From Caldisericales bacterium (GTDB lineage Bacteria > Caldisericota > Caldisericia > JAAYUI01), in NCBI GenBank assembly GCA_022707885.1, contig JAKIZT010000003.1:62001-126000 (forward strand): 64,000 nucleotides of DNA, read 5' to 3'. The notes under the pieces were generated by a model, which did no database searches, was not told where the DNA came from, and saw only the letters and a program-made list of their open reading frames with translations. Positions 1 through 64,000 of this stretch are shown here, piece after piece (position 1 is the first letter of the stretch; each line of letters opens with the position of its first letter). Position numbers and translations under genes: made by a program.

Positions 1-999
1 TATCTTGATGCGATCAGACAGTTCAACGACACAGCGCAAAAATTCCAGACCGTTTCAATACTTTGCGATTTCTGGATATCCAGGTCATACCACCAGCTCT
101 ACAAAAATTTGCTTTTCTCATCGGAGGATTTCCTGACTTCTGCAATAAAATACGCCGAATACCTCAGGGTAATGGGGGAGAAAGTTCCTGAAGCGCTGGA
201 ATATCTGGCCGAACTGTATGAAGAGGCAAACAGAAAAAATGAATCGCAGGCACTTTTTTCATCAATACAGGGAAGACTCAGGAAAAGAGATTTTGTGGCC
301 CTGGATTCTGAAAATCCTGGAGAGTGCAGGGTGCTTGCAGTGTATGCCCCACAGATAGTGAGAAGTTCTGATCCTGCAAAACCACCGGAAAGGCTTTTCT
401 CAAGAGGGTCTCTTGGAACACTTGAAGTCTCTTACATCCCAGGAGGGGGTGGGTTGCTTGTTACCGGCAACCTTGGCGAATCTTTCCAAAACAGTATTGA
501 GGTGGCCTATGCTTTCTTCAAAAGGCACCTCGAAAGTTATGGCCTCGTGCAGAACCCCGACATGGACATACACGTTGACGTTCCTGGCTGGCTCCCGAAA
601 TATGATGGCCCTTCAGCTGGAGTTGCCCTTGCCTGCTCCATGATCTCTGCATTCACTGGCAAGAAGATACCAAAAAATGTCACCATGACTGGCGAGATAT
701 CAATGCATGGAAAAGTCATGCCAGTTGGTGGAATAAAGGAGAAGGTTGAGGCAACATACGGGAAAGGCATCGACAAGATATTTATTCCGAAAGAAAACAA
801 ATGGGATTATCTCGACATGTTGCTCAAAGACACAACCCATGAGATGGAATCTGTCGAAGCCTCTCAGGAAGAGGTAGGCAAGAACCTCCCGATAGTAATA
901 GCTGTTGACAGGATTGAGCAAATAATTGAGAACCTTGGAATTGGTATTGATGAGTCAATGATACCCAAAGAGAGCACTCAGGAAGAACCTGAGAAATAA
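1..999 (+). CDS. Lon-type protease C-terminal part (5' truncated)
   Basis: The frame is open from base 1, so the gene begins upstream of the window. The last ~220 residues are a Lon-type proteolytic domain (peptidase S16): the catalytic serine lies in DGPSAG (codon 613-615) and the catalytic lysine in GGIKEK (codon 736-738), with the conserved MTGEIS stretch between them. These residues form the Ser-Lys dyad that hydrolyses peptide bonds. The ~100 residues before it are helical and resemble tetratricopeptide-like hairpins rather than an AAA+ module, so this may be a Lon-domain protein with a helical-repeat front end instead of a classical ATP-dependent Lon; the truncation prevents a decision. 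The gene ends just before a strong terminator. The protease domain call is firm; the full architecture is unknown. Confidence 0.85.
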   Translation, partial: YLDAIRQFNDTAQKFQTVSILCDFWISRSYHQLYKNLLFSSEDFLTSAIKYAEYLRVMGEKVPEALEYLAELYEEANRKNESQALFSSIQGRLRKRDFVALDSENPGECRVLAVYAPQIVRSSDPAKPPERLFSRGSLGTLEVSYIPGGGGLLVTGNLGESFQNSIEVAYAFFKRHLESYGLVQNPDMDIHVDVPGWLPKYDGPSAGVALACSMISAFTGKKIPKNVTMTGEISMHGKVMPVGGIKEKVEATYGKGIDKIFIPKENKWDYLDMLLKDTTHEMESVEASQEEVGKNLPIVIAVDRIEQIIENLGIGIDESMIPKESTQEEPEK

Positions 1000-1004
1000 A
1001 AAAA

Positions 1005-1030
1005 GGCCCGGTCTAAACCGGGCCTTTTTG
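1005..1030. terminator. Bidirectional intrinsic terminator
   Basis: An 8-bp GC-rich stem (1005-1012 with 1017-1024) and a 4-nt loop are followed by T5GT6. A-runs on the left side give the reverse strand a U-tract as well, so it can end both the Lon-type gene and the converging gene that stops at 1042. Confidence 0.9.
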
Positions 1031-1041
1031 TTTTTTCGGAA

Positions 1042-2406
1042 CTATCCAAGATTTGCTGCGAAGCTATCAATAATGTGGCGGAGTTGAGAGGCGAGTTTTG
1101 TTGCTTTTGCCGGGTTCTGCCTTACAGTTCTTACGTATCTTTCAATCTCGTCAACCAGCAGCAGGAGGTCTCTTTTTCCAAGATTGGGCTGGATCTGCTG
1201 CATCCTGGATATCTGGCCGTCAAGCCATGGAATGATGTCCTCTCCGACATTACTTTGGGCAACCTTTTTTATGCCGTCAAGCAAAAAAGCCACTTTGCCC
1301 GAGGGGCCTGTTACAACAGTTGCCTGTGGTGAAGATTGGGACGGGGCTGGTGGTTTGACTGGAATGCGGGTGGTTGGTGGGTCCATGATATTTTGTGGCT
1401 GTTGTGGAGGTGGCTGGGTAGCAGCAAAAGAGGGTGCTTTTGGTGGTTCTTCGTGTTGGGGTGGTTTTTTTACCTCGTCGTCAAATTCGCCGTGTGGCCT
1501 GAATGGGTCTATGTCCTCATTGGAGAAATCAAGCCTTGGCCTCCCTGATGGCGTTGGTGGTGGCTCAACTTTTTTTACTGGTGGCTCCACAGGGGCAGGG
1601 GTATGAGTTGCTGCTGGAGCTTGGGGTGGTTTGTACTCGACTTTTGGCGGGGCCTCCTCCACCTTTGGAGCGGCAGAAACCACAGGTTCTGGTTTTGGAG
1701 CCTCCGGTTTCTTTGTCTCCATGGCGGGTGTGGCCTGCTTTGGTGGAGGTGGTGTTTCTATTCTGGGAACTGGTTTTGGTTCGACAACTTTTGAGACAAC
1801 AGTCAAAACCTGCTCCAGGTTTTGTTGAGAACCACTCGAGCTTTTAAAGATTTCGACCGATGTGCCTTTTTTAGAGAGTGTTTCAGAAAGACGTTCGGAG
1901 GCTGACTGGAGCTCCGGGTGGCCATCAACAAAATGCCCCCTCACTGAACCCGAATCCACATAGATGAACTCAGAAAAATCGCCTGACTGTATCCTTACAA
2001 GGCCATTCAGCTTCTTTTCTCCAATGGTCTCCATAAATTTGGGGAAATCAATGAAGTAAGACTCCATTGGCGAGTAGAGCTGGTTGCCTTCAAAATACCA
2101 TTCAACCATTGTGCAGACATCCGCAGAGGTTTGGTATATAGACAGAACGCCTTTTCTCTCCTGAATGGCAAGCGTTGTTTTTGTAAGTGCATCCTGGCCT
2201 CTTGAAATATCTCCTGCTTCAGACGAGAACAGGGAACCGGTGACGCGCCCTTCCCTAAAGAGAATGAGTCCTGTTTTTGAATCGCTGGAAACATTAATAT
2301 ATCCGGAGAAATGGTCACTTCTGAGTTTTTGTGCCATTTCCTCCCAGTTGAGAAAAACCGTTGGCAAATCCTCATAAAGGGGCATTCCACGTGGTAAGTG
2401 ACGCAT
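1042..2406 (-). CDS. PATAN/DUF4388-like protein with proline-rich linker
   Basis: A predicted 454-residue protein. I chose the ATG at 2406 because a perfect AGGAGG lies four bases upstream; a TTG at 2424 would bury that site. Two N-terminal segments (about residues 15-70 and 120-170) look like tandem copies of one module: helix, 'sG.i.v' strand, then 'f..G.v.g...', which resembles the DUF4388/PATAN domain of signalling proteins. About 150 residues of low-complexity Pro/Glu/Lys/Ala linker follow, then a ~90-residue helical C-terminus. There is no signal peptide or membrane segment, so it is probably cytosolic. It lies downstream of the hydrogenase/two-component operon but has its own promoter. 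A role in surface-behaviour signalling is only inferred from the family; the C-terminal domain is not recognised. Confidence 0.55.
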   Translation of the reverse strand: MRHLPRGMPLYEDLPTVFLNWEEMAQKLRSDHFSGYINVSSDSKTGLILFREGRVTGSLFSSEAGDISRGQDALTKTTLAIQERKGVLSIYQTSADVCTMVEWYFEGNQLYSPMESYFIDFPKFMETIGEKKLNGLVRIQSGDFSEFIYVDSGSVRGHFVDGHPELQSASERLSETLSKKGTSVEIFKSSSGSQQNLEQVLTVVSKVVEPKPVPRIETPPPPKQATPAMETKKPEAPKPEPVVSAAPKVEEAPPKVEYKPPQAPAATHTPAPVEPPVKKVEPPPTPSGRPRLDFSNEDIDPFRPHGEFDDEVKKPPQHEEPPKAPSFAATQPPPQQPQNIMDPPTTRIPVKPPAPSQSSPQATVVTGPSGKVAFLLDGIKKVAQSNVGEDIIPWLDGQISRMQQIQPNLGKRDLLLLVDEIERYVRTVRQNPAKATKLASQLRHIIDSFAANLG

Positions 2407-2432
2407 ATTACCTCCTGTTAACAAGTGAGTTT

Positions 2433-2461
2433 ATCCTAAAATAACATTTGTACAATGTCAA
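2433..2461 (-). promoter_or_regulatory. Predicted sigma70 promoter of the PATAN-like gene
   Basis: On the minus strand there is a perfect -35 TTGACA (2461-2456), a 17-nt spacer and TAGGAT (2438-2433). The spacer contains the 8-bp palindrome TTGTACAA, a possible operator. It lies ~27 nt upstream of the start codon. Confidence 0.6.
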
Positions 2462-2495
2462 GCGGTTCGCACCTGATTGAATCGGAATTTTATTA

Positions 2496-4283
2496 TTAAA
2501 TTGTGAGCTGGGGTTCTTTGAGGAGTGTTACAGTAAAAGTTGTCCCGACATCTACCTGTGAAGATATGGATATGCTCCCGCCATGCATTATGACAAATTT
2601 CTTGACTATTGATAAACCAAGACCAGTGCCCTGCACTTGTTCCTGTTTTGCATTCGGAGCCCTGTAAAATTCGGAGAAGAGTTTTGGTATTGACTCGGAT
2701 GGAATCCCGATGCCGTTATCGACAATCTGAATTGTTGCTGTGTCATCATCTTCAAGAAGCCTGATTGTTACCTGACCACCACTGTGGGTGTATTTCACAG
2801 CATTGTCCACAAGATTTTCAAAAATCCTGAAAATTGCTTCTTCGATACCTTTTATGATTACATTGTCCCCGCAAGTAAACATTCTAAGCCTGACCTTTTT
2901 ACTGTCAGCTTTTGGGGCGATTTCTGAAATGATCCTTGAGAGGAGCTCCTTCAGATTTATCGGCTCGAAGCTGTCCTGGGTTTTTGTTGTCTTTTCAAGC
3001 TCAAGAAGCTCCGAGACCAACCTCAGGAGTTGGGTTATCCTGTCATTTGACCTGGAAAGAAGTTGCTTCTGATTCTCTGGCACATCACCGACATATCCGT
3101 CCAGAATTATCTGCAGAACGGACTGGACAGCCGCCATGGGCGCCCTCAGTTCGTGAGTGGCCATCCTTATAAAAGCGTTCCTGGAATTGTCGAGTTTGAC
3201 CATCTTGTCATAAGAGAGTGCATTTGAAATGGCAAGGCTTGCCTGGGCGGCAAGAAGACTCAAAAATTCGACATCTTCATCAGAAAATTCGTGGTAATCT
3301 GAAGTGTAGCACCTTATAATACCAATGGCCTTTTCATTGCTAAACAAAGGGATGCACAGCAGAGATCTGAGATTTTCACGCTCTGCTTCTGATTTGTAAA
3401 GAAATCTCTCGTCTTTTGCCACATCACTCACAAAAACAGGGCATTTGCATTTGATTGCCTCGGAATCAATCTCGTCATCTTTCAGGGCCACAGAGCCCCT
3501 TTGGGCGTATTCGGACGAGATGCCTTCAGCACTGGCGATATTAAGAGTCAGCCCATCTTCTGACAATAACCTTATCACCGTGGCATTTGAAAGGCCTGTT
3601 TCATTGAAGCATTTTGTTATGATCGCAAGCACGTTCGGAAGATCAAGGCCGGAGTTCATTGCTAGTGCTGATTTATACACTTGGCCAAGCCTGTCATTTT
3701 CTTTTTCAAGCGATTTGCGCAAAAAATCTGAAAGATCAAGCTGTTCCCTGAGTTGCCTGGATGCCCAGACGCCGATGGTTGTGCAGAAAAACAGGACTAT
3801 TATGTAGAAAAATGCTTGGCCAATAACATAGGCCAGTGGAGATGAAGTGCCCCATAAAGAAAGAAGCCCGATAAGAAGGGAGCCAAAGCCTGCAATAAGG
3901 TATGCAGGTTTTTTTGGCAGGAAAAAACCTACAAGAATGGAATAGATTGGGAACAAAAATACGGCAGGGCTTGAGATGGAACCGGTCCAGAAACACACAA
4001 AGAAAAGGAAAATCCAGTCACAAACAACCTGAAGTATGAAAAACCTGTTTCCATCCGGGCAAAAGGACCTGAGGTAAATGAGAAAAATATTAAAAAATAC
4101 AATAAGAGCTGAAATTATTAGGAGCGGGAATGGCCACAAACTGGGTAAGAAAACCCATATTGCGGCAGAAGCCATAAAAAGGGCCCCTGCCGCAATCCAG
4201 CGAAGATTTATCAGGGCATCGCTCCCTGATAGGAACTGAGAACATTCCCTTAGGTCAAACCTTTGGAATTGTTCTTTTGGCAC
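2496..4283 (-). CDS. Membrane GAF-domain sensor histidine kinase
   Basis: A predicted 595-residue kinase. The start is taken as GTG at 4283, one base after the stop of the response regulator, implying translational coupling. It has about six hydrophobic segments in the first ~180 residues, then a GAF domain (roughly 220-370), a HisKA dimerisation helix with the phospho-histidine in ATHELRAP, and a HATPase with an N box (NLVDNAVKYT), G1 (DNGIGIP) and G2 (GTGLGLS). It should autophosphorylate and pass phosphate to a receiver, most simply the regulator at 4285-4683. It is the last gene of the hydrogenase operon, which suggests that redox state or hydrogenase activity is sensed. The ligand of the membrane or GAF region cannot be read from sequence. 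Confidence 0.9.
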   Translation of the reverse strand: MPKEQFQRFDLRECSQFLSGSDALINLRWIAAGALFMASAAIWVFLPSLWPFPLLIISALIVFFNIFLIYLRSFCPDGNRFFILQVVCDWIFLFFVCFWTGSISSPAVFLFPIYSILVGFFLPKKPAYLIAGFGSLLIGLLSLWGTSSPLAYVIGQAFFYIIVLFFCTTIGVWASRQLREQLDLSDFLRKSLEKENDRLGQVYKSALAMNSGLDLPNVLAIITKCFNETGLSNATVIRLLSEDGLTLNIASAEGISSEYAQRGSVALKDDEIDSEAIKCKCPVFVSDVAKDERFLYKSEAERENLRSLLCIPLFSNEKAIGIIRCYTSDYHEFSDEDVEFLSLLAAQASLAISNALSYDKMVKLDNSRNAFIRMATHELRAPMAAVQSVLQIILDGYVGDVPENQKQLLSRSNDRITQLLRLVSELLELEKTTKTQDSFEPINLKELLSRIISEIAPKADSKKVRLRMFTCGDNVIIKGIEEAIFRIFENLVDNAVKYTHSGGQVTIRLLEDDDTATIQIVDNGIGIPSESIPKLFSEFYRAPNAKQEQVQGTGLGLSIVKKFVIMHGGSISISSQVDVGTTFTVTLLKEPQLTI

Positions 4284-4284
4284 T

Positions 4285-4683
4285 TTAGCCCAAGTACTGT
4301 GACACCTTTTGAAGCAGTTGCTGTGGCCTGATTGGTTTTTCGATGAAATCGTTGACTGGAAGGAACTCCTGGTCCTTCTTCGGGTCAAATTTCATCTTCT
4401 TCTCCGATGAGACAGATGTGACCATCAGGATTGGAATATTTTTGAATTTCTTGTAGACGGAGGAATCCTCATCTGATCTGATGGCCCAAGCGACATTGAA
4501 GCCTTCAGTGTCGGTGTCCATCATGACATCGAGGATGATAAGGTCAGGGGCAAACTCAAGAAGAGTCTTGAGCCCCTGTGTGCCATTGGGGGCAGAAGAA
4601 ACTTTGTAGCCAACGGCCTCTAAGGCGATCCTCATCGCCTCGACCATATCGGTGTCATCATCAATAATAAGTATCTTCTTCAA
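4285..4683 (-). CDS. Single-domain response regulator
   Basis: A 132-residue stand-alone receiver domain with no output domain. The acidic pocket is D8-D9-D10, the phospho-acceptor is D52 (in ILDVMM), the switch residue is in MVTS and the conserved lysine in IEKP. The start is a TTG whose last bases overlap the TGA of the maturation protease gene (TTGA), with GGAGG about eight bases upstream. Such regulators act by protein-protein contact. Its place between hydrogenase maturation and the kinase suggests the pair forms one pathway tied to the hydrogenase. Confidence 0.9.
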   Translation of the reverse strand: MKKILIIDDDTDMVEAMRIALEAVGYKVSSAPNGTQGLKTLLEFAPDLIILDVMMDTDTEGFNVAWAIRSDEDSSVYKKFKNIPILMVTSVSSEKKMKFDPKKDQEFLPVNDFIEKPIRPQQLLQKVSQYLG

Positions 4684-5147
4684 TTGACTACCTCCTTGGT
4701 GAAGTCGAGAATGGCGGAATAAACGTACTCAAGGATGTTCTCCATCTGGCCTGTGACCTCTTCGGAGAGTGAAGCACCGGGGGCGATTTTTTTGGGTTCG
4801 ATCCCGATAAGCAGCATCGGGGGGAGACTGGAAATTACAGAACCCAGTTTTAGCACCTGCGGGAGACCAAGGTCATGGAGGGAGAACTCAGGGCCGTCAG
4901 GCATCTGGACGTTGTCGAGAGTAAAAGACCTCACAGAACCTGGAACAAGCCCCATCTTGGCGGCATCAATAATAACAACGCGGTCGGACTCCAGAATGTC
5001 AGGAAGGATATCAAAACCTGAAACCCCGCCGTCTTTCAGGACGACGCTTGGGGGAAGGGGCTGGTCCTTGAGAACATTGACAATATGGACACCAACCCCC
5101 TCGTCACCCAGAAGGGTGTTTCCGAGCCCGACCACGAGAGTATTCAC
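4680..5147 (-). CDS. [NiFe] hydrogenase maturation protease (HyaD/HycI family)
   Basis: A 155-residue endopeptidase that removes the C-terminal extension of the hydrogenase large subunit after nickel insertion. Family marks seen: GLGNTLLGDEGVG at the N-terminus with the metal-binding Glu, a central IIDAAKMG segment with the second acidic ligand, and FSLHDLGL with the conserved His. The start is GTG directly after the TAA of hydA (no spacer) and the gene overlaps the next by three bases. Its substrate is almost certainly the large subunit encoded immediately upstream, which carries a cleavable seven-residue tail. Confidence 0.92.
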   Translation of the reverse strand: MNTLVVGLGNTLLGDEGVGVHIVNVLKDQPLPPSVVLKDGGVSGFDILPDILESDRVVIIDAAKMGLVPGSVRSFTLDNVQMPDGPEFSLHDLGLPQVLKLGSVISSLPPMLLIGIEPKKIAPGASLSEEVTGQMENILEYVYSAILDFTKEVVN

Positions 5148-6443
5148 TTACTCAAACCTCACATTAATAAGGTGGGTGGAGCAGGAGATGCATGGGTCGT
5201 ATGCCCTGAGGAGCATCTGCAGAAGAAGGGAAACTTCCTCTTGTGATTTTCCGATGATAGTTGGAACGAGAGTTTTCATGTCTTCATTGATGTTGCGGAC
5301 GTTCTGGGTTGTCGGTATGACACAGTCAGCCCACTGGCAGATTCCGTTGGAATCATACTTGTAGCTGTGGAATAGGATTCCCCTTGGGACTTCAACAGCA
5401 CCGGCGCCTGTTCCTGCTTTTGGCTGGTATTTGTTGTTCTCTTCCTTGATTCCCTTTGTGAGCACCTTGTCGATCAGGTCAATGAGGTCGTATGCAACGT
5501 GCACAGCTTCGACAACCTGGGCCATTGTGATATTGTACGGGTTGTGGTTTGGGGCCTTGAGGTTCAGCTTTTCGGCGATTTTTTTGGCCTCTGGCCTCAA
5601 AAGGTTGTAGTTGTTGTTGAACCTTGCAAGGGCGCCAACCTGGTATGACGGGGCCTTGTGTTTGCAGAGTTTTGCAGTGTGCTTTGGATCAACTTCTTCA
5701 TTGCAGACCTGCTGGTAATTGGACGGCCTGTATGACTGGCCAAGGGAAGAGATGATGTCGCCATCATAGAATGGATACTCTTTGTCCCCGTTGGTTGGCC
5801 CAAGGGAAATGTACTCGGTTTCCCTGTAGAGTTCTGGGACCTTGATGGTTGAGAAAAGGTCTACAGTGGCCTCAATATCTGGCAATGCCTCAATAACACG
5901 CTTCTGGATTGCTTTCAGCGCGGCCGGGTCCGGGAGTTTTGAAAAGCCGTTGATTTTGAGGGTTATGGGGTGAACGTGCCTTCCAACGATTGTCTCGCTG
6001 ATATCATTGCCAAGTTTTTTGAGCTTGAGGGCGCGGACGACGACGTCTTTGTGGGACGAGGCAAGTGGGATTACCGAGCCAACACCAAGGAAATCCGGTG
6101 CGGCAAGAAAGTATGTGTGGAGAAAGTGGGACTGGATGGTTTCACCGTGAAGAACGATCTTGCGGAGATCAACGGTCTGCTCTGATGGTTCGATGGACAT
6201 TGCAGCTTCGCTTGCCCTGAGAGAAGCAAGGGCATGTCCGCAGGCGCAGATACCGCAGATTCTTGTGACGATGTCCTTTATTTCATAGTGGGCCCTTCCA
6301 ACGCAGGCGGCCTCAAAGAACCTTGGGGCTTCGACAACATTGAATTCGGCTTTCTCAACAACACCGTTGTTTGTCTTGCAGACGATGTCGCCATGGCCTT
6401 CGACCCTGGTCACATAATGAACATGGATGTCATGATCAGGCAT
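5148..6443 (-). CDS. hydA: [NiFe] hydrogenase large (alpha) subunit, group 3 type
   Basis: A 431-residue subunit that carries the Ni-Fe active site for H2 oxidation or evolution. The N-terminal metal motif is RICGICACGH (C63, C66) and the C-terminal one is DPCISCSTH (C418, C421, H424). Seven residues follow the histidine, the expected pro-peptide for the protease encoded next. A GGAGG lies before ATG 6443 and the gene overlaps hydD by 8 nt. The beta-gamma-delta-alpha gene order matches the cytosolic NADP-linked 'sulfhydrogenase' type of group 3b. No hyp maturation genes are present in the window. Confidence 0.95.
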   Translation of the reverse strand: MPDHDIHVHYVTRVEGHGDIVCKTNNGVVEKAEFNVVEAPRFFEAACVGRAHYEIKDIVTRICGICACGHALASLRASEAAMSIEPSEQTVDLRKIVLHGETIQSHFLHTYFLAAPDFLGVGSVIPLASSHKDVVVRALKLKKLGNDISETIVGRHVHPITLKINGFSKLPDPAALKAIQKRVIEALPDIEATVDLFSTIKVPELYRETEYISLGPTNGDKEYPFYDGDIISSLGQSYRPSNYQQVCNEEVDPKHTAKLCKHKAPSYQVGALARFNNNYNLLRPEAKKIAEKLNLKAPNHNPYNITMAQVVEAVHVAYDLIDLIDKVLTKGIKEENNKYQPKAGTGAGAVEVPRGILFHSYKYDSNGICQWADCVIPTTQNVRNINEDMKTLVPTIIGKSQEEVSLLLQMLLRAYDPCISCSTHLINVRFE

Positions 6444-7182
6444 GTTTTTCCTCCTTTTGGAAGGAATTGAAAATGGTCATGTATTTGCTGATGTCTTCTA
6501 TTGTAAGGCCGTGTTTTTCAAGCATCTGCTTGCATGACTCGATATTGGCTTCGGAAACGAGGCCCCTGCACCCAATGCAGGGTGAGCCAAAGGTCGGCTC
6601 GATTGCATCGCAGCCGCCCCTTGTAATTGGGCCCATGCATGGAATGCCGACCGTGAGAAGGCACTCGTTTTCCCTGAGCCTGCACTCCTGGCAGACAGGA
6701 TAGTCATGGTCTGGTGGTTTTTTACCAACGAGGAGTGCCTGGACTGTGCGCAGGAAATCCTTGCGGTCAATCGGACAGCCCGGGATGTAGCCATCAACCT
6801 TGATCACCGTGTCAATCGGACGGGCAAAGGTAGATTCAAAGGCGTCTTTCTTGTTGCCATAAACTATCTCTTTTGCCTTGTCAACCGGCATTGCATTCCT
6901 GATGGCGTTGATTCCAGCCATTCCTGAGCAAGCGCCGATTGCGATGACGAGTTTTGCTGCTTCCCTGATTTTTTTGAGCCTTGGCTCGTCCTGTTCCCTG
7001 GTTATGGAACCCTCGACGAATGCGATATCAAAGTTCCAGTCTGCCTCTGTCATTGCCTCGCGAAACTGGACAATGTCGACAAGGGCGAGAAGATCAAGGA
7101 GCTCGTCTTCGCAATTCAGGACCTGGAGCTGGCAGCCTTCGCAGCATGAAAAGTCAAAAAAAGCTATCCTGGGTTTGCTCAT
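6436..7182 (-). CDS. hydD: [NiFe] hydrogenase small (delta) subunit
   Basis: A 248-residue iron-sulfur electron-transfer subunit that pairs with the alpha subunit. The N-terminal SCCEGCQ motif (C13, C14, C17) supplies proximal-cluster ligands; IGACSGMAG and GCP motifs and a cysteine-rich C-terminus (CQECRLRENEC, GIPCMGP, CIGC) supply the rest. It lacks a Tat signal, so the enzyme is cytosolic. The start ATG at 7182 overlaps the stop of hydG (ATGA). Confidence 0.93.
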   Translation of the reverse strand: MSKPRIAFFDFSCCEGCQLQVLNCEDELLDLLALVDIVQFREAMTEADWNFDIAFVEGSITREQDEPRLKKIREAAKLVIAIGACSGMAGINAIRNAMPVDKAKEIVYGNKKDAFESTFARPIDTVIKVDGYIPGCPIDRKDFLRTVQALLVGKKPPDHDYPVCQECRLRENECLLTVGIPCMGPITRGGCDAIEPTFGSPCIGCRGLVSEANIESCKQMLEKHGLTIEDISKYMTIFNSFQKEEKHA

Positions 7183-8006
7183 AGGGCCTCCTCAAGGTGC
7201 TTGATTTGAGTGTATGTGAAGACAGGTCCGTGCTGGCAGCAATAGAGGCCATTGATCTGGCAATGACCACATTTGCCAAGGCCGCACTTCATTCTTCTTT
7301 CAAGAGATGCAAGGATGTGGCTGTCCGGGATGCCAAGGACGCCGCATTCAAGGATGACGTACTTGTACATTACCGGCGGGCCGCAAACGAGCGCGTAGGT
7401 ATTGTCAGGATTGATTTTGCCGACTTTCTTGAAGAGTGTTGTGATGACGCCCCCGTTGCCTTTCCATTCCGGAGTAGGCCTGTCAACTGTTTCAAGATAG
7501 ACGACATTCGGGTTTTTGCGCCAGCCTTCAAGTTCATCCTTGAAGAGCATGTCTGACGGTGTTTTTGCGCCGTGGATTATTGTAAACTGGCCAAAATCGG
7601 AGCGATTGTGGAAAATGTAATTGATAACAGAGCGGAGCGGGGCAAGACCAATTCCACCAGCAACTATTATAATGTCGTGACCCTTGAGCTGGTCCACCGG
7701 GAAACCATAGCCAAACGGTCCCCTGATCCCGAGCTTGTCACCAGGTTTCATGGTGTGAACGACGCCGGTGACGTCTCCAACCTTGCGGATGGTTAGATGG
7801 AAATTGTTTCCATCGGTTGGGGAAGAACAAATGGATATTGGGGCTTCGCCAACACCAAAAACCGTCATTTCTACAAACTGTCCCGGGCCATGGCCAAGGC
7901 GCTTTCCATCCGGGAGCTCGACCTCAAACATTTTCTCGGTTGGCGTGAGCTCTTTCACGGACTTGATTGTTGCAATCATTGGTTCATAAAGGTTCAGGCT
8001 TTGCAT
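7179..8006 (-). CDS. hydG: Hydrogenase FAD/NAD(P)-binding gamma subunit
   Basis: A 275-residue member of the ferredoxin-NADP reductase superfamily: an N-terminal FAD-binding beta-barrel, a nucleotide-binding fold with IVAGGIGLAPL near the middle, and a C-terminal [2Fe-2S] site (C241, C246, C249, C256/C257). It moves electrons between the iron-sulfur chain and NAD(P)H. GGGAGG lies upstream of the ATG and the gene overlaps hydB by 13 nt. The same fold occurs in dihydroorotate dehydrogenase PyrK and sulfide dehydrogenase subunits, but the operon fixes the assignment. This HydG is not the radical-SAM maturase of [FeFe] hydrogenases. Confidence 0.92.
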   Translation of the reverse strand: MQSLNLYEPMIATIKSVKELTPTEKMFEVELPDGKRLGHGPGQFVEMTVFGVGEAPISICSSPTDGNNFHLTIRKVGDVTGVVHTMKPGDKLGIRGPFGYGFPVDQLKGHDIIIVAGGIGLAPLRSVINYIFHNRSDFGQFTIIHGAKTPSDMLFKDELEGWRKNPNVVYLETVDRPTPEWKGNGGVITTLFKKVGKINPDNTYALVCGPPVMYKYVILECGVLGIPDSHILASLERRMKCGLGKCGHCQINGLYCCQHGPVFTYTQIKHLEEAL

Positions 8007-9031
8007 TCGGCCTCCCTTTTGAATATCCTGTTGGAAATTTCAACGAGGTTGATTTCTACCGGGCAGTGAACCCAGCACCTTCCGCAACCGGTGCAGAAGG
8101 TCATTGAATGTGAGTCAACATGATATTTAAATTTCCTGTGGTAGCGGTGGCGGACTCTTGCGCCCGGCTCTTCCCTGAAGTTCTCTCCGGAGCCGACGTA
8201 GGCGAAACCTGCAAGCTGGCAACCGTCCCATTTCCTTACCCTGTCACCTTTTTTCATTGAAAGGGCGAGTTCATCAGTGACATCGAAGCAGTAGCATGTC
8301 GGGCAGACAAGGACGCACTGTCCGCAGGAAAGGCATTTTTTGCCCATGTCTTCCCAGACTGGCGCTTCCCACTGGCCTTCGAGCTCAAGCGGAAGGAGCT
8401 GGGCAGGGCCAGTGAACTTTGCCGTAAAGAGTTTCTTTTTTGCTTCAAGAAGCTCGTCCTGTTTTTTAAGGTGGGTGCTGGAGGCTGGTTTGGTCTCAAT
8501 CTTTGAGATTACTTCCTTGCCTTTTTCAGTGAGAACATCCACAAGCACCTGGTCTCCTAGGTCTGTAAGGAAGATATCAAAACCATCGGTACACCTCAGG
8601 TCCATGACAGAGCTACAGTAGCAATACTGATCAGGAACGCAGTCAATACCGATTATTACGGTGTGTCCCCTTCTCTTGTTGTAGTTGTCATCCGGGTTTC
8701 CACCATTCATGATCATGTCCAGGAGTTTGATTGCCCTGATGTCGCATGGGTGGACACCAACAATTACCTGGTCTTCAAATTCGACAACCGATTCGGCTTT
8801 TGGATTTGGAGGCATATCGAATTTCATTATGCACTCTTGCTGGGGCATCAGGTACTTTTTTGGGGGGAGGATTGATCTGGTGTAGCTAAATTTTGCCTCG
8901 CCTGCATCCTTGAGCCTGTCGAATACAACGCTCTTTCCCTTGGCAACAGGGCCATAAACGGCGGGATAGAGCTTAATCAGCTCAGCGATGAAGGATTTTA
9001 CATCCTTCTTCTCCATCACACGTTGTTCCAT
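7994..9031 (-). CDS. hydB: Hydrogenase beta subunit with two [4Fe-4S] clusters
   Basis: A 345-residue electron-transfer subunit and the first gene of the hydrogenase operon. Its C-terminal half carries two ferredoxin-like cluster motifs, CLSCGQCVLVCP and CTGCGRCWVHCP. The N-terminal ~220 residues match the domain typical of HydB of sulfhydrogenases and anaerobic sulfite reductase subunit A. The ATG at 9031 follows a GAAAGGA-like ribosome site. The promoter upstream is clear. Confidence 0.92.
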   Translation of the reverse strand: MEQRVMEKKDVKSFIAELIKLYPAVYGPVAKGKSVVFDRLKDAGEAKFSYTRSILPPKKYLMPQQECIMKFDMPPNPKAESVVEFEDQVIVGVHPCDIRAIKLLDMIMNGGNPDDNYNKRRGHTVIIGIDCVPDQYCYCSSVMDLRCTDGFDIFLTDLGDQVLVDVLTEKGKEVISKIETKPASSTHLKKQDELLEAKKKLFTAKFTGPAQLLPLELEGQWEAPVWEDMGKKCLSCGQCVLVCPTCYCFDVTDELALSMKKGDRVRKWDGCQLAGFAYVGSGENFREEPGARVRHRYHRKFKYHVDSHSMTFCTGCGRCWVHCPVEINLVEISNRIFKREAECKA

Positions 9032-9063
9032 AGGGTTTTCCTTTCATGGAATTTGGCTGTGAT

Positions 9064-9092
9064 AGTATAAACAAATGTATTGGTTATATCAA
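9064..9092 (-). promoter_or_regulatory. Predicted sigma70 promoter of the hydrogenase operon
   Basis: Minus strand: TTGATA (9092-9087), a 17-nt spacer, TATACT (9069-9064). The implied transcript starts about 25 nt before hydB and can cover hydBGDA, the maturation protease, the response regulator and the kinase. Confidence 0.7.
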
Positions 9093-9158
9093 TGCCAAGT
9101 GAGTAATAAGACTTTGTTAAAAAGAGAGAATAGTAATAAATACTAATAAGAGCTTTGA

Positions 9159-11012
9159 TTATGTTTCACGTGAAACATACTGACCAAGAATTTGGATGTC
9201 TGATGGAGTAACACCATCCACCCTCATGGCCTCTCCAAGGGTTTTTGGCTTGATTGCCGCAAGACGGAGACGTGCCAGTTTTGAGAGGAACATATTTCCA
9301 GCATAATCTATGTCTTCGGGGAGTGATAATTTCTCCCATCTTTCAAGATCTCTCATTCTTGTCTGCTCTCGCTGGCAATAGGCTTCAATGGCAATATCAG
9401 TCATTGCAGAAGTAACAGCCCTTCTTGATAGTGACTTGAACATGGGGGCAACAGCAATCAGTTTTGTATAATCGAAATGAGGTCTCCTGATTAGTTGCGA
9501 GAGTTTGACGGGCTCATTTATGTCACCGATGCCAATGTCCTGGAACCAGGCCTTTGTGTCCTTGTCAGGATAGTAAACCAGACCTCCTGATTCTCTTACG
9601 AATTCTGCTTTGTCTGACTCAAGTTTTAAAAGATCAGCGGACCGTTCTGGATCAAGAAGGCCGGTCTTTTTTGCGATTGGACCAAGCCTGAAGATGGCAT
9701 TATCGGCTCTCAGAGACATCCTGAATTCAACATGGGAAGGCGTTATTCTGTAAGGCTCTGTTATCCCCTTGTGTGCGAGGTCGTCAATCATTACTCCGAT
9801 GTATCCGTCCATGCGTCCCAATATGAGCGGAGGGAGTGACATGGATTTGAGTGCAGCATTTGCACCGGCAACAAGCCCAAGCGCTGCTGCCTCATCATAA
9901 CCAGTCGTTCCGTCAACTTGCCCCGCAAGGAAAAGGTTGTCGTAATGTTTTGTGGAAAGGTCAGGGTTCAGCTCGGTAGGGTCCACAAAATCATAATCAA
10001 TGGCGTATCCGGATTTTACCATCCTGACATTTGAAAGCCCCGGAAGAGTTTTGAGCGCCTCAAGCTGGTATTGGGGTGGAATACTCATGTAGAGTCCCTG
10101 AAGATAGCACTCGTTTGTGAACCTGCTCTCTGGCTCTACAAAGAAGAGGTGTTCTGTCCGGTCGGCATACCATCTGGCCTTCTCTTCAAGTGAAGGGCAA
10201 GACCTGGGACCTGTTCTTACCATCATGCCTTTGACTGATGGCGCCATATGAACGTACTTTTTGATTACATTCATGGTATTGCTGTTTGTGTGGCCAAGCC
10301 AGCTTGGAAGCTGGTCCTTGAATATCCTTGGCTCAGAGACAAGGGCTATCGGTTCAGTGTCCCCATCCTGTCTTGCCAGCTCTGAATAGTCAATTGATTT
10401 TGCATCTATTCTGGGAGTGGTGCCGGTATTGAATCTCCTGATTGGAAGCCCAAGCTCTTTTAGCTGTTCTGAAAGCCCGTTTACTGAGGGTTGTCCCATC
10501 CTTCCGCCTGGAGTGCTTGTATCAGCGTAGTGCACTTTTCCAGACATGTATGTGCCACAGGACAGAACGACAGTTTTTGAATAGAATTTTCGTCCGTCAA
10601 GAAGGACAACGCCGACAATTTTTTCGTCTTCGATCAGGAGGCTGGATACCATCCCCTGGAAGAGGGTGAGATTTTTTGTCTCCCCTATCAATTTGGCAGC
10701 CATAAGTGAATAAAAGTGTCTATCTGCCTGTATTCTTACCGATTGTACCGATGGGCCTTTGGAACGATTAAGCAACCTTATGGATGTTGCCGATTCTTCA
10801 GAAAGAATGGCTGAGGCGCCACCAAGGGCATGCAACTCGCATAAAACCTGGGTTTTACCAGGTCCACCCATTGCGGGGTTGCATGGCATGTATGCCATCT
10901 GGTCAGTATTTATTGTCAGAAGAAGTGTCTTGGCGCCAATGCGACAGGAAGCGAGAGATGCTTCCATTCCTGCATGTCCGGCACCAACCACAATAACATC
11001 GTAGTTTTCCAT
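9159..11012 (-). CDS. mnmG: tRNA uridine-5-carboxymethylaminomethyl modification enzyme MnmG
   Basis: A 617-residue FAD protein that, with MnmE, modifies U34 of tRNAs reading split codon boxes. The N-terminal Rossmann motif is GAGHAG (residues 10-15); MPCNPAMGG and the catalytic-region SCGTYMSG are present, and the C-terminal helical domain is full length. I chose the ATG at 11012, which gives the usual family length; an upstream ATG at 11072 would add 20 unrelated residues next to the tRNA gene. The ribosome site is weak. Its stop codon abuts the parS palindrome. Confidence 0.95.
   Translation of the reverse strand: MENYDVIVVGAGHAGMEASLASCRIGAKTLLLTINTDQMAYMPCNPAMGGPGKTQVLCELHALGGASAILSEESATSIRLLNRSKGPSVQSVRIQADRHFYSLMAAKLIGETKNLTLFQGMVSSLLIEDEKIVGVVLLDGRKFYSKTVVLSCGTYMSGKVHYADTSTPGGRMGQPSVNGLSEQLKELGLPIRRFNTGTTPRIDAKSIDYSELARQDGDTEPIALVSEPRIFKDQLPSWLGHTNSNTMNVIKKYVHMAPSVKGMMVRTGPRSCPSLEEKARWYADRTEHLFFVEPESRFTNECYLQGLYMSIPPQYQLEALKTLPGLSNVRMVKSGYAIDYDFVDPTELNPDLSTKHYDNLFLAGQVDGTTGYDEAAALGLVAGANAALKSMSLPPLILGRMDGYIGVMIDDLAHKGITEPYRITPSHVEFRMSLRADNAIFRLGPIAKKTGLLDPERSADLLKLESDKAEFVRESGGLVYYPDKDTKAWFQDIGIGDINEPVKLSQLIRRPHFDYTKLIAVAPMFKSLSRRAVTSAMTDIAIEAYCQREQTRMRDLERWEKLSLPEDIDYAGNMFLSKLARLRLAAIKPKTLGEAMRVDGVTPSDIQILGQYVSRET
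9162..9177. promoter_or_regulatory. parS centromere site (ParB binding), inside the 3' end of mnmG
   Basis: TGTTTCACGTGAAACA is a perfect 16-bp palindrome identical to the bacterial consensus parS site. It encodes the last residues of MnmG (V-S-R-E-T) just before the stop. ParB nucleates on such sites for chromosome segregation, and in many bacteria they lie near the origin in the mnmG-rsmG-parA-parB region. Here mnmG is present but rsmG, parA and parB are not adjacent. Confidence 0.9.
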
Positions 11013-11040
11013 TTCTCTATTATGATTGACCGCCTTGTCC

Positions 11041-11068
11041 TTGAAAATCAAGATGTTTTTCATAAACT
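11041..11068 (+). promoter_or_regulatory. Possible promoter of tRNA-Ser(UGA)
   Basis: TTGAAA (11041-11046), a 16-nt spacer, TAAACT (11063-11068). Transcription would begin close to the tRNA 5' end. The match is moderate and lies inside the region between divergent mnmG and the tRNA. Confidence 0.4.
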
Positions 11069-11076
11069 CCATTCCC

Positions 11077-11160
11077 GGAAGGATGGCCGAGCGGTCTATG
11101 GCGCTGCACTTGAAATGCAGAGGGTGAAAGCCCGCGGGGGTTCAAATCCCCCTCCTTCCG
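11077..11160 (+). tRNA. tRNA-Ser(UGA)
   Basis: The 7-bp acceptor stem is GGAAGGA/TCCTTCC with discriminator G. The anticodon loop CTTGAAA between CTGCA and TGCAG gives anticodon TGA, read as serine UCA. The long variable arm and GGTTCAAATCC T-arm are typical of tRNA-Ser. CCA is not encoded. Confidence 0.95.
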
Positions 11161-11169
11161 GAGGAAAAA

Positions 11170-11709
11170 TTGAGAAAATCCCTTGCTATTCTGGCGCTTT
11201 TTTCGCTAATGTTGGCCATATCTTGTGGTGGCCCTATTGGAACGGTCAAATCAGCCAAGGATGAATATACGATATCTTACTTCAGGGGCTGGAAACCGGT
11301 AACTGAGTTTAAACAGCCAAACACCGATAATCTTGAGGTTGTTTTTGTGAGGGAAGATCTCCCTTCGTTTATTGGCGTCAAGGTGGCCAGCCAGACAAGG
11401 CTTGATATTCAGCAGGGTCACATAAGAGAAGTTACTGCGGAATACGCGAAAGATGCTGAAAAGAAAGTCCCCGGCTACACCCTTGTTTCCCATGAGTACA
11501 AAAATGTCCCGAATGCTCTTGGCGATGAAAGACTTGAACTTGTCTTCTCGGCAATAGAGAGCGGACAGTCATATACAATTATTCAACATATTTATGCAAT
11601 AATCGGCAAAGTGTTGTATGTCACAGGTACCTACCCAGAAGGCGACGAAGCGCTTGCAAACCAGATTAAAGATATAATGGAAAGCTTCGTTGTAGCGCCT
11701 AAAAAGTAA
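11170..11709 (+). CDS. Small lipoprotein, PsbP/DcrB-like fold
   Basis: A 179-residue protein with TTG start. A hydrophobic signal ends in the lipobox-like AISC (about residue 19), so it is probably exported and lipidated. The mature part (a WKP motif, alternating strands and helices, ending VAPKK) resembles the PsbP/DcrB/DUF1795-like fold; I recognise the shape, not a specific family. Its ribosome site GGAGG begins on the last base of tRNA-Ser(UGA), so the message must start within or before the tRNA. It is the first of three small lipoprotein genes in a row. Confidence 0.6.
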   Translation: MRKSLAILALFSLMLAISCGGPIGTVKSAKDEYTISYFRGWKPVTEFKQPNTDNLEVVFVREDLPSFIGVKVASQTRLDIQQGHIREVTAEYAKDAEKKVPGYTLVSHEYKNVPNALGDERLELVFSAIESGQSYTIIQHIYAIIGKVLYVTGTYPEGDEALANQIKDIMESFVVAPKK

Positions 11710-11737
11710 TTGACAATAAGAATTTATTAAATATACT
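11710..11737 (+). promoter_or_regulatory. Predicted sigma70 promoter of the second lipoprotein gene
   Basis: A perfect TTGACA (11710-11715) begins right after the stop codon of the previous gene; a 16-nt spacer is followed by TATACT (11732-11737). An AT-rich hairpin (AAAAAGGT with ACCTTTTTT, about 11740-11762) lies around the start site. Confidence 0.7.
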
Positions 11738-11782
11738 CCAAAAAGGTTAGATACACCTTTTTTATTTGAAAGGAGTAGCAAT

Positions 11783-12523
11783 ATGCGCAAGCTGTTAATT
11801 GTCGCGCTTCTTCTGAGCATATCTTTGACTGCGGTCGGCTGCGGATGCGGCGGCGAATCTGGTGGAAACGGCAACGGTGGGAAAATTGATTACGGTGACA
11901 AAAACCCGAATGAGGGAAAAATCATCAGCAGCACAAGCACTGATCCGGATGCCCTTAAACCTGCGAAGGACAAAGAGCTTGTTGGCGAAATGAAGATCCC
12001 GCCACACCCAGTTCTGATCTGGACTCTGTATGCTTTTGAAGGGCTCGAGGTTGCAGGAGAGCAGTATCAGGGCTGGACTGAAGTCCCGCTTACAAAGGAA
12101 ATGTATGACAGCGGAACTTACAAGATGTTCACCTGGGACAAAAACCCGAAGGTAATATTTAAGGTCGTTGCATCAAAGGACAAGGCAGTGACGAACTCAG
12201 ACCCGGCGACAATAAAGCCGCAGCTTGAGAACTACATAGCCTCGATCCAGGCCACAAAAGACAAAGATGGCGAATTCAAGCACACCCAGTCCCTTATAAA
12301 GGGCATTTGGCAGGCCTATTCCTACAAAAAAGATGGGGCTGATTATAAGGGCAAAATCCTTGCTTACTCACTTAGAGGACCAAGGATTTCTGAGACCGAA
12401 TTTGGCCCAGGAACCTTCCTCAAGATCATCGGCGAAGGCCCGTCAGCAGCCTATGATGAATCAGTGAAAGACACAATGGATTATATGATCCAGCAGGTAA
12501 TGATCACCCAGGTTTCTGAGTGA
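11783..12523 (+). CDS. Putative lipoprotein of unknown function
   Basis: A 246-residue protein with a strong ribosome site (GAAAGGAG) before ATG 11783. The signal peptide ends with AVGC (about residue 20), followed by a Gly/Ser/Asn-rich tether typical of lipoproteins. The folded part begins near residue 65. I do not recognise the family. It has its own promoter and overlaps the next lipoprotein gene by one base (TGATG), so the two are probably co-translated. Confidence 0.6.
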   Translation: MRKLLIVALLLSISLTAVGCGCGGESGGNGNGGKIDYGDKNPNEGKIISSTSTDPDALKPAKDKELVGEMKIPPHPVLIWTLYAFEGLEVAGEQYQGWTEVPLTKEMYDSGTYKMFTWDKNPKVIFKVVASKDKAVTNSDPATIKPQLENYIASIQATKDKDGEFKHTQSLIKGIWQAYSYKKDGADYKGKILAYSLRGPRISETEFGPGTFLKIIGEGPSAAYDESVKDTMDYMIQQVMITQVSE

Positions 12524-13080
12524 TGATTGTTTCGAAATCTTCAAAGGCCCCGCGAAAGTGGGGCCTTTGTGTTTTATTGGCAACTTTTTTTACACTGTTT
12601 TTGATCTCCTGCTCCGGGCAGTCTGTAATCAGGTGGGGTGGGGAGAATTACTCTGTTTCTTATGACAAGAATTTTTTTGGGGTTGTTTCCGAAGCAAATG
12701 ACGAATTGCAGCTCAACATACTGGATGCAAAAGATAGCCCCACAATCGAGATAATTGCTGTCCCAGGTTTCAAGCTTTCTGAAGGTATTTTGGTATCAGA
12801 TCTTCTTGATCAGGCAAAGATCGAGTTTGAAGATTCATTTGAAAAAATAACCAATAATATTGCAGATAAATCGTCATCTGGTGGAGCTGAGGAGATAAGA
12901 ATGACTATCACCGGCTACCCAAAAGGAAGCAAGGAACTTTCGATTGGAATGACCAGAGTTCTTATTTCAAATGATGCCATCCTTCAGGTCAGAGTGGTTG
13001 ATTCTGCAGCGAAAATAGAAAAGTTTATACCACAACTTCAGGAGCTTTTTGATTCAGCCAGGGTATCTTCAGAAAAATGA
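12523..13080 (+). CDS. Putative lipoprotein with a terminator-like hairpin in its 5' coding region
   Basis: A 185-residue protein from ATG 12523 (a GTG at 12520 is the alternative). The basic n-region, hydrophobic core and lipobox LISC (about residue 30) mark a lipoprotein. The mature part resembles the lipoprotein at 11170 in length and strand/helix pattern, so it may share the PsbP/DcrB-like fold. Codons 7-15 form a perfect hairpin with a GAAA loop followed by a T-rich stretch, exactly where the basic n-region is encoded. It overlaps the following gene by 4 nt. Confidence 0.6.
   Translation: MIVSKSSKAPRKWGLCVLLATFFTLFLISCSGQSVIRWGGENYSVSYDKNFFGVVSEANDELQLNILDAKDSPTIEIIAVPGFKLSEGILVSDLLDQAKIEFEDSFEKITNNIADKSSSGGAEEIRMTITGYPKGSKELSIGMTRVLISNDAILQVRVVDSAAKIEKFIPQLQELFDSARVSSEK
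12543..12575 (+). terminator. Intrinsic-terminator-like hairpin inside a coding region
   Basis: The stem AAAGGCCCC (12543-12551) with GGGGCCTTT (12560-12568) extends by a G-T and a C-G pair to a GAAA tetraloop, then TGTGTTTTA follows. It looks like a real terminator for the upstream lipoprotein gene but lies within the next gene. Confidence 0.6.
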
Positions 13081-13700
13081 GTAAAATGCCTCAAGTTTTT
13101 TGGGAATGGGCCTTTGTCCAGAGGGCGAATTTTATCAGAAAAATGATGGACAACCAAAAGATGGACGAAAGGGAAATCTATCTGGGATTTACCAGGCATA
13201 CCCCAGCAATGGTGACAAATGGCCCTGCAGGATTGAATGCTTCTATAAAGGGTTTTGGGTTTGTGCCAAGACAAGAGTATATAGAAAAGGTAACTTCTGC
13301 ACTCAACAGTGAAATTGAAGAGAAGGAAAGCAAGCCCTTAAAGGCCCTTTGGGACAACATATACAGCCCGGAGGCTTCAAAAAATATCGACAGAACAAGA
13401 CTTATTTCCCTGGAACTTGCCAGGAAACACACCTTTGAAAATGTTTCACCTGGAAAAACACAATGTACTCTCATTTATTACCAGCCTCCAATGGTTTCAT
13501 TTGAGGTGAGGGGCGAAGTTGAGCTTGCTTGTGATGATAAGATCATTGATTTTGCCAATGCTATCCATGATGTGTATCACAAGCGGCCGAAGGGCTCAAA
13601 GAAAAACCTTGCCTACACTTTTTTTATAAGAGAGGTTTTTGACAATTCTGTCTCATCTTTTGGTAAAAGGCTTGATGAAGGACTGGAAGATAACTGTTGA
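13077..13700 (+). CDS. Hypothetical protein coupled to a histidine kinase
   Basis: A 207-residue soluble protein without recognised domain. It starts with ATGA overlap to the upstream lipoprotein gene and its end overlaps the kinase start by 26 nt, so all are one transcript. Visible features are a strongly charged helical N-terminus and a C-terminal half with alternating strands. The overlaps suggest it works with the kinase, perhaps as a regulator or partner; no function can be assigned. Confidence 0.65.
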   Translation: MSKMPQVFWEWAFVQRANFIRKMMDNQKMDEREIYLGFTRHTPAMVTNGPAGLNASIKGFGFVPRQEYIEKVTSALNSEIEEKESKPLKALWDNIYSPEASKNIDRTRLISLELARKHTFENVSPGKTQCTLIYYQPPMVSFEVRGEVELACDDKIIDFANAIHDVYHKRPKGSKKNLAYTFFIREVFDNSVSSFGKRLDEGLEDNC

Positions 13701-15831
13701 TTCCTTGCCTCTGCCGGCATTTGTTGTTGGAAGCGAAGCCAAAATAATATCCTTCAATTCAATTTTTGCTGAAAAGATGAACTGTCCTACATGGATGAAA
13801 GTAGGAATTGCCGGCGATCTTCAAAACAAGGGTATCGCTCGCACAGAAGCCATATCTTTTGGCAAAACAACCCAGGACGTTTTTCTGGTCGAGAAAAATG
13901 AAGATGAAATGCTCTTTGTCCTTGGGGACTGGGGAACCAAGAGCGGCAACTCTGCTTCATGGTTCAAGGAAAAGAAGGATATATTTCTCATTTTGTCTGA
14001 TGAATATGGCAACATATCATATCATACCGATGACCTTACCGATTCATTGATTGGGATGCGAAGGGCAATAGATAATGTTGAAAACCTCCACCTGTTTTTT
14101 GCATCGGATGATTTTGACCTCCAAAAATATAAAAAATTACTTTTGGATGGAGAAAAATTTGAAACAAAAATAACGAATGGTCCATATGCAGGCTGCAACG
14201 CAATCTTTGATGTGGTCCAGCAAAAATCCCCCCAGGGTGACAATAAAGCAAAATTCATAATTTTCTGGATTGACAGGGAAAACAGGCGCCCAAAAAAATT
14301 TGAAGAGATGTTGAAAGTCCATGAAGCATTTGATGAAATATCATCCTTTGCCTTCATGGTAATCACTGGTGATAATGTGTTTTTTGCTAATAATCAGGCA
14401 AGAGAGCTTTTTGGGCTTACAAAAAATCCTTCTGACGAGTTATTCGAATCAAATTACTGTGTCCTTCCTCCACAACTGAAAGATGCCCTTAAGAATGAAC
14501 TTGAAAACACGAAAGATATTGCCTCGGGTCAGATTGAGTATAAAACAAAATTGGGCAAGATAAGACATTTCAGGGTGGTTTCCAAAGCGCTGGATTTGTT
14601 TGGAAAACCCTCAAGAGTGCTTGTTCTTCATGATGTAACAAAATTAAGCCAGATGGAACGAAGGCTTGCCAGGTATGAAAACCTGGAGAAGATTATTGGG
14701 ACATTGGGATCTGAAATCTCTGGCAAAGATAGTCTGGATAAATATCTTGAAGTTACCCTTGAGTTGCTCTGCAAGCATTTTGGTTTGGCATCAGGAGTGA
14801 TTTATTTTGAAGAACTTGGAGATTTCGTCCAGAAAAAGATATATGGGGAAAAAATTGAACCAATGTCTGAGATCCACAAATTTGCGATTAGAAAGGTTTT
14901 TGAAAACGGGAAGCCGCAAGTAGTAGGATCCGCTTTTACAACAAGTGATAATGTTTATTATTTATTGCCAATTCTTAGCCCAGATGGTGCAACAGGTGTG
15001 TTTTCTTTCAAGTCACAGACGCTTGATGAAAATATTATCAATCAATTTGACACGATAATGCCTATAGTGGTTTCGGGCATCGAACTTTGCAGGATGAAGG
15101 CAAGAGAGTCCCAATACATAGAAGAGCTTGAAAGGCTAAGCTCTTTCAGGTCGGATATCCTTGAGTCTGTCAATCACGAGATGAAAACACCTCTTACCTC
15201 GATTTTGGGATATGCAGAATTGATACTTTCTGGGATAATAAAGGGCAGCGAACAGACGATGAATGCTGCGAATTCGATTTATGCTGCGGGCAAGCAATTG
15301 GAAACACTTTTAGGGGAGCTTTCAAAGCTTTCCTATAATACGATTGTGGTGCCAGAAATGGTTGTGGCAGAACTAAACACAAAAGATGTTCTCAGGATGG
15401 TCTCCAATCTCATGCTTCCAATATTTGAGGCGGCAATACTATCTTTTAGGGCAAATATTCCAGAAGACCTTCCAAGGGTCAAAGCTGATCCCACAAAGCT
15501 TAAAGAAATCCTCCTAAACATGCTTTCGAATGCTGCAAAATATACAGAATCTGGTGGAGAAATAACCCTCTCAGCGTCTGTTATTGGCGGGAATTTTATC
15601 AGGATAGAAGTAAAAGACACAGGTATCGGTATTTCAAGTGAGAAAAAACGCTTCATATTCAAAAAATATTACAGGCAGGCAAATGAAAAGACAGGTAAAG
15701 GGCTTGGCCTTTACCTGTCTAAAATATACGCTGAAGCGATGGGTGGGAAGATCTATTTTGAATCTGAAGGGAGAGGCAAGGGAGCTGCCTTCTACTTGTT
15801 ACTCCCGTCAATAAATTCAAATCCCAAATAA
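13675..15831 (+). CDS. Soluble PAS/GAF histidine kinase
   Basis: A predicted 718-residue kinase. The start at ATG 13675 is supported by AAAGG eight bases upstream and by PAS homology beginning within the first 12 residues. No membrane segment is seen. It has a PAS-like N-terminus (LPAFVVG...IISFNSIF), a second PAS near residue 220-330, a GAF-like domain (about 335-480), a HisKA box with His in VNHEMKTPL, and a HATPase (MLSNAAKYTE, DTGIGIS, GKGLGLYLS). No response regulator gene lies beside it. The 3' end runs 40 nt into serS on the other strand. The stimulus is unknown, but the link to exported lipoproteins suggests envelope-related control. Confidence 0.88.
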   Translation: MKDWKITVDSLPLPAFVVGSEAKIISFNSIFAEKMNCPTWMKVGIAGDLQNKGIARTEAISFGKTTQDVFLVEKNEDEMLFVLGDWGTKSGNSASWFKEKKDIFLILSDEYGNISYHTDDLTDSLIGMRRAIDNVENLHLFFASDDFDLQKYKKLLLDGEKFETKITNGPYAGCNAIFDVVQQKSPQGDNKAKFIIFWIDRENRRPKKFEEMLKVHEAFDEISSFAFMVITGDNVFFANNQARELFGLTKNPSDELFESNYCVLPPQLKDALKNELENTKDIASGQIEYKTKLGKIRHFRVVSKALDLFGKPSRVLVLHDVTKLSQMERRLARYENLEKIIGTLGSEISGKDSLDKYLEVTLELLCKHFGLASGVIYFEELGDFVQKKIYGEKIEPMSEIHKFAIRKVFENGKPQVVGSAFTTSDNVYYLLPILSPDGATGVFSFKSQTLDENIINQFDTIMPIVVSGIELCRMKARESQYIEELERLSSFRSDILESVNHEMKTPLTSILGYAELILSGIIKGSEQTMNAANSIYAAGKQLETLLGELSKLSYNTIVVPEMVVAELNTKDVLRMVSNLMLPIFEAAILSFRANIPEDLPRVKADPTKLKEILLNMLSNAAKYTESGGEITLSASVIGGNFIRIEVKDTGIGISSEKKRFIFKKYYRQANEKTGKGLGLYLSKIYAEAMGGKIYFESEGRGKGAAFYLLLPSINSNPK

Positions 15832-17078
15832 TTCCTGAGAGCATCTGGCACCCTGATTCTTCCATCTTTTTCCTGATAATTCTCCATAATGGCTGCCATT
15901 GTACGCCCTATTGCCAACCCCGAGCCGTTTAGTGTGTGGACAAATTTTGTTCCTTCGCCTTGCCCTTCCTTAAACCTTATCTGAGCCCTTCTTGCCTGGA
16001 AATCGGTGCAGTTGCTGCAAGATGAAACTTCCACATAGGCATTGTAGCTTGGCATCCAGACTTCCAGGTCGTAGGATTTTGCTGCCGAGAAACCGGACAT
16101 GTCTCCGGTGCACATGAGGCTCAGCCTGTATGGAAGGCCAAGTCCTTCGAGTACGGCACCTGCAGAATCAATCAAGTGCTGGAGTTCTTTGCTGGATTCC
16201 TCCGGTTTGCAGAACGTCACCATCTCCACCTTTTCGAATTGGTGTACCCGTATCAGGCCCCTGGTGTCCCTTCCTGCTGCGCCAGCCTCTTTTCTGAAGC
16301 AGAGTGCAAAACCGGTGTATCTTATTGGAAGATCTGATGCCTTGAGAATTTCTCCCTGGTGCATGTTTACAAGAGTTATTTCGTTGGTGGAGATGAGGTA
16401 CATGTCTTCACCCTCAATCTTATACATGTCCTGGGCAAATTTTGGTAATTGACCAGTGCCAAGGCAAGTCTTGTCTAGAACAAGGACTGGTGCAAAAATT
16501 TCTTTAAAGCCATGTTCCTTCGTGTGCATGTCTATCATATAAGATATTAACGCACGCTGGAGCGCGGCCAGTTTTCCCTTGAAAACATTGAATCTTGCAC
16601 CAGAGAGTTTCGCCGCCCTTGTGTTATCCAGAACATCTAGCGTATCTCCCAGGTCCCAGTGGCCTTTTGGCTCAAACTCAAAAACCCTTGGCTGCCCAAC
16701 TGTTTTTACGTGGATATTTTCGGCGTCTGATTTTCCGTATGGCACGTCCTCTTCTGGGATATTTGGCACCGTGAGGGCAATCGAGTCAAGTTCTGATTTT
16801 ATCTGGTCGAGCTCCTGGTCAATTGCGGCAATCCTTTCACCCATTTGTTTTGTTTTGGCCATGAGCTCGGACGCATCCTCGCCCTTTGATTTGAGGAGGC
16901 CAACCTGTTTTGATTGCTCGTTTCTCAACCTTTTGAGCTCATCACTTTCCTGGACCAGTTTTTTTCTCTTCTGGTCAAGTGTTGCCATCTCGTCCACAAT
17001 TGCTGTTTGAAGGCCTCTTGATTCCAGGGCTTTTTTTAGTCTGTCCGGATCGGAAACTGCAAGTTTTATATCGATCAT
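15792..17078 (-). CDS. serS: Seryl-tRNA synthetase
   Basis: A 428-residue class II synthetase that charges tRNA-Ser. An N-terminal coiled-coil tRNA-binding arm (about residues 30-100) precedes the catalytic core; motif 2 is FRKEAGAAGRDTRG and motif 3 GSGLAIGRTMAAI. Length is normal. Its last 40 bases overlap the convergent kinase gene. Both tRNA genes of the window are serine tRNAs. The ribosome site is weak; a promoter is predicted at 17102-17129. Confidence 0.97.
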   Translation of the reverse strand: MIDIKLAVSDPDRLKKALESRGLQTAIVDEMATLDQKRKKLVQESDELKRLRNEQSKQVGLLKSKGEDASELMAKTKQMGERIAAIDQELDQIKSELDSIALTVPNIPEEDVPYGKSDAENIHVKTVGQPRVFEFEPKGHWDLGDTLDVLDNTRAAKLSGARFNVFKGKLAALQRALISYMIDMHTKEHGFKEIFAPVLVLDKTCLGTGQLPKFAQDMYKIEGEDMYLISTNEITLVNMHQGEILKASDLPIRYTGFALCFRKEAGAAGRDTRGLIRVHQFEKVEMVTFCKPEESSKELQHLIDSAGAVLEGLGLPYRLSLMCTGDMSGFSAAKSYDLEVWMPSYNAYVEVSSCSNCTDFQARRAQIRFKEGQGEGTKFVHTLNGSGLAIGRTMAAIMENYQEKDGRIRVPDALRNYLGFEFIDGSNK

Positions 17079-17101
17079 TTTTTCTCACACTCCGGGCCGA
17101 G

Positions 17102-17129
17102 ATGTTAACACTATAAATATGTATGTCAA
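17102..17129 (-). promoter_or_regulatory. Predicted serS promoter
   Basis: Minus strand: a perfect -35 TTGACA (17129-17124), a 16-nt spacer and TAACAT (17107-17102), ~24 nt upstream of the serS ATG. One arm of the inverted repeat at 17111-17154 falls in the spacer. Confidence 0.5.
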
Positions 17130-17154
17130 CTATCTAGTATACATATTTGTATAG
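17111..17154. repeat. AT-rich inverted repeat upstream of serS
   Basis: CTATAAATATGTAT (17111-17124) is nearly mirrored by 17139-17154, with a perfect core ATATGTAT/ATACATAT and matching outer CTATA/TATAG. The loop is 14 nt. It overlaps the serS promoter spacer and -35 edge and could be an operator. Confidence 0.5.
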
Positions 17155-17555
17155 TTTATAAATATTGCGGGCCATATTTTTTCATGATGACATTTATTTA
17201 CCCATAATAACGTGTGATTTTAGGTTTATACCAAAGAGTTCAAAACAAAACCCAAACCTTTTTTACCGATCTTTAGCGCTTTTGATCCATGGCATGGGAA
17301 TTGCACATAGTGAAGGTGGCAGTGCTTAACTAGCATTGCGAATTTTGTTTATTTGATATTGATCCCAGGGCCTGTGCAGCTAATGGCAGGTTGTTTTTGG
17401 GATCGTTGGGTTTTATGGATTCATAATTTGTGTCATGGGCTCATAGTGTTGAGCTAAAAAGAGGCTTAGTGTGGACAGAGCATTATGCTTGTGTGCCGCA
17501 CAAGTGTGGTGTCGGTTGTTACCGCCACCAACCACCTCGAAAGGAGAAAGGGTTG
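17155..17555 (+). other. Long non-coding leader of the first giant protein gene
   Basis: About 400 nt with no supported gene. It starts very AT-rich and becomes mixed. There are several short hairpins (for example CTTGTG/CACAAG at 17488-17504, and GGTTG/CAACC just before the ribosome site). The final AAAGGAGAAAGG places the start codon at 17556. A reading frame in phase with the giant gene extends back to ~17430, but it lacks signal-peptide character. No known riboswitch was recognised and no convincing promoter found. Confidence 0.4.
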
Positions 17556-20500
17556 ATGAAGAGAGTAGTTACCTTGATCGTTGTGGCATTGATGTTTGCA
17601 TCCCTTGGAACCTATTTTGGGACTGCAAGAGCCGAAGAGAAGGACCTTTCCACCGGCAGAAATGCTGTTTATATTGCACAAAGGTGGGCTCCTGTCGGCT
17701 ACAACTGGAGCGCAAACAAGCTCTATGAAGACAGGACAAGGAACTTCGAAATCGGCGGAACATACACCGGCTGGGGTCGTGAAGACTATAGAATGCCGGC
17801 CTGCACCGACAATCCGGTGAACGGAGCCGTAAGGACCCACGACAACAATCTGGAAGGCCCGCTCTACAACATCCCGGCAACAGCCGCTACGGACGTTGAG
17901 CCGCGCTTCTGGTGCGAGTTCTACCTGATCGTTGACCCGGATGGACCAAAGTCCCAGGAATATGAGCATTGGTTTGCAATGATTGATTCTGGCGGAAACC
18001 TTTGGTTTGACCCGGACGGCTACTTCAATGACAGCCGCTATTATGCTTATGCTGATCCACTTGATATCCACTACAATCAGGACGACTCATCCCTCTTTGA
18101 CAGCTGCCAGAGAAACCCGAATGCCCTAGTCGACCCAACTACCGCAAATAATACCCAGGGACCGTACCCCCTTCTCCCAACAAATGAGAATGGCGATCTT
18201 AATCCTGGTTATGTTGATAACTATCGTGTCACCCCATTTGTTACCGGAACTGTTCAGAATCCAGTCCAGCTTCCGCCATCGGAAAGACTTACCGGTATGG
18301 GTTCCACTCCTATGTACTTCATGGAACCAAAAACCAATAGAGTGTTCCGTATTGGTTGGGTAGACATGGTTGACTTCCCGCTCATATATCGCTCTGCTGA
18401 TGCAAATAACCCACGCAACCGTCAGCTCAGCTGGACTGATACCACTGCCATGACGGTAGTTGGAAACACCCATAGGGAAGATGTCGCACTCACTCAGGCG
18501 TCATTCTGGAACATTGGACAGAACGAGTTCTGGGGACACCGCTATGACGATTGGGACATCAACCACAATCTTTACCGTTTCCGCGATGCTGCCGGTGGAG
18601 ACGTCGGGCCGAATGGTCCATTCTGGGTCAACAACAGTGATGCCAATACAGGCAGAAGAGACCAGAATGGCTATGCCTGGCTTGATGATCCAATCTGGGA
18701 CTACGGCGAAGAATGGCACACCGACAACGTTGGCTTTACAGCTATCCCACAGAATGATCCGAACCAGAATAATCCTGCAAGATATCAAACATACCAGCCT
18801 GGTGAGTGGATCTACAGGGGTGGTTATAACAGATCCATATATGTCAGGACTGCTGCAAACCGTAACTTTGTCATAGGGTACGACCCACTTATCCAAGTCG
18901 AGGATCAGGGTGAGGGTGATGAGAGACTTACACCAGTTTCTGTCCATGTAAATCTTGTTACTTATAACTATGCTCCATCAACTTGTCCGCGTGACAGAGG
19001 CCAATTCTCAGGAACTGGTCAGTTTGGAGTCTGGGATCCTGGCGATGACTATGATATTGGACAAATGGATAGGACCAGTGCTACAACTGGCAGTCCGGAT
19101 CCAACCAATGCTCCAAGGCCAGCATCCCCGTTCAGGCTCTCCATTGCCAACATTGGTGTTCCAGACCCAGGTGTTTCACCAACGCAAGGTGACGAGCTTC
19201 ATGCAGACAACATAAACAACCATACATTAGGCGACATAAGACTGTATGATCCATACGAGCACGTTTACCAAAAAGGTTACACCGATACCACAACAACCAG
19301 GGTTCCCAACACTCTTCCAAGGGTACAGATCGGTGACAACCGTCTTACTAATGTAAATAGCAATTCCCATCCATGGGCACTCCAGAATTATGTTAGTGAT
19401 CAGCCAAATAGACTTGGTGGCCTTTGGGTTGGAGACGTTCTGATTCTTTCCGAAGTTCTCACTGCTGTTTGCAATGACAATGATTTCTATAATCTTTCAG
19501 TCGAATCAGATCTTTGGGAAGGTGTTATACCATCCACAACCACAGCAGTCCTCAGATCACAGCTTGGTGAGATAACCGAGAGAGGCCAAACTATCAACAA
19601 GAGCACAGTTCTTGGCCCAACCGGCACAGCTTTTGCAGTCCCAGCTACAACATTCATGGATTGCTATCCAAGATCAAGACAATATCTCGGTGTTGAAATT
19701 TTCAACGACAACGGGAAAGACAATAACCTTGGAGCCCAGCACTATTCTGATATCGTTGGAACTCCACCAGCTTCTGATCTCCTCTATCCAAACAACATGT
19801 CAGATGACTATCGTCCTGGCAAAACTTGTGAGGTATTCCTTGGGGCACAGGATCCAAACCCGAACCTCTTCTCCAAGCCATGGTTCCTTGGTAGCACAAG
19901 TGATTACTATCAAAGAGGACTGATTACAAAGGATATTGGAAGAATCCTTACCAGGTTTGACAACCTTGCAGTCCCGGTCCGTTTCCTTGACACCCAGCCG
20001 GGTGGAGCAGGAACAACAAGACTATTTGGTTGTGGCAAGGGAATATATCTTGACGTAAACAATGATTATGAAATAGGTATTGGCGACAAACGTCTTGCTG
20101 ATATAACAATCAACAGGAATGCCGGGATTATTACCTATAAAGCAGGTTCTTATGTTAATGCCGGCGATGTTGATGTAAACGCTTTCGCAGGCGCAAACAA
20201 TGACCTTAATGACTTCAGAGCCATTCTTACCAATGGCCAGTATCATTGGCCAATGTTCTATGATGAATACATAATTGACCCGGAAAATTCGACAAGACTC
20301 CTCCCACCAAATGGCACCTACGACCCGGGCGAAATAATCTATGATACCAACATGCCATTCAACGGCCTTATTGATCAGGGTGTTGTTCAGCCAGGCTTCC
20401 AGAGAATGACAGCAGGCTGGATTGGCGATACATGGTATGATTGTGGATCAATCGTTCCTCCATTTGATTTCTATCTCTACACATCAGTTCCATATGGTGT

Positions 20501-23500
20501 TACCTCAGGACTCAACTGTGATTCAAGATATATGGACTGGGAAGTCATTCCTGGAGACATCAAGCTTGATGTCCAGATCGACAAAGAGCTGATGGTTGAG
20601 CAGACCTCTGACATCACAGTTTCTGTTAACCCGCCGCCAAGAGAAGGCCACTGGGTTGACAAGGGCGATCACAGATTATGGATTCCAGACGAGGCCGTTT
20701 ATGTGCTCGTTCGTGATCCAGGTGGAATAGCTGGTGGCATGTCAGACACCAATATCAATGCGCAGTACAGGGTGCTTACACCAAAGTCCCCGAAAGTTAC
20801 TTTCACAATGACTCCTTACAGGGGTTCTTGCCATCCAGAAAACTTCAAGCTTGGAAGACCACAGCAAGATGCACTCAAGGTAAGAATTCAGGCCTTCAAG
20901 GCCAACCCGGAAATTGGTCTCTTTGCAAATCGTACACTTATGGCAGATCTCATGATTGTGCCACCAGACCAGCACCCAGGATATCAGAGCCCAATCACCC
21001 AAAACTTCTTCCGTCAGGACACCATGCACTTCTATCGTGACCTTTTCTGGACAGGCGACTGGAAGAGAATGATGAACATGATTGGCAGCCACGGTGGCAA
21101 CCACTGGGGCAAGAGGTTCCCGCGTTCAGGCAAGAAGTCACCAGGACTTTATCTGACAGATGCTGACAACAAGGGATTTGATCTTGCTCCTGCGCCGCCG
21201 CTCCCAATGACTCTTTCAGAGTCTTATGATTGCTATGGCGAGAAACACTTTGAGGTCCTTCCGGAACAACTCAAGGTTGATGCAAACGTTGCCTGTATTA
21301 CCACTCTGGATCAGCGCTTCCCGAATATTATGCTTACCCTTTCAGATATCGATAATCCAAACGATGTTAATGATCCATATGGTGTTAATATTTCAGTTCC
21401 AAAAACTGACAGCCCGCTCATCGCCGTTTACAATGGCCATGGTGGCGGAGTCAACTGGCTTGCGGTTGCCGAGCTTGCAAACCCGGCAGTCCAGGGTGAA
21501 AAAATCATTATCCAGGCCAACATCGACGGAACTTATGAATATTGGTACTGGTACGAACCAGCCAACACCGATCCAAATCTTGGTCCACAGGTACCAAACG
21601 CCATTGATGCGAACGACGTCATCATTGGTCAGGAATGGACGACATTCCCGATCCAGTGCACTGATAAGGTAAAACGCACAGGCGTCAAGGTTGATGACAG
21701 GGCATCGTGGGATGATGCAGATTGCTCTTCAGCCACCAATATAGCCTGCAGGGTCAACATGCCAGAAGGCATGAAACCAATCGGCGACATAACTGGCCAG
21801 TGGGGCAACCCGCTAGGTTCAGACCATTATGGAATTATTGACGGAGCATTTGCCTGGATCGTTCAGTATGGTGTTCCAACTTATGTTACTCCATACGGTG
21901 AGCTTACCCCGTCTGATCCAGGTGGAGAATGTCTTGCGGTTATTCATCCAAAAGATGGATCAACTCATCTCAATATCCATGTTTATCTGACCAACGCAAT
22001 CTTTGACTACAACTCAACAATAGCCCACCCGGTCACTGGAAGCCCATATTTCAGGACTGATGTTCCAACTGGAATCAACCAGAACAACCCGGGTTATATA
22101 AACCTTGGTGAAGCAGTAAACGGAATCGATTACGCCGGTACCCTTGATCTTAAGGTTTACCCGCCAGACCCATATGTAAACTTCGCAGAGTGGCTCATTG
22201 TTGATAAAGCACTCATGTATTCAAACGTTAACTATACTGTTGCCTCATCTACCAATCCGGCACTTTCACAGCTTCCACCACCAGCACCACAGATTCAGCC
22301 ACCATATTGGCCAATTCTGCGCACTTCACATGGTGGATTCAGGGTATATCCTGGTGGACAAACACATACCGGAAGGGTAAGGGGCCAGAACTTCAACCAG
22401 AATGGTGGAGCTTTTGGATGGAACGCATATCCGGCAATCTGGAGTGAAGAAGGCAAGAAGAATGCAAAATCCGAGATGTTCTACAAGCTTGGAACTGAAT
22501 TCTTCCCACTCACAGATTACGGTCTATACTTCATTCTTAAAGATGGCGAAGGCAACCACCTCTCATTCAAATCTCCAACCCTCGACCGTACTATCAAGAG
22601 GATCGAAATTGTTGGACCATTTGCACGTCCAAAAGTTGTCGATGTAACAACAAACAGAGTTGTGAACTGGTACGCATACAACGGACTCCAGAATGTTCCG
22701 ATACAGTATGACTACTCAGGAAAGATCGTAATTGACGAAACCAACTGGTCATACTTCGAGCATATACCAGGTGGAAATTACATGAACTGGTCTGCTCTTA
22801 GCGATGTTGATTATGGCTCAAACGAAAACATTCGCATCAAGAGAACAGGCAAGCTCAACTATTGCTCCCTGGATAACGTTTTCGTGATTGACGAACTTAT
22901 CCCGTGGAACTCTGGAAAGATATTCATCTACGTCACCCTTGCAGATGGCACCTTCAAGATGTACCAAGATTGCTGCACTGCACCGCCGGTTGACGGAATT
23001 GATGTTAGGGCCCTTGATCTCAAGCAGACCGAAGGCGACGAGAATTATGAACCAATTGACCATATTACACTTGATTCTGGCAGAAACATGATCCAGAAGC
23101 TCTCCTTCACACTGAAGGAATATGAGCCGATGCAAGTCGAGCAGCTTTGCAATGATGCAGTCATGTATATCTGGCAGGACAGGGGCGTAAAAGATCTCCG
23201 TGACACCAAGAGCAACCTTGTAGTCGGTGCAGGCGATGGTTGGGTAACCAACCCACCAACTTCTTCAAGAGCCGAGAATTATCACACCCAGTACATTCCA
23301 GACAACGATGTCAACGGCGACAACAAGATCAAGTTCAACGATTATGAAACTGAAATTTGCGGAACTTACGACATGGTAACAAATACCTGGATGGGCGGTA
23401 TCATTGATGCTCGTACTTTCCAGCGCAATACCGGCAGATATGATTTCGAACTCTCCCAGGCAACCGGTGCAAATATCGATACAGTAGGTCTTGATTTTGG

Positions 23501-26372
23501 TGGAGAAAATGGAGTTGCTGACCCACAAGACCACATCATCTCGGACAACGAAACACTGCCAGTCTATATCACTGCCTACAAGTATGGCGATGACAACAAC
23601 GACAGATCGTTTGGGCCATGGTGGGATTTTGATGCCTACTACTCCCAGTACGATGCATCTGTTGGCCAGTACACAAGGACACGTTATAGCCACGAAGTTT
23701 ATCTTGCAGCCCAGGTTGCATTGCCAGTTGAGCCATACGATGACCTTATCGTAACCTATACACCAAACCCGCTCACAGCTGGTATAACCCCAGAGCTTGT
23801 TGATGTTAACTCGCCACTTACATTCGTTGTTAAGAATGAAAAAGGCGACCCAGTCAACCTGCTTGATGGAATTATCGACCAGTGGGGCAAGAAAGATGTT
23901 GATCCAAAAGTTGGCTGGAATTACCTCTTTAAAGATCCGCACCCAGACAACACTTATTATTATGGAAGAAATTCAATCCTCCCACAGTATTACTTCCTCA
24001 GAACAGACCTCCACAACTATGATGGAACAGATGTCAACAACCGTGAACTCTACTCATCAAGAGGAAGAGACTCATCCTACGACTGCAAAGAAACAATTCT
24101 CGAAGCATTTGAACCAATAACACCAGACTTCTCCAATGCAAAATCTGGTCTCTACATCTTCAGGGGCTTCTGCGCCAACGACAACAACATCTGGATGAAG
24201 GACGAAGATCACCCAGACAGAGATCAGTGGGAAAAAGAGCACTTGGTCAGGGTCTATATCTACACACCAGACCGCAAGCACAGAGGTTCTGTTGATGTTA
24301 AGGTTGTCAATCCACATGCCGAATATTCGGTTGTCAACATGGAAGATCCACAGCTCAGGGCTTTCACAGTCCCGGGAGAGCCGGACTTCATAATGACCGC
24401 AGCTGACAATCGCATTTATAAAGTAACAGTAACAATCAGCAACGCCCAGGGCCAGCTGGTCAAGGGTGTAACGAAGGGCGTCTCGGTCTGCGGCGGTGGC
24501 GTAAAGAATACCGCAAGGTTCACACCATTCACCACAAGACCACAGTCCTTTGATTTCCGCAACCAGACATGCGACTATGTTCCATGCTCACAGGTCACCT
24601 ACCCGCACTTTGGTTATGATTTCGTCGCTGATGGCAACATCACATGGCAAGATCAGGAACTCTACAAAGCTGGTGGATTTACACTCAGGCCAATTAACAA
24701 CAAGTGCTGGGATCGCCAGGGTGTTGGCGAAGTCTTCTACAACACAACAAATGAATACTTCAGGGACGACAAGACCTGGAGAGTTATCAACGAAGGTACA
24801 GCCGGACAGCGTGTTGAAGTACTCAACCTGCTCCTTCCACCACCAGCTTTTGGATGGGGTCTCGGTGCCATCTACAACTGGCCATATTGGGGCGGTTTCC
24901 TCTTCACAGATATCGATCGCAACGGCTCGCTTGATTACCACGATGCACTTGGTCTTGATGTGAACGCTCAGACTTCATTCTACCTCTGGGCCGAAGACCT
25001 GTTCTATGTTGGCGGACTTGTTGGAGACAACGTCTATTGCAATACCCAGGTCAAAGCAGACCTTGTAGGCTACCCACCATATTCTGACAAGACAAACCCA
25101 AGGTACATGGTCAAGAGGTTTAGGCATGGAGTAACCAACGACACAGTGTTCTTCATGGACTGGGAAGCAATTCCGGACAAGGTTGCCCAGGTTTCATACC
25201 CGAGAATCGAGCTCTTCTACGCAGAGAATGGCAACGAAGTCTCCAAGGATCTCCTCAACGTCGACAACTACGATATGGTTTACAACTACGACAACCACTT
25301 CATTGCAAGGGTTTACCCGGCATTCAAGGAAGACCTCCCGCTCAAGGATGACGGAAGGGTCTACGTCTCCGGCAACCAGGCACAGCAGTGGATATATGGA
25401 CAGACCAAAAAGTCAGAAGTTGATGACATGGCAACCGAAACCACGTTCCACTACACTCCAACCGGAACCGGCCAGTCAACAACTTTCATCTCCTATCTGG
25501 CAAAGAACAAGTGGTATTTTGCAGATCCATACCAGCTTGACAATCCAGAGTGGTATTCACTCAAGAAGATCTATCATCTTGATGTTGGCAAGGGACTTGA
25601 AGTCATGATCGCTTCTGACAACCTAGCCCCGAATGCTGCTTCAGAACTCACGATTTACGTCAAGGAACTTGGCACCGAAGCTGTTGTTCCAGAAGCAACC
25701 GTTTATGTTGAAGGCCCAGGAATACAGCAGACCTCGCTCACCACAAACGCAAAGGGCGAAGTCAGGGTAAAAGTTACTCCGAAATCACAGGGCAAGATTG
25801 TTGTCACTGCAGAGCGCGATGAATACATTGCTGGCTCCGCATGGGTCATGATCGGTAAAGACACCATCCCGCCAGTGCTGGATGTTGATCCGATCGCACC
25901 ATATGGAAACAAGACTTCCATTGATGTAACTGGAAAAACAGAGCCAGGCGTCAAGCTGACTGTTAATGGAACTTCCGCCAGGGTTGATGATTCCGGCAAG
26001 TTCACAGTCAAAATAACACTCAAGGAAGGCGTAAATCCAATTGTAGTCGAGGCAATTGATGCTGCTGGAAACAGAAGCATGAGGATACTCTCAACAATAG
26101 TCGACATCACACCACCAGCCTTCATCATCAATGGTGAGGTTGATGGAAAGATCCTTGTTGCAAAAGACCAGACAACGATTAAGCTCTCAGGAAGAGTTGA
26201 TCCAGGCTCCAAGGTCACGGTCAATGGCGCACCGGCAAAGGTCGTCTATGACATCTGGGAAGTCGAAATAACAATGGATGCAAACCTTCCAGAACTGCCA
26301 CTTTCCTTCCAGTTCATCGATGTTGCCGACAATCAGACAACACACGAAGTGAAGCTTGTAAGACAACCGTAA
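17556..26372 (+). CDS. Giant secreted surface protein (paralogue of 57026-63853)
   Basis: A predicted 2938-residue exported protein. The start ATG 17556 follows AAAGGAGAAAGG and begins a classical signal peptide that ends near TARAEE. The bulk is all-beta looking, rich in Asn, Asp, Tyr and Gly. Calcium-binding-like loops occur, such as DNDVNGDNKIKFNDYE (about 23313) and DIDRNGSLDYHD (about 24910). The C-terminus has an Ig-like carboxypeptidase-regulatory-type segment (~25600-25850) and two tandem domains like glucodextranase B/bacterial Ig repeats (~25860-26372), each with 'v.vnG....v...G.F...v.l..G.n.i.v.a.D..GN'. It aligns along its whole length with the second giant protein but has extra sequence near 18200-19450 and lacks the stalk domain. 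A surface structure or adhesin role is inferred; no enzyme motif is seen. Confidence 0.8.
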   Translation: MKRVVTLIVVALMFASLGTYFGTARAEEKDLSTGRNAVYIAQRWAPVGYNWSANKLYEDRTRNFEIGGTYTGWGREDYRMPACTDNPVNGAVRTHDNNLEGPLYNIPATAATDVEPRFWCEFYLIVDPDGPKSQEYEHWFAMIDSGGNLWFDPDGYFNDSRYYAYADPLDIHYNQDDSSLFDSCQRNPNALVDPTTANNTQGPYPLLPTNENGDLNPGYVDNYRVTPFVTGTVQNPVQLPPSERLTGMGSTPMYFMEPKTNRVFRIGWVDMVDFPLIYRSADANNPRNRQLSWTDTTAMTVVGNTHREDVALTQASFWNIGQNEFWGHRYDDWDINHNLYRFRDAAGGDVGPNGPFWVNNSDANTGRRDQNGYAWLDDPIWDYGEEWHTDNVGFTAIPQNDPNQNNPARYQTYQPGEWIYRGGYNRSIYVRTAANRNFVIGYDPLIQVEDQGEGDERLTPVSVHVNLVTYNYAPSTCPRDRGQFSGTGQFGVWDPGDDYDIGQMDRTSATTGSPDPTNAPRPASPFRLSIANIGVPDPGVSPTQGDELHADNINNHTLGDIRLYDPYEHVYQKGYTDTTTTRVPNTLPRVQIGDNRLTNVNSNSHPWALQNYVSDQPNRLGGLWVGDVLILSEVLTAVCNDNDFYNLSVESDLWEGVIPSTTTAVLRSQLGEITERGQTINKSTVLGPTGTAFAVPATTFMDCYPRSRQYLGVEIFNDNGKDNNLGAQHYSDIVGTPPASDLLYPNNMSDDYRPGKTCEVFLGAQDPNPNLFSKPWFLGSTSDYYQRGLITKDIGRILTRFDNLAVPVRFLDTQPGGAGTTRLFGCGKGIYLDVNNDYEIGIGDKRLADITINRNAGIITYKAGSYVNAGDVDVNAFAGANNDLNDFRAILTNGQYHWPMFYDEYIIDPENSTRLLPPNGTYDPGEIIYDTNMPFNGLIDQGVVQPGFQRMTAGWIGDTWYDCGSIVPPFDFYLYTSVPYGVTSGLNCDSRYMDWEVIPGDIKLDVQIDKELMVEQTSDITVSVNPPPREGHWVDKGDHRLWIPDEAVYVLVRDPGGIAGGMSDTNINAQYRVLTPKSPKVTFTMTPYRGSCHPENFKLGRPQQDALKVRIQAFKANPEIGLFANRTLMADLMIVPPDQHPGYQSPITQNFFRQDTMHFYRDLFWTGDWKRMMNMIGSHGGNHWGKRFPRSGKKSPGLYLTDADNKGFDLAPAPPLPMTLSESYDCYGEKHFEVLPEQLKVDANVACITTLDQRFPNIMLTLSDIDNPNDVNDPYGVNISVPKTDSPLIAVYNGHGGGVNWLAVAELANPAVQGEKIIIQANIDGTYEYWYWYEPANTDPNLGPQVPNAIDANDVIIGQEWTTFPIQCTDKVKRTGVKVDDRASWDDADCSSATNIACRVNMPEGMKPIGDITGQWGNPLGSDHYGIIDGAFAWIVQYGVPTYVTPYGELTPSDPGGECLAVIHPKDGSTHLNIHVYLTNAIFDYNSTIAHPVTGSPYFRTDVPTGINQNNPGYINLGEAVNGIDYAGTLDLKVYPPDPYVNFAEWLIVDKALMYSNVNYTVASSTNPALSQLPPPAPQIQPPYWPILRTSHGGFRVYPGGQTHTGRVRGQNFNQNGGAFGWNAYPAIWSEEGKKNAKSEMFYKLGTEFFPLTDYGLYFILKDGEGNHLSFKSPTLDRTIKRIEIVGPFARPKVVDVTTNRVVNWYAYNGLQNVPIQYDYSGKIVIDETNWSYFEHIPGGNYMNWSALSDVDYGSNENIRIKRTGKLNYCSLDNVFVIDELIPWNSGKIFIYVTLADGTFKMYQDCCTAPPVDGIDVRALDLKQTEGDENYEPIDHITLDSGRNMIQKLSFTLKEYEPMQVEQLCNDAVMYIWQDRGVKDLRDTKSNLVVGAGDGWVTNPPTSSRAENYHTQYIPDNDVNGDNKIKFNDYETEICGTYDMVTNTWMGGIIDARTFQRNTGRYDFELSQATGANIDTVGLDFGGENGVADPQDHIISDNETLPVYITAYKYGDDNNDRSFGPWWDFDAYYSQYDASVGQYTRTRYSHEVYLAAQVALPVEPYDDLIVTYTPNPLTAGITPELVDVNSPLTFVVKNEKGDPVNLLDGIIDQWGKKDVDPKVGWNYLFKDPHPDNTYYYGRNSILPQYYFLRTDLHNYDGTDVNNRELYSSRGRDSSYDCKETILEAFEPITPDFSNAKSGLYIFRGFCANDNNIWMKDEDHPDRDQWEKEHLVRVYIYTPDRKHRGSVDVKVVNPHAEYSVVNMEDPQLRAFTVPGEPDFIMTAADNRIYKVTVTISNAQGQLVKGVTKGVSVCGGGVKNTARFTPFTTRPQSFDFRNQTCDYVPCSQVTYPHFGYDFVADGNITWQDQELYKAGGFTLRPINNKCWDRQGVGEVFYNTTNEYFRDDKTWRVINEGTAGQRVEVLNLLLPPPAFGWGLGAIYNWPYWGGFLFTDIDRNGSLDYHDALGLDVNAQTSFYLWAEDLFYVGGLVGDNVYCNTQVKADLVGYPPYSDKTNPRYMVKRFRHGVTNDTVFFMDWEAIPDKVAQVSYPRIELFYAENGNEVSKDLLNVDNYDMVYNYDNHFIARVYPAFKEDLPLKDDGRVYVSGNQAQQWIYGQTKKSEVDDMATETTFHYTPTGTGQSTTFISYLAKNKWYFADPYQLDNPEWYSLKKIYHLDVGKGLEVMIASDNLAPNAASELTIYVKELGTEAVVPEATVYVEGPGIQQTSLTTNAKGEVRVKVTPKSQGKIVVTAERDEYIAGSAWVMIGKDTIPPVLDVDPIAPYGNKTSIDVTGKTEPGVKLTVNGTSARVDDSGKFTVKITLKEGVNPIVVEAIDAAGNRSMRILSTIVDITPPAFIINGEVDGKILVAKDQTTIKLSGRVDPGSKVTVNGAPAKVVYDIWEVEITMDANLPELPLSFQFIDVADNQTTHEVKLVRQP

Positions 26373-26391
26373 GAATCATTAAACCGTATAT

Positions 26392-26423
26392 AAAAAAGGC
26401 CACCCAAAAGGGTGGCCTTTTTT
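26392..26423 (+). terminator. Intrinsic terminator of the first giant gene
   Basis: GGCCACCC (26398-26405) pairs with GGGTGGCC (26410-26417), extended by A-T pairs; AAAA loop; followed by T6GT5. The A-run on the other side also allows termination of the converging DUF1858 gene. Confidence 0.92.
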
Positions 26424-26468
26424 GTTTTTGTTGGGGGGAGGAAAACAAAATGAGGATATTTTTAGAAT

Positions 26469-26675
26469 TTATTGTTGGCTTTGTTTGAGAAAACTTATCA
26501 ACTCGGTGAGTATGGCTCCTGGGTCTACACCTTTTTCCTGACACAACTCATCCAGCGTTCCCCAGAAAGCTTCCCCGCAGACGTAGCATACGAGCCCTCT
26601 TCTGGCAAAGAAACTTGAAGATGAAGGATAGATCTCGAGTATCTTTTCTATTTTTGTGTCAAGTGTTATTTCCAT
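26469..26675 (-). CDS. DUF1858 domain protein
   Basis: A 68-residue protein starting at ATG 26675. It matches the DUF1858 pattern: a start 'I..dt.I.eIle.yP....fF...Gl.C..C', then helices; the two cysteines are in VCYVCGEAF. Such stand-alone domains occur in anaerobes near hydrogenase or redox genes and as N-terminal parts of hybrid-cluster-like or ScdA-like proteins. An upstream extension is open in frame but unrelated. The ribosome site is weak. The function is unknown, probably redox or metal related. Confidence 0.7.
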   Translation of the reverse strand: MEITLDTKIEKILEIYPSSSSFFARRGLVCYVCGEAFWGTLDELCQEKGVDPGAILTELISFLKQSQQ

Positions 26676-26713
26676 GCATGAATTATGGTTTATCCCCGTA
26701 TTTTGTGCAAGTG

Positions 26714-26742
26714 TTGACCTCGCTTGTTTGTAAACATACAAT
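26714..26742 (+). promoter_or_regulatory. Predicted sigma70 promoter of yacL-ispD
   Basis: TTGACC (26714-26719), 17-nt spacer, TACAAT (26737-26742), about 22 nt before the ATG at 26765. Confidence 0.7.
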
Positions 26743-26764
26743 CCTTTTATAAGAGGTGAGAACC

Positions 26765-27826
26765 ATGAGATTAATGATCGATAGGTTGATTTTTTCTCTT
26801 TTTGGTGGCGCACTTGGCGGGTTGACTTACACATGGGTGCTTCGCCAGTATGTTGTGGGAGAGCAAACTGGGTTCATCGTAATGGATGTTGTTTGGGCCT
26901 TTATCGCGTGTGTTGTCGGGGGTGTGCTCTTTTATCTGGTTTGGCCAGAAATAGTTGCTTTTTTCAGGATGCTTTCAAAAATATTCCAGAAAATAATGAA
27001 AAGATTGGCCATTACAGATTTGATGATCCTCATCTTCGCACTTTTTGTGACAGTTGTGGTTTATATATTCCTGGAACCAATTTACAGGTTCGCCCTTGAG
27101 CCAAAACTGTATATTCTTGTCACATTCCTGACGACACCAATACTTTTCATAATCATCTGGATGCTGGGCATCGGGAAGAGAGAGTCCATAATAGAATCTA
27201 CAAGACAACTCTTTGGCTCTTCCATATCCCAACCCTGTTCAAACCAGCATATTCTGGATTCATCATGCCTTATAGACGGCAGGATAGCAGAATTGATGAT
27301 GACAACAACACTGAACGGGCGTTTTGCTGTGCCAAGCTTTGTGCTGTTTGACCTGCAAAGGATCTCTGATTCGCAGGACCCGATACTATCACACAGGGGC
27401 AAGAGGGGAATGATGACCCTTGAGAAATTGCAGGAAATCATGGGGCCAAAGCTGGAAGTGATGCACACTTCAAACAGAGGCAGACAAATTGATCTCCTGC
27501 TCAAAATGTCCAGGGATGGCTATCTCATAATCAGCTGCGACATGGAACTGACACTTGACCTCAGGCGGCAGGGCGCAACAGTTGTAAACCTCAATGAGGC
27601 AGCATCAGCTCTCAAAACTATGATTGTTCCTGGCGAAGAGACAATGATAGCGGTCATAAAGGAAGGAAAAGAGCAGGGACAGGGTGTTGGCTTCCTGGAT
27701 GACGGAACGATGGTTGTCATTGAAGATGGGAAAAAGGTCATTGGCCAAACAGTGAGAATAATTTGCACATCTCTTCTTCAGAACCCACAGGGCAGGATTG
27801 TTTTTGGCAAGATAGTAACACGATGA
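26765..27826 (+). CDS. yacL: YacL-like PIN/TRAM membrane protein
   Basis: A 353-residue protein. ATG 26765 is chosen over a GTG at 26756 because the latter lies inside the AGAGGTGAG ribosome site. About four membrane helices occupy residues 5-140. A PIN nuclease-like domain follows, with conserved Asp in LDSSCLIDGRIAEL and SCDMELTLDLR, and a C-terminal TRAM RNA-binding domain (~295-350). The YacL family neighbours ispD and ispF in Bacillus, and here ispD overlaps its stop codon (ATGA). The exact substrate is uncertain; RNA processing is the usual inference. Confidence 0.85.
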   Translation: MRLMIDRLIFSLFGGALGGLTYTWVLRQYVVGEQTGFIVMDVVWAFIACVVGGVLFYLVWPEIVAFFRMLSKIFQKIMKRLAITDLMILIFALFVTVVVYIFLEPIYRFALEPKLYILVTFLTTPILFIIIWMLGIGKRESIIESTRQLFGSSISQPCSNQHILDSSCLIDGRIAELMMTTTLNGRFAVPSFVLFDLQRISDSQDPILSHRGKRGMMTLEKLQEIMGPKLEVMHTSNRGRQIDLLLKMSRDGYLIISCDMELTLDLRRQGATVVNLNEAASALKTMIVPGEETMIAVIKEGKEQGQGVGFLDDGTMVVIEDGKKVIGQTVRIICTSLLQNPQGRIVFGKIVTR

Positions 27827-28533
27827 AAATATCGTGTATTATTGCAGCTGGTGGGTCATCAACCAGATTTGGTTCGGACAAGCTTGAAGTGGACCTGGGT
27901 GGCAAACCGGTCCTTGCCTGGTCCGTTGCTGCAATGGCAAATCATCCAGACATTTCAGAGGTTGTAGTTGCGTGCTCCGACCCAGAGAAGTCAAAAAAGC
28001 TTGTCTATGGTCACGTACCCTCAAACGTAAAATTTGTCATGGGAGGGGATTGCAGGGAAGAATCCGTAAAAAAGGCATTTGAGGTAATCGGGGATTGTAA
28101 TGTGATTTTGATACATGATGCGGCAAGGCCATTTATAAACCAGGAAATGATAGACAAAACGATAGGCCGGGCAAAAGAAGCTGCTTGTGTGATACCTGTG
28201 ATATCACTGATTGGCGCACTAAAAACCATAAAAGGCGAGTTTCTCGAAAAGAGCATTGGTGGTGTCTACCATATTGCACAAACGCCGCAGCTTGTCTGGA
28301 AAAAACCCCTGGAGTTTGTTTTCGACAGATACAAAAACAGACTCGCCGAGTTTCCCGACGAGTCTGCAATGATTTCGGAATATGGGCTGACTGTGGCGAC
28401 CGTTCATGGATCAGCTTTCAACCTGAAAATTACCAGCCCGGAAGACATCAAGATAGCAAATTGCTATCTTTCGGTTTTTAAATCTCCTCGAGCACAAAAA
28501 GTGGAGAACCGGCGCCGACTTCCTGACCGCTAG
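27823..28533 (+). CDS. ispD: 2-C-methyl-D-erythritol 4-phosphate cytidylyltransferase
   Basis: A 236-residue enzyme of the MEP isoprenoid pathway that forms CDP-methylerythritol from MEP and CTP. The N-terminal nucleotide-binding signature is IIAAGGSSTRFG...DK; IHDAARPF and AQTPQ are family marks, as are DES and the C-terminal ITSPEDI. The start overlaps the stop of yacL. The last ~18 codons run into accB on the opposite strand (56-bp overlap) and encode an unusual basic tail. Confidence 0.93.
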   Translation: MKISCIIAAGGSSTRFGSDKLEVDLGGKPVLAWSVAAMANHPDISEVVVACSDPEKSKKLVYGHVPSNVKFVMGGDCREESVKKAFEVIGDCNVILIHDAARPFINQEMIDKTIGRAKEAACVIPVISLIGALKTIKGEFLEKSIGGVYHIAQTPQLVWKKPLEFVFDRYKNRLAEFPDESAMISEYGLTVATVHGSAFNLKITSPEDIKIANCYLSVFKSPRAQKVENRRRLPDR

Positions 28534-28933
28534 TATAGTACATGTCAACAACCCTGCCTTTTTTGTCAGTCACTATTTCGTTCATTACCTTCATGGCTTC
28601 GACAATGCAGAGGGTGTCTCCCGGATTTACGATCTGGCCGAGAGTCACAAATGCGTCTGCGCCCGGAGCTGGCGAGGCATAATAGGTGCCAGAGAGTGGA
28701 GATTCAACGGCGAAAGTGTTTCCACCAGATGAGGCCGGCTTTTTTTCTTCTGCCATTTTTTGCTGTGGAATTGAGATTGGTTCAAATCTTTCCTCAAAAT
28801 GCTCGTGGCCGCAACCCTCAAGTTCAAAAGCTACATTGATGTCTTCGTCTTCATAGCTGAGCTGTGCAACACCAAGCTCTTTTGCAAGAATAACCAGCTG
28901 TTTTATAGATTCAATTCTATCTTTATCAACCAT
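28478..28933 (-). CDS. accB: Biotin carboxyl carrier protein of acetyl-CoA carboxylase
   Basis: A 151-residue BCCP. The C-terminal biotinyl domain has the EAMKVMNEI motif with the acceptor lysine at residue 115; the N-terminus IKQLVILAKELGVAQLSYED is typical of AccB, with a charged linker between. AGGAGG lies before the ATG, within the end of ispF; the TAA of ispF shares its last A with the ATG, so the two are translationally coupled. It supplies carboxybiotin for malonyl-CoA synthesis. accC is not in the window. Confidence 0.93.
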   Translation of the reverse strand: MVDKDRIESIKQLVILAKELGVAQLSYEDEDINVAFELEGCGHEHFEERFEPISIPQQKMAEEKKPASSGGNTFAVESPLSGTYYASPAPGADAFVTLGQIVNPGDTLCIVEAMKVMNEIVTDKKGRVVDMYYTSGQEVGAGSPLFVLEEI

Positions 28934-29406
28934 TATTTTTCCTCCAGAAGTATAGCTGAAAGGCAGGCAATGCCTTCCTTGTTCCCCAGGGGGCCAAGGC
29001 CTTTAGGGGTGGTGAATTTTAATGATATTCTATTTTGGGGGGTTTGCAAAACCCTTGCAATATTGGCGCGCATCTGTTCTCTTTTGTCAGAAAGTTTTGG
29101 GTATTGTGCAATTATTGTACAGTCCAGATTTGAAACGGTCATCCGGTTTTCACCAATCAAAGGCGTTAGCCTGGCAAGCAGGGAGAGGCTTTCCACACCC
29201 ATAACATCTGGTGTGCCGACGCCAAAGTATGAGCCGATATCGCCAAGGTTCAGTGCGCCGAGGACAGCGTCGATGACCGAATGGCAAAGAACGTCTGCAT
29301 CACTGTCTCCATCAAGGCCAAATTCACAAGGAACAATGACCCCTCCGATCACAAGAGGTCTTCCTGATTTTGTGTTGTGGACATCAAATCCAAGCCCGAT
29401 CCTCAT
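28933..29406 (-). CDS. ispF: 2-C-methyl-D-erythritol 2,4-cyclodiphosphate synthase
   Basis: A 157-residue MEP-pathway enzyme. IGLGFDVH at the N-terminus holds metal ligands, DSDADVLCHSVIDAVLGA the central site, and FTTPKGLGPLGNKEGI the C-terminal family mark. ATG 29406 gives the standard length; a TTG at 29424 adds six unrelated residues. It forms an operon with accB facing yacL-ispD, so the two Isp genes are close but on opposite strands. Confidence 0.95.
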   Translation of the reverse strand: MRIGLGFDVHNTKSGRPLVIGGVIVPCEFGLDGDSDADVLCHSVIDAVLGALNLGDIGSYFGVGTPDVMGVESLSLLARLTPLIGENRMTVSNLDCTIIAQYPKLSDKREQMRANIARVLQTPQNRISLKFTTPKGLGPLGNKEGIACLSAILLEEK

Positions 29407-29507
29407 ACAGTCTTTGACTCGCAATGCCTACTTTACGTTACCTTGCCACCTGGTGTAAACTCTTTTCAGGGTGGAGTGTCTATCCAAAGTGAAGGAGGCA
29501 GTGAAAA

Positions 29508-29969
29508 ATGCAAGACATTGATGATGTCCTTGAGGATGTTGAGAACCACAGGATGTCGCCGGAGGAGGGCGCAAGAAGGGTAAGGGAATTAAAAATGAGA
29601 AAACATTGGTCAGGTGGATTATTTTTTGGTATATATCTTGTTTTGCAGGGACTTGCCGTGCTTTTTTACCAGCTTGGCTATTTTCCGGGAACAGGCTCAT
29701 GGTGGAACATTGTATGGCCAGTGATCCTTTTTACTGGCGGATTAAAAATGATTTTTTCAAAAGGGAGACGTGGTGGATTTTCGCTGATGGGCACTGTGCT
29801 GTGCTCTATTGGCATAGCCAGAATGATTGTCAATGCTGAAATAATAACGCTTGGCCAGTGGTGGTCATGGTTCTGGCCGATAGCACTTATAGTGGCCGGA
29901 ATTGATATTCTGTATCATTCGCTGACTGGGACTATCAGAGAGGACTTCATCCATTATGGCGAATTCTGA
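29508..29969 (+). CDS. Small membrane protein (SHOCT-like helix plus LiaF/LiaI-like segments)
   Basis: A 153-residue protein with a good ribosome site (GAAGGAGG). The N-terminal ~30 residues form a short acidic helix pair (VLEDVENHRMSPEEGARRV) like SHOCT or DUF-type oligomerisation motifs. Four hydrophobic segments follow, with WWNIVWPVIL and WWSWFWPIAL repeats as in the LiaF/LiaI transmembrane domain of envelope stress proteins. It overlaps the next gene by 14 nt. A stress-related membrane role is inferred. Confidence 0.6.
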   Translation: MQDIDDVLEDVENHRMSPEEGARRVRELKMRKHWSGGLFFGIYLVLQGLAVLFYQLGYFPGTGSWWNIVWPVILFTGGLKMIFSKGRRGGFSLMGTVLCSIGIARMIVNAEIITLGQWWSWFWPIALIVAGIDILYHSLTGTIREDFIHYGEF

Positions 29970-30288
29970 GGTCGAAAAAATACTTTTTGAGCTCTCGCAG
30001 GGCACCATCACCAGGGAACAGGCAAAACGGGCAATTTTGGGGCTGGAAAAGTGCCCAAAACGAAACAGGATGATACGTGTCGCCATCAAAGACCGGAACG
30101 GCAAAAACATAAACCTCAAGGTCCCGTTCTCGATGGTGGAAACGATCTACCCCTGGATAAAGTTTGAAGTAAGCGGAGTGAATGTCAGGGAGGCCCTCGA
30201 AGAGGCAATCCTGGACGAAAACTTTGTGGGCGAGGTTGTAAACATCGAAGGCGACTTTGGGGAGACCTGCACGATCAGGATAATATAA
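29956..30288 (+). CDS. Small cytosolic protein with SHOCT-like N-terminus
   Basis: A 110-residue protein co-transcribed with and overlapping the membrane protein before it. The N-terminal helix (VEKILFELSQGTITREQAKRA) echoes the N-terminus of its neighbour, suggesting contact between the two. The rest is one beta-rich domain with VPFSMVETIYPW and a repeated acidic 'E....E' pattern. No family is recognised. Confidence 0.55.
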   Translation: MANSEVEKILFELSQGTITREQAKRAILGLEKCPKRNRMIRVAIKDRNGKNINLKVPFSMVETIYPWIKFEVSGVNVREALEEAILDENFVGEVVNIEGDFGETCTIRII

Positions 30289-30295
30289 GTTTGAC

Positions 30296-30324
30296 TTGAC
30301 ACCGACAGGGCAAATCCGGATAAT
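30296..30324 (+). promoter_or_regulatory. Strong promoter of tRNA-Ser(GGA)
   Basis: Perfect TTGACA (30296-30301), 17-nt spacer, GATAAT (30319-30324). Transcription should start near 30331, six bases before the tRNA. Confidence 0.8.
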
Positions 30325-30335
30325 TTTGCCCTGTC
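30304..30335. repeat. Perfect inverted repeat flanking the -10 box of the tRNA-Ser promoter
   Basis: GACAGGGCAAA (30304-30314) and TTTGCCCTGTC (30325-30335) are perfect 11-bp arms around a 10-nt centre that contains the -10 element. It could be a repressor or activator operator, or a hairpin in read-through RNA that ends next to the tRNA. Confidence 0.75.
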
Positions 30336-30336
30336 A

Positions 30337-30428
30337 GGAGAGTTGGCTGAGCGGTCGAAAGCACCCGCCTGGAGAGCGGGTAACTGGGTCAAACTGGTTC
30401 GGGGGTTCGAATCCCTCACTCTCCGCCA
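30337..30428 (+). tRNA. tRNA-Ser(GGA) with encoded CCA
   Basis: Acceptor GGAGAGT/ACTCTCC, discriminator G, CCA encoded. The anticodon loop CTGGAGA between CCCGC and GCGGG gives anticodon GGA. Long class II variable arm; T-arm GGTTCGAATCC. Confidence 0.95.
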
Positions 30429-30493
30429 GTTGGAAAATTGATAATTGATGGGAATAAATCTTACTTATTGCTATTTTTGGGCATTTAAGCATA

Positions 30494-30508
30494 TAGCATA
30501 TTATGCTA
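30494..30508. repeat. 15-bp palindrome in the tRNA-hydrolase gap
   Basis: TAGCATA-T-TATGCTA is a perfect palindrome in an AT-rich 208-nt gap. Possible operator; nothing else clear is seen in the gap apart from scattered TTGACA hexamers without a good -10. Confidence 0.4.
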
Positions 30509-30636
30509 CAATTACTTTTTGACATTTTGGATATATTTTTTGGAACATTGTTGTATACTTGACAAGCTTCCATGTCTTGCTACTTTACAGCCACAAGCCT
30601 GAATAGTTTTAATCAATTTGCAAAAGAGGGGGGATT

Positions 30637-31127
30637 ATGAGCGACAACAATAAAAATATAGAGGAAACCGGGTGTTGCCCGAGATTTGATCCCACACCTT
30701 GGGACAACAAGGAGTTCGACTGGAAGAATAAAAAATCATAAAAGACAAGGTCTTCACGATGTTTTATGCGCCTGTCAATTTTGGTTCTGTAATTCGCCGG
30801 ATAACTAAAAAAGTTGATGATGCCAAAGGGCAGATGCCTGACTGGTTGTGCCTCTCCGACCACACTTCAAAATGGAACATGGACCTGTATCTGGCCGTGG
30901 ACAGGGAAATCCCTGGAGCTGAAAATATTACCCTGAGCGGAAAGTATCTGAGCAGGGTATATGAGGGTGATTTCAAGGACACGGGAAAGTGGTGCAAAGA
31001 TTTTGAGGATTACGTCAAAGGCAAAGGGCAGGAAGTCAAAAAATGGTATATGTGGTATACAACCTGCCCCAAATGCGCCAAGGTGTATGGCAAAAATTAT
31101 GTGGTCATTGTGGGGAAAATAGTCTGA
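30637..31127 (+). pseudogene. Small hydrolase-like gene broken by a -1 frameshift
   Basis: Frame 1 from ATG 30637 (good GGGGGG-type ribosome site) encodes the family N-terminus with GCCPRFDP and PWDNKEFDWK, then hits a stop at 30739-30741. The rest of the same domain continues in the next frame from about 30738 (IKDKVFTMFYAPVNFG...) to 31127, ending with TTCPKCAKVYGKNYVV. Joined, the product is ~163 residues, the usual length of a small cysteine-containing protein family often labelled 'hydrolase' in anaerobes. The break sits at the A6 run 30730-30735. It may be a true mutation, an assembly error or slippage; homopolymer error is the simplest. Confidence 0.75.
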
Positions 31128-31280
31128 CAGAGACAATTTATTGCTGAAAAAACCATAAAATTTTAAAAACCGGTGTAATTCCAGAAACAGCACCGAGTGC
31201 GATGTATGGAATTGAAGGAAACAGAACCGTTAGAAAAAATTGTTGGATTAACCAGCACAAATTTGAGAAGGTAATTAGAA

Positions 31281-31607
31281 ATGAATAATAAATACAGATA
31301 TCACCATTTGGGAATTCCGACAACAATTCCTGTTGATGGAGAAAAATATCTACCAGATTATAAAATATATCACTGCGGCTACGAAGACAGTGAATTTGGA
31401 ATTGAATGGATGAGATACGAAAGCGATTGCAAACTGCCGGAAATAGTAAAAACAATACCTCATGTGGCGTTCGAGGTCGATAATATATTTGATGCGATAA
31501 AAGGCAGGAAAGTTATCATTGAACCTAACAGCCCGTCAGATGGTGTTATTGTGGCTTTTATTGAAGAAAACGGAGCGCCAATAGAACTCATTCAAACAAA
31601 GAAATAG
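31281..31607 (+). CDS. VOC/glyoxalase-like protein
   Basis: A 108-residue single-domain protein. It opens with YHHLGIPT, has a central HVAFEVDNI strand and ends FIEENGAPIELIQ, the usual beta-alpha-beta-beta-beta pattern and C-terminal Glu of the vicinal-oxygen-chelate superfamily. Potential metal ligands are the early His, the HVAFEV His and the late Glu. The substrate cannot be told. GAAGG lies upstream. Its base composition is more AT-rich than the housekeeping genes. Confidence 0.7.
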   Translation: MNNKYRYHHLGIPTTIPVDGEKYLPDYKIYHCGYEDSEFGIEWMRYESDCKLPEIVKTIPHVAFEVDNIFDAIKGRKVIIEPNSPSDGVIVAFIEENGAPIELIQTKK

Positions 31608-31764
31608 TTTGCTTGGTTTGTCATAAAACACAAAAAATGATTACAGAGCGAAACTGGGAACCTATGAAGAATGGAACGAAGAAAACTGGATTTTTCTAAT
31701 ATACGTTTCTTTATGGTTTCATGGGAACAACCATTATTCTGTTTCCAATGCTCACAAATAATTC

Positions 31765-33555
31765 TTATCTGTCCATGACCCTTTTAAGGAATTTCAATCT
31801 AAGCTCAACCTGGTGTATCTGTTCATTTATCGAATTGCTTGAGTGTCCTTCGTCATACCAGTATGCTTCGATGTCCTTGCCAAGTTTTCTTCCTTTTTCA
31901 ATAAACAGCTCTATTTGTCGTCGTGGACATCTTGTATCGTTTTTGCCAGCAATTATTTGCAATGGCGCATTCAAATGTTCGATATATGTTATTGGTGAAC
32001 TCTGTCTGTATAGCTCTGGCTTGTCATAAAGAGAACCACCGAATAAGCAATTATCAAATATTTTGAGAGATCCATTTTCGTCTTCGTAGGCAGTGGCGAA
32101 ATCAGCAATCGGAACACGAGCAAGTCCTGCTTTCCACAAATCGGGTCTTTTTACCAAACCCCATAATGTCAGATAACCACCGTATGAACCCCCCATAAGG
32201 AATATCTGGTGTGGGCTGGAAATACCCTGTTCGATTAGCCATGACCTGGCAGCCACCATATCTTCTAGTTCAAGTTCTCCAACTCTGCCAATGATCGATT
32301 TTTGAAAATCATGACCAAAAGATGATGAACCATGATAGTTAATTGTCAGTTTTGCAAAACCATGGTCAAGAAACACGTCAGATTCATAGTAACTATATGC
32401 ACAGCTAGGGCCTCCAGGTAGCTCGATAATTGTTGGGAATGGTCCCTTCCCATCAGGAATTCTAAGCCATCCTTGAACTTTGTCTCCTCTGGCACCTATA
32501 AACCTTATGTCTCTAGCACAGCTCGCAGGTATTGACTCTGGAAGATCCAGCAAAACCTTTTTGAATCTTCCAGTATTCAAATCATAGCTCAATATGCGTG
32601 ATTTATGCTGTGAGGATGAGTTTAATAATAACACCTCGTCTTCCAATATATAGGAATAGCTTGAGACACCATCGAGGCTATCAAGTGAAAGAAAAGAATC
32701 ATCCTCCAGTTTATATACAATATGACCATCTCTGGCCTGTGAACTTGCCTGAATGAGGAGCTTCTTTCCGTCTTTGGAAACATCCACGACTCGAATCTCT
32801 GAGTCTATGTTTGCAAATATTTCTTTTAGTGCATCATTTTCATAATCCCATAAATAGAATTTCTTATGATCTCCATCTTCTGTTGAAACAACCAACTTGC
32901 TGCTGCAAGGAATAGACAAATGAGCGTATGCTGATGTTTCGCAATCAAATTTGAGATATTTGTACTCGTTTCCAGTATCTGTACTCAATATGAGCAACTT
33001 TGTTTCATCATCTCCATTGTTTTTAGGTGAAGTTATTGCTACAAAACTCCCGTCTCTTGATATTTTTACTCGGCCAAGATCACCTTTTGTCTTGAACAAG
33101 ACCTTCCTGTCAACAAGCCCCCCTTTATTGTCAAAAAATAATCCATAAAGGATGGTTTCATCATCAAAATAAGCTGGAAATACACATCTTTTCGAATCAT
33201 CAGAGAACTCGATTCTATAGGCATAATAATCCGGCAATTCAGGGGTTAGATCCTCAATTTCACCACCATTTGTTGACATTCTGTATCTATGGCCATGTTG
33301 GTTACCTTTGATATCTTTATGGAAATGCAGGAAGAGACCATCGGGGCTTAAAATGCTATAATAATCTTTATCTAGGTTTTGTATTGCGTTTAGATGACCA
33401 GTTTTCATGTTTAATAAATATGTTCGTACGACACCATCTATGTTGGCCTCAATTACAGCAACAGAACTGTTGTTCCTGGCAACATGAAATCTGATTATCT
33501 TAGGCGCTGTTGCACGCTTTTTCCATAGTGCATTTTCTTCAAGAAACAGTTTCAT
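31765..33555 (-). CDS. S9-family prolyl oligopeptidase/acylaminoacyl peptidase
   Basis: A 596-residue serine peptidase. ATG 33555 is chosen because AGGAGG lies just before it; a longer reading frame upstream has no peptidase homology. The N-terminal ~350 residues form a beta-propeller with repeated '..SPDG..' or '..S.D...' strands; the C-terminal alpha/beta-hydrolase has nucleophile GGSYGG, Asp in KNDTRCP and His in DEGHSS. It lacks a signal peptide, so it probably trims short peptides in the cytosol. Confidence 0.9.
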   Translation of the reverse strand: MKLFLEENALWKKRATAPKIIRFHVARNNSSVAVIEANIDGVVRTYLLNMKTGHLNAIQNLDKDYYSILSPDGLFLHFHKDIKGNQHGHRYRMSTNGGEIEDLTPELPDYYAYRIEFSDDSKRCVFPAYFDDETILYGLFFDNKGGLVDRKVLFKTKGDLGRVKISRDGSFVAITSPKNNGDDETKLLILSTDTGNEYKYLKFDCETSAYAHLSIPCSSKLVVSTEDGDHKKFYLWDYENDALKEIFANIDSEIRVVDVSKDGKKLLIQASSQARDGHIVYKLEDDSFLSLDSLDGVSSYSYILEDEVLLLNSSSQHKSRILSYDLNTGRFKKVLLDLPESIPASCARDIRFIGARGDKVQGWLRIPDGKGPFPTIIELPGGPSCAYSYYESDVFLDHGFAKLTINYHGSSSFGHDFQKSIIGRVGELELEDMVAARSWLIEQGISSPHQIFLMGGSYGGYLTLWGLVKRPDLWKAGLARVPIADFATAYEDENGSLKIFDNCLFGGSLYDKPELYRQSSPITYIEHLNAPLQIIAGKNDTRCPRRQIELFIEKGRKLGKDIEAYWYDEGHSSNSINEQIHQVELRLKFLKRVMDR

Positions 33556-33670
33556 GTACCTCCTGCTACATGTATAATACTGAGATAGAAAACAAATAGC
33601 TACTGAATCTTTGCAGATACTTATTCTTCCGGCAATTTTGCAATATTGGGATTTGGAAAGGCAATGAAAA

Positions 33671-34324
33671 ATGAAGGGTTTGTTTTTGCATGGCGTAAAC
33701 TGTACATCCAGTATCTGGTCGCAGGTGCGGGAATATCTTGCCGGCATTGACGCTGACTATGTGGAATACCCTCATGCGGTTACTGCTGTTGCAAACTGTG
33801 TTTCGGACGTTACAAATTGGGTTTTTGGCGAGTTTGGGAGCAGCCATTATGATTTTGTGGTTGGCCACAGCATGGGCGGCATTATCGCACTGGAGCTTGT
33901 GGCAAGATTCAATCTGGAGTTTCGCCAGATAATACTTGTTGATTGCAGTCTCAAGCCTGCAAACAGGTTTTATCGCAATCTGATGACAGAAAAACACATG
34001 GAAGAATATGGTGGCACAGTCATGCAAATGATTCAGGAAGAGACACCATATTATCAAGATGGCCTGAAGCAGTCACTGAAAGAAGGATTTGACTATACGC
34101 AATATCTCAAGGCATTGAATCAGAATGTCTATGCGATCTATGGAGACCGGGGGCAGAAAAACTATCCAGGCAGAGTCGATGATTTGTGCCTTGATGAGGA
34201 AACATTGGGAAAGATCAAATTGTTGTTTGTTGAAAATTCATGCCATTTGCCAATGATAGAGAACCCGTCAGCGCTGGCAGGCATGATTTCCGATATTGTC
34301 CATGGCAGGCTGGTTTTGGAATAA
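33671..34324 (+). CDS. Alpha/beta hydrolase
   Basis: A 217-residue hydrolase with MKGLFLHGVN oxyanion segment, nucleophile elbow VGHSMGG (Ser near residue 65), acid candidate in AIYGDRG and the catalytic His in ENSCHLPMIENP. The ribosome site is GGAAAGG. It is divergent from the S9 peptidase and lies 10 nt before the broken nucleotidyltransferase gene. Esterase or thioesterase activity is likely; the substrate is unknown. Confidence 0.82.
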   Translation: MKGLFLHGVNCTSSIWSQVREYLAGIDADYVEYPHAVTAVANCVSDVTNWVFGEFGSSHYDFVVGHSMGGIIALELVARFNLEFRQIILVDCSLKPANRFYRNLMTEKHMEEYGGTVMQMIQEETPYYQDGLKQSLKEGFDYTQYLKALNQNVYAIYGDRGQKNYPGRVDDLCLDEETLGKIKLLFVENSCHLPMIENPSALAGMISDIVHGRLVLE

Positions 34325-34334
34325 AGGAGATAAA

Positions 34335-35028
34335 ATGAGGATCAGTTTTGAAGAAAATGAAAAAGATGTGATATTCCTGATAGGCGATTTTGATGGGAAG
34401 TATGTTCCAGTTTTCAAATCATGCTTTTGGCAGGAGGAGAATGGCTCATATTTCAAAAGTTTCCCAAAGGACTCAAAATATATTGACAACGCAAAGGAAA
34501 ATTTCAGACTCCACGCAAAAGAGATGTTTGATCAGCTTGGCTATTTTTCAGAATGCAAATGGGAAGAAGCATTATACGATTTTGCGCTCAGAATGAAGGA
34601 AAACATGATTGACTGGTGGCTCACAGGCAGCTGTGCCGCGTGCATAAGGGGGATTATACTAAAACCACATGATGTCGATGCCATGTTCTCTTCAAAAGAT
34701 GTGGATCGTATTGCCGATTTATTTCCGGACAAAATCATTCATCCCATTCTCGACACAAACGGTCGACACAAACGGCTGGGTTACCAGGGATTTTGGTGTT
34801 CTGTTCTGGCACGCAAGAATTGATCTTGCATCTGACCCTGTTGCCGAACTGGACAATCCGGAGCCGATCGATTGTGGCCCGTATGCAAGGGAGCATCTGG
34901 AAACCATAAGATGGCGTGGCCTGGATATCAAGGTGCCACCAATTGAGTTGACACTGGCTGCCAACAAGAGAAGAAAGAGGTTTGAAAGAGTAAAACTTAT
35001 TGAGGAGTTTTTGAGATCCAAAAAGTAA
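34335..35028 (+). pseudogene. Nucleotidyltransferase-like gene frameshifted by a 13-bp tandem duplication
   Basis: It begins at ATG 34335 after AAAGGAG. The first frame stops at 34823, but the natural continuation (WVTRDFGVLFWHARIDL...) lies in the next frame to 35028. Removing one copy of the duplication at 34751-34776 rejoins both into 226 residues. The GSCAACIRG motif followed by PHDVD fits the nucleotidyltransferase fold (GS helix and DxD-like metal pair), as in small KNTase or MNT-like proteins. With the break, the C-terminal third is lost and replaced by a short unrelated tail, so the product is probably inactive. Confidence 0.75.
34751..34776. repeat. Perfect 13-bp tandem duplication
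   Basis: TCGACACAAACGG occurs twice in immediate succession (34751-34763, 34764-34776). Its length is not a multiple of three and it shifts the reading frame of the nucleotidyltransferase-like gene. Confidence 0.95.
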
Positions 35029-35087
35029 TTTCCATTCAGCTTGACATCGTCTGCCGGCGACTGTAATTTGTTGCCAAAGGAGCCACA

Positions 35088-36053
35088 ATGGAAGAAAACA
35101 TTTTGAGAGAAAAGCTTTCCAGGAGGGGTTTTGATGAAAACAGGACTGGGCAGGCGCTTGAAACAATCGCCGGTTTTGAGGAGTATCTCAAAACAGCAGC
35201 TTTAGACCCTTCTGACAAAAATACCCTGGTTGATTATTGTTCAGGGCTGATCAGAGAAAATAAAAACAACTGGTACAATATCTTTGCCCTTGCGGTTTAT
35301 GGCAAGTCGATCGGGTGCGAAAAACTGACAATCAATGCACTTGAGTTGCTAGATGGTTCAGAGGCGTTGTGGAACTTGAGAGACAGGCTGGACGAGAAGT
35401 TTGGTGAAACTGTGGCTTCCAAATATTATAAAGGCGTCAGGTTTCCTGAGCTTGGTGAGCCAAATGATGTCAGACCTGAGGCAATGGGAGCTATCATTGG
35501 AAGGGTGGAATCGGACCTTGGCCAGAAAAAAACAGCGTCCCTGATTGGCGGGTGCCTCAGAAACATAAAAGATTCTTGGTATGAAGAGGATGTGAAGCTG
35601 TTTGAGGAGTGTGGGAAGAACATTGACAAATTCATCAAGACAAGGGGAGACCGGTTTCTTTCCGAGCTTGAAACGCTCAAAAATGAGGGGAATCTCTATT
35701 TCACCCAGCCAATAACCGATGAGGTCATAGAATTTGTAAGGTCAAATCCTGAAATCCATTATGGCGTGCGTGACGGAAACATTTTCTATGACACAAAAAT
35801 TCCTCATCAGGCCGCAAAAATGCTCTCAGAAAGTGACCCGGTCAAAAGACGCTATCACTATTGCCATTGCCCTTGGGTCAAAGAATCGCTTGCCAACGGG
35901 AAATCACCTGTTCCACCGGTGTTTTGCAATTGCAGCGCAGGTTTCCACAAGAGGATGTGGGAAGTTATTCTTGGAAAACCCGTCAAATGCGAGGTTCTCG
36001 AATCAGTCCTGAAGGGTGATGACAGGTGCAGGTTCAAAATTGATCTGGGCTGA
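35088..36053 (+). CDS. DUF6144/V4R-like cysteine-containing protein
   Basis: A 321-residue soluble protein with ribosome site AAAGGAG. The C-terminal third has YHYCHCPWVKESL, PVFCNCSAGFHKRMWE and GDDRCRFKI, a cysteine pattern resembling the DUF6144 family and the 4-vinyl-reductase (V4R) small-molecule-binding fold. The N-terminal part is helical. Cysteines could bind a metal or a ligand. I am fairly sure of the family resemblance, not of the function. Confidence 0.55.
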   Translation: MEENILREKLSRRGFDENRTGQALETIAGFEEYLKTAALDPSDKNTLVDYCSGLIRENKNNWYNIFALAVYGKSIGCEKLTINALELLDGSEALWNLRDRLDEKFGETVASKYYKGVRFPELGEPNDVRPEAMGAIIGRVESDLGQKKTASLIGGCLRNIKDSWYEEDVKLFEECGKNIDKFIKTRGDRFLSELETLKNEGNLYFTQPITDEVIEFVRSNPEIHYGVRDGNIFYDTKIPHQAAKMLSESDPVKRRYHYCHCPWVKESLANGKSPVPPVFCNCSAGFHKRMWEVILGKPVKCEVLESVLKGDDRCRFKIDLG

Positions 36054-36253
36054 GCCTTTTTTTTCCGGCATCCATTTTTGATTGAAGCAAAATTATATAA
36101 AGCCTGTTGTTTTTTCCGTTGTCTTTGAAAAAGCCTCTCCCCCAAGACCATTTGTTTTTGTTGCCACAAAAAAGGAAAAATCAACAAATGTCTTGTTCTG
36201 GAGGTGTTGCGCCCCGTGCCCGAAAGGGCTAATAATTGGGGTGAGGCAAAAAT

Positions 36254-37597
36254 ATGCAAAACAGCGAGAAGCCAAAAAATATTGATGAATACATCTCCAG
36301 TTTTCCGGATGAGACCCGTCTTCTGCTTGAGAAAATGCGGGAAGTGATAAAAAGTGCGGCACCGGAAGCCAAAGAAGTGATAAGTTACCAGATGCCTGCG
36401 TTCAAGCTGGACAGTGTTCTGGTCTATTTTGCGGCCCACAAAAACCATATCGGTTTTTATCCGACATCCTCGCCAATTGTTGTTTTCAAAAAAGAACTCT
36501 TGCCTTACAAGCAATCAAAAGGAGCAATCCAGTTCCCTTTTGACAGGCCAATACCATTTGACATCGTGAAGAAAATTGTGGAGTTCAGGGTAGAAGAGGA
36601 CAGGCAGGAGGCTAAAAGCAAGAAACAGTCTGAGCCCAAGACACAAAAAAGAAGTACCACAGCTTCTTCTGCCAGCAAGACGCCATCCGCATTTCCTGTT
36701 GAAAAGGAGTATGCCCGCTGCATTGAAACCTTGACGAAAGCCGGCATTATTGGGCCTCTCCCAAAATCGGGAAGCACTGGTGTGACAGGCATTGACGTGA
36801 AAGAGTATCCTGTCCCGGCACTTGGGCAGGTCCTGGGGTTTTTCTCCGGCAACAGGGAGCTGGTGGAAAAGAAATTCTCACAGGGTTTTGACAGGCTGGA
36901 GCTTGTCCCGATGGCGGCCCCGGTTCTTTTTCTTGCCGACCTGATGAAAGCGGCAATCCTCAGGCACCTGGCGGAGAGAAAGATTTTCCGGACCAGAAGA
37001 AACCCCTCTGACCCTCCCGTGCCAGTCCGTGTCAACAAGGAAAAACACGTCTGGATTTGGGAGACCCTGAAAGAAGTCCTGGACACTGACGGGCTTGTCT
37101 ATTTTCCGGAGGAGTATTCGGTCAGCCACCGCGGACAGACCAAACTGGAGGTCGTTGCCAACAGGCGGATTTGTGCTGTTCCTGGCTGGTCCATTGGGCT
37201 CTCGGAGAGCTTGCCTATAATGCCCGGCCAGGGCGAGGGCAAGGTCATGGCCGGAAGAAAACAGCTTGAGACAGGATTTTCACCGAATGAATATAGGAGC
37301 ATCCTGCAGGGTCGGGCCTATCAGGGTGAAACTGGAAACACGCTTGAGGATTTTATCGTGAGGTTCATCTCCCGCCTCGAGGAGACCGGCGAGGTGAGCA
37401 ACGACATTATTGACGAAAATGCCCTGTGGTGCCTTGCGCAGTATGTAAAAATCCCCTATGCGGACTGCGTGCCGGTCGGGCGCTGGCACCGCACCCTCGG
37501 GCGCGCACGCCTGGACATGCACCGGTCAAACAACAAGCTTTGCACAAAAAACTGTGGCGGCGCCACCGTGGTGAGGCTGGTAGGCATCATGATTTGA
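36254..37597 (+). CDS. DUF1801 domain fused to an unrecognised C-terminal domain
   Basis: A 447-residue protein. Residues 1-120 match the DUF1801/YdhG fold (IDEYISSFPDE, EVISYQMPAF, IGFYPTSSPI, IQFPFDRPIP), a small domain also found in iron-chaperone-like proteins. A Ser/Lys-rich linker (~120-150) leads to ~295 residues I cannot place; that part is helical, basic and ends with a possible zinc site (CTKNC). DUF1801 is usually a stand-alone protein, so the fusion is unusual. Base composition rises in GC toward the 3' end, in contrast to the next gene. Confidence 0.6.
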   Translation: MQNSEKPKNIDEYISSFPDETRLLLEKMREVIKSAAPEAKEVISYQMPAFKLDSVLVYFAAHKNHIGFYPTSSPIVVFKKELLPYKQSKGAIQFPFDRPIPFDIVKKIVEFRVEEDRQEAKSKKQSEPKTQKRSTTASSASKTPSAFPVEKEYARCIETLTKAGIIGPLPKSGSTGVTGIDVKEYPVPALGQVLGFFSGNRELVEKKFSQGFDRLELVPMAAPVLFLADLMKAAILRHLAERKIFRTRRNPSDPPVPVRVNKEKHVWIWETLKEVLDTDGLVYFPEEYSVSHRGQTKLEVVANRRICAVPGWSIGLSESLPIMPGQGEGKVMAGRKQLETGFSPNEYRSILQGRAYQGETGNTLEDFIVRFISRLEETGEVSNDIIDENALWCLAQYVKIPYADCVPVGRWHRTLGRARLDMHRSNNKLCTKNCGGATVVRLVGIMI

Positions 37598-37641
37598 TAT
37601 TAATTTGTGATTCTCGATAATTTTATAGGAGAGAATAATAT

Positions 37642-38208
37642 ATGAATAAAATCAAGTTAATCTGGAAGTTTTTGGTCGAATGGCTAATAAAGCCTATTAT
37701 AACCTTTTTTGTTCCTTTCATATTCTTATCGCTTATTCCAATAATACCATCTAGCATAATTAAAGGAGATCCTATTAAAGGAATAATTTCTATACCTTTG
37801 TGGGTTTGGATTGCAATTGTTATTTTGAGTATTATTCCTCTATCTGTATATTGGAGGATAGATAGAATTCAAAACAAGAATAGAAGTTTTGGTGCCGTAA
37901 CATATCGACATAATAGAATATCAGATTGTTACTACTATAACTATGAAGATAGCGTATGGGCGTATTATATAGAGAGTTTTTTAGATTACTCAACAAGGTT
38001 AGTACCTGAAAGTAATCCTTATTGCAAAAAATGTGGTACAAAACTGAAGCAATCAAGAGAATTATTCTGGGGTGGCTATATTTGGAGTTGTGTTGAATGT
38101 GGTCGTAAGACAAAGAGACGCTTCACATTTAAAGAAGCAGAAGAGAATCTGGAGCGTATTTTGAATGGAATTGATTTACCTGAAACCGAAATATCTAATG
38201 AAGAATGA
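37642..38208 (+). CDS. AT-rich membrane protein with zinc ribbon
   Basis: A 188-residue protein. There are two hydrophobic helices (about residues 8-35 and 50-70), then a soluble part with CKKCGTKL...CVECGRK, a four-cysteine zinc ribbon. The ribosome site is AGGAGA. The gene is strikingly AT-rich, with many ATA and AAT codons, unlike its GC-richer neighbours, suggesting recent transfer. No family is recognised. Confidence 0.6.
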   Translation: MNKIKLIWKFLVEWLIKPIITFFVPFIFLSLIPIIPSSIIKGDPIKGIISIPLWVWIAIVILSIIPLSVYWRIDRIQNKNRSFGAVTYRHNRISDCYYYNYEDSVWAYYIESFLDYSTRLVPESNPYCKKCGTKLKQSRELFWGGYIWSCVECGRKTKRRFTFKEAEENLERILNGIDLPETEISNEE

Positions 38209-38348
38209 TTTTTTGGAAGATCTATAGAAAATAAACAAAATCGTAAGAGTGTTTTCTAAGATTTTGGAAATGATCTAAGGATTTGCATTAAGCAATGATT
38301 TGACTAAATATATGGGTAATCGGGTGTTGCGAAAGGCAGGGTGATCGG

Positions 38349-38810
38349 ATGGAAAAGAAATCCATAAAAGCCTTGGTTATTTTCGATACAACTTTTGGGA
38401 ACACGAAAACAATCGCAGAGGCGATTGCGAAGGAGCTCGGGAGCGGTGCAAAGGCGATGCAGGCCTCCAGCGTCAGCGCCTCCGAATTGAAGGGGCTGGA
38501 TTTGCTTGTTGCCGGCAGCCCGATCATTGGCTGGAAACCTTCCGAGAAGATGGAGGCTTTCCTTAATGGCCTGGCCAAAGAGCAACTGAAAGGCACAAAA
38601 GCAGTGGCTTTCGACACGAGAGTAAAGATCTTTATTCATGGGGACGCTGGCAGAAAGATCTCGGAAAAGCTCGAGGCGGCCGGTGCTGAAGTTATTTCCA
38701 AGCCGCAGATGTATTATGTCAAAGGCAGAGAAGGCCCGCTTTTTGATGGCGAGATCGAAAAATCTGTCGAATGGGCAAAATCGATAAAAGACCAGCTAGA
38801 GAAAAAATAA
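38349..38810 (+). CDS. Flavodoxin
   Basis: A 153-residue flavodoxin-fold electron carrier. The FMN phosphate loop is DTTFGNTKTIAEAI near the N-terminus; VAGSPIIGWKPS and the loop after VAFDTR form the isoalloxazine site. Length is right for a short-chain flavodoxin. The ribosome site is weak (GCAGGGTGA). It may serve as a low-potential electron donor; no partner is adjacent. Confidence 0.85.
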   Translation: MEKKSIKALVIFDTTFGNTKTIAEAIAKELGSGAKAMQASSVSASELKGLDLLVAGSPIIGWKPSEKMEAFLNGLAKEQLKGTKAVAFDTRVKIFIHGDAGRKISEKLEAAGAEVISKPQMYYVKGREGPLFDGEIEKSVEWAKSIKDQLEKK

Positions 38811-38820
38811 TTTTGATCCA

Positions 38821-39510
38821 ATGAACAGAGAAACTGCTAAACTGGCTGGAAGATCGTTGCTGTATTTTGTTTTATTCCTTGTGGTCATGGGCCTGGCAAT
38901 CTTTTTGCCGGCGTGGTCGCTTGCCTACTGGGAAGGCTGGGTCTATATTTCCATCTATTTTGTCCTTGTCCTGCTTGTCACGCTCTACCTGCTGAAAAAT
39001 GACCCTGAACTGCTAAAACGAAGACTCCACAGGGGGCCATTTTCCGAGAAAGAAAAAAGCCAGCAGATAATCCAGTCGTTTTCGACATTGATTTTCACCG
39101 GAGTAATTTTGTTCCCGGGATTTGACCACCGTTATGGTTTTTCCATGGCCCCATGGTATGTTCCTGCAATTGGCAATCTGCTTCTGGTTGTTGCCTACGT
39201 TATCGTTTTCATTGTCTTCAAAACAAACACCTACACATCAGCCGTTATTGAGGTTGCAAAAAATCAGAAGGTCATTTCCACAGGTCCTTATGCTGTTGTC
39301 CGCCACCCTTTGTATTCTGGCGCGCTACTCGTGATTATTGCCACACCGCTTGCACTTGGCTCCTACTGGGCTTTGCTTTTTGTAATCCCGATCATTCTTG
39401 TGGTTGCTTGGAGAGCAGTGGAGGAGGAGAAATTTTTGTCCAAAAACCTGCCTGGCTACACGGAATATTGCCAGAAAACCCGGTACAGATTTGTTCCGTA
39501 TGTCTGGTAG
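38821..39510 (+). CDS. Isoprenylcysteine-carboxylmethyltransferase-family membrane protein
   Basis: A 229-residue integral membrane protein with about five helices. The C-terminal signature STGPYAVVRHPLYSGALL and the later EEEKFL...YTEYCQKTRYRFVP are hallmarks of the ICMT/PEMT-like methyltransferase family. Bacterial members have mostly unknown substrates (lipids or small molecules). It starts 10 nt after the flavodoxin gene without a clear ribosome site. Confidence 0.8.
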   Translation: MNRETAKLAGRSLLYFVLFLVVMGLAIFLPAWSLAYWEGWVYISIYFVLVLLVTLYLLKNDPELLKRRLHRGPFSEKEKSQQIIQSFSTLIFTGVILFPGFDHRYGFSMAPWYVPAIGNLLLVVAYVIVFIVFKTNTYTSAVIEVAKNQKVISTGPYAVVRHPLYSGALLVIIATPLALGSYWALLFVIPIILVVAWRAVEEEKFLSKNLPGYTEYCQKTRYRFVPYVW

Positions 39511-39525
39511 GATTTAGAAAAAAAA

Positions 39526-40368
39526 TCAAACCTTCTGGCACTTCGGGCAAAAATACGAAGTGGACCCAGCAATTGCGGCTTTTTCTATTGGTGTGCCACA
39601 ATTCGGGCATGGTGCACCAAGCGTTTCTTTGTTCAGAATCGGGACGTAGTTGCCTGGCTTGTCAAAGAGGTCGCTCTCTGCCAATCTGCCGTGTTTTGAA
39701 GTGGCCTCCTCCATGACCGATTTGCATGCCTTGAAAAGGGCTGTTCGCTCTTCTGCTGCCAACAGACTGGCTTTTCTCTTCGGATGGATCTCCGACAGGA
39801 AGAGCACATCTTGAAGATAGCCGTTTCCAATACCTGCAACGCTGTGCTGGCCTGTGAAAAATTCTTTTATGGTTTTCTTGTGTGCATCCAGGAGGGCAGA
39901 CAGGGCTTCGGGTGTGAATTCTTTTTTATCCAGCGGATTGAGCCCCAGTTTTCCAGGGTAAGCATGTGTTGCCAGTTCCTGTTCGTCAACGATCTTGAAG
40001 AAACCCCAGCCAACGATGGTGTAATATAGATTTGAGCCATTTTCAAAACTGATCCCGACGCTCCACTTGCCGGCCGGTTTGCCACCATCCTTGAAGTAAA
40101 GGATTTTGCCAGCAGTTTCCATGGTGGATAGCAGGTAATGATTGTTGTCAGTTTCGATGAATATCCATTTTCCCTTGCTGTAGGCTTTTGTGAGTTTGTG
40201 TCCTTTAAGTATTTTTCCGCTTTCGGAACTTGTTTTATTTGTAAAACCCTGCCTCTCCAGCGAGTCTGTGTTCATATACTCCACAGAACTGACTTTATGG
40301 ATGGTTTTTGACAGGATATCGTTTATCTGCCCCGATATGACAATTGCTTCCGGCATTTCAAATGGCAT
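39526..40368 (-). CDS. Fpg/Nei-family DNA glycosylase
   Basis: A 280-residue protein from ATG 40368, which follows GGAGG. The N-terminus reads MPFEMPEAIVIS, a variant of the MPE.PE start of the family; the helix-two-turn-helix region (GIGNGYLQDVLF) and the C-terminal zinc finger (CPNC...CPKC) are intact. These enzymes excise oxidised bases and nick DNA. The exact catalytic start residue is ambiguous: proline 2 is present, but the next residues differ from canonical MPELPE. It resembles the shorter clostridial 'endonuclease VIII-like' group. It converges with the methyltransferase gene. Confidence 0.85.
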   Translation of the reverse strand: MPFEMPEAIVISGQINDILSKTIHKVSSVEYMNTDSLERQGFTNKTSSESGKILKGHKLTKAYSKGKWIFIETDNNHYLLSTMETAGKILYFKDGGKPAGKWSVGISFENGSNLYYTIVGWGFFKIVDEQELATHAYPGKLGLNPLDKKEFTPEALSALLDAHKKTIKEFFTGQHSVAGIGNGYLQDVLFLSEIHPKRKASLLAAEERTALFKACKSVMEEATSKHGRLAESDLFDKPGNYVPILNKETLGAPCPNCGTPIEKAAIAGSTSYFCPKCQKV

Positions 40369-40565
40369 TTGTTCCTCCTTTCCGAAAATCATAACCCGAA
40401 TAATATTTCGGGCAACTCCCGGGGTTTCGTTATTTTTGTGCAATGATAAACCTTCTAATTTATCTTCTGGCCAGATATCATAATAATTGAACCGAAACGC
40501 TTTTTGGAACGTATGGATTTTTAGATACAAACTTTTTTCTATCATCTGCTGCCTGGGAGGTTTTG

Positions 40566-43500
40566 GTGAAGAAACTGATTGCTCTGGGTTGTGCTCTTGT
40601 CATTGCGCTGGGTTTTTACTGGAAAGCTTCAGGTGGAGGATGCAGCTGGCCATGCTATGGTGGCAACAGCAGGCACAATTTCTATTCCGATTGCGGCCCG
40701 CAGGGGAACAATCTGGGGCTTTTCTGGAAGTTCGAGACAAAAGCGCCAGTTCTTTGTTCTGCCTCTTATGATGGCGATAGCATATACATTCCATCCACAG
40801 ACCACAGGCTGTATTGCCTTGATCCTGAGACGGGTGGAGAGAAGTGGAAATTTGAAACCGAGTCGGAGATGAGGTCCCAGCCTTATGCCACCGGCAAGAT
40901 GGTTTATTTTGGCTCGCAAGACCACAATATGTATTGTTTGAACGCATCAAATGGAGACAAACTCTGGAGTTTCAAGGCAAGAGGCGGCATTATTTCAAGC
41001 CCGACAGTATACGGGACAAATTGCTATTTTGGCTGTCTTGGCAGGTATCTGTATTGTGTCAGCGCAAGCTTGGGCGAACTCAAATGGAAGTTTGAAACCA
41101 AGGATGGCATTATTTCAAGTCCGCTAGTTTTTTTGAACAAGGTTTATTTTGGGTCAAAAGACCACTCCCTTTATGCCGTCGATTCCGAGACGGGCAAGCT
41201 GTTCTGGTCATTCAAGACTGATGGCAGCATCTATTCTTCAGTTGCTGCCCAAAACAACAAGATATATTTTGGCAGTGATGACGGCAACATTTATTGCCTG
41301 GAATCTGAAACTGGCCAGCTCCTTGCGCAATTTCAAACCGGTGCCACCGTCAGGACCTCTCCGGCGCTCATGGGCGACTACCTTTATGTTGGTTCTGGCG
41401 ACAACATTTTTTGCCTAGACAAAAATACAATGGAAGAGATCTGGCGCTATACCGAGCCAAAAATGCAGGTCACGACATGCACTCTTGTTAGTTCCAAGGT
41501 TTATGTTGGTGTGGGCAGTACAATCTGCTGCCTCGACTCAGAGACTGGTGAAAAACTCTCAGTCTTCCAGGCAAAAGGTTCCATGTGCCAGGCAAGCATT
41601 GCCACAGACAGAGTACTTGTCGGCTCTCTGGACGGGAACCTTTATTGTCTAGGCGATATTAGCCCTGAGATTGAAATAAAACCAGAAAACATAAACTTTG
41701 GCGAGATGTCCAAAGGTGAGCAAAAATCGATTTCATTGACCATAAAAAATAAAACAGAGAAGGACCAGACGGTTATACTGACTATCAATAAACCCTGGCT
41801 CAAGATTGATAATACCGCTGTTTCGCTAGCTCCTGATGAAGAAAAAACAATTACCGCCTCCATTGACTGGGAGAAAATCACAGATGTTGGCATGCAGAGG
41901 GCATCGATAAAGCTTGTCTGGGGTTCAAGCCAGAGCATAGTGCTTGCGAAGGCTTATGTTCTTTATGAGCTAGATTCTGAATTCAAAGGCTGTGGTTGGG
42001 GAAACAGCAAGGCAAATGCGCAAAGAACTGGTTCAACAGGTGCAGAGTGCGGCCCTTTGACTGACTCTGTGGCAAAAATCTGGTCAACAGGTTTTGGCCA
42101 GCCTTTTGGAAATTCCCCTTGTGTTGTGGGTGATTGGATAATAGCTGGCCCCACATGGGGAAAAACAGTCTCCTGCTTGTTGATCGAGAATGGCTCGGTG
42201 GCGTGGAACACTGAATTGGACAAATATATTACTTCATCACCGTCTGCAACAATGGATTATACAATAATTGGCGCCCAGGAAATGCTTTATTGCATGGATA
42301 CCGAGTCTGGAAAAAAATTGTGGGAGTTCCAGACTGGAGCGGACATCCTCTCCAATCCCATGATCATTGATGACAGAGTGTTTTTCGGTTCAAAGGACAA
42401 TTTTGTATATTGCCTTGCTGTCAATACAGGCAAGCTCCTGTGGAAATCAGACGAACTTTCACCGATTGTGACTTCTGGGACCATTTGTATGAACAGGATA
42501 TGCTTTGGTGGAAGCGACGGGAAACTCTACTGTCTTGCAACAGAATCAGGCAGCATTCTCTGGACATTCACAGCCAAGGGAGAGATTGCAACCGCAGCAT
42601 ATGAAGCCAACAAGCTCTTTTTTGCCACAAGAGAAAAGATGGTTTACTGTATAGAGGTAACAACTGGCAAAAGGGTATGGGTTTATGAGGCAAAGAGCCA
42701 GATACAATCTTCCCCCTCGATCTCCGAAGGCCAGGTTTATTTTGGCTCCAATGATGGCTCCGTGACCTGCCTTGCCCAGTCAGATGGCAAGAAGAAGTGG
42801 GAGTTTGTCACTGGGAATTATGTCACTGCTTCACCATCAATCTATGGGAAAAAGGTCATTGTTCCTTCACAAGACAAAAATATATATTGTCTTGATTCAC
42901 TCACTGGTGAGAAGATTTGGTCTTTCAAATGCCAGGATTCGATAAAATCTGAAGCTGTCATTTATAAGGGCAATATCATCTTTGGTTCTTATGACAAGCA
43001 GATTTATTGCCTTTCCGATACCAAGGAAACTCTGACAATTGAGCCAAAGAAAGTTGATTTTGGCTCGGTCCAGTCTTATGACCTCTATGGCTCCCCGGAT
43101 CCCATCATGCTTGAGGTTGGCAATACCTCCGGGGAAGAGATGATTGTAGAACTTTCCACAGCCTCAACGTGGTTTGTGCTGTCAAACAAAACACTTGTCA
43201 TTGCCCCAAAGAGCAAATATATCGTAAAAATTGGCCTCTCAACAGATGGCATTACAGACCAGGGAAACTATTGGGGACAGATAAAACTGAAATCTGGAAA
43301 TTATGAAGACCAGATTGATGTCAGGGCTTACATCTCGGGAGAAGATCAGGGTGAAGAAGCTTCGGGTTGTGAGTGGATTTGTTTCAAGAGAAACCCGGGC
43401 AGAACAGGTTTTGAATTTGACGGATGTGCTCCTGCGGCAACAGAACTTGTAAAAATATTCTCTGTAAAGATGAGGGACATGGTGGAGTCTTCTCCAGCAA

Positions 43501-44744
43501 CCTATGACGGCAGGCTCTTTGTTGGCTGTATGGATGGCAACCTCTACTGCTATGATGCAGAGAATGGCAAGGAGATATGGAATTTCGAAACTGGAGGGCC
43601 GATCTATTCCTCACCGGCGATATTTGAAAAAAGGATTTATTTTGGCTCCAATGATTCAAACGTGTACTGTGTCGATTGGGAAGATGGCTCATTGCTGTGG
43701 AAATTTGAAGGACCATCTGGTTTTCAGTCGTCTCCGGTGATAACGGGTGATTTTGACAACAAACCAAGAGTATATATTGGTTGCAATGATGGGTACATGT
43801 ACTGTCTCGATGCCAAGACGGGCGAGAGGATTTGGAGCTATAAAACCGCTGGTGCTGTCAGTTCTTCTCCGGCCATTTCTTTTACAAAAACATCAGGCAA
43901 GCTTTCAAAGCTGGACAGGGTCATTTTTGGCTCCATGGACGGCAAGATTTATTGTCTTGATGCCATTTCTGGTACCAAATACTGGACATATGATTGCAAG
44001 GCCCCGGTAAAATCAACTCCCTGCATCAAAGATGACAGGGTTTATGTTGGCTGCCATAATGGGATGTTCTATTGTTTAAACACAGCAACAGGCTACAGCA
44101 TGTGGACATACAAAACTGGCGTTGTGAACTCGCCTTCATTTTTTGGAGGGAACATTTACTGTGCAACATCCGATTCTCTCCTCATATGTCTTGAGGGGAA
44201 AACTGGCAAAAACCTTTGGTCATACCGAGCCAGTGGCGGTTTTATGACTTCACCCGTGGTTTGTGGTGGAAAAGTCTACCTTGGCACTTTGGACAAAAAA
44301 GCAATTTGCATTGATGCCGGTTCCCCTGAGAAGATATGGTCAGCGGTACTTCCGGAGGAGGTGATTTCCTCCCCGATAATTTCCATGGGAAGGCTTTATA
44401 TCATCTCAGAAGATGGGACATTGTTCTGTTTCTCTGAAACAACCAGGGAAGTTTCCATAGAACCTGACAATGCCGATTTTGGGCTCGTGGAAGAGGGCAG
44501 AGAACCCATAATGCCAATAACGCTGACCAACAGGATTGCAAAGAAGATTACTGTTTCCATCACAAAAGAAGGTGACTTTTTCTCAGTGAAACCTGCGACC
44601 TTTGAGATGAAGAGTGGCGAAAAGGTGAATTTTAATATTTCAATTGATCCACAAAAGGTCCAGAAGGGCCCGAACAATGGGCTTGTGAAGATTGCGTGGA
44701 ACGACAGAGTTGTTGTGCTTCCGGTAACGATTATGATTAAGTGA
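40566..44744 (+). CDS. Secreted PQQ-like beta-propeller protein 1 (three propellers, three ASH-like domains)
   Basis: A 1392-residue exported protein. GTG 40566 is preferred because GGGAGG lies five bases before it. After a short signal or anchor helix there are three units, each made of a header C.W......N..R.G....CGP, a propeller of ~7-8 blades (VYFGS.D...YCLD..TG...W.F), and a ~100-residue Ig-like ASH/Hydin-type domain (for example IEIKPENINFGEM). The units lie at about 40630-41960, 41990-43345 and 43370-44740. The blades match PQQ-dehydrogenase-type repeats, but no catalytic or cofactor residues for a dehydrogenase are evident, so a binding or structural role on the cell surface is inferred. 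Confidence 0.82.
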   Translation: MKKLIALGCALVIALGFYWKASGGGCSWPCYGGNSRHNFYSDCGPQGNNLGLFWKFETKAPVLCSASYDGDSIYIPSTDHRLYCLDPETGGEKWKFETESEMRSQPYATGKMVYFGSQDHNMYCLNASNGDKLWSFKARGGIISSPTVYGTNCYFGCLGRYLYCVSASLGELKWKFETKDGIISSPLVFLNKVYFGSKDHSLYAVDSETGKLFWSFKTDGSIYSSVAAQNNKIYFGSDDGNIYCLESETGQLLAQFQTGATVRTSPALMGDYLYVGSGDNIFCLDKNTMEEIWRYTEPKMQVTTCTLVSSKVYVGVGSTICCLDSETGEKLSVFQAKGSMCQASIATDRVLVGSLDGNLYCLGDISPEIEIKPENINFGEMSKGEQKSISLTIKNKTEKDQTVILTINKPWLKIDNTAVSLAPDEEKTITASIDWEKITDVGMQRASIKLVWGSSQSIVLAKAYVLYELDSEFKGCGWGNSKANAQRTGSTGAECGPLTDSVAKIWSTGFGQPFGNSPCVVGDWIIAGPTWGKTVSCLLIENGSVAWNTELDKYITSSPSATMDYTIIGAQEMLYCMDTESGKKLWEFQTGADILSNPMIIDDRVFFGSKDNFVYCLAVNTGKLLWKSDELSPIVTSGTICMNRICFGGSDGKLYCLATESGSILWTFTAKGEIATAAYEANKLFFATREKMVYCIEVTTGKRVWVYEAKSQIQSSPSISEGQVYFGSNDGSVTCLAQSDGKKKWEFVTGNYVTASPSIYGKKVIVPSQDKNIYCLDSLTGEKIWSFKCQDSIKSEAVIYKGNIIFGSYDKQIYCLSDTKETLTIEPKKVDFGSVQSYDLYGSPDPIMLEVGNTSGEEMIVELSTASTWFVLSNKTLVIAPKSKYIVKIGLSTDGITDQGNYWGQIKLKSGNYEDQIDVRAYISGEDQGEEASGCEWICFKRNPGRTGFEFDGCAPAATELVKIFSVKMRDMVESSPATYDGRLFVGCMDGNLYCYDAENGKEIWNFETGGPIYSSPAIFEKRIYFGSNDSNVYCVDWEDGSLLWKFEGPSGFQSSPVITGDFDNKPRVYIGCNDGYMYCLDAKTGERIWSYKTAGAVSSSPAISFTKTSGKLSKLDRVIFGSMDGKIYCLDAISGTKYWTYDCKAPVKSTPCIKDDRVYVGCHNGMFYCLNTATGYSMWTYKTGVVNSPSFFGGNIYCATSDSLLICLEGKTGKNLWSYRASGGFMTSPVVCGGKVYLGTLDKKAICIDAGSPEKIWSAVLPEEVISSPIISMGRLYIISEDGTLFCFSETTREVSIEPDNADFGLVEEGREPIMPITLTNRIAKKITVSITKEGDFFSVKPATFEMKSGEKVNFNISIDPQKVQKGPNNGLVKIAWNDRVVVLPVTIMIK

Positions 44745-44755
44745 TACAAGCCGGA

Positions 44756-44782
44756 CTTTTTTGGTTATAATTACCAAAAAAG
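44756..44782 (+). repeat. Perfect inverted repeat holding a consensus -10 box
   Basis: CTTTTTTGGT (44756-44765) and ACCAAAAAAG (44773-44782) flank TATAATT, which contains TATAAT. No good -35 is present upstream. The right arm overlaps the AGGAGG ribosome site of the next gene, so an RNA hairpin could also mask translation. Confidence 0.55.
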
Positions 44783-44790
44783 GAGGCATT

Positions 44791-44979
44791 ATGGAAAAGC
44801 TTGAAGTAGTTCACAAGAGGCTTTTTGATGCAGCCTACTATGCTGCTGAGGCCATAAAAAAGGCAATTGATCTAAATGTTTTGCCAAAAAACCTGAGAGA
44901 AGAAATGTCGCAGGCCCTGAATGACCTTGATGTTGCCATGGAATCATCTAAAAAACATTTTGTGGATCCTGGCTGTTAA
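44791..44979 (+). CDS. Small helical protein
   Basis: A 62-residue protein with perfect AGGAGG five bases before ATG 44791. It is almost wholly alpha-helical and charged (KLEVVHKRLFDAAYYAAEAIKKA), with a final DPGC. No family is recognised. It sits between two secreted propeller genes on the same strand. Confidence 0.55.
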   Translation: MEKLEVVHKRLFDAAYYAAEAIKKAIDLNVLPKNLREEMSQALNDLDVAMESSKKHFVDPGC

Positions 44980-45026
44980 AAAACATACAGGCAAAATACA
45001 TCCCTCTAGCGTATAGTGGAGTATAA

Positions 45027-48000
45027 ATGAAAAAATTAACTGCAAGGGCGCTTGCGCTTTTGGTTGTCATGTCGTCTGTTTTTGTTTCTGGCCCTGGCGT
45101 TGCTGCCAGCTGTGATTGCACGAGGTTCAAATTCGACCTTGGCAATAACGGGGTCTTCCCTTCTGAGTGTGCCCCAGAAAACAATGACCTTGTAAAGCGC
45201 TGGTCATATACAACGGGAGGTTCTGTTACCTGTGCACCACTTGTTGTCTCCGGCAAAGTTTATGTGGCCTCGTGGAACAACAAAATGTACTGCCTGGATG
45301 CAGAAAAAGGAACTCTTTCCTGGTCAGCAAGGATAGGCGGGGTCCTTAACGGGATATGCTATGACTTGGACAGGGTTTATGCCTCCTGCACTGATAAAAA
45401 GGTCTACTGCCTTGATGCAAAAACTGGCAAACAGCTCTGGGTTTTTGCAATGTCATCTGCAAGCATCTCCAATCCATTGGTTTACTTGGGCAAACTCTAT
45501 ACGGCCTGCGGCAAAACAAATGACAAGACAAACAATGGTGATAACTACGTTTACTGCCTGGATGCCAAAACAGGAAAAGTTGTCTGGAGAGTAAAAAACC
45601 AGGTGGGTTTTGAGGCTTCCCCAGCGATCGCCGGCGGGAAAGTTGTCATAGGGTCAAACGACAATTACATGTATTGTTTTGATGCGGCAAGCGGGAAACA
45701 GCTCTGGAAGTCTGCAAGGGTAGGCAGTGAATTTGATGCCCCGGCATCAATATCAGCCGTTTCTGGCAAGATATACGCTGGAAACTGGGATAAAAAGCTA
45801 TATTGCCTGGATTTGAAAACTGGCAAAACTCTCTGGACCTACCTTGCTGGAGGGCCGATACTTACTGCACCAACAATTGCCGAGGGCAAAATCTATTTCG
45901 GCAGTGATGATGGCAACCTCTACTGTGTTGATGGATCATCAAAAAAGCTCTCCTGGAAGTACAAAACAGGCGGTAAAATCAACAATTCATCACCCGTGTA
46001 TTGTGCAGGGAAAATATATTTTGGCTCCTACGACAACAAGTTTTATTGCCTTGATGCAAAAACCGGCAAGAAACTGTCATCTTTTGAAACAAAGGACGAG
46101 GTGTGGTCAACACCTGCAATTTCCAATAAAAAGATCTATTTTGGGTCAAACGACGGCAACGTTTATTGTCTTGAGGCGCGTATTGAAAAGCCAGTTCGGA
46201 TGACCATAAATCCGGAATTTGCCGCGCTAAAGCCTGGGCAAAGCATACTTTTTACTGCCACAGTCTACAACAATTATGGTGAAGTCATGAAAGACCAGAA
46301 GATTGCCTGGTCTCTGACAGACCCCAAAACAGGGACACTTGATTATGGCGGTCTTTTTGATGCCAAATCGCCAGGGCTGACTGATGTTGTTGCTACCTCC
46401 GGTCAGCTCTCCGCAAGGGCAAAGGCCTATGTCTACGACGAAGGATTGAACCTTGAGAAACAGGGTTGCGACTGGCCATGTTTTGGCGGTGATCCGGGCA
46501 GAACTTCATCCACAGAGGCCGATTGCGGCCCAAAAACCGACAAGCTGAAAATATTGTGGAAATACAATGCAAAATCACCTCTCACCACCCAGGCGATTTC
46601 TGTGGACGGGATGGTCTTTGCGGGTGCCCAGGATGGCAAATTCCATTGCATGGACCTTGAGACAGGCGCAAAGATCTGGGAGTTCAAATCAGGGGCGCTT
46701 GCCTACACGCCGGTTTACTGGCAAGGAAAACTGTTTGCACCGTCATTTGACAAGAAGCTCTATTGTCTTGATGCAAAAACCGGCAAAGAACTCTGGTCTT
46801 TCGAGGCTGGCGGGGAGATAAGGACATCGCCGGCTATTTATCAGGGAAAGCTCTATTTTGGCTGTGGCAAGGTTCGTGACGACAATGAAAACAATTCCGG
46901 CAAGAATGCCCTGTATTGCCTTGATGTCCTGACCGGCAAACTGGTGTGGGAAAACCCGAACAAGATAGATTTCGAGTCCTCGCCGACAGTTGCCGATGGC
47001 AAAGTGTTTATTGGGTCAAGTGACGACACTTACTACTGTTTTGATGCAAATACGGGCGATACTTACTGGACAATCGACAGCAAGAACGATTTTGACGGTG
47101 AAACAACATACTTTGATGGCAGGATTTATTTCTCCACATGGGACGGCATTGTAAGGTGTGTTGATCCCCGCTCTGGCGATGCCATCTGGACGAGTGAAGT
47201 AGACAAGGCGGTTTTTGGCCCTCTGGCGATAAGGGACGGCAGGATTTTTGCCATTTCCACAAACAAGAGGATGTTCTGCCTGTTGCTTGAAGATGGCAAG
47301 GTGCTCTATGATGTGCCAATGGAAGGTTCATCGTTCTATTCCGTGGCCTGCTACGGGAACAGGGTGGTTCTTGGCGATACTGGTGGATTGATGAAGTTGC
47401 TTGACACTTCAACCGGTGAGGAAAAGTTTGCCTACAATGTAAAAGATGGCAAGGATTTTGTTTATCCGTCAGTTTGCGGAGGAAAAATCCTCTTCACAAA
47501 TACCGATGGCTTCCTCTACTGTTTTGTTGATGACGACACTGTCGAGCCTGAAAAATCATACCCTGCCAGACTTGTTGTCCAGCCGAAAGAATCAGTTCTG
47601 AAACCAGGTGAGACCCAGCAGTTTACGGCCGCGGTTTTTGACCAGTTTGACCAGGAGATGAAGGATGTCCAGATAAGCTGGGAATGTTCTGATACAGAAA
47701 TCGGGTCAGTAGACCAGAACGGTCTCTTTACTGCCGCCAAGGATGGGGAATGCACCGTAACCGCCACTTACCTTGAGCTTTCTGATGCTGGAAGGGTGAA
47801 AGTGCTCAAGATCGCAAAACCGGAAGAAGTGACTTGCGAGTGGAACCAGTACAGGGGCAATCTCCAGAGAAATGGTGTTGTTCCTGATGGTTGCGGGCCA
47901 GACCCAGCAAAAACAAACCTTCTCTGGAGCTTTGAAACAGGCGATGACATCTATTCTTCGCCAACCATCTCCGATGGCAGGGTTTTTGTCGGTTCAGACG

Positions 48001-48866
48001 ACAACCACCTTTATTGCCTCGATCTGGCAAGCGGGGCAAAGATATGGGACTTCACTGCTACAGGAAGGGTTTTCTCTCCAGCAGTCGATTCCGGAAAAGT
48101 CTATGCCTGCTCGTATGACAGAAACCTCTACTGCCTGGATGCAAAAACAGGCAACAAGATATGGTCATTTATGTCCCAGGGCCCAACATTCTCCTCGCCA
48201 GTGGTTTGGGAAAACAGGGTGTATTTTGGATCAAAGGACCATTTCATGTATTGCCTTGATGCCACCACAGGGAAGCTGCTCTGGAAGTTTGAAGCACCCG
48301 ACCAGGTTGACTCATCTCCTGCACTCTGGGAAGGCAAGATATATTTTGGATGTGAAGACAGGAGCCTTTATTGCCTCGATGCACTGACTGGCAAAAAAAT
48401 GTGGGACTTCAAAACTGGCTACATGATAACCTCAACGCCTGCCATCTGGAATGGAAAGGTCTACATTGGTTCTGATGACAAGAAGCTTTATTGCCTGGAT
48501 GCCCAGACTGGCTCCCAGGTCTGGATGTTTGAGGCAGGCGGTGTCCTCCATTACTCTTCCCCGGCGATCTGGAACGGAAGGGTGTTCGTGGGTGCAACTG
48601 ACTCCTTCCTTTATTGCCTGGACTCTGAAACTGGCAAAAAGATATGGACATTCAGGGCAGAGGGGTGGGTCACCAGCCCGGCAGTTTGTGGCAACAAGGT
48701 CTGGTTTGGCAGCCAGGATTATTATTTCTACTGCGTCGATTTTGAAACTGGCGAGAAGATATGGTCTTTCAAAACAGAAGGGGCTGTTTCATCGCCTGCC
48801 ATTTCAAACGGTCACATTCTGGCCGGTTCTTTTGACAACAAGCTCTACTGCTTTGGTGCAAAATAA
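45027..48866 (+). CDS. Secreted PQQ-like beta-propeller protein 2 (three propellers, two Ig-like domains)
   Basis: A 1279-residue exported protein with a clean signal peptide (MKKLTARALALLVV... to GVAAS). Three propellers (about 45100-46180, 46460-47530, 47835-48866), each opened by the same cysteine header as in protein 1 (CDWPCFGGDPGRT...CGP, CEWNQYRGNLQRNG...CGP), are separated by two Big_2/Ig-like domains (LKPGQSILFTATVYNNYG and LKPGETQQFTAAVFDQFD). Blades are highly regular. It is the sister of protein 1 but with different spacer domains and no C-terminal one. A surface-binding function is inferred. Confidence 0.85.
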   Translation: MKKLTARALALLVVMSSVFVSGPGVAASCDCTRFKFDLGNNGVFPSECAPENNDLVKRWSYTTGGSVTCAPLVVSGKVYVASWNNKMYCLDAEKGTLSWSARIGGVLNGICYDLDRVYASCTDKKVYCLDAKTGKQLWVFAMSSASISNPLVYLGKLYTACGKTNDKTNNGDNYVYCLDAKTGKVVWRVKNQVGFEASPAIAGGKVVIGSNDNYMYCFDAASGKQLWKSARVGSEFDAPASISAVSGKIYAGNWDKKLYCLDLKTGKTLWTYLAGGPILTAPTIAEGKIYFGSDDGNLYCVDGSSKKLSWKYKTGGKINNSSPVYCAGKIYFGSYDNKFYCLDAKTGKKLSSFETKDEVWSTPAISNKKIYFGSNDGNVYCLEARIEKPVRMTINPEFAALKPGQSILFTATVYNNYGEVMKDQKIAWSLTDPKTGTLDYGGLFDAKSPGLTDVVATSGQLSARAKAYVYDEGLNLEKQGCDWPCFGGDPGRTSSTEADCGPKTDKLKILWKYNAKSPLTTQAISVDGMVFAGAQDGKFHCMDLETGAKIWEFKSGALAYTPVYWQGKLFAPSFDKKLYCLDAKTGKELWSFEAGGEIRTSPAIYQGKLYFGCGKVRDDNENNSGKNALYCLDVLTGKLVWENPNKIDFESSPTVADGKVFIGSSDDTYYCFDANTGDTYWTIDSKNDFDGETTYFDGRIYFSTWDGIVRCVDPRSGDAIWTSEVDKAVFGPLAIRDGRIFAISTNKRMFCLLLEDGKVLYDVPMEGSSFYSVACYGNRVVLGDTGGLMKLLDTSTGEEKFAYNVKDGKDFVYPSVCGGKILFTNTDGFLYCFVDDDTVEPEKSYPARLVVQPKESVLKPGETQQFTAAVFDQFDQEMKDVQISWECSDTEIGSVDQNGLFTAAKDGECTVTATYLELSDAGRVKVLKIAKPEEVTCEWNQYRGNLQRNGVVPDGCGPDPAKTNLLWSFETGDDIYSSPTISDGRVFVGSDDNHLYCLDLASGAKIWDFTATGRVFSPAVDSGKVYACSYDRNLYCLDAKTGNKIWSFMSQGPTFSSPVVWENRVYFGSKDHFMYCLDATTGKLLWKFEAPDQVDSSPALWEGKIYFGCEDRSLYCLDALTGKKMWDFKTGYMITSTPAIWNGKVYIGSDDKKLYCLDAQTGSQVWMFEAGGVLHYSSPAIWNGRVFVGATDSFLYCLDSETGKKIWTFRAEGWVTSPAVCGNKVWFGSQDYYFYCVDFETGEKIWSFKTEGAVSSPAISNGHILAGSFDNKLYCFGAK

Positions 48867-48888
48867 CCGAGAGTGTACAAAGTTTCGG

Positions 48889-48921
48889 ATACGCCGAGGG
48901 GAAACCTTCGGCGTATTTTTG
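48889..48921 (+). terminator. Intrinsic terminator after propeller protein 2
   Basis: ATACGCCGA (48889-48897) pairs with TCGGCGTAT (48908-48916), extended inward by three pairs, followed by T-runs. Confidence 0.9.
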
Positions 48922-49032
48922 TTTATAACAATTTGTGCATAAATGTGGGATTTCTTTATTTTGATTGAAGAAAACACTGTAATTTTAATATAGATTTTTC
49001 AATAAATTGACCTTGTCCAAGTCTGCGTTCAA

Positions 49033-49061
49033 TTGATTGATTTAATTTATTGTGCTAATAT
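49033..49061 (+). promoter_or_regulatory. Predicted promoter giving a leaderless mRNA
   Basis: TTGATT (49033-49038), 17-nt spacer, TAATAT (49056-49061). Only seven bases separate the -10 from ATG 49069, so transcription would start at or next to the start codon. No ribosome site precedes the ATG. Confidence 0.6.
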
Positions 49062-49068
49062 CTCTCTC

Positions 49069-51201
49069 ATGAAATCCAGACTGATTACAGCAATGTTGGC
49101 TATTATACTAGCTCTCCAGATGCCTGTTTTTGCCATGGCCGAAGAAGGGAAATGCGATGATTGGGTAATGTTTAATCATGATCCTTCAAGGTCTTGTCTG
49201 ACAACGAACCAGGCGGCACCGCCGCTTCTTGTTGGAGAAGCCTACAAGGCCACGGCCGCCATCCACAGCTCAATTGCAATGACTGACAGGTACAGCGTGG
49301 TTGGTTCTGATGACATGAGGATATATTGCTACGACACTCATTCATTCAGGATAAGGTGGAACTATCTGACCGGAAACAAGGTCCGTTGCTCACCGACAAT
49401 TTTTGGAGAAGTAACAATCTGCGGTTCGGATGACGGCTATCTCTATTGCCTGAACCTCGAAACTGGAAATGAAGTCTGGAAATTCAAAACTGGCGACATC
49501 ATAAGGTCGTCACCCCTTGTTGTTAACGGGAAGGTCTATTTTGCATCAAGGGACATGAAGGTTTATTGCCTTGACGCTCTTTCTGGCCAGAAGGTCTGGG
49601 CATTTCATACGGGTGCTTTTGTCGATGCCTCACCAACATATAATGAGTACAATAAGACTATTTTGATAGGTTCCTATTCAAAAAAACTCTATTGTCTCAA
49701 TGCCGAAAATGGCAGGTTGACTTGGGAATTTGAGACCCCTTCTGAGGTCTTTGCAGCCTGTTCTGTCAAAAACGAAAAGATATTTTTTGGCACAGATGGC
49801 GGGCAGTTCTATTGCCTGTCTGATGATGGCAGACAGATCTGGAAGATAGATGTCGGTGCACACGTCTGGGCAACGCCGGCTCTTGTTGAAGACAAACTCA
49901 TAATTCCAACTGGATACGACAAGATGGTTCGCTGCCTCTACCAGGACACCGGCGAGGAAGTATGGAACTTCAGGACGGAAAACTGGAACTACTCTTCCCC
50001 GGCTGTTGGCGGGAAGTACGTTTTCTTTGGGTCGGATGACCAGAACCTCTACTGTCTGTACTGGAAAACGGGACAGCTGGCCTGGAAAGGAAACCTTGGA
50101 TACATCATTGAAGCTTCACCTGTAATCTACTGTGAGGCAGTTTATGTCGGCACATGGGGTGGAACAGTCCAGGTCTTCCAGCCAGGGCCAATCCTTGAGG
50201 TTGAGCCACAAGAAATTGATTTTGGCATAGTGACCCATGGGACAACACCTTTCAGGGACATCATCGTCAGGAACGCCAGAAAAGACCAGTTCCAGACGAA
50301 GCTTGAAGGAAAAATGGTTACTGATGAAAAACACCTTTCCTTCAGTGCAACAGAATTTTTTGATATAAGCAATGGTTCTGAACAAAAAATAAGGGTAACA
50401 CTCGATCCTGGCGGGCTTGATTATGGCAATCACCAGGCGTTGCTCAAGATATCTTCAAATGGTGGCGAATTCACCATGATAATCAGGTGGCGCATTGTTT
50501 CACCGGCACCGCCATGCCTTAATGTTTCTCCGTCCGAGCTCAATTTCGGGTTTATCAAGAGGGGTGAGGAAGTCTCAAAGACATTGACCCTTTCCTTTGA
50601 CACTGATGAGGAAGTCTCCGGCATAGTGATGGGTGAAGACAGGTGGATTGATGTGGAGCCAGTCTCCTTCACTTCTATAAATCGCAAGTTCCTTCTAAAG
50701 GTTACACTCAATGGTAGCAGAATACCGGCTGGCAACGAGGCCCAGGGAAGGATCGTCATTGCCACCAAGAATGATGTTTGCCAGCAGGTTTCCGTCATGG
50801 TGAAAGTCGAGACTGAGCCAAGGATAGAAATCTCCATGGTCATCGGTGATAACACGGCTTTTGTAAATGGCAGGCCTGTCGACATGGACGTTGCCCCATA
50901 CATAACGAGCAAAGGCAGGACAATGGTCCCGATAAGGTTTATCTCCGAGACCTTTGGTGCCGACGTCAAATGGATTGCCGACAAGAAAGAGATACAGATA
51001 AACAGATTTGACAACAGGGTCAAGCTCTGGGTGGGCCGTCCTGAAATGGACGTCAATGATTTGATAAAAGCCATTCCTTCTCCACCAGAGATCAAGGATG
51101 GCAGAACAATGGTTCCGTTCAGAGCAATAGCCGAGGCCTTTGGTGCCGATGTGCAGTGGATTGCCGAGACTAAAACAGTGAGGATGGTCTTCAATCCATG
51201 A
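49069..51201 (+). CDS. Secreted propeller protein 3 with ASH-like and stalk domains
   Basis: A 710-residue exported protein. The signal peptide ends near FAMAEEG. One PQQ-like propeller (~49150-50180) follows a degenerate cysteine header; two ASH/Ig-like domains (~50195-50480, 50510-50810) come next. The C-terminal ~125 residues are the copper-amine-oxidase-N-like stalk domain, in two halves (GRTMVPIRFISETFGADVKW and GRTMVPFRAIAEAFGADVQW). The same stalk ends the second giant protein. Stalk domains are thought to hold proteins at the cell surface. It overlaps the next gene by 4 nt. Confidence 0.85.
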   Translation: MKSRLITAMLAIILALQMPVFAMAEEGKCDDWVMFNHDPSRSCLTTNQAAPPLLVGEAYKATAAIHSSIAMTDRYSVVGSDDMRIYCYDTHSFRIRWNYLTGNKVRCSPTIFGEVTICGSDDGYLYCLNLETGNEVWKFKTGDIIRSSPLVVNGKVYFASRDMKVYCLDALSGQKVWAFHTGAFVDASPTYNEYNKTILIGSYSKKLYCLNAENGRLTWEFETPSEVFAACSVKNEKIFFGTDGGQFYCLSDDGRQIWKIDVGAHVWATPALVEDKLIIPTGYDKMVRCLYQDTGEEVWNFRTENWNYSSPAVGGKYVFFGSDDQNLYCLYWKTGQLAWKGNLGYIIEASPVIYCEAVYVGTWGGTVQVFQPGPILEVEPQEIDFGIVTHGTTPFRDIIVRNARKDQFQTKLEGKMVTDEKHLSFSATEFFDISNGSEQKIRVTLDPGGLDYGNHQALLKISSNGGEFTMIIRWRIVSPAPPCLNVSPSELNFGFIKRGEEVSKTLTLSFDTDEEVSGIVMGEDRWIDVEPVSFTSINRKFLLKVTLNGSRIPAGNEAQGRIVIATKNDVCQQVSVMVKVETEPRIEISMVIGDNTAFVNGRPVDMDVAPYITSKGRTMVPIRFISETFGADVKWIADKKEIQINRFDNRVKLWVGRPEMDVNDLIKAIPSPPEIKDGRTMVPFRAIAEAFGADVQWIAETKTVRMVFNP

Positions 51202-52388
51202 CCCTTGCCAATGCGCTCTCGTGGACAAGCGGGCGCGCAAATGGTGATGCAATAAAGGCGCTTCTTTCTGCCTCTGCGTGGCTTTCGCAATCAGGCATCC
51301 AGGAGCAGGAAGGCCCTCATGCTGGCGGATTTTATGGCTGGTACTCGACGCTTGAACACTGCCATTCGATCATGTTTTCTGCCGCCACTGGAAATGCAAT
51401 CACCTGCATGCTTTTTCTGGACAGGATGTTGCCGGGCTGGCCAAGGCAAAACCCGACAGAACAGGCGGCCTTCTGGCTGCTTGACAAGGCGTGGGTGGCT
51501 GATGAGGGCGGGTTTATGGTGGGCATCAATCCCCAAAATGATTCCCAGGTCAGGCAGATAAAAACGCTTGATGTCGCAATGATCCTGAATGCCTTTGTGC
51601 ATCTGCATTATGAAACTGACAATTCTTTTTGCCTTTCTGTGGCCTCAAAGGCAGTTGACTTCATAACCCAGCGCATGATGGGGCCAAACGGCGTCCCCTA
51701 CCCGCTCCTCGATGTCGACAGCGCAACAGTCATACAGGACACATCAAACTGGCGCGCCGATATCCAGCCCTATCTGGCAAAAATTTCCATAGGGCTCATG
51801 AACTATGCGCAGGCAATAAGGTCTGAAAGGGCCAGAACGCATGCAATAAGATTGCTGGACTGGGCCTGCCAGAAGGCAGAAGAAAAGCAGGAAGGAGCGA
51901 TAACTTCGACAGGAAGATCGGTGCATCTGCTTCCGACGATGTATGCCGTTGATGCGCTCCTTGTTGGCTCAGTGATGCTGGACAGGCAGAGGATGCTTGA
52001 AGCCGCGCTGAAGACTTGGCGTTTTGTTGCAGACTGCCAGCTCCAGGACGGTGGTTTTCCGATGCTTGTAGGTGAAGGTGAAAACTACGAAAGGGCCGAT
52101 GTGTGTGCCCATTTCATCAGGGCCGGAAGACTCATAGAGGCCCTTGGGATGCTTCCGGAGGGCTACTGTCTTAAAATAGACAAGGCAACGAAAAGGCTTT
52201 GCGGGGAGCTTGCCAACAGGCAACCGGACCCAAAAATGTTTGGGGCATTCAATCATTCTGGCGCAGAACGCCCTGACTTGCAGGATGCCAACACCCAGGC
52301 CACAATGGTGGCCATTCAGGCGCTATCGCTTGAGGCTGGCATGCCAAATGCGGCATCTGCAATCGCCCGGGACATGTTGATTGTATAG
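51198..52388 (+). CDS. Alpha/alpha-toroid protein coupled to propeller protein 3
   Basis: A 396-residue protein with repeated helical hairpins, GGF and DGGF turns (EGGFMVG, DGGFPML) and aromatic-rich helices, the look of an (alpha/alpha)6 barrel as in glycoside hydrolases, lyases or prenyltransferase-like folds. No signal peptide is seen. The start ATG overlaps the stop of the propeller gene (ATGA), so the two are made together. Carbohydrate handling is a fair guess, but catalytic residues cannot be assigned. Confidence 0.6.
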   Translation: MTLANALSWTSGRANGDAIKALLSASAWLSQSGIQEQEGPHAGGFYGWYSTLEHCHSIMFSAATGNAITCMLFLDRMLPGWPRQNPTEQAAFWLLDKAWVADEGGFMVGINPQNDSQVRQIKTLDVAMILNAFVHLHYETDNSFCLSVASKAVDFITQRMMGPNGVPYPLLDVDSATVIQDTSNWRADIQPYLAKISIGLMNYAQAIRSERARTHAIRLLDWACQKAEEKQEGAITSTGRSVHLLPTMYAVDALLVGSVMLDRQRMLEAALKTWRFVADCQLQDGGFPMLVGEGENYERADVCAHFIRAGRLIEALGMLPEGYCLKIDKATKRLCGELANRQPDPKMFGAFNHSGAERPDLQDANTQATMVAIQALSLEAGMPNAASAIARDMLIV

Positions 52389-52445
52389 TGTCTAGACGAT
52401 AGCCCCGAAATATATAGATTCTTTCAGTACTCTCAAGCAATATTA

Positions 52446-52474
52446 TTACAAAAAGCATCCTTTTCTGATACAAT
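52446..52474 (+). promoter_or_regulatory. Possible promoter of the lipoprotein gene
   Basis: TTACAA (52446-52451), 17-nt spacer, TACAAT (52469-52474), ~45 nt before the start codon. The -35 is weak. Confidence 0.4.
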
Positions 52475-52520
52475 TCTAGGCTAGTCCTGAGCAGGTAAAA
52501 AAAGTTTGTCTGGGGGTTTG

Positions 52521-53855
52521 ATGAAAAAAATAGCCAGAGTTTTTTATGTAACAAGTCTGATTTTGACATTCCTTGCTGGTTGCGGAGCTTCAAATGAGGG
52601 GATAGAGCAGATTACGTCACAAGGAGAGAGACGTTTTTACACCCTTGGTTATGGTGATGACTGGGACACCCAGATGAGAAAGAGAGAAATTACCATCTAT
52701 TCCGCCCCGCTTGACTGGAGTGATTTCACATCTGCGTTTACGGTAAAGTTGCCAAGAATAAGAGACCCTTACATGGAAGGCCTGCTAAAATACACTGTGG
52801 CAACAACAAACTTTAGCAGTGCGTTTTATTTTTATCTGGAAGGACCATACACATGCAGTCTGGAGGGACTTTCGCCTGATAAACAGTGGGCCCTCCTTTA
52901 TGCAGGGACCGGGTTTTACTTTGAGATGCCATACAAAGAGGATGGTAAATCGCTAAAAGAAATATCGGCCAAATATACCATTTTGTATAACCTGAAAAAC
53001 GGCTCATCAAAAAAACTTGGCGCCAGATATAGAAAATCCTTTTATCATGACGATCTCGGGGAGCTGGTAAAGGAAAGCGGTGCCTTTTATTTTCCTATTT
53101 ATTGGGGAGAAAAAGAATTGTTGCTTGTTGAGCAGACAAAAGAAAACAAATTCTTTGGCACCAGTGGAAAATATTGGGATCCCAAGGTTGTGACAATGGA
53201 CTCTAACCATGCACAGGTGCCTTATGCCCATGCCCGTGGAGTCAGGCTTTCCCTGGATGATCTAAGCATTACTCCAACAGATAGAGTGAAACCAATTAGA
53301 CCATGGGTAACGTTTGCCGATCAAACCACTGGTATTGTTGGCCATGTTGGGCCTTATGACAAAACGTATCCGAAAAGTAGTGACATACCCGATATCACAG
53401 GTATAAGTTGCAAACACAATACATACGCTATTGCTGATATGAGTGGTAAAAAAATATGGATATTCCAGGAAAAGTTCAAAAATTTTGAAGATGGTGATTA
53501 TAAAATCCGTCAATACGCGATAGCTTCGACTTCGAAAGATTCTGTTTTTATTTTTGCTACCTATATGAAGCCAGGTTTTGGGGAAGCAGTTGCACCAAAG
53601 TTCAGAAATTATCTTCTCAGGCTGGACATGAACAGTGGCGAAATGGAAAAAATAAAAGAGCTTGATCAAAATACGTTTTCTGATGGCTTCATAGGGGCTT
53701 CTCACCCGGACAAAGCCTATATTTTTGCAGGATTGCATGATGAAGCAAGAACAAAAGTCGAAAGAGTATTGATGAAATACCTTGACGGCAAGCTTGTCAG
53801 GGTGCAACCCCAAAATGGAATCCCTAGGGTTGGAGAGGATTTCTATATCAGGTAG
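52521..53855 (+). CDS. Putative lipoprotein of unknown function
   Basis: A 444-residue protein. ATG 52521 follows TGGGGG. The signal peptide ends in the lipobox LAGC (about residue 20). The mature part appears all-beta with repeated 'spdk.w.l.y' or '..D.s...i..f' strands, perhaps a degenerate beta-propeller. No family is recognised. It is the only lipoprotein in the surface-protein locus. Confidence 0.6.
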   Translation: MKKIARVFYVTSLILTFLAGCGASNEGIEQITSQGERRFYTLGYGDDWDTQMRKREITIYSAPLDWSDFTSAFTVKLPRIRDPYMEGLLKYTVATTNFSSAFYFYLEGPYTCSLEGLSPDKQWALLYAGTGFYFEMPYKEDGKSLKEISAKYTILYNLKNGSSKKLGARYRKSFYHDDLGELVKESGAFYFPIYWGEKELLLVEQTKENKFFGTSGKYWDPKVVTMDSNHAQVPYAHARGVRLSLDDLSITPTDRVKPIRPWVTFADQTTGIVGHVGPYDKTYPKSSDIPDITGISCKHNTYAIADMSGKKIWIFQEKFKNFEDGDYKIRQYAIASTSKDSVFIFATYMKPGFGEAVAPKFRNYLLRLDMNSGEMEKIKELDQNTFSDGFIGASHPDKAYIFAGLHDEARTKVERVLMKYLDGKLVRVQPQNGIPRVGEDFYIR

Positions 53856-53947
53856 ATATCCAGATTAAGCAAACCTGTTTTTCTCCAATTGGCTATGAGC
53901 CAGCTGTTTACTGTATTTTTTTGATATGAAACCATTCCTTAATCTTA

Positions 53948-53977
53948 TACTATTGACTGTAGTACTATTGACTGTAA
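53948..53977. promoter_or_regulatory. Tandem operator repeats upstream of the BlaI-type gene
   Basis: TACTATTGACTGTA occurs twice with a 15-bp period (53948-53962, 53963-53977). The junction forms the palindrome TAGTACTA. BlaI/MecI/CopY repressors bind TACA/TACTA-type dyads, so this is the likely autoregulatory site. Confidence 0.75.
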
Positions 53978-53980
53978 AAT
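53953..53980 (+). promoter_or_regulatory. Promoter of the BlaI-type operon, overlapped by its operator
   Basis: TTGACT (53953-53958) lies in repeat 1, a 16-nt spacer covers repeat 2, and TAAAAT follows (53975-53980). The ATG is only 10 nt downstream of the -10 and has no ribosome site, so the leader is a few bases at most. Confidence 0.7.
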
Positions 53981-53990
53981 ATCCACCATC

Positions 53991-54407
53991 ATGGAAGACA
54001 AAGTTATAAGGGTAACGTCAAACAGGGTCGGTGCAGGGCTGGTTCTCGGCTCCCTGGAGTACGAGGTCTACAAGGCCTGTTGCGCAATCGGAAAGGCGAC
54101 CGTAAGGGAAATAGTGGACCATCTTTCAACCGATCATGCCTACACGACCATAATGACAACCTGTGACAGGCTTTCCAAGAAGGGCGTCCTCAAGAGGGAA
54201 AAATGTGGCAAGAGTTATGTTTACATGCCATCAGTCACCCAGGAGGAGATGGATGTTAAAAGCACATGCAAGGTGCTCAATTCTGTAATTGGCAGCCTTA
54301 CTGAATCGGTCATGGCAAATTTTCTGGAAATGCTTGAGAATTCGGACTCGAACAAACTGGACATGCTTGAGCGTATGATAAAGGAGAGGAAACAGAATGC
54401 AAAATAG
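53991..54407 (+). CDS. BlaI/MecI/CopY-family repressor
   Basis: A 138-residue regulator with a winged-helix N-terminal domain (LGSLEYEVYKACCAIGKATVRE, YTTIMTTCDRLSKKGVLKRE) and a helical dimerisation domain ending MLERMIKERKQ. In the family an antirepressor M56 metalloprotease cleaves or relieves the repressor; such a protease is encoded next (11-nt overlap). Operator repeats sit on its own promoter, so autoregulation is expected. No beta-lactamase or copper transporter is present in the window. Confidence 0.92.
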   Translation: MEDKVIRVTSNRVGAGLVLGSLEYEVYKACCAIGKATVREIVDHLSTDHAYTTIMTTCDRLSKKGVLKREKCGKSYVYMPSVTQEEMDVKSTCKVLNSVIGSLTESVMANFLEMLENSDSNKLDMLERMIKERKQNAK

Positions 54408-55506
54408 TCTTGTTTTTGCCCTTTATCTGGTTGTGGCGTGGCCGTTCCTGTGGTTCCTGCTTGGCAGGAAGCTCTCCCCAAAGGGGCTGGGCTGGTCAAT
54501 TTTTGTGTCACTGGCGTCCCTCTTTGGGTTTTCTGCCGGCTTCATAATGCTCTCCAGCCTTGTTCCGGAGACAGTAAAACTCACCCTCACACCAACAAAG
54601 CTCTTTTCCACAGAGGGTATCATTTACGGGGCCAATGTCACGCTGGAGCCTACCTTCTGGCACTATCTTCTCATCGCCGCGCCGTGGATCGTAATCGGTT
54701 TTGTTGTTTTCCGCCTCGGGTTTGGACTGTTTCTGCTGTCCTCAAGAACCAGGGGCTATCGTGTCGCACCAAAGTCTTTCAGAGAATCGCTTTCTCGTGG
54801 ATTTGACGGGCAATATGCCAGAAACACAGCATTTTTTCTTGGCAAATCAGGTTCCGAGGCATTCTCGACCCTGAACTCTGTTTACATTTCAGAAAATTTG
54901 ATAAAGGGGCTTTCAAAAGAGCAGCTTGATGCAGTTGTTGCCCATGAGATGGCCCATATAAGGCGCAGAGACATAATAAACATGTGGCTCTGGACGCTCA
55001 ATATTGCACTTTGTTCGTATCTTCCGGGGAAATTTGCCTGGAAGGACTATTCGCTGGAGCTTGAAAAGGAGACTGACCGCCTTGCAGTAAAGGCGATTGG
55101 TTCACCCTTCCCGCTTGCAGAAGCGCTGATTGGTGTTGCAAAGCTCTGTTCACCTGTAAAAGTGGCCGCAAATCTTTCTTCTGGCGGGCTCGAGGAGAGG
55201 ACCATGGCCCTGCTCGAACCAAAGAAAGAAAAGCTTGTGGTGCACAAGTCTCTTGCTACGGTGCTCTGCTTCACGCTGTTGCTTTTGATGCCCCTCTGGC
55301 CGGAAAAAACAAATTCCCTTGTAGGAATGGGAATTTCAGAGGTGCAGGCGCAAAAAATGATTGAAGGAAAGATGGTGGCTCTTGTCAAGCCAACTGGTGA
55401 TGCCGGAAAGCCTTACCAGGTCAACTTTTACCCTGAACAAGCCATAAAGATAGACGGTTTTGGAAACCTGATTCTGGACAAGAGGCTTGTCATAAGAAAG
55501 CTATAA
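54397..55506 (+). CDS. M56-family membrane metalloprotease (BlaR1/MecR1-like)
   Basis: A 369-residue membrane protein. About three helices precede a zinc protease domain with HEMAH at residues 183-187 and downstream ELEKETDRLAVKAIG giving the third ligand; one more helix lies near residue 295, then a ~60-residue outer tail. It lacks the penicillin-binding sensor domain of BlaR1, so the signal is not a beta-lactam bound there. A role as signal-dependent antirepressor of the upstream regulator is inferred from the arrangement. Confidence 0.85.
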   Translation: MQNSLVFALYLVVAWPFLWFLLGRKLSPKGLGWSIFVSLASLFGFSAGFIMLSSLVPETVKLTLTPTKLFSTEGIIYGANVTLEPTFWHYLLIAAPWIVIGFVVFRLGFGLFLLSSRTRGYRVAPKSFRESLSRGFDGQYARNTAFFLGKSGSEAFSTLNSVYISENLIKGLSKEQLDAVVAHEMAHIRRRDIINMWLWTLNIALCSYLPGKFAWKDYSLELEKETDRLAVKAIGSPFPLAEALIGVAKLCSPVKVAANLSSGGLEERTMALLEPKKEKLVVHKSLATVLCFTLLLLMPLWPEKTNSLVGMGISEVQAQKMIEGKMVALVKPTGDAGKPYQVNFYPEQAIKIDGFGNLILDKRLVIRKL

Positions 55507-55519
55507 GGAGGAAGAATAA

Positions 55520-56842
55520 ATGTTATTTGAGGAAGAGTATAACTATACCCCAATAGAAAAAACTGAAGAGCCGGAAACCGTTGATGCCGAATACAAAGAA
55601 CCAGCTCATGAGGAAAGACCGCAATATTCCCAGATGAATATAAATGGTGGCAGACAGGCAAGCAAGCAGAACACCCCGAGATGGGGCGGAATTATTGCCC
55701 TTGCCCTTGTGTTCTCGGTGCTTTTTGGCGGTTTGTCAGGATTCCTGGGATACAGGCTTGCAGACAACAAGAGTGGTACTGTGGTTATCCAGCAGCCGGT
55801 GCCGGAAACCCCGATAAACCAGCAAATGTTCTATGACGGTGTTGTTGATGTGGTAAACAAAGTGTCCCCTGCCGTTGTCTCGATAACTGTTGACAAGCTC
55901 GTGGAAGACACAAGTTCTATATTGCAGTTTGACAACCCGTTTGAGCAGTTTTTCAATAATGACAATAGCACCAATCCATTTGCCAGACAGCAGCCTCAAG
56001 TGAGGGTCGAACAGGCCGCTGGTTCTGGTGTCATAATAAAAAACATCTGGACTGATGAACAAGGTTTTATCCTTACCAATAACCATGTGGTGGAGAATGG
56101 CCAAAAGATCGTTGTCCACCTCATAGACAAAAGGAATTTTGAAGCGCAGATTGTTGCAACAGACTCACTTTCCGACCTTGCCATCCTCAAGGTAAAGGAA
56201 AAAAATCTTCCAATGGCCGAGCTTGGGGATTCCTCAAAGTTGAAAGTTGGCCAGCCGGTCGTTGCAATAGGCAACCCATACAAATTTGAAAATACAGTCA
56301 CAACGGGCGTTATTTCGGCCCTTGCCAGAAACATACAGGTAGACAAAAGCCGTATGCTGGTTGGAGTTGTCCAGACAGATGCTGCAATCAACCCAGGCAA
56401 CTCTGGTGGACCACTTGTGACACTTGACGGCAAGGTGGTCGGAATCAATACCGTTATCATCGAGGGTGCACAAAATCTAGGTTTTGCAGTCTCCTCAAAT
56501 GTTGCGTCAAGGGTTGCCAAAGACCTCATCAAGTTCGGCAAAGTGGGCTGGCCAGTGCTTGGTGTCAGGGGTGCAACACTCACACAAGACCTCTCTTCAC
56601 AGCTTGGTTTGAAGTATTCGTCAGGTGCATACATAGCAGTAGTTGAAAAGGGTGGCGCCCAGGAAGCAGGAATACAGAGGGGCGACATCGTCACCGCAAT
56701 AGATGGAAAGGAAGTTGCAGATTTTGAAGGACTCCTTGTTGAGGTAAGGAACCATCAAGTGGGAGATGTCGTCAAGATAAGGGTCAGCAGGGATGGAAGA
56801 GAGATGACCTTTAACGTTAAACTTGGTGCTGCTGCGGAATAG
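55520..56842 (+). CDS. HtrA/DegP-family serine protease with PDZ domain
   Basis: A 440-residue protein with an acidic cytosolic start, one membrane helix (about residues 52-76), and a trypsin-like domain with His in TNNHVV, Asp in DLAIL and Ser in GNSGGPL. A PDZ domain covers ~340-430 (GAYIAVVEKGGAQEAGIQRGDIV). AGGAGG precedes the ATG. It should degrade or sense misfolded exported proteins outside the membrane. It ends the operon begun by the BlaI-type repressor (13-nt gap after the metalloprotease) and lies directly before the second giant gene. Confidence 0.93.
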   Translation: MLFEEEYNYTPIEKTEEPETVDAEYKEPAHEERPQYSQMNINGGRQASKQNTPRWGGIIALALVFSVLFGGLSGFLGYRLADNKSGTVVIQQPVPETPINQQMFYDGVVDVVNKVSPAVVSITVDKLVEDTSSILQFDNPFEQFFNNDNSTNPFARQQPQVRVEQAAGSGVIIKNIWTDEQGFILTNNHVVENGQKIVVHLIDKRNFEAQIVATDSLSDLAILKVKEKNLPMAELGDSSKLKVGQPVVAIGNPYKFENTVTTGVISALARNIQVDKSRMLVGVVQTDAAINPGNSGGPLVTLDGKVVGINTVIIEGAQNLGFAVSSNVASRVAKDLIKFGKVGWPVLGVRGATLTQDLSSQLGLKYSSGAYIAVVEKGGAQEAGIQRGDIVTAIDGKEVADFEGLLVEVRNHQVGDVVKIRVSRDGREMTFNVKLGAAAE

Positions 56843-56870
56843 CCATCACCAACAAGTACCTTCTGGAACA

Positions 56871-56899
56871 AAAAAGGCGGGGGCAACCCCGCCTTTTTT
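56871..56899 (+). terminator. Intrinsic terminator after the HtrA gene
   Basis: GGCGGGG (56876-56882) pairs with CCCCGCC (56887-56893), extended by A-T pairs; T6 tail. Confidence 0.92.
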
Positions 56900-56955
56900 G
56901 TTTGTCTTCAAAAAAAGATTCTATTTTTTATCAAGACATCAGCATCCCCCCAATT

Positions 56956-56984
56956 TTGAACTTGACCCCAAGATTTCGTGTATT
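56956..56984 (+). promoter_or_regulatory. Possible promoter of the second giant gene
   Basis: TTGAAC (56956-56961), 17-nt spacer, TGTATT (56979-56984). Moderate match; transcript leader ~35 nt. Confidence 0.4.
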
Positions 56985-57025
56985 TGAAGCAAATCAGCCA
57001 TGAATGCATCGAAAGGAGTTTCAAG

Positions 57026-60000
57026 ATGAGAAAGCTCTTGGCTACAATGCTAACGCTCGCGGTGGCGCTCACCGTGGTTCCGTTTTTTGGCGGAATGCCA
57101 CAGGCTTATGCCGAAACAAAAAACATACTTTTTGCGGTAGTCAGATGGTCTCCGCTTGGCCAGGACAGGAGCGGCCAGCCACTCTCCGGCAGGGTCGTTC
57201 CATGGACTTCCGGCGACGTTTCCACCTGGTGGGGCAGGCAGCAGTTTCCGATGCCGTCCCAGCCAAGGTACTGGTCGGAAGTTTATCTTACCGTTATTGG
57301 TGCAGGCGGCCAGTCCACCGAAAAAGACAAGATGAACTGCATCCTGGACTCAAACGGCAATATCTGGTTTGACCCTGATGGCTATTTCCACAATGCTGCC
57401 GAAAGAGCAAGACCAGACCCGCCAGGCCAGTGCTACGACTACAACTTCAAGACAGACAACACCCCTGCCAACAATACGCAAGGCCCATACAGGGTCGGCG
57501 ACTATGCAAACTTTTTCCACAACAAGGGTTACTGGTTCACGCCGATCAGCCACCAGCATGGCCCATACACCTTCCCGCGCAATTTTTCAGGAAGGCTGTT
57601 TAAGCTGGGGCAAGCTGCGCTTCCTGGCAACGGAATGGCCCTTGTCATGTCAGAGACCTTCCTTGCCTCTTGCGACCCGAACACCTCCTACAACCTCTCG
57701 GTTGAAACTGACATGTGGGAAGGCGTCAATCCGGCCGTTACCGCCGCTTCGATCTTTGACCCAGAGAACCCGACACTCAGGAGATCGCAGAGAATCCAGA
57801 AATCAACCGTGCTTGGCCCGACTGGCCTGGATTTCCAGGTGCCGGCAACCACTTTCTTCAATGTGAAGCCGTCCTACAGGAGCTACATAGGCATTGAGAT
57901 CTTCAGGGATTCTGGTGAAAACAACATCAACAACCCGCAAGGCCAGTGCTTTGCACAAAACCTTTCCGATGACTACAAGGCGTTGTATGCCTGCGAAGAC
58001 TTCATTGGCGCCTCAAATTCCGGAGTGAATGACTCCGATGCTGGCCTCCCACTCAAACCCTTCCCGGCAAGTTTCAGGTATTACGACAGCGGCGGAACCG
58101 GTTTTGGCTGTGGCGAGCCGATATATGACAACCTTAACACTGCCCAGGACCCATTCATGAATGATATCGTCAACCCTGGTGACAAGCGTATGACCACTGT
58201 AACATTCAGTGTTGGCGGCGCCATTGTCACCTATGAGGCTGGCTCGTATGTTTCAGCCGGTGATGTCGATAATGGCTATATTATTCGTCCATTCACAAAC
58301 GTTGGCTGGTTTGATGCCAACAATAACAACGAATTTGAAGAGGGTGAATGGATTTATCAGGACAATGATCTTTCCAACTCCGTAACTGCCGGTGATATTC
58401 GTCTGACAGTGGTCAACAAAAATGGCAACACCTATCAGTGTGGAACGGTTGTTGCCGGCCCGGAGCTTTACATAAGGAGCTATCCGGTTTCCGGTATAAC
58501 TGTTGGAAGGTGTGGTAATTTCCGCTTCATGGACATGGAAGTCCTGCCGGGTGTTGCACCTGTGCAGGTGAATGTTTCGAGACCGTTCAAGGTCGAGCAG
58601 ACCTCGGAAGTCAACCTGACAATGAATCCTGCCCCGGACGAGGGCAGAATAGCCTACATAGTGCTGACCGATGCCTCAGGCCAGAGAAATGTTGCCGGAA
58701 CAATAACCAAGGACCGCCCGAGGGCAACTGTCCAGATAACTCCCTATGAGGGCTCTTGTGATGAATTTGGCAGGATCCACCCGTATCTTATAGAGGTTTA
58801 TTATGAAAAGGGCACTGGCAGACCCCAGGACATTGGTTGGGGAGGCCCGCCGGATGGAACTTACGGGTACTGGGTTGTTCCTTCTCCGCAGATACTTAAC
58901 AACACCATCATTCCGAACAACTATGACTGCTATCTGGCAAAAGAGTTCACGGTGGAGCCCGAAGACATGTATTTTGACTGCAGCACCGTCTGCCTTACAA
59001 ACATCTCGACCCGCTACCCGAACTTTGTTTTGACCCTCAAGGATTTTGACAACCCGTACGATGTGAATGACCTCAATGGAGTCAATATCTCAACCACAGC
59101 TTCTGCAGGTAACATCATTGCATACTACAACTGCACGGGGGCCGGCATCGACTGGATGTTTACTGCTGGCACCGGCGCAAACAGGTATATCGTTCAGGTC
59201 AACAAGGATGGCACGTACTATTACTGGGCCTGGAACGACAACCAGAGCCCGACACCAGGCATTGGTGCCGTTGGCGCACTCGACCAGGAAGACACTGTTG
59301 TCGGGCCGACGCAGGGCAATATCAATTCAGGCAGTCTTGTTGACATGGATTGCTCTGGAAGATTTGCAGAATGCGATATCTGTGGCCAGGGCTTCGAAAA
59401 AATGGGTGTTGTGACCAAAGGCGACACATGGGGACAGTTTGACGGTGTCAACCTCCCGGTCATCGAAACCTATGGCGTGCCGTGCTTTGTTACCACATAC
59501 AAGACGACCCCGTGGGCTGATCCGGGTGGAAGCATCATGGTGGCCTGCTGGCCGCCAGACCGCACCTCCAGCCTGAATGTAAGGGTGCACACTGATAATG
59601 CTCTCTGGGACTACAACAGCACAATCACCCACCCACCATATTTTATCACCTCGCCTGCCAAGGGCACTGATTATTGCGGTGTCCACGTCATTCCACCAAC
59701 TGCCTCCGGTGGAGGTGGTGGTGGAGGCGGAGGCGGTGGTGGGGGTGGAGGAGGCGGTGGAGGTGGAGGTGGTGGCTCCGGTGGTTATGGAGACATAAAC
59801 TTCGTCGAATTTACCGCAATTGACCACGCCCTTCAGTACTCCAGCGTCAACTACACCTCTGGATCTGGTGCCTTATCCAGGATGCCACCTCCAGCCGCGC
59901 AGATACAGTCGCCGTATGACCCCGTCCTTTCGAATCTTGTCAGGGAGTTCAGGGCTTATCCTGGCGGACAGACACACCCGATCAGGGTGCAAGGTGGAAT

Positions 60001-63000
60001 GGGTGATGGAAGGAACGCATATCCTGCCATATTCCGTGACCAGGTGTGGAAGCTCGGAACCGAGTTCCTGCCGCTGACCGATTATGGCATCTTCTTCATG
60101 CTCACAAATGCAAGGAGCGAGTTCCTCTCGTTCAATGCAACGGACAATGACCACAAGATACAGTGGATAGAAATAACAGGGCCATTCATGACGCCGAGGT
60201 TCCCAATCACCGACTACACATACAACGGCCTCAGGAATGTGCCGGTGCAATATGATTATTCTGGCAGGATTGTGGTTGACCAGACCAACTGGAGGGATTA
60301 CGAGCTTGCCCCGCAGGACTTCACCAGGATCATAAGCCCTGGATTCAGGGACCGCTATGTCTACCAGCAGGCCAACCAGAGGCTCCTCCAGAGCAGAAGA
60401 CTGGACTACTCGATGGTCAATGGTAACGTCTTTGTCTTTGACGAGATGATTCCTGTTGACAGAGGTGTCATAAGGATCGAAGTCAAGCTGGCAAACGGCC
60501 AGTCAAGGATCTGGGAAGACTGCTGCCAGGAATACAGGATACAGGGAATCCCGGTCCACGGACTCCACATAGAAGGTGCCCCCGGGACACTCGGAATCAT
60601 TGCCGACAACGTCCTTGATGTCAAAATCACCGAATGGGAAGACATCCAGGTGGTCAGGGAATGCAACGATGCAATGGCCTACGTCTGGCAGGACAGAGGT
60701 GTCCTCCAGCAGATGGGCGGCAATATCTTCTTTGGCGCAGGTGATGGCTGGGTGACAAACGGCCCGTCCTCTTCGGTTGGCTCCGGCTCTGCTGGTGCTT
60801 TCAGCAGTGACATGGACCTGAATGGTGACGGAAGGATTTCCTTCGATGCCTATGAAACCGAGCTCATTGGCGCCTACAACCTTGCAACCAACAGCTGGGT
60901 GGGCGGCATCATCGATGCAAGGACTTACCAGCGCAACAACGGCAGGTATGTCTTTGACATGAGCCTTTCAAATGGTTGCAGGATTGAAGATGCCGGCCTT
61001 GATTTCAACAATGACCATGTCATTGCAGAGGATGAGAGATTGCCGGTCAACCTGACTGTTTACAAATACTATGATGACAACAACGACAGGAGCTTTGCCC
61101 CTCTCTGGAATGTCCCTGGAACCAGGCAGTACTATTCGCATGAGGTCTACCTTGCCGGCCAGGTGAGCATGTATCCGGAGCCAGGTGGTGGAGTATCCAA
61201 GGATCCCAATATCATCATTGAAGTCAATCCAGGCATTGTGACCGCTGGTGTTTCCCCCGAGGTCGTCAATTCAAACCAGCCCCTGACCTTTACCATAAAG
61301 GACATAAACGGCAGGCCAGTCGACCTTACAAAGGGTGGAAAGCTGAAACCGGAAGAGGCGGTCAGCTTCATATCCGATGTCAGACCGGAACGCGTTGGTG
61401 CCTACTACTGGACAGTCACCTCGCTGCGCAACAAGGACGGCACGATATCGGACAACGAGCACCTGTTTGGCGAGTTCAAGCCGATAGGCTATGACTTCTC
61501 GCAAGCTTCCAAGGGAATATATAAATTCACGGGTTTTGTGGCCAATGACGAGGGTGAAATACAGATAAAGGTGCGCTCGTCAGACTACAAGAGCTGGGGC
61601 GTGGGCTCGATTAAAGTTGCAAGGCCAAAGGTGACCTACTCGATAACCAATGTGGCAACAGGCGATGCTGTCACAATGAAGTGGCCAGAGGAGCCAGAGG
61701 CCTGCATGACCGGTCTTGACCGCCGCATCTACAAGGTTGTTGCGACACTCAAGGACGCACAGGGCCAGTTGCTCAAGGGCTCGTCAAAACTGCCTGGCAA
61801 GTATGGCTCTTCGACAGATTTTGTCAGGTTTACCCCATTCCTTGTCCTTGATGCCGGTGCCGATCCGGAAAAACTGACGTACTTCAACAGGTTCGGGATT
61901 TCATCAACAGGCGAAATCTCCTCCACTTCAAACCTCGTCAAGCCAATGTCTGTCAGGTACAAGACGAGCGCAAAGCTCGATGGTTCAACAATAGACCTGA
62001 AGAGCTGGGGCAAGGGTTGCGTGTACAACTCAGAGATTGCAGGCAACTACTTCTTCTCCGATTTTAACGGTGATTCTAGGATTGATTACAAGGACTCGCT
62101 CAACCCGGACGAAAATGGAAATGTCACCTTCTACGTCTTTGCTGATCAGGTGTTTATGGTTGGCGGCCTGCTCGGTGCCAACAAGGCATCGGTCATCAAA
62201 GGAGACGTTGCCGGTGACGCCCCAAGGTCGCAGTCAATGGCCTTCAATCCTCTCCTGAGATACAAAGGTGATGGCACATTCGCACTCGACTGGGACACCC
62301 CGTCAGTAGCCAATGTCCCGATAAAGCAGCCTGTAATAAGGCTCTATGACCAGAACGTCGGCGACGAACTCTCCACAGGGTTCCTGTCTCCGTCCAATTA
62401 CGACCTTGCCTATGGCACCGACAATGTCTTTGTGGCAAGGGTGACGCCAGCATGCCAGAAGGAAACAGACCCGATAAAGCCGGGTGGAATAATTGAAGTC
62501 GCAAGCGTGGGCGCAAAGTCTGAAGTAAAGACCAGTGTCGAGACCACCCAGAGCAAGGTTGATCCAAAAGCCGCCGAGGCCATTGTTCACTACACGCCGG
62601 CAAGCAACACCGGCACATCGGTTGCGACCCTCAGCTACAAGGCAAGGGCCACATTCGGGGAAGATGTTGTCATAGCCCGCAAGTCGCTTGAATTTGATGT
62701 CGCAAAGGGCGCAAGCCTCAATGTTGTCTACACTGGCACCTTCTACCCCGGACTCCAGAAGAAGATTGCTGTCACGGTTGAAGATGTCGCCTCCAGGGCA
62801 CCACTTTCCAATGTTACTGTAACGGTGCAGGGAGCAGGCGTCATGATGGAAGCCAAGACAGGGCCAAAGGGCGAAGTTGAGTTTGATGTCCTTCCAACAA
62901 AGCCGGGCAAGATAGTCGTCAGGCTGGACAGCGGGACATACATAACGGTGAACCCGCAGGTCATAGAAGTTGTTTCACCTGTCGCCCCGCCACCGCTTGA

Positions 63001-63853
63001 GCTTGAAGAAGTGCCATCACTTACAAAAGAAGACCAGATAACAATCAGGGGCAAGACAAACTCCGAGGCAGTGGTCTCTGTTGGTGGAAACCCGGTGAGT
63101 GTTGGCGCTGATGGCGTGTTCTTTGTTACTGTCACACTCAAGGAAGGCTTAAATGAGATCGAGGTCATTGCCGCCAACCCAGTTGGCACAAAGATTTCCA
63201 AGAAGATCACCATCACAAAAGACACGACCCCGCCAGTAATTGAGTTTGTCCAGCCAAAGACAAAGCTTGTGAATGCAAAGCAGGTCGAGATTGAAGGCAA
63301 CGCCAGCGAGAAGGCGAAACTGGCAATTGATGGAAAAATCATCGATGTCGGGCCTGGCAAGTTTGTGGTCACGCTCGACCTTGTTCTTGGCAAAAACACG
63401 TTCAGGTTTGAGGCAACTGATGCCCTTGGCAACCAGTCAAGACCGGCCATCGAGCTGTACAACTGGCAGATAAAGCTGGTCCAGATGAAGATAGGCAACG
63501 ACATCATGCTGGTCGATGGCCAGATAAGCAAGCTTGATGTGGCACCCTATGTTGACCCGCAGACCAGCAGGACGCTTGTGCCTGTCAGGGCGATTGCCCA
63601 GGCCTTTGGCGCGAAGGTGGACTGGAACGCCCAGGTAAAGCAGGTGACCATAACCCTTGGCAAAGACCTGATCATGATGACAATCGGTTCAAAGGTCGCC
63701 ATTGTGAACGGAAAAATCTCCCAGCTCGAACAGCCGCCGCTGATAAAAGATGGCAGGACAGTCCTCCCGTTCAGGTTCATAGCCGAAGCGCTTGGCGCAG
63801 AGGTGCAGTGGAATGGCGACGAGAAGACGATAACGATGACCAGATACTACTAG
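57026..63853 (+). CDS. Giant secreted surface protein with stalk domain (paralogue of 17556-26372)
   Basis: A predicted 2275-residue exported protein. ATG 57026 follows GAAAGGAG; the signal peptide ends near AYAETK. It shares successive blocks with the first giant protein: NGNIWFDPDGYF (57350-57400), KSTVLGPTG (57800), NYDCY...DVNDLNGVNIS (58920-59090), YPGGQTHPIRV, WQDRGV...GAGDGWVTN and GGIIDARTYQRN. An EF-hand-like loop DMDLNGDGRISF lies at 60809-60856 and another DFNGDSRIDYKD near 62056. After Ig-like and two glucodextranase-B-like domains (62740-63470), the C-terminal ~125 residues are the stalk domain (TLVPVRAIAQAFGAKVDW, TVLPFRFIAEALGAEVQW). A 23-Gly tract is unique to this copy. It is probably anchored at the cell surface through the stalk. 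Confidence 0.83.
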   Translation: MRKLLATMLTLAVALTVVPFFGGMPQAYAETKNILFAVVRWSPLGQDRSGQPLSGRVVPWTSGDVSTWWGRQQFPMPSQPRYWSEVYLTVIGAGGQSTEKDKMNCILDSNGNIWFDPDGYFHNAAERARPDPPGQCYDYNFKTDNTPANNTQGPYRVGDYANFFHNKGYWFTPISHQHGPYTFPRNFSGRLFKLGQAALPGNGMALVMSETFLASCDPNTSYNLSVETDMWEGVNPAVTAASIFDPENPTLRRSQRIQKSTVLGPTGLDFQVPATTFFNVKPSYRSYIGIEIFRDSGENNINNPQGQCFAQNLSDDYKALYACEDFIGASNSGVNDSDAGLPLKPFPASFRYYDSGGTGFGCGEPIYDNLNTAQDPFMNDIVNPGDKRMTTVTFSVGGAIVTYEAGSYVSAGDVDNGYIIRPFTNVGWFDANNNNEFEEGEWIYQDNDLSNSVTAGDIRLTVVNKNGNTYQCGTVVAGPELYIRSYPVSGITVGRCGNFRFMDMEVLPGVAPVQVNVSRPFKVEQTSEVNLTMNPAPDEGRIAYIVLTDASGQRNVAGTITKDRPRATVQITPYEGSCDEFGRIHPYLIEVYYEKGTGRPQDIGWGGPPDGTYGYWVVPSPQILNNTIIPNNYDCYLAKEFTVEPEDMYFDCSTVCLTNISTRYPNFVLTLKDFDNPYDVNDLNGVNISTTASAGNIIAYYNCTGAGIDWMFTAGTGANRYIVQVNKDGTYYYWAWNDNQSPTPGIGAVGALDQEDTVVGPTQGNINSGSLVDMDCSGRFAECDICGQGFEKMGVVTKGDTWGQFDGVNLPVIETYGVPCFVTTYKTTPWADPGGSIMVACWPPDRTSSLNVRVHTDNALWDYNSTITHPPYFITSPAKGTDYCGVHVIPPTASGGGGGGGGGGGGGGGGGGGGGGGSGGYGDINFVEFTAIDHALQYSSVNYTSGSGALSRMPPPAAQIQSPYDPVLSNLVREFRAYPGGQTHPIRVQGGMGDGRNAYPAIFRDQVWKLGTEFLPLTDYGIFFMLTNARSEFLSFNATDNDHKIQWIEITGPFMTPRFPITDYTYNGLRNVPVQYDYSGRIVVDQTNWRDYELAPQDFTRIISPGFRDRYVYQQANQRLLQSRRLDYSMVNGNVFVFDEMIPVDRGVIRIEVKLANGQSRIWEDCCQEYRIQGIPVHGLHIEGAPGTLGIIADNVLDVKITEWEDIQVVRECNDAMAYVWQDRGVLQQMGGNIFFGAGDGWVTNGPSSSVGSGSAGAFSSDMDLNGDGRISFDAYETELIGAYNLATNSWVGGIIDARTYQRNNGRYVFDMSLSNGCRIEDAGLDFNNDHVIAEDERLPVNLTVYKYYDDNNDRSFAPLWNVPGTRQYYSHEVYLAGQVSMYPEPGGGVSKDPNIIIEVNPGIVTAGVSPEVVNSNQPLTFTIKDINGRPVDLTKGGKLKPEEAVSFISDVRPERVGAYYWTVTSLRNKDGTISDNEHLFGEFKPIGYDFSQASKGIYKFTGFVANDEGEIQIKVRSSDYKSWGVGSIKVARPKVTYSITNVATGDAVTMKWPEEPEACMTGLDRRIYKVVATLKDAQGQLLKGSSKLPGKYGSSTDFVRFTPFLVLDAGADPEKLTYFNRFGISSTGEISSTSNLVKPMSVRYKTSAKLDGSTIDLKSWGKGCVYNSEIAGNYFFSDFNGDSRIDYKDSLNPDENGNVTFYVFADQVFMVGGLLGANKASVIKGDVAGDAPRSQSMAFNPLLRYKGDGTFALDWDTPSVANVPIKQPVIRLYDQNVGDELSTGFLSPSNYDLAYGTDNVFVARVTPACQKETDPIKPGGIIEVASVGAKSEVKTSVETTQSKVDPKAAEAIVHYTPASNTGTSVATLSYKARATFGEDVVIARKSLEFDVAKGASLNVVYTGTFYPGLQKKIAVTVEDVASRAPLSNVTVTVQGAGVMMEAKTGPKGEVEFDVLPTKPGKIVVRLDSGTYITVNPQVIEVVSPVAPPPLELEEVPSLTKEDQITIRGKTNSEAVVSVGGNPVSVGADGVFFVTVTLKEGLNEIEVIAANPVGTKISKKITITKDTTPPVIEFVQPKTKLVNAKQVEIEGNASEKAKLAIDGKIIDVGPGKFVVTLDLVLGKNTFRFEATDALGNQSRPAIELYNWQIKLVQMKIGNDIMLVDGQISKLDVAPYVDPQTSRTLVPVRAIAQAFGAKVDWNAQVKQVTITLGKDLIMMTIGSKVAIVNGKISQLEQPPLIKDGRTVLPFRFIAEALGAEVQWNGDEKTITMTRYY
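59708..59776 (+). repeat. 23-codon polyglycine tract (GGN microsatellite)
   Basis: 23 consecutive glycine codons using GGT, GGA, GGC and GGG. The paralogue has a short ordinary sequence at the same place. It would be a flexible linker; the tract length could vary in multiples of three without breaking the frame. Confidence 0.95.
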
Positions 63854-63872
63854 AATTCCTCCTTTTGGTTGG

Positions 63873-63899
63873 AAGGGGCGGAGAAATCCGCCCCTTTTT
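63873..63899 (+). terminator. Intrinsic terminator of the second giant gene
   Basis: AAGGGGCGGA (63873-63882) pairs with TCCGCCCCTT (63887-63896) around a GAAA loop, followed by T-runs. Confidence 0.93.
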
Positions 63900-63915
63900 G
63901 TTTTTGGGAACTATT

Positions 63916-63924
63916 TGCTATAAT
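63916..63924 (+). promoter_or_regulatory. Extended -10 promoter of the last gene
   Basis: TGCTATAAT is a perfect extended -10 (TGnTATAAT). The -35 is weak because the preceding terminator occupies the place. It lies ~22 nt before the ATG. Confidence 0.5.
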
Positions 63925-63946
63925 AAAAATAAAAAGAGGAGGAGAG

Positions 63947-64000
63947 ATGGTTTGCACAATAAAGGCTGGTGAAACCGCCCCACAGACTGGCTACTACGCC
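63947..64000 (+). CDS. Start of a small protein gene (3' truncated)
   Basis: ATG 63947 follows AGAGGAGGAGAG. The 18 visible codons (MVCTIKAGETAPQTGYYA) resemble the start of YjzC-like small proteins (GE.aPqsG.Y). The rest lies beyond the window. Confidence 0.5.
   Translation, partial: MVCTIKAGETAPQTGYYA

Follow-up and report, generated by a model that had tools for sequence, protein, structure and literature searches.

An exact parS site, very probably the chromosomal centromere, forms the last codons of mnmG in a Caldisericales bacterium

What is a perfect ParB-binding palindrome doing at the very end of a protein-coding gene, some 19 kb from the par genes? We addressed this question in a 64,000-nucleotide stretch of a Caldisericales genome (hereafter the window; contig C33:62001-126000), in which the 3' end of mnmG coincides with a candidate parS (C33:71162). 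The gene and the site are as follows:

9159-11072, minus strand: mnmG (gidA), 637 aa; NCBIfam TIGR00136 mnmG_gidA, 621.5 bits, above the cut-off
9162-9177, no strand assigned: parS, exact consensus, within a 20-bp palindrome at 9160-9179

The initial annotation had proposed that an exact parS doubles as V-S-R-E-T codons before the mnmG stop, and our analysis confirmed this. Window positions 9162-9177 read TGTTTCACGTGAAACA, the 16-bp parS consensus palindrome with 0 mismatches, which together with its flanks forms the 20-bp perfect palindrome TATGTTTCACGTGAAACATA (9160-9179). The gene ends GGT CAG TAT GTT TCA CGT GAA ACA TAA (...G-Q-Y-V-S-R-E-T-stop), such that parS comprises the last T of the Tyr codon TAT and the final five sense codons, GTT to ACA, and is directly abutted by the TAA stop (9159-9161). 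Shuffled versions of the window gave a mean of 0.40 matches at up to three mismatches, and an exact 16-mer match is expected by arithmetic only ~6e-4 times in a 1.94-Mb genome of this base composition. Across the assembly (1.94 Mb, 90% complete), a search for further copies, as the annotation had suggested, found 9162-9177 to be the sole site with 0-1 mismatches. Two parS-like sites with 2 mismatches (contigs C12 and C76) were taken as background because a reversed control pattern matches similarly often (one match). The assembly comprises 88 contigs and is 90% complete, and further parS copies could therefore be absent from it.

The segregation genes and dnaA lie on the same contig as the site, outside the window, together with a hisS-like gene:

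C33:44161-45456: dnaA
C33:50301-51065: parA, just upstream of parB
C33:51055-51888: parB, likely GTG start at 51055; HTH_ParB, E 8e-35

Measured from the ends of these genes, parS is 19.3 kb away from parB and 25.7 kb away from dnaA. In cumulative GC skew, which was profiled on the 174-kb contig C33 only and is locally noisy and affected by gene strand, all bases together gave a local minimum at ~20 kb, where the curve turns upward, and non-coding bases alone gave a minimum at ~40 kb, beside dnaA. The two minima bracket the dnaA region and, by these local measures, place parS within ~50 kb of the likely origin. The suggestion that the site marks an origin-proximal region, which presupposed a ParB in the genome, is thus borne out by the presence of parA, parB and dnaA on the contig and by the local skew minimum in the dnaA region. 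dnaA also lies 15-17 kb from parS in two relatives, G008 and G016.

Between mnmG and the par genes lies a set of hydrogenase genes, all on the same strand as mnmG:

7994-9031, minus strand: hydrogenase beta-like subunit (sulfhydrogenase HydB/ShyB-like; also AsrA-like), E 5e-69, below the equivalog cut-off
7179-8006, minus strand: hydrogenase gamma-like subunit (HydG/ShyC/AsrB-like), profile match
6436-7182, minus strand: hydrogenase delta-like small subunit (HydD-like), profile match
5148-6443, minus strand: [NiFe] hydrogenase alpha-like large subunit (HydA/ShyA-like), profile match
4680-5147, minus strand: hydrogenase maturation protease, TIGR00072, above the cut-off
9064-9092, minus strand: weakly supported promoter-like hexamers (TTGATA-17-TATACT), located after mnmG/parS and ahead of the hydrogenase operon

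These genes resemble a HydBGDA-like [NiFe] sulfhydrogenase operon with its maturation protease, the subunit models being strong but below equivalog cut-offs. The beta-like gene, the first past mnmG, is conserved in that place in the relatives G002 and G004. The initial annotation had the operon standing where rsmG and the par genes would be; this holds for the immediate neighbour of mnmG and for rsmG, which is on a different contig (C5), but parAB remains nearby, on the opposite side of the operon and 19-20 kb away from parS. The promoter-like sequence sits ~70 bp past parS, ahead of the operon, in a region with 5 such matches against 3.2 expected by chance, and ParB loaded at parS might influence it. 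On the other side of mnmG, a tRNA gene (11077-11160, plus strand) lies directly upstream and divergent. The window also holds two very large open reading frames of unassigned role, at 17430-26372 (plus strand, 2980 aa) and 56978-63853 (plus strand, 2291 aa), the first of which has relatives in the same neighbourhood in G002 and G004.

We then considered which DNA the encoded ParB would be expected to read. Its nearest PDB structures are Spo0J/ParB chains, including B. subtilis Spo0J (6sdk, E 1.4e-51), and the GERR, ENIQR and GHGR motifs are present. Aligned with Spo0J and Noc, the protein has an Arg corresponding to Caulobacter R173 and a Gly corresponding to G201 (KSRPY, EGHGR) and lacks the Noc lysines at 179 and 184. 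R173 and G201 are reported to be absolutely conserved in ParB orthologs and altered in Noc, and the residues at 173, 179, 184 and 201 determine specificity for parS versus NBS (PMC7383237). A Noc-binding site (NBS), or a site for another ParB-like regulator in place of a chromosomal centromere, would accord with the 233.6 bits that this ParB scores against the Noc model TIGR04285; that score nevertheless falls short of the 315-bit cut-off, the key residues are of the parS type and not the Q173 K179 K184 R201 set of Noc, the DNA is an exact parS and not an NBS, and parA adjoins parB, making such a role extremely unlikely.

From the sequence, 9162-9177 instead very probably serves a standard ParABS segregation system as its chromosomal parS, and is almost certainly functional as a place near the origin where ParB nucleates. 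The product of the parB gene 19 kb away would bind the palindrome as a dimer, close as a CTP clamp and slide onto neighbouring DNA; ParA would then draw the ParB-DNA complexes apart, and ParB, which usually also loads SMC, may do so here. The newly replicated origin region would thereby be segregated first. With no other parS copy found, centromere function probably rests entirely on this one site.

To what extent the site is held in place was assessed by a conservation search of 101 genomes; among named genomes, MnmG matched only distant records (37-38% identity). In the bacterium's own family (f1), the exact in-frame site recurs in G002 and G004, the only other assemblies in which mnmG is present (88% and 65% MnmG identity, respectively), with two extra codons after parS in G004. 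Hydrogenase genes follow mnmG in all three genomes, and in G002 the gene order from parB to mnmG is unchanged, with parB 19.4 kb away. Six codons in a row, Y-V-S-R-E-T, are identical in all three f1 mnmG genes, the longest such run (the next longest is 3) against a background in which the same codon is used by all three at 100 of 384 shared residues (26%). Families f5 (5/5 genomes) and f6 (1/1) carry an exact parS 5-35 nt past the mnmG stop, including one genome (G024) with parS and no ParB match, which is 85% complete and possibly missing ParB. Neither ParB nor parS was found in the five f3 genomes (G006, G010, G014, G018 and G022; four of them 96-100% complete), a family that thus seems to have lost ParABS. 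parS is thus conserved at the mnmG 3' end in f1, f5 and f6, and co-absent with ParB in f3. In f2, parS, where seen, is near parAB, and mnmG is elsewhere. In f4 genomes (for example, G011, G015, G019 and G026), the ParB-like proteins are mostly or exclusively divergent (E 1e-7 to 1e-9), and sites were degenerate or not found, with no exact consensus parS; these genomes possibly contain an altered ParB-site pair.

The same comparison bears on whether the match arose by chance, or whether a V-S-R-E-T peptide is kept for MnmG function and the DNA has no role. The site is translated and other MnmG tails do end in VSRET, as such a reading would have it. Against it, the codons and not just the residues are invariant, the f5 and f6 sites are exact yet lie outside the open reading frame, relatives that lack the site have MnmG tails that do not end in VSRET, and the chance expectation given above is small; we therefore give it almost no credence. 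In an MnmG tree, f1, f3, f5 and f6 group together, with weak support (81/65), and the simplest account is therefore a single ancestral placement of parS at the mnmG 3' end followed by loss in f3. The most likely reason for parS occupying the last codons of mnmG is that it originally sat at the stop codon of that gene, and the f1 reading frame would have come to run through this stop-adjacent site as a V-S-R-E-T tail, a direction of change that we infer.

In four of the six f5 and f6 genomes, parS takes a further form, as the exact centre of long perfect palindromes directly after mnmG:

L081 (G012), ~9863-9924: 62-bp palindrome
L084 (G020): 52-bp palindrome
L082/L083 (G016): 42-bp palindrome
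L086 (G024): 34-bp palindrome

RNA folding z-scores of these palindromes range from -4.8 to -12, indicating strong hairpins, and some have U-rich 3' sequence. The arms are unrelated between the four genomes and the 16-bp core is invariant. One further clear case appeared among the other sites examined, in an unrelated genome, where parS centres a 40-bp perfect palindrome (G064, L106:10670-10685). We read the long palindromes as predicted terminator hairpins built around parS; a parS-terminator hybrid or a cruciform-prone centromere is possible. Such structures raise the question of whether the palindrome acts chiefly at the RNA level, as a (bidirectional) mnmG terminator hairpin to which the parS match is secondary. 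The placement of parS at the hairpin apex, the folding scores and the convergent next genes all lend themselves to this idea; however, the arms vary around an invariant core, and the presence of the exact core follows that of ParB from family to family. At the window site, the palindrome is only 20 bp, the predicted RNA fold is weak (z -2.6), no intrinsic terminator (GC-rich stem plus T run) was called, and Rfam matched only the tRNA beyond mnmG. A terminator role in relatives would in any case be additional to ParB binding rather than an alternative, and we consider a mainly RNA function of the site very improbable, retaining parS as the preferred reading.

Does the position recur more widely? 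By hand count, ~26 genomes outside the phylum carry a parS (up to 1 mismatch), and in 6 of these the site falls in the last mnmG codons or within 100 nt of the stop (G056, G060, G062, G064, G071 and G097), with four more having it just upstream of or within mnmG (G070, G072, G085 and G096). A search of 386 genomes for parS followed by TRA, which selects sites before a stop codon and so gives existence rather than frequency, matched 16 genomes, many of them beside mnmG. In-frame MnmG C-termini elsewhere read DVSRETSL* (G056, L112), IVSRET* (G106, L128) and YVSRETVS* (G267, L125), so that at least three unrelated families have an mnmG with parS-encoded VSRET at its end. In G053 (L088:4893-4908), it is parB itself whose final codons consist of a parS with 1 mismatch (DVSRET*). 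Two of the reading frames through parS are open and the third is interrupted by a TGA stop, so that meeting VSRET repeatedly is unremarkable in itself; what is mildly surprising is the repeated position at the mnmG stop. Within the open-access literature on parS with mnmG or gidA, a scope that did not take in the main comparative parS survey, we found no description of this recurrent position. That unrelated families share this position suggests that it is a favoured one. A broader proposal, which we consider doubtful, is that the bacterial centromere has a favoured and perhaps ancient place in the mnmG stop region: parS would have remained there through changes in the flanking genes, in the distance to the par genes and in coding status, because this origin-proximal junction is well suited to ParB loading. 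Equally tentative is its corollary that the site would take different forms by lineage, as VSRET codons, as the apex of a terminator-like hairpin or as plain intergenic sequence.

Compared with known systems, the locus shares with the chromosomal ParABS of B. subtilis (Spo0J), Caulobacter and P. aeruginosa the 16-bp consensus, parS-type ParB residues, parA-parB adjacency and origin proximity, but here the one parS found occupies the end of mnmG, 19 kb away from parAB, and not a place within or beside the par operon. In P. aeruginosa, 9 of 10 parS sites are predicted within coding sequences and one oriC-proximal site is enough (PMC4368675), and Caulobacter parS sites lie in essential or high-fitness-cost genes (PMC5815017). 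ParB sites likewise double as codons in those species, whereas here the site occupies the extreme 3' end of mnmG, a place conserved across the family. The number of parS sites varies down to one, with Xanthomonas campestris cited as a single-parS species (PMC7333895); one site likewise appears to suffice in the present bacterium, although its lineage is uncultured and its single status hinges on a 90% complete draft. Intragenic, origin-proximal and even single parS sites are already known, and the finding is therefore ordinary in kind. For this uncultured lineage, the site would provide a centromere and an origin marker; parS has kept its place at the mnmG 3' end even though rsmG and parAB no longer adjoin that gene.
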